Positions 1 through 20,027 of a stretch of DNA of 20,027 nucleotides are shown here, one piece after another. The stretch lies in IMG/VR virus record IMGVR_UViG_3300025853_000884, positions 1 to 20,027 of that record; one strand, given 5' to 3'. Position numbers and translations under genes: made by a program. The notes beneath the pieces were generated by a model that saw only the letters and a program-made list of their open reading frames with translations, was not told the DNA's origin and did not search any database. This stretch comes from a virus. The stretch's first letter is position 1; each line of letters starts with the position of its first letter.

Positions 1-43
1 CTGTACTTCCACCTGTTATTGGATTGACATTATTACAACTCAT
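1..43 (-). CDS. Start of an unrecognised phage gene (partial)
   Basis: The window ends 14 codons into this gene, which begins MSCNNVNPITGGST. Its ATG overlaps the TGA stop of the preceding 55-residue gene as ATGA, the same coupling seen through most of the window. That overlap is the main reason for calling it. Its position after the gp10-like gene suggests another virion or late gene, but the fragment is too short to identify. Confidence 0.5.
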   Translation of the reverse strand, partial: MSCNNVNPITGGST

Positions 44-207
44 CTTTGCATAAACCAAGTAAACCTTTGAGTTTTCTCGTCCTCTTCTTTTTGATAGTTT
101 GTATTTAATTGATTTTGTAAACTTTCTAAAGCTAAGTTTATCTGTCTAAAACTATCTGTTGAAAATTCTTGTGGAGGTTCAGGTAAAAATACTTGTACTT
201 TAGCCAT
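40..207 (-). CDS. Small phage protein, 55 aa, unknown function
   Basis: This 55-residue protein starts MAKVQVFLPEPP and ends WFMQR. Its ATG shares one base with the TAA stop of the gp10-like gene (TAATG), and its TGA overlaps the next ATG (ATGA), so translational coupling on both sides supports a real gene. Residues about 22-45 (NLALESLQNQLN followed by KEEDEK) look helical and may form a short coiled coil. I do not recognise the family. Its place among virion genes suggests a minor structural or assembly role, which is inference only. Confidence 0.6.
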   Translation of the reverse strand: MAKVQVFLPEPPQEFSTDSFRQINLALESLQNQLNTNYQKEEDEKTQRFTWFMQR

Positions 208-2135
208 TATCTTCTTCCATCAGGTTGAATATCAAATCTAAACATACCAAATCGCCAACTTTCATTTACTGCATCATTGGCAATTTTAACTGCAGCTAAT
301 CTTCCTCTTGCTCTAGTATCTACTTTATCTGTTGTGTTTGTAACTGTAAATGGTCCGATAGTCCTTTGACCTTGAGCAACACTTACATCCGCAGGATAAT
401 CTTTAATTACAAAACTCACTTTTGAATTACCATTAACAAATTTAAAATCAGGAATAAATCTTCTTATTTTTATAAAGTATTCACCATCTCCATCTACATC
501 TAGATCAAAATCTCCTGATTGAATATAAGCAGGTATAGCGTTGATGGTATTACCATTATCTAATACTTCATTTGTACCTATTTCATGTCTAAACACATAT
601 GAAGCTCCGTTTGTAACTCCTTGAACAACTGGAGTTGTAGGTGACATAGATGTTATAAATTGTGTCGCAATTGGTTCTTCAAAAACATGAGCATCTGTAT
701 AAGCTGTTCTAGCCAAAGAACTCGTCACCCAAACATTTTCGTCATAATTGTAAGTAACACATCTATCAACATAAGAAGAATTGGCGCTTGCATAAAACCA
801 GTTTATTTCTGAATACAAGCTGTTGTGTGAACCGTACACTAGTTCTCCAGCAGTATAATTAATTCCAGGGTTAGTGTTGTTTGTAGTAAATACAAAATCT
901 TCAACTAAAGAAGGTAATGATTTAACTGTTCCATCAAATACAAAAAATCCTCCTGAATCACCCATCCAAAAAACTTTACCTTGAGAAAAAACAGCTGAAT
1001 GCTGTCCGATACATCCACAGTTTGAACCAACTTGTCTAATACTAAATGTAAATGGAGGCCCGATAAACTGCATTAAATAAGCAGAGGTATCTGTTAAAAT
1101 TAAAATATAATCTTTTGCTTTTACTGCTGTTACAATTTTAGTTCCTGAATCAATTCTAAAAGTTCCTGCAGTGTTTGTTGAGGTAGGTGTGTAATCATTT
1201 AAATTTTCCTGATCAGAAAATCTAATAAACATTTTATCTTGAGTAATTGGACTTCCAATAGTTGTTTCTGTCCCGAAAAAAATTAAATGTCTGTCTCTAT
1301 CTGAAACTACAGACAATACAGATTTAGTCGGTGCATTTGCAATGATAGCTGCTCTTGTATTTACACCAGCACCTGAATTTGGATCCCAAGAAAAAGCAGC
1401 GCCATTATGAATAGTAGCAATTAATAATTCACCATAATTGTCTAAAGACCACGAAGCAGGATCTAATATTGTTTGTGAAGTCGTTCTTGCAGTGCCCCAT
1501 GTTCCCGCACTCCACGATCCAGTTCCCCAACCATAACCAAAAGATTGTAGTAAAGGTCCTATTTGATAATACGGTTTAGTATCTAAAGTTCCATCGTTCG
1601 TTGCACCTGTGCCTGTTTCAGCAGTCGGCATTTGAATAGTAAATGTAGTCGAACTTAAAGTATCTTGTACTTCAAACAATATATCATCAAAATCTGCAGC
1701 TACATAATCAGTTTGACCTGCAGTAAAAGAACCTGCGTTTTCGAATGTAGTGATATCTCCAACATTTAAATTGTGTGCCGATGGAGTAGTTACTGTAACG
1801 ATCCGTGATCCGTTGGTCGTGGTTATGTCAGCTCCAGTTTTAGCAATTGAACTATCAAAAGGTGTAATGTCATAATAAGCATTACCATCATAAATATATA
1901 AAATTTTATTTGTTCCAATAGCCGCGTATCTACGACCATCTAAATCTGCCCAAGTGTGTATTGCTCTCGCAGCACCTATTAATTCGTCTGAAAGAACCTG
2001 TTCCCAACCCCCTATTTTTTCTGGTGATCCATATCTAAAACGAACAAAATCTCCATCTACCCACTGATTTTCAGCGCCAGATGCTGTTTGTTGTTTATTA
2101 AACCCAGGTAAAAATTGTATTTTTCTTAATGGCAT
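207..2135 (-). CDS. P22 gp10-like tail/packaged-DNA stabilisation protein
   Basis: The protein begins MPLRKIQFLPGFNKQ and has an early block containing GAENQWVDGDFVRFRYG followed by PEKIGGW. This resembles the N-terminus of phage stabilisation proteins of the P22 gp10 type, which form part of the short tail that plugs the portal channel after DNA packaging. At about 642 residues it is longer than P22 gp10. The rest is beta-rich with many Thr, Gly, Asn and aromatic residues, as expected of a tail hub protein. A GTG 15 bases upstream (2150) would add five residues, but the ATG at 2135 gives the conserved MPLRK start. There is no clear Shine-Dalgarno sequence; a promoter-like TATAAT lies just upstream. 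It follows the enzyme cassette and returns the map to virion genes. The family match comes from memory of the motif. Confidence 0.75.
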   Translation of the reverse strand: MPLRKIQFLPGFNKQQTASGAENQWVDGDFVRFRYGSPEKIGGWEQVLSDELIGAARAIHTWADLDGRRYAAIGTNKILYIYDGNAYYDITPFDSSIAKTGADITTTNGSRIVTVTTPSAHNLNVGDITTFENAGSFTAGQTDYVAADFDDILFEVQDTLSSTTFTIQMPTAETGTGATNDGTLDTKPYYQIGPLLQSFGYGWGTGSWSAGTWGTARTTSQTILDPASWSLDNYGELLIATIHNGAAFSWDPNSGAGVNTRAAIIANAPTKSVLSVVSDRDRHLIFFGTETTIGSPITQDKMFIRFSDQENLNDYTPTSTNTAGTFRIDSGTKIVTAVKAKDYILILTDTSAYLMQFIGPPFTFSIRQVGSNCGCIGQHSAVFSQGKVFWMGDSGGFFVFDGTVKSLPSLVEDFVFTTNNTNPGINYTAGELVYGSHNSLYSEINWFYASANSSYVDRCVTYNYDENVWVTSSLARTAYTDAHVFEEPIATQFITSMSPTTPVVQGVTNGASYVFRHEIGTNEVLDNGNTINAIPAYIQSGDFDLDVDGDGEYFIKIRRFIPDFKFVNGNSKVSFVIKDYPADVSVAQGQRTIGPFTVTNTTDKVDTRARGRLAAVKIANDAVNESWRFGMFRFDIQPDGRR

Positions 2136-2141
2136 ACTTGG

Positions 2142-2170
2142 ATTATACACTAATACAGTAAACCTATAAA
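2142..2170 (-). promoter_or_regulatory. Candidate sigma70-like promoter before the gp10-like gene
   Basis: On the minus strand, TTTATA (2165-2170) and a perfect TATAAT (2142-2147) are separated by exactly 17 bases. It lies between the last cassette gene and the gp10-like gene. A start site about 7 bases past the -10 box would fall at the ATG (2135), giving a leaderless or nearly leaderless message. AT-rich DNA yields such matches by chance, so this stays tentative. Confidence 0.35.
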
Positions 2171-2508
2171 GATTGAGATCTTATTTTAGTAGCAGAAATA
2201 GCTTGTATTTCTTTAGGTAATTCTATTTCTTCAATTTTATAACCAACTCCCCTACCATAACAAACATTTGTAATATTAGGAGCCTGTATTACTTCAAATT
2301 TACCTTTATATTCTTGTAACGCGTATTTAATTTTTTCTTTAACTTGTTCAAAATCATAAGGATTATTTTTAGATATAGGCATTGACCTGACCATGATAAT
2401 TACTTGTCCTGTTTTCTCTAACGATTTTTTAAATAATTCTTGATGACCTTTGTGCCATGGTTGCCATCTACCTAACATTAAAGCTGTAGGTTTATCCCAA
2501 TCTATCAT
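2164..2508 (-). CDS. HxGH-type nucleotidyltransferase, possible APS-forming enzyme
   Basis: This is a small (114 aa) cytidylyltransferase-like fold enzyme. GRWQPWHKGH at residues 13-22 holds the HxGH nucleotide-binding motif, and ISATKIR at 104-110 is the matching ISxTxxR motif. GR at 85-86 lies in the central loop. Enzymes of this superfamily transfer a nucleotidyl group from an NTP to a phosphate or sulfate acceptor. It overlaps the APS-kinase-like gene by 17 bases, and two sulfotransferases lie in the same operon. The context therefore suggests it may adenylylate sulfate to APS, substituting for a classical ATP sulfurylase. This is inference: classical sulfurylases are much longer, and an NMN, glycerol-phosphate or sugar-phosphate acceptor cannot be ruled out. 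It is the last gene of the cassette. Confidence 0.8.
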   Translation of the reverse strand: MIDWDKPTALMLGRWQPWHKGHQELFKKSLEKTGQVIIMVRSMPISKNNPYDFEQVKEKIKYALQEYKGKFEVIQAPNITNVCYGRGVGYKIEEIELPKEIQAISATKIRSQSL

Positions 2509-2896
2509 GTATCTCTCTTATAATATGATCGTAGTTATAGTCTGTAATTTCATAGTCAACTTCTTTTGGTATTTCAAAAATTTTATTAGTATCTTCAAAT
2601 CGTCCTGCTTCAATCGTATTTATCCAAACTGTTAAATCATAATTCTTACGGTATAAATTAAATGGACATACAAAATCTACAACACATGTTTTACCTGCAA
2701 TCTGACACAAATCTTCCATTCGTACTGCTTGTCTTAATCTTCCTCTTTCTGTAAAATCCCAATCTTTAAACAAACCTCTTATTTCATCTGCATTAAAGTG
2801 AGGTAAATCTGTATCTTGTGTAAGTTGTTTTGCAAAAGTTGTTTTACCAGAACCAGGCAAACCAAACACTAATATTTTTTTTAAAGGTTTATTCAT
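2492..2896 (-). CDS. APS-kinase-like P-loop kinase
   Basis: A Walker A loop GLPGSGKTT lies at residues 12-20. NADEIR at 35-40 takes the position of the [D/N]xDxxR segment of adenylylsulfate kinases, followed by DFTERGR (47-53), a second Arg-rich helix, and VCPF at 76-79, where APS kinases carry an xxPF/SP motif. Together this matches a CysC-like kinase that phosphorylates APS to PAPS, the sulfate donor. At 134 residues it is shorter than typical APS kinases (about 175-200 aa), so the lid region is reduced. It overlaps genes on both sides and would supply the two sulfotransferases upstream. A different small-molecule or polynucleotide kinase of the same fold is the main alternative. Confidence 0.75.
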   Translation of the reverse strand: MNKPLKKILVFGLPGSGKTTFAKQLTQDTDLPHFNADEIRGLFKDWDFTERGRLRQAVRMEDLCQIAGKTCVVDFVCPFNLYRKNYDLTVWINTIEAGRFEDTNKIFEIPKEVDYEITDYNYDHIIREIHDRLG

Positions 2897-3428
2897 TAAT
2901 TATTTCTCCACAAAACTTAACAGTTATTCTTGGAATATATTTTTTATTAAATGCATTTGCTCTATGTAGTTCAGCAGCATTAAACATAAAAACTCTCCCA
3001 TGTTTAAAGGAAACTTTTTTATTTTGATCTTTATTAATAAATTCACCACTTGGATTGTTAGGTAAATTTTCATTACATAACATAAGTATAAATACTAAAT
3101 GCTTTGAATTACCATCACAATGAAAAGTACCATCTTGTCCGTAGAATTGTAAATTAGCACAAATTTGTTTTAAATATAAATTAACATCAAAACACTTACA
3201 TAAATGTTCAAATAAACTTATAAACTTTGGAGTTAAATTAGAGGTATGAGCTGTATAATTATTTTGTCTAAGATAAATGTCATTACTCATTAATAAATGA
3301 GTACCTTTTTCCCCATAAGGAAAAGAAGTTCTATTAGCTATGTTGTTTGCATACCATGGACTATTTAACAAATCATAATATAATTCATCCACAAATCTTT
3401 TATCTAAAAGATCATCACTAATCTTCAT
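2889..3428 (-). CDS. 2OG-Fe(II) oxygenase
   Basis: Non-haem iron dioxygenase of the prolyl-4-hydroxylase-like fold. Counting from the MKISDD start, the metal triad is H103 and D105 (in FHCDG) and H155 (in ELHRA), and R167 (in PRITVKF) would bind 2-oxoglutarate. These enzymes couple oxidation of 2-oxoglutarate to hydroxylation of a protein side chain or small molecule. An ATG at 3440 would add MESF, but the ATG at 3428 has GGAGAG four bases upstream, so it is preferred. That ribosome site lies inside the last codons of the halogenase gene, which this one overlaps. The tight link makes a shared substrate with the halogenase likely but unproven. Confidence 0.85.
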   Translation of the reverse strand: MKISDDLLDKRFVDELYYDLLNSPWYANNIANRTSFPYGEKGTHLLMSNDIYLRQNNYTAHTSNLTPKFISLFEHLCKCFDVNLYLKQICANLQFYGQDGTFHCDGNSKHLVFILMLCNENLPNNPSGEFINKDQNKKVSFKHGRVFMFNAAELHRANAFNKKYIPRITVKFCGEIINE

Positions 3429-4821
3429 AAAACTCTCCATGTTTTATAGATTGTTTAATGTTAATTTTATTGGTGTCTTCATAATCTTTCATAGAAGGGA
3501 AAGGTTTATAAAAAGTCATATCTTTATTTTTTTTGATTAAACCTAAACCATTACTAACAAGAATGTGTCCGATATAGGTAAAATATAAATTACCTTTTTG
3601 TGTCATAAGATCTATTATGTTTAGATTACCTTTTTCTATTTTATTTAAAATAGGTTTTAATTTGTCTGGAACAATAGTATTTTTTCTAAAATTTTTCCAA
3701 AATGGACTATCTTTTCTTTTTGTTAAATAATGTAAATACAAAAAGCTTAATATATTATCATTATTTTCCTTAACAACTTCATTATAAGAATTAATAGAAT
3801 CTTGGTTTAAATTTTTAACATTAGATAAATAATGTTTTAACAATTCTAATTGAGATAAAGCCAACCATATACTAGTGGCTTCTAAAGGTTCTGTAAATCC
3901 AGTGCTTAACCCAACTGCCATGCAATTACTAACCCATACTTTTTTATATCGTCCTGCATCAAATTTAAAAACTCTTAAAGGTTTTAAGTCTTGTTTAAAA
4001 TAGTTACTAGCCTCTTCTATGGCTTGATCCGCGTTTATATAATCTGAATCATAAATATAACCTGACCCCCATCTTTCTTGTAAAGGTATTTTCCATACCC
4101 ATCCGTACTTCATGGCAACAGCTTCAGTGTATGGAATTAAATCTTTGTCATGTTTTAACATAAAAGGCACAGCGCGTTTCATAGGTAAATGTTTTTGATA
4201 ACTCACCCAAGGAGTTTCAAAATGTTTACCTATTAACAATCTAGCAAAACCAGTGCAATCAAATATGAAATCACAATCAAACTTTCTTTTATCTTCTAAT
4301 ACAATTGATTTAATTTTATTTTTTCCGTTTGCTTTTTTAAACTCACCTTGTATCCATTTAACACCTCTTCCTATAGCTAAAGTTCTTAAATATTTTGCTA
4401 TTTTAAAAGCATCAAAGTGTAAAGCATATGTACAATTGTTCGGATCTATTCTGTTAGCATAACTTATTTTATTAGCATATACAAAATCATCTATATTTTT
4501 ATTTTTATTTAAAGCTTCATGAATTAAATAACTATACTCATCCCCTGTAAAAGGGTGAAAGTATTGTTTATTATCCCCATTCCAATTTTTAAAATTAATT
4601 CCATTTTTAAATGTTCCACCTGTTTTTTTAATAACATCTAGAGGATCAATATCTAAAAATTGTAAACTAGATATGATTTGAGGAGTAGTTCCTTCACCCG
4701 CTCCTAATATACCTATTTTATCAGATTCAATTAAAGTGACTTCATGTCCGTGAAAATATTTATTACAATACAAAGCTGTAAACCAACCCGCAGCTCCTCC
4801 TCCTAAAATTACTATTTTCAT
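3418..4821 (-). CDS. Flavin-dependent tryptophan halogenase
   Basis: The protein has the hallmarks of flavin-dependent (PrnA/RebH-type) halogenases, which use FADH2, O2 and halide to make HOCl/HOBr and pass it through a tunnel to an active-site lysine. An N-terminal FAD loop GGGAAGW is at 7-13 and GAGEGTTPQ at 40-48. K72 in TFKNGINFKNW fits the catalytic lysine (K79 in PrnA). The family motif WxWxIP is present as WVWKIP at 241-246. STGFTEPLEAT at 306-316 matches the segment carrying the conserved glutamate. At 467 residues it is shorter than PrnA/RebH (about 530 aa), as some viral homologues are. A marine cyanophage halogenase (VirX1) with broad iodinating activity is known, so a free-tryptophan substrate should not be assumed. 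It overlaps neighbours on both sides. Confidence 0.92.
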   Translation of the reverse strand: MKIVILGGGAAGWFTALYCNKYFHGHEVTLIESDKIGILGAGEGTTPQIISSLQFLDIDPLDVIKKTGGTFKNGINFKNWNGDNKQYFHPFTGDEYSYLIHEALNKNKNIDDFVYANKISYANRIDPNNCTYALHFDAFKIAKYLRTLAIGRGVKWIQGEFKKANGKNKIKSIVLEDKRKFDCDFIFDCTGFARLLIGKHFETPWVSYQKHLPMKRAVPFMLKHDKDLIPYTEAVAMKYGWVWKIPLQERWGSGYIYDSDYINADQAIEEASNYFKQDLKPLRVFKFDAGRYKKVWVSNCMAVGLSTGFTEPLEATSIWLALSQLELLKHYLSNVKNLNQDSINSYNEVVKENNDNILSFLYLHYLTKRKDSPFWKNFRKNTIVPDKLKPILNKIEKGNLNIIDLMTQKGNLYFTYIGHILVSNGLGLIKKNKDMTFYKPFPSMKDYEDTNKINIKQSIKHGEFYED

Positions 4822-5567
4822 ATATCTAAATTTTTATAATTATTAATTATTGATTGAGGCAAAACATCTTTATAAGAATACTTTCTTTTTGAGATAGAAT
4901 CTGTCCTAATCTTATGTAAATTATAACCTAACACATTATCATTATATTTTACACCGTTAATCTCAAATTGTTTTATTTTTTTAAGTTTAATATCTACATG
5001 TAAATATTCTCCTAAATCTTTTAGAAAAGCTGTTGGGTTATTTACTAGATCATCATATTTAATTATTTTATAATTTAATTTGTTTTTAATTATATTTTTT
5101 GTGCTTATTAAATAATGCATTATTATACCTGAACCATACCCTGCATTACCGTGATGATACATTAATGAATGACATCTTTTTTCTACATCTTTAGGTTTTT
5201 CTGCTAAAATCATTGAAGCTAAACATTCTAGTAAAGGTCTATGTAAAATTATAAACTTTGGATTTTTATATACTTTTTTAAGGCACATTAAATTATCGGG
5301 TGTACCCCAAGGTCCTCTATCTATTATATGTGTGCTATTCCAATCTTTGTAATAATTATCAAATAAATTTTTACCAATATTATTTAATGATTTTTCATCA
5401 GGAAAATTTTTATAAATTTCAGATTCTTTTAATAATTCTAAATTATATAAAACATCTGTTAGTAAAGAATTAGCAGACATCTTAATGTAATTGTTTTGAT
5501 TTATTAAAGAGCCTAAAAGCGTATTACCTGATCTAGGAAGTGAAGATAAAAAATAAAAATTTATCAT
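4818..5567 (-). CDS. Sulfotransferase family protein (copy A)
   Basis: The N-terminus FLSSLPRSGNT (6-16) is the PAPS 5'-phosphosulfate-binding loop of sulfotransferases. FIILHRPLLECLASM (105-119) matches the 3'-phosphate-binding segment, with R110 and S118 as key residues. IIDRGPWGTP (81-90) lies between them, as in marine phage and bacterial members. The enzyme would move sulfate from PAPS onto a hydroxyl or amine of a sugar, protein or small molecule. It is clearly a paralogue of the 8130-8864 protein, sharing YN..LLKE..IYK, DEK and PW.TP patterns across most of its length. It overlaps the halogenase start (ATGA type). The acceptor is unknown. Confidence 0.85.
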   Translation of the reverse strand: MINFYFLSSLPRSGNTLLGSLINQNNYIKMSANSLLTDVLYNLELLKESEIYKNFPDEKSLNNIGKNLFDNYYKDWNSTHIIDRGPWGTPDNLMCLKKVYKNPKFIILHRPLLECLASMILAEKPKDVEKRCHSLMYHHGNAGYGSGIIMHYLISTKNIIKNKLNYKIIKYDDLVNNPTAFLKDLGEYLHVDIKLKKIKQFEINGVKYNDNVLGYNLHKIRTDSISKRKYSYKDVLPQSIINNYKNLDI

Positions 5568-5977
5568 TCTGTATAGTCAATGCTCATAGAAATACCTGCT
5601 CTTGGTTCAGTGGCCTCTACGCCATGCCAAGTTTTTTTAGGTATGTAAAGCAAATCACCAGTTTTTAAAGTTACTTTTTTAGTATCAAAATGCCATATAG
5701 AAGTTCCTTTGACTTGCCAAAAATAAACATCTGTACCGTCCCAATGTCTACCCATCGTGTCTCCTTTACATAAATTTATATACAAATGTGCATCATCAAG
5801 TTTTAAATCTTTTAAAATAGGTTTTACTTCTTTAATTTTGTAAGCCTGGTGTGAAATTAAAAAACCAGGGCATTTGTGTTTTACAATTTTATTATTAGTA
5901 ATAGACCAGTTTAAATTCTCTAATAATGTTTCCCAACTAGGAACATTTAAATTATATTTTTTTGTATGTTTAATCAT
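5564..5977 (-). CDS. JmjC/cupin-like Fe(II) oxygenase
   Basis: This 137-residue protein is a single cupin barrel. RHWDGTDVYFWQVKG (77-91) carries an HxD metal pair (H78, D80) followed by the Q.KG turn typical of JmjC/ROXA-type ribosomal oxygenases. GDLLYIPKKTWHGV (107-120) contains the distal histidine H118. JmjC-like cupins hydroxylate protein side chains using 2-oxoglutarate, and some cupins of this shape act on small molecules. It is shorter than full ribosomal oxygenases and lacks their C-terminal dimer and winged-helix parts. It is co-transcribed with the other oxygenases and overlaps both neighbours. Confidence 0.8.
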   Translation of the reverse strand: MIKHTKKYNLNVPSWETLLENLNWSITNNKIVKHKCPGFLISHQAYKIKEVKPILKDLKLDDAHLYINLCKGDTMGRHWDGTDVYFWQVKGTSIWHFDTKKVTLKTGDLLYIPKKTWHGVEATEPRAGISMSIDYTE

Positions 5978-6485
5978 GAAAACAACTGTTAAACGATATT
6001 ATAGTTTTTCTTTTTTTACTTTTAAATTGTGCAGAAGTGTGTAAAACATGTGCTGGCAATGTAATTAAAACTCCTTCTCCTGCATCAATTATCTGTTCTT
6101 CATTTGTAAAAGGATCTTTAATACGTGTCAACATTGCAGTATGTGGAGCCTCGATATAATAAATGTTTGTCCAATTAGTTTTGTGATGCCTATGCCAAGT
6201 ATGAAAGTCATTTTCATAATATTGTTGAAACCAGCCATTCCATATTGTCCAATTTTTTGCTTGCAACATTTTACACATTTTATTCATGTAAGGACTTATT
6301 TTTTTATAAAATAAAGTTAAATATTCTCTAGGTGTTTCTTTAGAAAGATTCCAATCAGTTTTAGTAATGTTTTCAAATTTATTTTCAGGCATTTTAGATA
6401 TTAAATTTATTAAATCTTTATTAAAAACTTTATAATCTTTAATAGGTGTAACAATATAAAAATCTTTTAATGATTTAACTTTCAT
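5970..6485 (-). CDS. 2OG-Fe(II) oxygenase, TIGR02466-like
   Basis: The core region is GWFQQYYENDFHTWHRHH (84-101), then NIYYIEAP, and LPAHVLHTSAQF (143-154). This arrangement, with an iron-binding His-rich segment (H98, H100 or H101), the YYI strand and a distal LPxxxLH histidine (H149), resembles the TIGR02466 family of putative 2OG-Fe(II) oxygenases common in marine phages and SAR11. R159 or its Lys neighbours could bind the 2-oxoglutarate carboxylate. It looks related to the cassette's first gene (10391-10933) but is not a close copy. Substrate unknown. It overlaps the neighbouring genes by 4 and 8 bases. Confidence 0.75.
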   Translation of the reverse strand: MKVKSLKDFYIVTPIKDYKVFNKDLINLISKMPENKFENITKTDWNLSKETPREYLTLFYKKISPYMNKMCKMLQAKNWTIWNGWFQQYYENDFHTWHRHHKTNWTNIYYIEAPHTAMLTRIKDPFTNEEQIIDAGEGVLITLPAHVLHTSAQFKSKKRKTIISFNSCFHD

Positions 6486-7045
6486 ACAAATGTTAAAACC
6501 GCTACCACTCTTCTTTGCATTGGTTTACAAAAAGCTGCTGTATGGTAATAACTACCATCAAAACATATTGCTTTACCGAGTTCAGGTTTTATCCTTTCTT
6601 TTATTTTTAATTTTTTACTAACATCTAATACAGTTTTTTTACCATTATATTTTTTATCAAAAATAATTGTATCTCCACTAGTGTTATTTAAATATATCAT
6701 AAATACTTTATGATCAAATTCATGATCTACATGCGGGTCTCCGTGTATAAATTTGCCATGATGATGTGTAAGATTTAAACAACCTCTTGTAATTTTATTT
6801 ACTTTTAATTTATGTTCATCTGCAAATCTTTCAAACATTTTCATAATATGTGGTGTTACGTCAGAGTTTGATTGTGGTTCTTCTTTAGTATGATTATATC
6901 TTTGAATTAATCCGTGAGAAAAAAAATGAAATTTATTACTGGTAGCACTTTCTTGAAAATACCACGGGAAGTTATTACCAAGTATATAGTTATTTATTTC
7001 TACTATTTCTTGATCAAATAAAAAATTTTTACTTTCTAATATCAT
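6482..7045 (-). CDS. 2OG-Fe(II) oxygenase
   Basis: This is a 187-residue double-stranded beta-helix oxygenase. The likely iron ligands are H105 and D107 (in DPHVDHEF) and H168 (in GSYYHTAAF), with R178 or R179 for 2-oxoglutarate. FDKKYNGKK between them suits the loop before the second half of the barrel. A second possible HxD (H101, D103) lies just upstream, so ligand assignment needs a model. The stop and start codons overlap the flanking oxygenase genes as ATGA. The family is confident; the substrate is unknown. Confidence 0.8.
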   Translation of the reverse strand: MILESKNFLFDQEIVEINNYILGNNFPWYFQESATSNKFHFFSHGLIQRYNHTKEEPQSNSDVTPHIMKMFERFADEHKLKVNKITRGCLNLTHHHGKFIHGDPHVDHEFDHKVFMIYLNNTSGDTIIFDKKYNGKKTVLDVSKKLKIKERIKPELGKAICFDGSYYHTAAFCKPMQRRVVAVLTFV

Positions 7046-7605
7046 TTAAAAGGATCTCCTAATGCCCATGCGACTAGTGCGTATCTAGTGCCTTTAATTA
7101 CAGGAGTAACTTTATGCATTGTAGGACTTGGAAAAACAACAACACTACCTTGTTTTCTAAATTTTATGGGTTGAAAATCATTTACTTCACCTTTTATTAA
7201 TCTTCTAAACATAAAATTTCCACCTTCATAAGAAGAAGGATCTGAAAGATTAATAGACATAGATAGTTTTCTAATTTTATTTCCTTTAAAAGGTTTTGAT
7301 AAAGTATCTTCGTGCCAATTAAAATGATCACTTTTATCATATTGAGCTAATTGAATGTCTTCTAACAAGTCATATTGATAACCCCACCCTGCACTATTAT
7401 TAGCCTGATTAAAAAGAGGTTCTATTATATTATGAAAATATTCAGGTTTTTTCCAAACAACTTTTCCTTTCCTTTGTTTAGAAGAAGTTCTTCCATAAGT
7501 TTTAGCTTTAATTTTTTTACTATCATTAATCATTTTTATAATGTGCTTACATTCTTTTTCAGTAAAAGCAGATTCAAATATCCAACACAAATTATCGTGT
7601 ATCAT
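7042..7605 (-). CDS. 2OG-Fe(II) oxygenase, prolyl-4-hydroxylase/PiuC-like
   Basis: This is the most canonical oxygenase of the cassette. HFNWHEDTL gives the HxD pair (H98, D100). The EGGNFMF strand (127-133) is typical of prolyl-4-hydroxylase/PiuC/P4Hc proteins. FPSPTMHKVTPV (158-169) carries the distal H164, and KGTRYALVAW gives R174 for 2-oxoglutarate. The N-terminus FTEKECKHIIKMI is the usual opening helix. Substrates in this family include peptidyl proline and other protein residues, as well as small molecules. It is the third of four consecutive 2OG-type genes between the two sulfotransferases and overlaps the gene before it by 14 bases. Confidence 0.88.
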   Translation of the reverse strand: MIHDNLCWIFESAFTEKECKHIIKMINDSKKIKAKTYGRTSSKQRKGKVVWKKPEYFHNIIEPLFNQANNSAGWGYQYDLLEDIQLAQYDKSDHFNWHEDTLSKPFKGNKIRKLSMSINLSDPSSYEGGNFMFRRLIKGEVNDFQPIKFRKQGSVVVFPSPTMHKVTPVIKGTRYALVAWALGDPFK

Positions 7606-8155
7606 CTATAATCCAGTTCAACCAACCTGTTATAATTCTTTTTGTATTATTAAAATCAATAATACCGTTATGGGTAAAGGTCCAATCAGCTGGCCATATT
7701 AATGTTAAACCTTTTTTACCTTCTGTTTCAAAATCTTGATATTTAAAATACGTACCTTTAGAATCATTTAGATAAGTCATAAAGACTAGTAATCTAGTAA
7801 AAGACCATTGTTCTCTTTCGTAATGAGGTCTATAAAAACCCTGTCCTGGTTTATACTCTTGTATTAAAGGAGACTCAGTTAAACCCCATCTGGTATCTGC
7901 AAACTGTAATTCTGGATATTTAAATTTGTAATTATTAACTACCTTAACAAATTCAGAACTATATTTAGGTAATTTTTCATAAAATTGTGAAGGTTGTAAT
8001 GTAATATCTGTAGACTCTTTGATTTGAGGTTGTACAGTGTGTCCACCAGATTTACCTGGTTTTGCTAGTTTTTTATTTTTATTATAATATTTATTAACTT
8101 CTTCAACAGCGCTATCACTTATAAACTCACTATGAAGAAATAAAGGTGTTTTCAT
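7592..8155 (-). CDS. 2OG-Fe(II) oxygenase with HxE metal motif
   Basis: This is a 187-residue prolyl-4-hydroxylase-like protein. YRPHYEREQWSFTR (109-121) is where HxD normally sits, but the residues are H111 and E113, a less common HxE form. GLTLIWPADWTFTHNG (149-164) contains the distal H162, and KRIITGW supplies R173. The usual hydroxylase outline (YLND, then a YFKYQDFE strand) is intact, so activity is plausible. Glutamate is tolerated in some members of this superfamily. Its start overlaps the end of the sulfotransferase gene by 26 bases. Confidence 0.82.
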   Translation of the reverse strand: MKTPLFLHSEFISDSAVEEVNKYYNKNKKLAKPGKSGGHTVQPQIKESTDITLQPSQFYEKLPKYSSEFVKVVNNYKFKYPELQFADTRWGLTESPLIQEYKPGQGFYRPHYEREQWSFTRLLVFMTYLNDSKGTYFKYQDFETEGKKGLTLIWPADWTFTHNGIIDFNNTKRIITGWLNWIIDDTR

Positions 8156-8864
8156 ATTTTTTAATAACTTCCTCTGGAACTTTTCTTATAAACTTATGTT
8201 TAAGTAATTTTATCTCATCTGTTCTAATAGTAGTTTGAGGATGGTTACGTTTATCAACTTGATTTAAATTTTTAAACTTATGTTTTTTATAATAAGTTAA
8301 ACCTAGAAACTTATATAAATCCTTAACAATCTTTTCTGGGGAATCACAAAAATCGTGATAATTAATAATCATTAAATTTTTTTCTTTTTTATTTTTTAAG
8401 TTTTGTAACCCTAATAAAGATTTACCTATTGGCCCTGTTTCATGCATTAAGTAATCACAAAAGTTTTCAACTTGATGTGGTTTAGGTCTAATAACTCTAC
8501 AAAAAGATTCTAATATTTCTCTTAAAGGTCTAACTAAATATATAAATTTACTTGGTAAAAAACCCATGTATTTTAATAATTCATAATTTGCAGGTGTACT
8601 CCAAGGTGCTCTTTCTATAATATTTTTTGCTTTATTATCTTTATGATACATATGTAAAACATTATTCATAACATTGTCGAAAGGTTTTTCATCACCGTTT
8701 TCTTTATAAATTGTTTGTTCTTTTAATAAATACATATTGTAAACTATTTCAGGCACAACACTATTTGGAGTAACATTTAATTCTGGATTTTGATTTAAAA
8801 TAGAAGTTAACACGGTATTACCACAACGCATGTATCCACATAAGAAAAAATATTTTTTATTCAT
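8130..8864 (-). CDS. Sulfotransferase family protein (copy B)
   Basis: FFLCGYMRCGNTVLTSIL (6-23) corresponds to the PAPS loop. The usual PRSGNT is replaced by MRCGNT, which keeps the Arg, Gly, Asn and Thr but changes Ser to Cys. NQNPELNVTPNS follows, as in the short sulfotransferases of marine bacteria and phages. LVRPLREILESF (110-121) matches the 3'-phosphate site. Similarity to copy A (4818-5567) runs over nearly the whole length. It is separated from the carbamoyltransferase by only three bases. The acceptor is unknown, and altered PAPS affinity from the loop change is possible. Confidence 0.83.
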   Translation of the reverse strand: MNKKYFFLCGYMRCGNTVLTSILNQNPELNVTPNSVVPEIVYNMYLLKEQTIYKENGDEKPFDNVMNNVLHMYHKDNKAKNIIERAPWSTPANYELLKYMGFLPSKFIYLVRPLREILESFCRVIRPKPHQVENFCDYLMHETGPIGKSLLGLQNLKNKKEKNLMIINYHDFCDSPEKIVKDLYKFLGLTYYKKHKFKNLNQVDKRNHPQTTIRTDEIKLLKHKFIRKVPEEVIKKYENTFISS

Positions 8865-8867
8865 TTT

Positions 8868-10394
8868 TTAATCCTTTTTATATAAATAATTTATTTCAGG
8901 CATATATATATACTTTAAGTCTGAATTATTTACTAACTCTATAGCTTGGTTATAAGTATTTATCAAGGGTTTACCTGCAATATTTAGAGAAGTATTTAAT
9001 AACACAGGACACTTTGTTTTATTATACCACGCTTTTAACAATTTATAAAAATTAGGATTTTGTTTTTGTTTTAAAGTTTGCACCCTACATGTATTATCTA
9101 TATGTGTAATCCCAGGTATTAAATCTGGCTTTTTAACTTTAGCAGCATAGCTCATAAATGGTGTTTCTAATTTAGGTAAATCAAACCAGTTTTTAAAATG
9201 CTCATGCATAACTGTTCCTGCATAAGGTCTATACCATTCTCTTTGTTTAAGTTTATTTACAATATCTTTTGCATGGGGATTCATTGGATTAAATAATAAA
9301 GATCTATTACCTAACGCTCTTGGACCTGCTTCTTGTCTACCTTGATATATAGCAACAATATTATTGTTTCTTAATAGTTCAACAACTTCATTAAGATTAG
9401 TGTTTGCTTTTAATTTAGGGTACACAGGTTTTAAACCTATATATAAACTATTATAAGGTTTTACTTTTATATTATTTTCTTTTGCTACAAGTAAAGCTAA
9501 ACCCATAGAAGTACCACCATCATGAGCCAAAGGATCTACAAATATATTTTTATAATGATTTAAAATATAACCATTACTTTGACAATTTTGAAAATAACCT
9601 CCAGACAAACAAATATTTGCTTTTGAATCCATTTTTAAAATTTTATTAACTCTATCTAAAACAATTTCATTAGATTCTTTTTGAATACTATAAGTAATTT
9701 TATATTTGTCATGATTAACTTTAACCATCATGTGCCACAATAAATTTTGATTAACTTTATATAATTCATTATTTTTATAATACACGGGTATATCTAAACC
9801 TTTTTGACTATAAGAAGATAAACCCATGACTGACCCTGGTTCCCTAGATCCTAAATAAGAAGCGGCATATTTAAATAAAAGAGCAGGACTGATGCTTTGG
9901 ATACTGTGTATTGTATCGGTATAACTCATGTCTATACCATTACAAACTTTCCATTTTAAATTAAATTTACCGTTGTAATAAAATATAGATTCTATTTCGT
10001 TACCTATGTTCATGTTGTTATAATAGTAAGGTGTTCCACTGCCATCCATAACCAAACAATATGCATTTTTAAATTGACTATTAAACAAGGCGCAAGAAGC
10101 ATGCTGCAAGTGGTGATCTAAGCTATAAGTTATTTGTTTATAATTTATAGAATATTTTTCACAATTAAATTCAATTAACTGCTTATAAAAAAGAGCTGAA
10201 TCATGTGTAAGTTTTGGGTGTCCAAATATTATTGTATCAAATGTTTGATTTTTTAATTCATTCCATAAATAATTAATATTATAATCTTTCTTAATACCAG
10301 AAAGCATTGACTCTTCTTGATAAAAAGAAATAATATTATTATCTATAATACATGCACTAGCATCGTGTGAAAATTGTAAACCTAATATTTTCAT
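8868..10394 (-). CDS. NodU/CmcH-type O-carbamoyltransferase
   Basis: The enzyme would transfer a carbamoyl group from carbamoyl phosphate through an adenylate onto a hydroxyl of a sugar or other metabolite. The N-terminal Kae1/TsaD-like half shows MKILGLQFSHDASA, DHHLQHASCALF (93-104, metal-binding histidines), DGSG (117-120), LSGGYFQN (263-270) and DGGTSMG (292-298). The C-terminal YrdC-like half has the family signature GRQEAGPRALGNRS (352-365), HIDNTCRVQT (431-440) and LNTSLNIAGKP (466-476). At 508 residues it is a little shorter than NodU but complete in motifs. It starts by ATGA overlap with the first cassette gene. Such genes occur in other marine phages; the acceptor here is unknown. 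Confidence 0.93.
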   Translation of the reverse strand: MKILGLQFSHDASACIIDNNIISFYQEESMLSGIKKDYNINYLWNELKNQTFDTIIFGHPKLTHDSALFYKQLIEFNCEKYSINYKQITYSLDHHLQHASCALFNSQFKNAYCLVMDGSGTPYYYNNMNIGNEIESIFYYNGKFNLKWKVCNGIDMSYTDTIHSIQSISPALLFKYAASYLGSREPGSVMGLSSYSQKGLDIPVYYKNNELYKVNQNLLWHMMVKVNHDKYKITYSIQKESNEIVLDRVNKILKMDSKANICLSGGYFQNCQSNGYILNHYKNIFVDPLAHDGGTSMGLALLVAKENNIKVKPYNSLYIGLKPVYPKLKANTNLNEVVELLRNNNIVAIYQGRQEAGPRALGNRSLLFNPMNPHAKDIVNKLKQREWYRPYAGTVMHEHFKNWFDLPKLETPFMSYAAKVKKPDLIPGITHIDNTCRVQTLKQKQNPNFYKLLKAWYNKTKCPVLLNTSLNIAGKPLINTYNQAIELVNNSDLKYIYMPEINYLYKKD

Positions 10395-10933
10395 TGTTTG
10401 ATATTAATATTCCAAGCTATACTTATTCTATCTTCATTACTTTTATTTTTACAAACAGAATGTTGTAACCAACCTGGAAATATCAATAAATCATATTGAT
10501 TTGGAAAATAATCAAAAACATGTCTATCTTTTAAAAATTTAATTTGTCCAGAATTTTTTGGAACTTGTATGTAATAAACTGCTGCAAAGTGAGCTTCACC
10601 ATGAGCATGATATATATTATAGGCTCCTTTAGAGCTTATATTGATCCAAGGTAAGTCAGGGTAACAAGTCCAAGGTTTATTTAATTTAATTTCATCTGCA
10701 AAAATAGAAAATGGAATTTGAAATTTTTTAATAAATTTTTTAATAATCGGATTTTCATTCGGAATTAATTGGGATTGATACCCATGTTTATTACTTTTAA
10801 TTACACCTTTATTTTTATTTTTTAAAGTATAAGCTAATTTAATTAATTCTTTATTTAATTTTAAATGAGATTTTTTTAAATTAAATTTAATAATAGGAGT
10901 ACGTAATAAAGTATATACCTGTCTTTCTTCCAT
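10391..10933 (-). CDS. 2OG-Fe(II) oxygenase, TIGR02466-like; first cassette gene
   Basis: DLPWINISSKGAYNIYHAHG (93-112) contains the conserved W-N...N..H.H arrangement. VYYIQVPKNSGQIKF (119-133) and FPGWLQHSV (152-160) are the other TIGR02466 hallmarks. Likely iron ligands are H109/H111 and H158, with R169 in EDRISIAWN for 2-oxoglutarate. No Shine-Dalgarno sequence precedes its ATG. Instead there is a promoter-like element with a predicted start site about three bases away, and a perfect inverted repeat that puts the ATG in its loop. It opens the cassette right after the tail-fibre genes. Confidence 0.85.
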   Translation of the reverse strand: MEERQVYTLLRTPIIKFNLKKSHLKLNKELIKLAYTLKNKNKGVIKSNKHGYQSQLIPNENPIIKKFIKKFQIPFSIFADEIKLNKPWTCYPDLPWINISSKGAYNIYHAHGEAHFAAVYYIQVPKNSGQIKFLKDRHVFDYFPNQYDLLIFPGWLQHSVCKNKSNEDRISIAWNINIKQ

Positions 10934-10950
10934 TAATGTAGGTATATACT
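10910..10950. repeat. Perfect 11-bp inverted repeat around the first cassette start codon
   Basis: The arms AGTATATACCT (10910-10920) and AGGTATATACT (10940-10950) are perfect reverse complements separated by 19 bases. The flanks (taata and tatta) extend the symmetry imperfectly. As RNA the stem would place the ATG (10931-10933) in the loop. As DNA the right arm overlaps the candidate -10 box. It could be an operator, a start-site hairpin or an insertion-junction scar; the sequence alone does not decide. Confidence 0.6.
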
Positions 10951-10970
10951 ATTTTATTAGTGAATTACAA
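10943..10970 (-). promoter_or_regulatory. Candidate promoter at the head of the enzyme cassette
   Basis: On the minus strand TTGTAA (10965-10970, including the stop of the preceding gene) and TATATA (10943-10948) are 16 bases apart. The expected start site, about 10936, lies only about three bases before the ATG at 10933. The -10 box sits inside an arm of the inverted repeat. The match is imperfect and the DNA is AT-rich, so support is modest. Confidence 0.3.
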
Positions 10971-11573
10971 CGCTAGATTCCAGCTAGTTCCGTTCCAAGT
11001 TCTTTTAGATCCATCATTATGCCAACCCCACCAAAATTGATTATCCTCATCCCACTGTACAGGAATTCTTCCTTCTGGTAATTCTATTGTATTACCATCT
11101 GTGTTGGTTACAGTCACATAATTGATTCCTTGAATATATCCATTTTCCCCTGTTGGATTTACAGGTCTTTGAGTGTTTGGATCTAAAATAGATGTAAATG
11201 GATCAGATCCATAATATCTTTGTTCTTCTGTAGGCATTGCTACAGGTGGTTCCCAAACATTATTAGAATTTAAAACCCAACTTGCATGTGGTTTTGGATC
11301 AATAAAAACATTGGTTGACGGATTATAAGTTGAACCTATTTTTGCAGCATTTCCTCTATAAGGTGTTCCTGCAGGAGCATTAGCATATCTGCTATTTCCA
11401 ACTGTCCACATAGAATATTTTTTAAAATTTCCATTGGCATCACCTGTTAAATTTCTTAAAAACTCTATACCTTTAGCTTCGTTTTCAACACCATCTACTA
11501 AAATATCATTGTCAGCGACTTTGTATAAGTCTGTTACAACATTGTTAGCGTCTAATTTACAAAAACTTGCCAT
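10965..11573 (-). CDS. Tail-fibre-associated protein of T4-like/marine phage type
   Basis: The opening MASFCKLDANNVVTDLYKVA, then GIEFLRNLTG, WTVGNSRYANAP and KPHASWVLNSNNVWEPP, follows a pattern common in marine myo- and podophage proteins encoded beside tail fibres (LD..NVV..., G..F......, W.........YAG, P..SW.L......W..P). The C-terminus is Trp-rich (QWDEDNQFWWGWHN, then WNGTSWNLAL), which suggests a small beta-rich binding or chaperone-like unit. It follows the Gly-rich protein with a one-base gap and is the last gene before the enzyme cassette. The exact role is not established. Confidence 0.65.
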   Translation of the reverse strand: MASFCKLDANNVVTDLYKVADNDILVDGVENEAKGIEFLRNLTGDANGNFKKYSMWTVGNSRYANAPAGTPYRGNAAKIGSTYNPSTNVFIDPKPHASWVLNSNNVWEPPVAMPTEEQRYYGSDPFTSILDPNTQRPVNPTGENGYIQGINYVTVTNTDGNTIELPEGRIPVQWDEDNQFWWGWHNDGSKRTWNGTSWNLAL

Positions 11574-11574
11574 A

Positions 11575-12354
11575 TTATTTAATCCTATAACTTATCCAAA
11601 CAGCACCGTTAGCACCTGTTCCGCCGCCACCCCAAGAGTAGCCGCCTCCGCCTCCAGCGCCTGGTCGACTTCCGCCTCCTGCTTGCCAGCCTCCGCCACC
11701 GCCTGTTCCTCCAGTACGATAGCCTCCGCCACCACCAACTAATGCTCCGCCAGTGTTATCTGCATATTGAGTTACACCAGGGCCGCCTGTAGGTCCATCA
11801 GGTGCGTTTCCTCCTGCACCTGCTCCAGATCCTGCTGATCGAGATGCTCCCGATCTACCTGATCCGCTGTAATCTGCATTATTTCCACCAGGGCCACCTC
11901 GGGCACTTCCACCGTTTCCACCATTTGCAGTACTACCAAAAGCAGAAGTTGATCCTCCTGCTGCTCCAGCGGAACCTTGTTGAGAGCCATTACCTGTTTG
12001 AGGTCCACCAGCTCCAACTGTAAAAGAATAGTTTCCAACTGGAATAGATACTGAAGATTGATTTAATCTTACAATAGCAGCAGCTCCACCTGCACCATCA
12101 GGTGCATGAACTGATCCACCGCCACCTGATCCACCGCCTCCAGCGATAAATCTAGCAAAAGTATTAAATCCAGGTTTACTTGGAACTTTAGTTAATTCGA
12201 ATGTACCTGAAGTATTAAATTGATGAAGTTGATATTCTTCTGCACCACTAGTAAATGTAGAAATAGTTCCACCCGTTGCTAAAATAATATTTAGTCCACC
12301 AGAAAATCCAAACCCTCTTGCTGAACCTCCGCCTCTAGTTGTTATTAGTGGCAT
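11575..12354 (-). CDS. Glycine-rich tail tip/adhesin-like protein
   Basis: About the first 68 residues are ordinary (MPLITTRGGGSARGFGFSGG, then EEYQLHQFNTSGTFEL, a strand pattern seen at the start of phage Gly-rich domains). From residue about 71 to near the end it is dominated by runs of Gly with Ser, Ala, Asn and Thr, closing with GAVWISYRIK. Such Gly-rich sandwiches form receptor-binding tips in several phages (for example T-even gp38 adhesins). The section is visibly more GC-rich than its surroundings because of the glycine codons. An AGGAG ribosome site overlaps the tail-fibre stop just upstream. A receptor-binding role is inferred from composition and position. Confidence 0.7.
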   Translation of the reverse strand: MPLITTRGGGSARGFGFSGGLNIILATGGTISTFTSGAEEYQLHQFNTSGTFELTKVPSKPGFNTFARFIAGGGGSGGGGSVHAPDGAGGAAAIVRLNQSSVSIPVGNYSFTVGAGGPQTGNGSQQGSAGAAGGSTSAFGSTANGGNGGSARGGPGGNNADYSGSGRSGASRSAGSGAGAGGNAPDGPTGGPGVTQYADNTGGALVGGGGGYRTGGTGGGGGWQAGGGSRPGAGGGGGYSWGGGGTGANGAVWISYRIK

Positions 12355-12363
12355 TAATTACTC

Positions 12364-13437
12364 CTATGCAAATTGTGTTTGTGAAGCTAAAACTGTAAAA
12401 GTTGTAGCTGCAGTTTTAATTGTAGTGTACGTGTAAACATCTGTAGAGTTTGTGTTACCTGATGTAGGAGCAGAACCACCTTGCCAGACAGTTGTTACGT
12501 TAGTCGTTGTACCGTCTACTTGTACTTGAGTATTGTAATAGGCTGTTCCACCTTGAGGCACCATGTGAACTGCAGTTAGAGATTCTCCAGTATCTAAAAT
12601 CGAATCCATAGTGTTTGAACCATCACCTCTAATGTTTACAGTCCAGTTTGCTGCTGCATCAGTTGTATATTGAAGAACAGCTTGAGTGATAACATCAATT
12701 ACAGCTGTACTTGTTGCTGTTGCTGTTTGAGTTACTTTTTCCGCAACTTGTTCAATTTTACCTGCACCTAATGTAACTCTTCCGATTCCTTTTGGATTTA
12801 TGTTTAAATCAAGATTAGTATCATCTCCTGTAGCAGAAATTGCTGGTGCATTCCCTGTAGCAGCATTTTTAACTTGAACTTCATTTACAGCAGAAGCTGT
12901 AGTTGAAAATTTAATTTGTTCGTTACCGCTTTCATCACCTATAAAGTTAGTATCATCTATTAAAATGTTATTTCCATTAGCATCTAAGTTACCACCTAAT
13001 TGAGGTGTAGTGTCTTCAACAACATCTTTTAAGAAAAATACATCAACTACATTTGTGCCGTCTGAGAAAACCATTACAGTTTTTCCTGCAGGAATTGCTA
13101 CCCCTGTTCCAGAAACAGTTTTGATAGTTAGTGTGAATCCTGCTCTAGTAGTACCGTCTACTACGATATAAGTTTTTTCAATTCCATCTGGAACTAAAAC
13201 TTCTCTATCTGCTGCTAAAGTACCTGTTAATTTTAATACAGCGTTTCTTGCATTTGATAATGCTGCATTTGTCATTGCAAGAGTTACATCTGCTGATGCA
13301 ACATCTATTTCTTCATATCCTGCAATTGCTTGTTGTACTAGGTTTAAATTTGTATTTGTTTTATCGCCCCAAGTACCAGAGTTTTCCCCTGTTACCATAA
13401 GTTCGAGTTTTAAATCTGTAGAATAACTTGATGCCAT
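12364..13437 (-). CDS. Tail fibre protein
   Basis: The N-terminus MASSYSTDLKLELMVTGENS followed by GTWGDKTNTNLNL is a widely shared opening in marine phage tail fibres, probably the part that docks to the tail. The remaining sequence is beta-rich and Thr/Ala/Val-rich (for example GGNLDANGNNILIDDTNF, then EQVAEKVTQTATATSTAV), as in trimeric fibre shafts. It ends TTFTVLASQTQFA. It is preceded by an AGGA ribosome site and followed by the glycine-rich tip protein. I cannot identify a receptor-binding domain, and the family call rests on the N-terminal motif. Confidence 0.75.
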   Translation of the reverse strand: MASSYSTDLKLELMVTGENSGTWGDKTNTNLNLVQQAIAGYEEIDVASADVTLAMTNAALSNARNAVLKLTGTLAADREVLVPDGIEKTYIVVDGTTRAGFTLTIKTVSGTGVAIPAGKTVMVFSDGTNVVDVFFLKDVVEDTTPQLGGNLDANGNNILIDDTNFIGDESGNEQIKFSTTASAVNEVQVKNAATGNAPAISATGDDTNLDLNINPKGIGRVTLGAGKIEQVAEKVTQTATATSTAVIDVITQAVLQYTTDAAANWTVNIRGDGSNTMDSILDTGESLTAVHMVPQGGTAYYNTQVQVDGTTTNVTTVWQGGSAPTSGNTNSTDVYTYTTIKTAATTFTVLASQTQFA

Positions 13438-13478
13438 AATTTTTATCCTTTTTTAAATATAGTTAAATTTTATTCTTA

Positions 13479-14630
13479 CTAAGCCGCTATGTCAACAACG
13501 GTCCATGTTGGTTCAGAACCTGGATCTACAACAGCCCACGCATTTAAACCTATTATACCAGTGGTAGCAGAGACTGTCACTCCTGTTGCATTAACTTCTG
13601 CACTAATTCCTGCTAAGAAATTACCAATAATAATTGGTCCAAATTGAACTCCAGTTGGTTCAACTCTTACATTAGTAAATGCATTTTCATTGCCTAAATT
13701 TATAGATAATTGATCTAAAGCCGTTAAAGTAACATTAGCATCACCCGTTACAAATACATCTTCAGTATTTGAAGTTGTAGGGATACCAACAGCATCAATT
13801 TCAATTGATGGAATAGCAACTTCTTCTCCACCTTGAGATATATCAGTACCTACAGATTGACCCCATTGACCATCACCCCAAGCTGTTTCGCCCCAAGGCT
13901 GTGCTGAAGCTGTAGTTACTTGTACCTCTACAACCTCTCCTCCAAATGCATCTCCTAGAGTTGAATTGATTAAAATACCCTCATCAATAACAACTGGAAT
14001 TTCAACAGTTCCTACAGCTTGGAAAGCAATTTGTTCTCCAGAAACTTCAACATTAGCGTCAGCTGAAATATCAGGTTGACCAGTTATAACTGTTACACCG
14101 TCTCCAACACCCCACTGTCCTGAACCCCAATATTCAGTTCCCCATTCGTCATGAGAAGGTGAAGTTACAGGAACTGTAACAAGTTCTCCTCCAAATTCAT
14201 CTCCAGTAAATGTTTGTAAATCTGTTATACCAGTTAAAAATACTTCAGCACTAGCTCCTGCTACTGCGGTAGCTGTTGTTGTATTTAACTGTTCTCCTGT
14301 TACGCCAGCATCAACACTTACAGTTAATTCTGCAGAACCTTGGTCTGTATCCATTCCAGATATTTGACCCCATTCTGCATCACTCCAAACATCTAATCCC
14401 CAAGGAGTTCCTTTACCAGGTGTTACTACTGCTACTGAAATATTTTCAAAATCTTGATTCCAAACTAATGAATTCCAAGATAATCTTCCCCAACCCTGAT
14501 TGTTAAATGCGTCTGCTGATCCTACTGTTGTACTAGCAGTTTGATCACCACCATAGGTTTTAGATCCCCAAGTTTGAGAACCATATGCGGTAAGGCCCGC
14601 TGACACTACCTGTACTGTAATATCTGCCAT
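13479..14630 (-). CDS. Trp-rich repeat virion protein, probably tail
   Basis: This 383-residue beta-rich protein has repeated Trp-Gly motifs: PWGLDVWSDAEWGQ (76-89), DEWGTEYWGSGQWG (161-174) and PWGETAWGDGQWGQ (245-258). Each is preceded by a [D/N]xF..G.VVxVxVT strand block in the latter two copies. It lacks a signal peptide. Its position before the tail fibre and the strong GGGAGG ribosome site just upstream point to an abundant structural protein. I do not recognise a named family. Strand-swapped tail decoration or fibre-adaptor roles are possible. Confidence 0.65.
   Translation of the reverse strand: MADITVQVVSAGLTAYGSQTWGSKTYGGDQTASTTVGSADAFNNQGWGRLSWNSLVWNQDFENISVAVVTPGKGTPWGLDVWSDAEWGQISGMDTDQGSAELTVSVDAGVTGEQLNTTTATAVAGASAEVFLTGITDLQTFTGDEFGGELVTVPVTSPSHDEWGTEYWGSGQWGVGDGVTVITGQPDISADANVEVSGEQIAFQAVGTVEIPVVIDEGILINSTLGDAFGGEVVEVQVTTASAQPWGETAWGDGQWGQSVGTDISQGGEEVAIPSIEIDAVGIPTTSNTEDVFVTGDANVTLTALDQLSINLGNENAFTNVRVEPTGVQFGPIIIGNFLAGISAEVNATGVTVSATTGIIGLNAWAVVDPGSEPTWTVVDIAA
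13857..14405 (-). repeat. Three Trp-Gly modules spaced about 85 codons apart
   Basis: Within the 383-residue protein, Trp-rich blocks recur at residues 76, 161 and 245, a spacing of 85 and 84 residues (about 255 bases). GDEFGGELVTVPVT and GDAFGGEVVEVQVT sit at matching offsets ahead of the second and third blocks. An earlier divergent block (GWGRLSWNSLVWNQ, 46-59) does not keep the spacing. This suggests duplication of an 85-residue beta module. Confidence 0.6.
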
Positions 14631-14647
14631 TGGGCCTCCCGTTTAAA

Positions 14648-15076
14648 TTATGCGATTCTTAATATTGCTGCTGATGAAGTAAATGCTGGAAATTGAATTG
14701 TAAAAGTTCCAGATGTTGCTGTTTTATCTGCACCAAAATCTAATACGCAAACTGCTTTACCAGTTTCAGTTGTATTATAAATTAACGCTCCTCTTGCAGT
14801 TAAAGTTACTCCTGTAAAAGAAATATCGTTAAAATCAACAATTGCTACTCCATTTGAAAGAGACACTTGTTGGTTTTGTAATACTCCGCCTCCAGCTGCA
14901 TATGTTCCAGAAGGCGATACTTCATTACCTGTAGTATATGAAGTTGTTGCAGCGCTTAAAACCGCTGTTGATTTGTATAGTGCACACTTAAAAGAGTCTC
15001 CACCACTTTCTAAATCATGTATTCCTTCAAGAATTTCTTTCTTAAAAGAATTACAAACTGCTTGTGATATTGCCAT
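14648..15076 (-). CDS. Probable virion/tail protein, 142 aa
   Basis: It starts MAISQAVCNSFKKEILEGIH and continues with a beta-rich, Thr/Ser/Gly/Ala-rich region (TGNEVSPSGTYAAGGGVLQN, then ARGALIYNTTETGKAVCVLD). This resembles small beta-sandwich proteins often found beside tail genes in marine phages. A strong AAGGAGAA lies eight bases before the ATG, fitting high expression. No signal peptide or enzymatic motif is seen. A tail or head decoration role is inferred from composition and neighbours. Confidence 0.6.
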   Translation of the reverse strand: MAISQAVCNSFKKEILEGIHDLESGGDSFKCALYKSTAVLSAATTSYTTGNEVSPSGTYAAGGGVLQNQQVSLSNGVAIVDFNDISFTGVTLTARGALIYNTTETGKAVCVLDFGADKTATSGTFTIQFPAFTSSAAILRIA

Positions 15077-15084
15077 AATTAATT

Positions 15085-15090
15085 CTCCTT
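15085..15090 (-). promoter_or_regulatory. Strong Shine-Dalgarno site
   Basis: AAGGAG lies 8 bases before the ATG at 15076 and fixes that start. It is among the strongest ribosome sites in the window, consistent with an abundant virion protein. Confidence 0.75.
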
Positions 15091-15095
15091 AAAAA

Positions 15096-15797
15096 TTATT
15101 TACTGTTAGGTGATGGCGAAGGAATTTGAACCCTTGGCACACCATCCATATACTCATCTCTACGTCTTCTGCCCATTTGCTCCAACGCAAAACTTTGTAT
15201 AGCTACATTATACTTGTCTGAATAGAGTTTGTACATATCCATTGGACCTTTTAAAAACTCGTAAGCTTGAACCATTGTAGCGTAAAATAATAAGTCAGGA
15301 ACATTATCTGATAAATAAGTTGTCGTATTTGTAGCAGATAAATGATCTGGAGTATAAATATAGCTTAATTGAACTTGATATTGAGCATCTGGAGTAGGAG
15401 CCATAATTAATGTGGTCTCTTTCCAATTTGCATAATATTTAGGCACTCCTGTAGCACCTGTAGAATTATACTCAAAAATAAAACTAGTGTCTCTTTTGTC
15501 TAAATATTCTTTGGTTGTTGGGCTTTGATTAGTGTCAAAAACTAAAAAGGATCTTACAATAATAGCTCTTCTAGTCGATGTTAAACCAGAACTTGAATTA
15601 GCATTAGGTAAATTTAAATAAGGTGAATTAATATTTACATTTGCAGTAGCATATTCTCTAGCATAATCTGCATCTACTTCTCTAAAAATACGTAGCTCAG
15701 CATCACGAATCATGCTATCTAAAATAGAATCTGTAAGAACAGAAGAGTCAACTTCAGTGTAATCTCTAATTTTTTGTAATAGTTCTGAATAAGTCAT
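15096..15797 (-). CDS. Head-tail adaptor-like protein
   Basis: The N-terminus MTYSELLQKIRDYTEVDSSV, then DSMIRDAELRIFREVDADYA, matches the helical opening of phage adaptor proteins of the SU10/P22 gp4-like class, which bind under the portal and start the neck. A beta-rich middle (LNLPNA...RRAIIVRSFLVF, then TTLIMAPTPDAQYQVQLSYI) and a helical C-terminal part (VPDLLFYATMVQAYEFLKGP) follow, in the order seen in this fold. At 233 residues it suits that family. It is encoded with the second adaptor-like gene at 16143-16817. Assignment is by fold pattern from memory. Confidence 0.65.
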   Translation of the reverse strand: MTYSELLQKIRDYTEVDSSVLTDSILDSMIRDAELRIFREVDADYAREYATANVNINSPYLNLPNANSSSGLTSTRRAIIVRSFLVFDTNQSPTTKEYLDKRDTSFIFEYNSTGATGVPKYYANWKETTLIMAPTPDAQYQVQLSYIYTPDHLSATNTTTYLSDNVPDLLFYATMVQAYEFLKGPMDMYKLYSDKYNVAIQSFALEQMGRRRRDEYMDGVPRVQIPSPSPNSK

Positions 15798-15798
15798 A

Positions 15799-16143
15799 TT
15801 AAGTAATTGTTATTGTAACATTTCCAACAACTGAACCCAACTGTCTTTTGTTATTTTCTTCTAAAGGGTCTATAGCTGGTTGCATACCATTTGATAAAAA
15901 TTGTCCTGGCCAATATTGAGGATCTAAATACACTGTCACTGGTGCAGCCCTTTGTGGTCTAGCATTCCATAAAGCTACAGGATCTGCTTTTTTAGGTCTT
16001 GGATCTAGTTGTGGGTGTTTAGCTTCAAACTCAGATATATGAACCCATGAACCATTCCATTCTTTTACCATTTCTGTGTATGGAAAAGCTTGTCCTGATC
16101 TATCTGAGATGGACTGTGAATATTTACCTTTTGCGTATGCCAT
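15799..16143 (-). CDS. Small conserved phage protein, 114 aa, unknown
   Basis: It begins MAYAKGKYSQSISDRSGQAF and is rich in Trp, Pro and Lys, with WNGSWVHISEFEAKHPQLDP near residue 29 and a final beta stretch VVGNVTITIT. Its ATG shares a base with the stop of the preceding adaptor-like gene (TAATG), and its stop is one base before the next start. It lies between two adaptor-like genes, so a neck or minor virion role is likely. I do not know the family name. Confidence 0.6.
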   Translation of the reverse strand: MAYAKGKYSQSISDRSGQAFPYTEMVKEWNGSWVHISEFEAKHPQLDPRPKKADPVALWNARPQRAAPVTVYLDPQYWPGQFLSNGMQPAIDPLEENNKRQLGSVVGNVTITIT

Positions 16144-16817
16144 TATGACCCCTGTGGAAAGTAAACATTAGGTGTAATGTAAACAGAAGTTCTCTGTCCA
16201 TCTTCTTCTAATGCTCTTTTTAATTCATCTTCGTATAATAATTTCAAAGCTTGAATTCTATCGGGTGCAACTTTTTGAGATAGATAGAAAGCTAAACCTG
16301 AAACCATGCAAGGATAAAATCTATAAGGCATGTCTCCTGTATTTGTATATGCTCCTGCATCTTCAATTCTAGCAATGTAATAATAAAAAACATTTGTAAC
16401 TGCAGAAGTATCTGGAGCTAAATATAAAGTTATTGTAGGTTGAATTAATCTGTTAATGTAATATTGAGAAGGTGTTCCTGAATCAGATTTATTTGGAATT
16501 GCAATATATTCAGATCTAGAAATTTTTGTTAATGATTGTTGTGTACCACCTGTTGTGGTTACAACCATTTCTAATACATCACTACAATCATCTGGTGTAG
16601 TATATGTTGCTTGTCCATTAACTAAAGTTTCAGTTTGAGATTTTACTTTCCAAAGATTAATACCTCTGTTACCCCATTCTGAAAATAAAAGATTTAAACT
16701 TCTTCTTGCTGATTTAATATCATGACCAGAATTAGTTCTTACGCCACATCTTTCATAGGCTTCTTCGATTGTTTCATCAATCGTAATATTAAAACTTGTA
16801 GTCCCAGATGTAGCCAT
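16143..16817 (-). CDS. Neck/tail accessory protein, gp4 or tail-tube-A-like
   Basis: Residues about 13-50 (DETIEEAYERCGV, then SARRSLNLLFSEWGNRGINL) form the helical N-terminal region typical of podophage neck proteins. WKVKSQTETLVNGQATYTTP and DDCSDVLEMVV follow, then a beta block with PSQYYINRLIQPTITLYLAP. The C-terminal helices (CMVSGLAFYLSQK, then ALKLLYEDELKRALEEDG) complete the pattern of adaptor/tail tubular A-type proteins that connect portal and tail. With a P22 gp10-like protein also present, a P22 gp4-type role is attractive but unproven. An AGGA ribosome site lies upstream. Confidence 0.6.
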   Translation of the reverse strand: MATSGTTSFNITIDETIEEAYERCGVRTNSGHDIKSARRSLNLLFSEWGNRGINLWKVKSQTETLVNGQATYTTPDDCSDVLEMVVTTTGGTQQSLTKISRSEYIAIPNKSDSGTPSQYYINRLIQPTITLYLAPDTSAVTNVFYYYIARIEDAGAYTNTGDMPYRFYPCMVSGLAFYLSQKVAPDRIQALKLLYEDELKRALEEDGQRTSVYITPNVYFPQGS

Positions 16818-16832
16818 GTCATGATCCTAAAA

Positions 16833-16997
16833 TTATATTCTGCCAGACATTTTGTAGTTTTTATGTCCGCCACCCATTAAACCGCCAGCTTTTGCTTTTT
16901 TCATTTTTTTAAAATCTTCGCCTGTAATTTTATCTGTAGGCTCAGCCATTGCAGCTATTTTTTTCTGTTTAGGTGAAAGTGGTTTATCTTTTTTCAT
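16833..16997 (-). CDS. Small Lys/Gly-rich protein, 54 aa
   Basis: The 54-residue product runs from MKKDKPLSPKQKKIAAMAEP to a Gly-rich end (AKAGGLMGGGHKNYKMSGRI). Its ATG overlaps the stop of the preceding gene as TAATG. No other reading frame explains this interval. The basic, low-complexity character suggests nucleic-acid contact or a minor virion component. I do not recognise a family. Confidence 0.6.
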   Translation of the reverse strand: MKKDKPLSPKQKKIAAMAEPTDKITGEDFKKMKKAKAGGLMGGGHKNYKMSGRI

Positions 16998-17185
16998 TAC
17001 ATTACTCCTTTAAAGTTAGTTCCTCTTACAGCGGCTCCTGCACCACGGCACATGCCACCATCGCTAAATGTAGTCATATTTAAAATTCTTTTTGACTGTA
17101 CAGGTTTTTTCTTATCTTTATTAACTGACTCAGTTGCCTTTTTAAGTGCTTTTAAATATGCTTTATATTCTTTTGCTTCTTCCAT
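16997..17185 (-). CDS. Small basic protein, 62 aa, unknown
   Basis: A Lys/Glu/Ala helix (MEEAKEYKAYLKALKKATES) is followed by KDKKKPVQSKR and a Gly/Arg-rich tail with GGMCRGAGAAVRG. It is coupled by TAATG to the DUF5872-like gene before it and to the 54-residue gene after it. The GGMCRGxGAAxRG end recurs in small marine phage proteins I have seen, but no function is known to me. Confidence 0.55.
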   Translation of the reverse strand: MEEAKEYKAYLKALKKATESVNKDKKKPVQSKRILNMTTFSDGGMCRGAGAAVRGTNFKGVM

Positions 17186-17475
17186 TATAAATCTATCATA
17201 CCACCATAATATAGTTTAGTAAATGCACCCCTAGATGCCATTGTTTTAACATTAGTTGGCTTAGGGCCAGTGTTTGGGGCTTGGCGCTTTCGTGCGACAG
17301 CACTCGCCTTTTCTGACTTTGTCATGCGTGTGGCTTTCGCAAGTGGGACACACTTCGGATACTTTCTTCCTTTTGAAGAACTCGCAGATTTTCTTCCACA
17401 TTCTTGGTATTTACCTCCTTTTTTAGGTGCACCTATGTCTACCCATTTTTCTTTAAACCATTTATCTAGACTCAT
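17185..17475 (-). CDS. DUF5872-like small basic protein
   Basis: WFKEKWVDIGAPKKGGKYQE, then CGRKSASSSKGRKYPKC, then ARKRQAPNTGPKP matches the pattern of DUF5872-type proteins (KWVDIG..K..G.Y..CGR......YPKCVP..KA..M...), found in marine phages and large DNA viruses. The function is unknown. The paired CGR and YPKC cysteines could bind a metal. The protein is strongly basic, which fits nucleic-acid binding. It overlaps the gene before it as ATGA. The Pfam name is from memory. Confidence 0.65.
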   Translation of the reverse strand: MSLDKWFKEKWVDIGAPKKGGKYQECGRKSASSSKGRKYPKCVPLAKATRMTKSEKASAVARKRQAPNTGPKPTNVKTMASRGAFTKLYYGGMIDL

Positions 17476-17807
17476 TTAAGTAAGTCACCGTAATAATCTT
17501 CATATGATTTATTAGAAACATATGAATCATCAGCTAAACTAGATTTTATATGACTACCAAAATACTCTGATCTTTTTTTGTACTCTGCTGGAGTTTCTGT
17601 TTCCATTACTGGACGATGAACTTTGGCATGATCTACCATAACACCTAATTTAGCTTTTTTAGGACCCCAGTCTTTTCTTTTTACACCCGAAGGATCTTTT
17701 ATTTTACCCGCACAAATCTTACTAGCATATGCGTTTGCATACGCTGACGGATAAACTTTGAATTTTCTTTTAGCGGCCGCTTTGCCTCTAGCACATAGTT
17801 TTGTCAT
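17472..17807 (-). CDS. Small basic protein of the KVYPSAYANAYASK type
   Basis: MTKLCARGKAAAKRKFKVYP followed by SAYANAYASKICAGK is a motif repeatedly seen in small proteins of marine phages and giant viruses, often next to DUF5872-like proteins as here. The remaining part is Lys/Asp-rich with HAKVHRPVMETETPAEYKKR and ends DYYGDLLK. The function is unknown. The basic N-terminus suggests DNA or RNA contact. The C-terminal end of the frame-broken gene upstream overlaps its start. Confidence 0.65.
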   Translation of the reverse strand: MTKLCARGKAAAKRKFKVYPSAYANAYASKICAGKIKDPSGVKRKDWGPKKAKLGVMVDHAKVHRPVMETETPAEYKKRSEYFGSHIKSSLADDSYVSNKSYEDYYGDLLK

Positions 17808-17970
17808 CGTGTCTAAGCCTCTTTCGGTTGTACAACTTCTTAGATTGTACCACTTTTGGTTTAAACAGTAAACGTCCTGCTAAGAGCATTTTTGCGATAG
17901 GGTTTCTTAACTTGAAGTTTCTTTTTTTCTTGTTTTTTCTCGGTTCTCGCGCCACGTAATTTACCTTCAA
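17788..17970 (-). CDS. Downstream half of an apparently frame-broken small basic gene
   Basis: This frame encodes LRNPIAKMLLAGRLLFKPKV, then VQSKKLYNRKRLRH and a tail ending DDKTMC. The (K/R)NPIA...L....F..K.V..KK.Y.RK pattern is typical of small marine phage proteins, so the frame looks genuine. Its only early start is a TTG at 17970 with no ribosome site, and its first ATG is internal. The 47-residue ORF upstream in another frame has a well-coupled start. A +1 frame change near the A7 run at 17922-17928 would join the two into one protein of about 72 residues. Confidence 0.5.
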   Translation of the reverse strand: MKVNYVAREPRKNKKKRNFKLRNPIAKMLLAGRLLFKPKVVQSKKLYNRKRLRHDDKTMC

Positions 17971-18004
17971 TTTGTTTTGGCATTTGTGATCTTGTTATTC
18001 CCAT
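17861..18004 (-). CDS. Upstream half of the same small basic gene, 47-aa ORF
   Basis: This ORF starts MGITRSQMPKQIEGKLRGAR, an opening I associate with small marine phage proteins (MGITRSQ.PKQI). Its ATG overlaps the endolysin stop as TAATG. After residue about 28 it runs through a Lys-rich stretch and then an atypical tail ending SRTFTV. The expected family continuation instead lies in the +1 frame. A classic A-AAA-AAG heptamer (17921-17927) is present in frame, but a -1 slip there would end within four residues, so it does not explain the fusion. Confidence 0.5.
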   Translation of the reverse strand: MGITRSQMPKQIEGKLRGARTEKKQEKKKLQVKKPYRKNALSRTFTV

Positions 18005-18480
18005 TACAATATATCCTTAAATTTTCCTATAACTGGTTTATATTTGACTTTACCCTCAGATCTAAATGCATGCAAGCAACTTGCTCTTCTTTGTTCAGGA
18101 ATATAACTACAATGAATCCAACCACTATTTGGTTCTCCTGGATTATAAAACTCTAATATAAGTTGATCATATTCTAAATTATCTTTTATCCAATCTGCAA
18201 CTTCTGCGTTATCTACACCAGGACATTCAAAGTCTGCAGCTTCTGCTTTTGTATGCTGACTATTAATAGAACTGCCTATGGCTAAACATAATTCACCACT
18301 GCGAAATCCGCTAGTCACAGTAACTCTTCCGAATCGATCTCGTACAGGTTGTAATATATTTTCACAAAGTATTTTTAATTTTTCTACTTGGTCTGCTGAT
18401 GGATTATTATTTATACCCTTACGAATAGCTGTATCTGATTTTGTTAATTCTGAAAGAGTAAAATTACGAGAAAGGTTCAT
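18004..18480 (-). CDS. Endolysin, M15-type zinc peptidase
   Basis: The protein resembles VanY/M15 D-Ala-D-Ala carboxypeptidase-like phage lysins, which cut peptidoglycan stem peptides. It has FTLSELTKSDTA (7-18), VTSGFRSGELCLAIG (55-69), SSINSQHTKAEAADFE (70-85) with zinc ligands H76 and D83, LILEF with E110 as a likely catalytic base, and WIHCSY (121-126) with H123 as the third ligand. At 158 residues it is a single catalytic domain with no signal peptide or wall-binding domain, so export would need a holin. Its stop overlaps the next start as TAATG. Confidence 0.88.
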   Translation of the reverse strand: MNLSRNFTLSELTKSDTAIRKGINNNPSADQVEKLKILCENILQPVRDRFGRVTVTSGFRSGELCLAIGSSINSQHTKAEAADFECPGVDNAEVADWIKDNLEYDQLILEFYNPGEPNSGWIHCSYIPEQRRASCLHAFRSEGKVKYKPVIGKFKDIL

Positions 18481-18481
18481 T

Positions 18482-18700
18482 TTATTTTGGTTGTATAATA
18501 TTTTCTATATATAAGCTACCATCAATATTTTTACCTATATTAGCTTCAACTTCACCACACATCAACTGTTGATCCTCTTGATTTATATGCCTTTGAGCTT
18601 CTCTTTTATGTTTTAAACAATCACTCATTGAGTTTTGAATTCTATGTTCAAGAAGTTCTCCATTTACAAATAAACATAATGCAATAACTAATTTCGCCAT
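18482..18700 (-). CDS. Small protein with short hydrophobic N-terminus, 72 aa
   Basis: It starts MAKLVIALCLFVNGELLEHR and has three Cys (9, 28, 48) with a Glu/Gln-rich middle. The short hydrophobic stretch could be a core strand or weak membrane anchor. GAGGAG five bases upstream strongly supports this start. It lies next to the endolysin, so a lysis-related role is conceivable, though similar small proteins occur in marine phages without known function. Confidence 0.6.
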   Translation of the reverse strand: MAKLVIALCLFVNGELLEHRIQNSMSDCLKHKREAQRHINQEDQQLMCGEVEANIGKNIDGSLYIENIIQPK

Positions 18701-18774
18701 TCACACTCCTCGTATTCATTATTATAATCGTACTCTTGAAAAGTACCTTCGTTAATGCCCATTTCCATTTCCAT
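18688..18774 (-). CDS. Possible 28-aa overlapping mini-ORF
   Basis: The acidic peptide MEMEMGINEGTFQEYDYNNE, then YEECEWRN, overlaps the end of the coiled-coil gene and the start of the 72-residue gene, bridging an otherwise 50-base gap. It is rich in Glu, Tyr and Asn, unlike random AT-rich translation. The ribosome site for the next gene lies inside it. It may be a real coupled gene or just a leader that carries ribosomes forward. Confidence 0.4.
   Translation of the reverse strand: MEMEMGINEGTFQEYDYNNEYEECEWRN
18706..18711 (-). promoter_or_regulatory. Strong Shine-Dalgarno site
   Basis: GAGGAG sits five bases before the ATG at 18700 and fixes the start of the 72-residue gene. It lies inside the 28-residue ORF. 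Confidence 0.7.
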
Positions 18775-19138
18775 TAGCAAATTTAATATCTCTTGTAGCG
18801 TCTTTTAATTTTTCTATATCTTTTTTTAATTTTTCTATTTCTTTTTCATGATTATCTAACATTACACCTGTATGTACATTTTCTTCTAACATTTCTTGCA
18901 TTTTTTCAATTTGTTTTGCTTGCCATTCCAAGATCATAAATTGTTCTTGATCAATAGGCTTTTGAACAGATGCCTCTAATAAATCTTTTTCAAATAACTG
19001 GTTTTTAGTTTCTAATTGATTAAGTCTTTCAATAACACCAAATGCAAACCACGCGCCAATCACGATTGCACCGATCAACCCAATTAAGTTCCGTAACGGT
19101 AAACCGATTGAAGTGTTATCTGAAATTTTTACTGACAT
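18752..19138 (-). CDS. One-TM coiled-coil membrane protein, holin or spanin candidate
   Basis: From the ATG at 19138 (MSVKISDN) the protein has one hydrophobic segment (about residues 17-36, NLIGLIGAIVIGAWFAFGVI) followed by a long charged helix with heptad-like Glu/Lys/Leu spacing (about 40-118) and an Asn-Gly tail. A GTG start at 19147 would add MFV, but the ATG overlaps the stop region of the zinc protein and is preferred. The shape is a short N-terminal anchor with a coiled coil in the cytoplasm or periplasm. Placement two genes before the endolysin makes a holin or spanin-like role possible but unproven. Confidence 0.6.
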   Translation of the reverse strand: MSVKISDNTSIGLPLRNLIGLIGAIVIGAWFAFGVIERLNQLETKNQLFEKDLLEASVQKPIDQEQFMILEWQAKQIEKMQEMLEENVHTGVMLDNHEKEIEKLKKDIEKLKDATRDIKFANGNGNGH

Positions 19139-19263
19139 GACAAACACTCATCAGAACCAGAATCTAATTCTGCTAGAGCTTCCTCCTTACAATCTTGGCT
19201 ACAAAAAAGATCTAGTTCATCTTTAGCTTCAAATTCTTTTTTACATTGTTTACATTTTTTCAT
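19129..19263 (-). CDS. Mini zinc-binding protein, 44 aa
   Basis: The sequence begins MKKCKQCKKEFEA and has CSQDC in the middle and CLSCQ at the end. This gives CxxC...CxxxC, with a further CxxC at the C-terminus. The first two pairs look like a small treble-clef or zinc-ribbon fold. Its ATG overlaps the previous stop (ATGA), and its stop lies within the start region of the membrane protein. Too short for a family call; nucleic-acid or protein binding is likely. Confidence 0.65.
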   Translation of the reverse strand: MKKCKQCKKEFEAKDELDLFCSQDCKEEALAELDSGSDECLSCQ

Positions 19264-19358
19264 TTCTTTCTCCTCTTCTTTTTGGTAAATAAGTTTTCAA
19301 TTTTTTCAAAAAAATCATCTACTGCTCCAAGCAGTTTGTACATAAATTTATCGAACAT
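19260..19358 (-). CDS. 32-aa amphipathic basic peptide
   Basis: MFDKFMYKLLGAVDDFFEKI is followed by ENLFTKKKRRKK. An amphipathic helix with Phe/Leu/Ile on one side ends in a strongly basic tail, a shape seen in membrane-active or membrane-docking peptides. It is coupled to the zinc protein by ATGA. No Shine-Dalgarno sequence is visible, so it may depend on reinitiation from the gene before it. A lysis accessory role is only a guess. Confidence 0.55.
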   Translation of the reverse strand: MFDKFMYKLLGAVDDFFEKIENLFTKKKRRKK

Positions 19359-19361
19359 ATT

Positions 19362-19559
19362 TTACCAGTTAGAGTTTGATTTAGAAACCTTGTGAGCTAA
19401 AACTTTTCCTTTATTTGAACCATGTTTAACAACATATCCTGATGTACCATTAGCATTAATATCTACTTCATGCCTTGCATTAAATAAAACTTTTGTTTTA
19501 GCAAGTAAAGATTGCTCTTTATTTCTATTTTTAAATAAGTGTGTAAATCTATCTTTCAT
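19362..19559 (-). CDS. Small basic protein, 65 aa, unknown
   Basis: MKDRFTHLFKNRNKEQSLLA is followed by a basic region and a Gly/Asn/Ser-rich end (GTSGYVVKHGSNKGKV, closing SKSNSNW). A GGAG ribosome site lies in the end of the previous gene. Strong positive charge suggests nucleic-acid contact. I do not recognise the family. Its stop is followed within a few bases by the 32-residue peptide gene. Confidence 0.55.
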   Translation of the reverse strand: MKDRFTHLFKNRNKEQSLLAKTKVLFNARHEVDINANGTSGYVVKHGSNKGKVLAHKVSKSNSNW

Positions 19560-19562
19560 ATT

Positions 19563-20027
19563 TTACTCCTTTTTTTCTTCCATATTATAAAACATTTTAT
19601 CGGAGTCTTCAGTAACCATGCTATTATCTTCTGCATCCCAGTAAGTAGTTTGGACTTTATAGTCAGGCCAGCTGTTATCAGTAGTGTATGAATTAACATG
19701 CCACAGAATGCGATTATTAGGCTGAGCTGCAAAATTACCGTTATCAAGCTCCAGTATATGTGCACACTTATGTTCTTGAGGTATTTCAGAATGTTCAACA
19801 TCTAATATATTAGTATCTGGATGTGCCCAATCAATTGTAAATAAATATTTGCCATGATAAAATTTTTTATCTAAGCCAAGAAATTTTCCTCTTATACCAT
19901 CCAACCAATCAAAGCAATGAACAGAAGGATAATAACTAAAACAATTCCACAATTGAAGTTCGTGCGTCTGCATATTCGGCACATCGGCTCTATCATACGA
20001 TTTTTGGAAAAACGCTGAGATAGGCAA
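19563..20027 (-). CDS. Partial unrecognised phage protein
   Basis: At least 154 residues, entering from the window edge, so the 5' end is missing; a TTG at the edge is not convincing as a start. It is rich in Trp, Tyr, His and Asp (CFDWLDGIRGKFLGL, then LFTIDWAHPDTN, then NRILWHVNSYTT and WPDYKVQTTYWDAE). The C-terminus is acidic (MEEKKE). No enzymatic motif stands out. It precedes the small-gene and lysis region in the transcript. Confidence 0.6.
   Translation of the reverse strand: MPISAFFQKSYDRADVPNMQTHELQLWNCFSYYPSVHCFDWLDGIRGKFLGLDKKFYHGKYLFTIDWAHPDTNILDVEHSEIPQEHKCAHILELDNGNFAAQPNNRILWHVNSYTTDNSWPDYKVQTTYWDAEDNSMVTEDSDKMFYNMEEKKE

Follow-up and report, generated by a model that had tools for sequence, protein, structure and literature searches.

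The window considered here, the whole 20,027-nt stretch that was analysed (positions 1 to 20,027 of IMG/VR virus record IMGVR_UViG_3300025853_000884), comes from an HTVC023P-like podovirus, a pelagiphage, of whose genome it covers 20 kb. Its tail and neck genes are homologous to those of HTVC023P-type podoviruses and stand in the same order; the stabilisation protein is 54–56% identical to those of HTVC027P and HTVC023P, and homologues of tail4, tail5, B_6-B_9 and M15 are present in L002 and L003. The assignment rests on these genes, the published HTVC023P-type clades being based on polA and other genes absent from the fragment. HTVC023P-like isolates have SAR11 as their host, which is probably the host of this marine phage as well.

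Thirteen ORFs, all on the minus strand, fill positions 2164–10933. Eleven of the 12 junctions overlap by 4–26 nt and the remaining one is a 3-nt gap, as expected from the initial annotation, which described 13 same-strand genes, nearly all overlapping. The GC content of this cassette is 24–28%, against 33–46% across most of the remaining window, and dN/dS (Nei-Gojobori) is below 1 in all 13 genes, at roughly 0.03–0.6; these values are rough because synonymous sites are near saturation (pS 0.43–0.68, in cassette and backbone alike). Promoter and terminator scans stayed at chance level. The flanks are also as first described. On one side lie fib1, a phrog_7759-type fibre or accessory protein (10965–11573, minus strand; PHROG E-value 1.2e-21), and a glycine-rich fibre adhesin (11575–12354, minus strand; PF21722, 1.3e-8), both candidate acceptors; a PDB search found no relative of fib1 and only a weak match of the glycine-rich protein to the Pam3 fibre. 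On the other side lies a backbone gene for a P22 gp10-like stabilisation protein (207–2150, minus strand; phrog_3287, 4.2e-86; 56% identical to that of Pelagibacter phage HTVC023P), phrog_3287 being a virion structural/stabilisation family and this a neck gene.

What chemistry does the cassette encode? All 13 genes belong to the families originally claimed for them. Six are 2OG-Fe(II) oxygenases with PHROG E-values from 1e-21 to 5e-36: g1 (10391–10933; PF13759, 6.7e-19; phrog_81, 5e-36), g4 (7592–8155; phrog_61, 9.6e-27), g5 (7042–7605; PF13640, 6e-15), g6 (6482–7045; phrog_274, 3.5e-35), g7 (5970–6485; PF13759, 2.7e-6; phrog_81, 8.8e-22) and g11 (2889–3440; phrog_274, 1e-21). Only g1, g5 and g7 pass the Pfam cut-off; g4, g6 and g11 fall below it. 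The g5 protein is PKHD/YbiX/PiuC-like (NCBIfam Fe2+-dependent dioxygenase, 1.2e-15), with PKHD hydroxylases, including PiuC, as its nearest relatives in NCBIfam and the PDB. A seventh oxygenase, g8 (5564–5977; PF08007, 2.3e-12), is of the JmjC_2/cupin type. Inspection of the ORFs located the HxD/E...H metal triad that accompanies the 2OG and cupin profile matches, for example HxE...H...R in g4, HxD...H...R in g6 and HxD...H in g8. The product of g10 (3418–4821; PF04820, 1.9e-107, 360 bits against a cut-off of 21) is a predicted flavin-dependent (tryptophan-type) halogenase; aligned to PyrH (2wet), it retains the catalytic-Lys region and the WxWxIP and EPLE motifs, and its best isolate match is the HTVC008M halogenase (45%). 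Finally, g2 (8868–10394; PF16861, 4e-54; PF02543, 3.5e-11; phrog_1601, 1.9e-125) is a NodU/TobZ-type O-carbamoyltransferase, a type defined by Carbam_trans_N (Kae1-like) and Carbam_trans_C domains; both Pfam matches are above cut-off, and its PDB homologues are carbamoyltransferases, TobZ among them.

For sulfation, the cassette seems to contain everything it needs. Two sulfotransferases of the PAPS type, g3 (8130–8864; Sulfotransfer_3, 1.7e-10) and g9 (4818–5567; phrog_27463, 5.5e-29; Sulfotransfer_3, 7.7e-6), both match phrog_27463, g3 lying above the Sulfotransfer_3 cut-off and g9 just below. Their alignment displays the hallmarks of PAPS-dependent enzymes, an Arg/Gly-Asn 5'-PSB loop and a 3'-PB Arg...Ser (R-x7-S) motif, with R12, G14, N15 and R110...S118 invariant across 14 homologues. 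What the initial annotation overlooked is that its kinase and HxGH nucleotidyltransferase, g12 (2492–2896; 1.1e-22) and g13 (2164–2508; 1.1e-27), are the N- and C-halves of a single family, phrog_10255. Fused homologues score 54–58 bits against the APS_kinase cut-off of 21; the compact g12 kinase, with a score of 20.3, does not quite reach the threshold of 21.1 and also stays below the NCBIfam equivalog cut-offs. In a Foldseek search with a model of the fused L050 homologue (43% identical), the best 49 PDB matches all carry an APS-kinase-type domain, being APS kinases, PAPS synthetases or ATP sulfurylases with an APS-kinase-like domain. Among 46 loci from kinase and backbone searches, 30 have the kinase directly downstream of a sulfotransferase (null mean 10.6, maximum 22), and the three of 38 backbone-only slots with the kinase/nucleotidyltransferase all fall within the six that bear sulfotransferases (p=0.0024). 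Bacterial homologues are fused kinase-nucleotidyltransferase proteins (APS_kinase, 1.8e-15), whose genes adjoin Pfam sulfotransferases in L307, L309 and L313. The g12 protein is thus likely to be an APS kinase that works for the sulfotransferases.

The second half of the pair is less clear-cut. The g13 protein is a minimal 114-aa adenylyltransferase domain whose AF2 model (pLDDT 89.3) has an NMNAT/PPAT-like fold; ATP sulfurylase first appears at rank 24 of the fold search, and the match to PF01747 (E 0.015) is below cut-off. We give an even chance to g13 making APS, an ATP-sulfurylase-like role suggested by its context. Given the APS-kinase fold and the sulfotransferase adjacency, the two proteins together probably make PAPS in a host that lacks ATP sulfurylase: sat and cysDN are absent from SAR11 HTCC1062 (PMC5069961). 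Because SAR11 AprBA can form APS out of sulfite (PMC5069961), g13 may have another role. An alternative to the sub-claim as a whole, compatible with any reading of the cassette, is that the kinase acts on another nucleotide or a polynucleotide end and that g13 yields a CDP-, ADP- or NAD-type product. The NMNAT/PPAT affinity of g13 in both sequence and fold, and the occurrence of kinase-nucleotidyltransferase genes in other phages with no recognised sulfotransferase, fit this alternative, but we consider it unlikely in view of the kinase half's uniform fold matches and of an operon that recurs in phages and has its fused bacterial counterpart beside sulfotransferases.

Is the cassette a module or an accident of one genome? 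In the independent contigs L006 and L007, 10–11 cassette genes, the glycine-rich adhesin and fib1 occur in the same order; L009 shows this arrangement in a shorter fragment, and L008 and L082 are separate metagenome contigs with a related gene set from which some genes are missing. Recurrence in separate contigs rules out an assembly artefact, and repetition of the order in independent assemblies, together with dN/dS below 1 throughout, makes the cassette more than a chance arrangement. Relative to L006 and L007, the adhesin (80–81%), fib1 (76–77%) and g2–g11 are mostly 62–85% identical, whereas the stabilisation protein and backbone are only 42–53% identical; g1 is the least conserved cassette member. 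Since such gaps alone could reflect differences in rate, the argument for horizontal transfer lies in the reversal of rank between partners: against L082, the stabilisation protein is 75% identical, the halogenase 55% and fib1 45%. The block is therefore a real, conserved and co-inherited module, and the scattering of its genes among related phages that would have spoken against it was not found for this set. Detecting these loci required alignment queries, as a single carbamoyltransferase or sulfotransferase sequence recovered only the L006 contig.

In 38 related phages, this slot is occupied by 4–13 mixed enzymes: 2OG oxygenases in all 38 (2–8 genes each), halogenase in 14, and carbamoyltransferase and sulfotransferase in six each, the last three each being found without the others. 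Thus, while the block is conserved and co-inherited, as the proposal of one pathway for the whole set implied, a fixed, obligatory pathway is not borne out, and the slot is a mix-and-match toolbox. This strong turnover is what would be expected if the genes were independent auxiliary metabolic genes in a tolerant hot spot, directed at host iron, 2-oxoglutarate or sulfur metabolism and sharing no target, and published accounts do class 2OG genes as metabolic (PMC3037559, PMC9599517, PMC9602691). However, block order and overlaps persist across divergent backbones, and pairing is non-random, sulfotransferase with kinase/nucleotidyltransferase and halogenase with carbamoyltransferase (p 0.018 in the unbiased backbone-only set). 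In 35 slots from the backbone-only search, moreover, enzyme content co-varies with fib1 (partial r 0.46, p 0.0005) and with the glycine-rich fibre (partial r 0.34, p 0.0005), with no correlation to the stabilisation protein at the other flank (−0.17). We regard independent metabolic genes as quite improbable.

That related cassettes move between phages jointly with the fibre gene suggests decoration of the fibre or of its receptor. Neighbouring genes can also be inherited together because they are physically linked, with conserved recombination sites on either side. The fib1 family adjoins 2OG genes and a carbamoyltransferase in the unrelated cyanomyoviruses P-RSM4 and S-MS29 as well. As a separate lead from about 40 tests, the adhesin contains more His in halogenase-bearing slots (p 0.0004 in the unbiased set, 0.0007–0.0014 after dereplication, 0.025 at the strictest level); its Trp and Tyr contents had no convincing link to halogenase presence.

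We tentatively propose, at somewhat below an even chance, that the 13 genes together form a module, transferable between phages, for tailoring the tail adhesin. Late in infection, together with the tail genes, the 2OG and cupin oxygenases would hydroxylate side chains in the neighbouring fibre proteins (the glycine-rich adhesin and/or fib1), the halogenase would halogenate aromatic side chains, the carbamoyltransferase would cap hydroxyls and the two sulfotransferases would add sulfate from PAPS, for which g13 would adenylylate sulfate and g12 complete the donor; the order of these reactions is part of the proposal. The outcome would be a chemically diversified receptor-binding surface that could affect adsorption, with fibre and enzyme set exchanged jointly. 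The acceptor itself may be the adhesin, which we hold at slightly less than evenly balanced, and the host receptor is a close rival. Sugars or small molecules are the substrates of NodU/TobZ-type carbamoyltransferases and of many sulfotransferases, which counts against the adhesin and for the host surface. Enzymes that modify the receptor, a lipid or a polysaccharide, thereby blocking sibling re-adsorption or aiding release, would be matched to the fibre, since enzymes and fibre have one receptor in common, so the same fibre-enzyme pattern is predicted. The additional O-methyltransferase and Sulfotransfer_2 genes of L006 and glycosyltransferases elsewhere in HTVC023P-type phages fit such a role. 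We nevertheless judge it rather unlikely: no glycosyltransferase was recognised within the cassette, g5 is of the PKHD, protein-hydroxylase type, and the enzymes lie within the tail-gene run, not among early takeover genes.

Halogenases, carbamoyltransferases, sulfotransferases, APS kinases and 2OG oxygenases are also classic tailoring enzymes, and the phage halogenase VirX1 takes many small aromatics (PMC8407142), so that the cassette might build or tailor a host metabolite or natural product released in infection. This is very doubtful, as no scaffold-forming enzyme (NRPS, PKS or terpene synthase) was found among the scanned proteins of the 20 kb fragment, content tracks the fibre gene and phages exchange the components freely. 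An anti-phage defence system was ruled out, PADLOC returning only generic ATPase and 2OG matches, and neither supporting genes nor context for DNA modification were found.

How does this module compare with known systems? As the initial annotation stated, 2OG oxygenases, halogenases and carbamoyltransferases were previously known from marine phages. Arrays of 2OG genes beside tail genes had also been described, in HTVC023P-type and T4-like marine phages. In HTVC023P, HTVC027P and the environmental genome 023Pt_psg01, of the same lineage, the same slot between tail and stabilisation genes holds 2OG-Fe(II) oxygenase and 'ferrochelatase' partner genes (PMC9599517); halogenase, carbamoyltransferase and sulfotransferase were not found in the text of that paper, whereas here 13 genes bring several chemistries, a likely PAPS supply and coupling to the adhesin. 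The T4-like cyanophages P-RSM4 and S-MS29, with 2OG arrays and a carbamoyltransferase beside phrog_7759 genes, and the pelagimyophage HTVC008M, with 2OG oxygenases and a halogenase near tail, neck or fibre-like genes, are of a different phage type; sulfotransferase and APS kinase are not annotated in those stretches. VirX1 of cyanophage Syn10 (6QGM), which has an accessible active site (PMC8407142), is a flavin-dependent halogenase homologous to g10 (6.4e-49), but among isolates g10 is nearer to that of HTVC008M and it travels with the fibre. Cyanophage S-SCSM1 exhibits an extreme expansion to 24 2OG oxygenases, read as host reprogramming, with no adhesin linkage proposed in the accessible part of that paper (PMC9602691). 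With PAPS synthetase, in which an APS kinase at the N-terminus precedes a C-terminal ATP sulfurylase, the fused homologues share the kinase-then-nucleotidyltransferase order, the APS-kinase fold and the sulfotransferase context, but their nucleotidyltransferase half is the minimal NMNAT-like domain, not a recognised ATP sulfurylase, and in the window phage the halves are separate overlapping genes. We found no published description of this combination of enzymes, coupled to an adhesin and provided with a PAPS supply of its own.

No targets are known for the many 2OG oxygenases, halogenases, carbamoyltransferases and sulfotransferases that marine phages carry, as two papers state for 2OG genes (PMC9602691) and phage sulfotransferases (PMC10580990). 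We propose sulfate activation as a function for phrog_10255, so far annotated merely 'kinase', and for the uncharacterised bacterial fused kinase-nucleotidyltransferase. More speculatively, with a probability well short of even, the module may modify its own receptor-binding adhesin by hydroxylation, halogenation, sulfation and carbamoylation at once (and methylation in relatives), its content matched to each adhesin and its PAPS made by its own minimal pair in a host that cannot itself activate sulfate. If this is true, host-recognition diversity would be encoded in chemistry besides sequence.

The window's 20,027 bases are one complete virus record and, judged by sequence, form part of the genome of an HTVC023P-type podovirus. 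The stabilisation protein (P22 gp10-like, 207-2150) is 54-56% identical to those of the Pelagibacter phages HTVC027P and HTVC023P, the tail gene order agrees with that of HTVC023P-type relatives, and from these phage relatives we infer that the host is SAR11. Positions 2164-10933 contain 13 minus-strand ORFs, overlapping at 11 of 12 junctions and numbered g1 to g13 from 10933 downward. Family searches bore out all 13 gene families named in the initial annotation: 2OG oxygenases (g1, g4-g7, g11), a cupin (g8), a carbamoyltransferase (g2), sulfotransferases (g3, g9), a halogenase (g10), a kinase (g12), and a nucleotidyltransferase (NT; g13). The last two match one and the same PHROG family, phrog_10255, with g12 covering its N-terminal half and g13 its C-terminal half. 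dN/dS is below 1 for every gene, with synonymous sites near saturation. The phrog_274 label "DNA endonuclease V", which falls on 6482-7045 and 2889-3440, is probably a misannotation; both proteins carry 2OG triads. Elsewhere, 13479-14630 encodes a structural protein in which blocks rich in W and G recur (TWGSKTYGG, WGQISGM, WGSGQWG) and which had no match in Pfam and PHROG searches, and 18004-18480 encodes an M15-type peptidase homologue, likely a lysis enzyme, 76% identical to its HTVC023P counterpart.

How widely is such a cassette shared? 2OG genes also lie in the slot between the fibre genes and the stabilisation gene in HTVC023P, HTVC027P, and the environmental genome 023Pt_psg01, and the 2OG genes of this slot have been described previously (PMC9599517). 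A stabilisation-protein search yielded at least 80 loci, of which 38 non-redundant complete slots were used for counts. All 38 contain recognised 2OG oxygenases (2-8 each, mean 4.7) among a total of 4-13 genes. A halogenase is present in 14 slots, a carbamoyltransferase and a sulfotransferase in 6 each, and the kinase/NT in 3. The 2OG counts are minimal, since another gene frequent in the slot (roughly 47 of 89 unlabelled genes), resembling the type annotated "ferrochelatase" in isolates and called a "partner" of the 2OG genes in PMC9599517, probably encodes a further oxygenase. This assignment is based on an HxD...HWR pattern like that of 2OG oxygenases (L002:16302-16922, L144:6377-6967, L147:1028-1669, and L004:14439-15095, all in related loci) and on a Pfam search with the HTVC023P copy that returned no match. 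The 2OG profiles used here did not match the proteins labelled "ferrochelatase", a label that looks wrong for these phage proteins.

Both sulfotransferases keep their PAPS-binding motifs. Of 46 usable loci found by searching with the kinase or the backbone, 30 have the kinase as the next gene downstream of a sulfotransferase (null mean 10.6, maximum 22), and the two share a fragment in 42 of 49. Two fragments (L166, L169) carry the Gly-rich adhesin and fib1 fibre genes followed by just sulfotransferase, kinase, and NT; in the window, g10 and g11 intervene between g12 and the nearest sulfotransferase, g9. When the model of a fused phage homologue (L050, 253 aa; pLDDT 91.2) was compared with the PDB, the top 49 matches were all APS kinases, PAPS synthetases, or related sulfurylase enzymes bearing the APS-kinase domain. 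In bacteria, the homologues combine kinase and NT in one fused protein whose APS_kinase domain scores above threshold; in L307, L309, and L313 they are flanked by Pfam sulfotransferases. These uncharacterised APS-kinase/minimal-NT fusions (bacterial contigs L305-L317, several adjoining sulfotransferases) come from Alpha- and Gammaproteobacteria and one planctomycete MAG, and each is possibly a compact PAPS synthetase. The g13 model (pLDDT 89.3) is a minimal, NMNAT/PPAT-like HxGH domain. SAR11 strain HTCC1062 has neither sat nor cysDN, yet it does encode AprBA, an enzyme able to make APS from sulfite (PMC5069961, whose text and table disagree on cysC). The APS could therefore be supplied by g13 or by the host; whichever the source, g12 would yield PAPS. 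Outside the HTVC023P-type lineage, kinase-NT genes often occur without a recognised sulfotransferase and sometimes enclose a DUF2061-type small membrane protein gene, which points to a possible additional function of the family. The enclosed genes are L204:8447-8665 (the one assigned by Pfam), L209:3357-3569, L223:1651-1860, and L224:8256-8477.

What do the enzymes modify? Gene order is conserved as a block, the comparison that the initial annotation proposed as a check: L006, L007, and L009 have a nearly identical set in the same order, and L008 and L082 a related one. At the position of g12/g13, L006:11940-13684 carries oxygenase, O-methyltransferase, and Sulfotransfer_2 genes on the opposite strand, widening the chemical palette to methylation and a third sulfotransferase. 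Between the window and L006, identity is 62-85% for g2-g11, 48% for g1, about 80% for the Gly-rich adhesin (11575-12354), and 76% for fib1 (phrog_7759-type, 10965-11573), versus 42% for the stabilisation protein and 32-55% for tail genes; against L082, the stabilisation protein reaches 75%, the halogenase 55%, and fib1 45%. This reversal of ranks, an argument independent of rates, shows that fibre and cassette have a common history distinct from that of the backbone. A distance test covering 35 slots among the loci listed showed that enzyme content tracked fib1 (partial r 0.46) and the Gly-rich adhesin (partial r 0.34), each with a permutation p of 0.0005 that only partly accounts for relatedness, and did not track the stabilisation protein at the slot's other border (partial r -0.17). 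The pattern was unchanged in a larger set of 68 slots. Part of this coupling could stem from linkage to a recombination border that is conserved.

Several elements were known before. PMC9602691 and PMC3037559 already describe 2OG expansion in cyanophages, the phage halogenase VirX1 has been reported (PMC8407142), and phage sulfotransferases are known, their role being unclear (PMC10580990). Carbamoyltransferase genes adjoining 2OG and phrog_7759 genes in cyanophages were also known. Keyword searches of the open-access literature found no account of the enzyme combination, the adhesin coupling, or the sulfotransferase/APS-kinase operon; their novelty is provisional, since the searches were few and covered neither subscription literature nor preprints.

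Because the enzymes sit within a run of tail genes and are co-inherited with the adhesin, we favour the adhesin (the Gly-rich PF21722 protein and/or fib1) as their target. The main rival is that they modify the receptor recognised by the fibre, which predicts the same co-inheritance; no scaffold gene turned up among the window's proteins, which makes a small-molecule product less likely. In halogenase-bearing slots, the Gly-rich adhesin contains more histidine, frequently within GGGxH contexts, a suggestive pointer to a His target that is weakened by relatedness and multiple tests. We propose that, on the adhesin, the oxygenases, among which g5 resembles PKHD hydroxylases, would create or alter hydroxyls, that the sulfotransferases and carbamoyltransferase would cap them, and that the halogenase would target aromatic residues.
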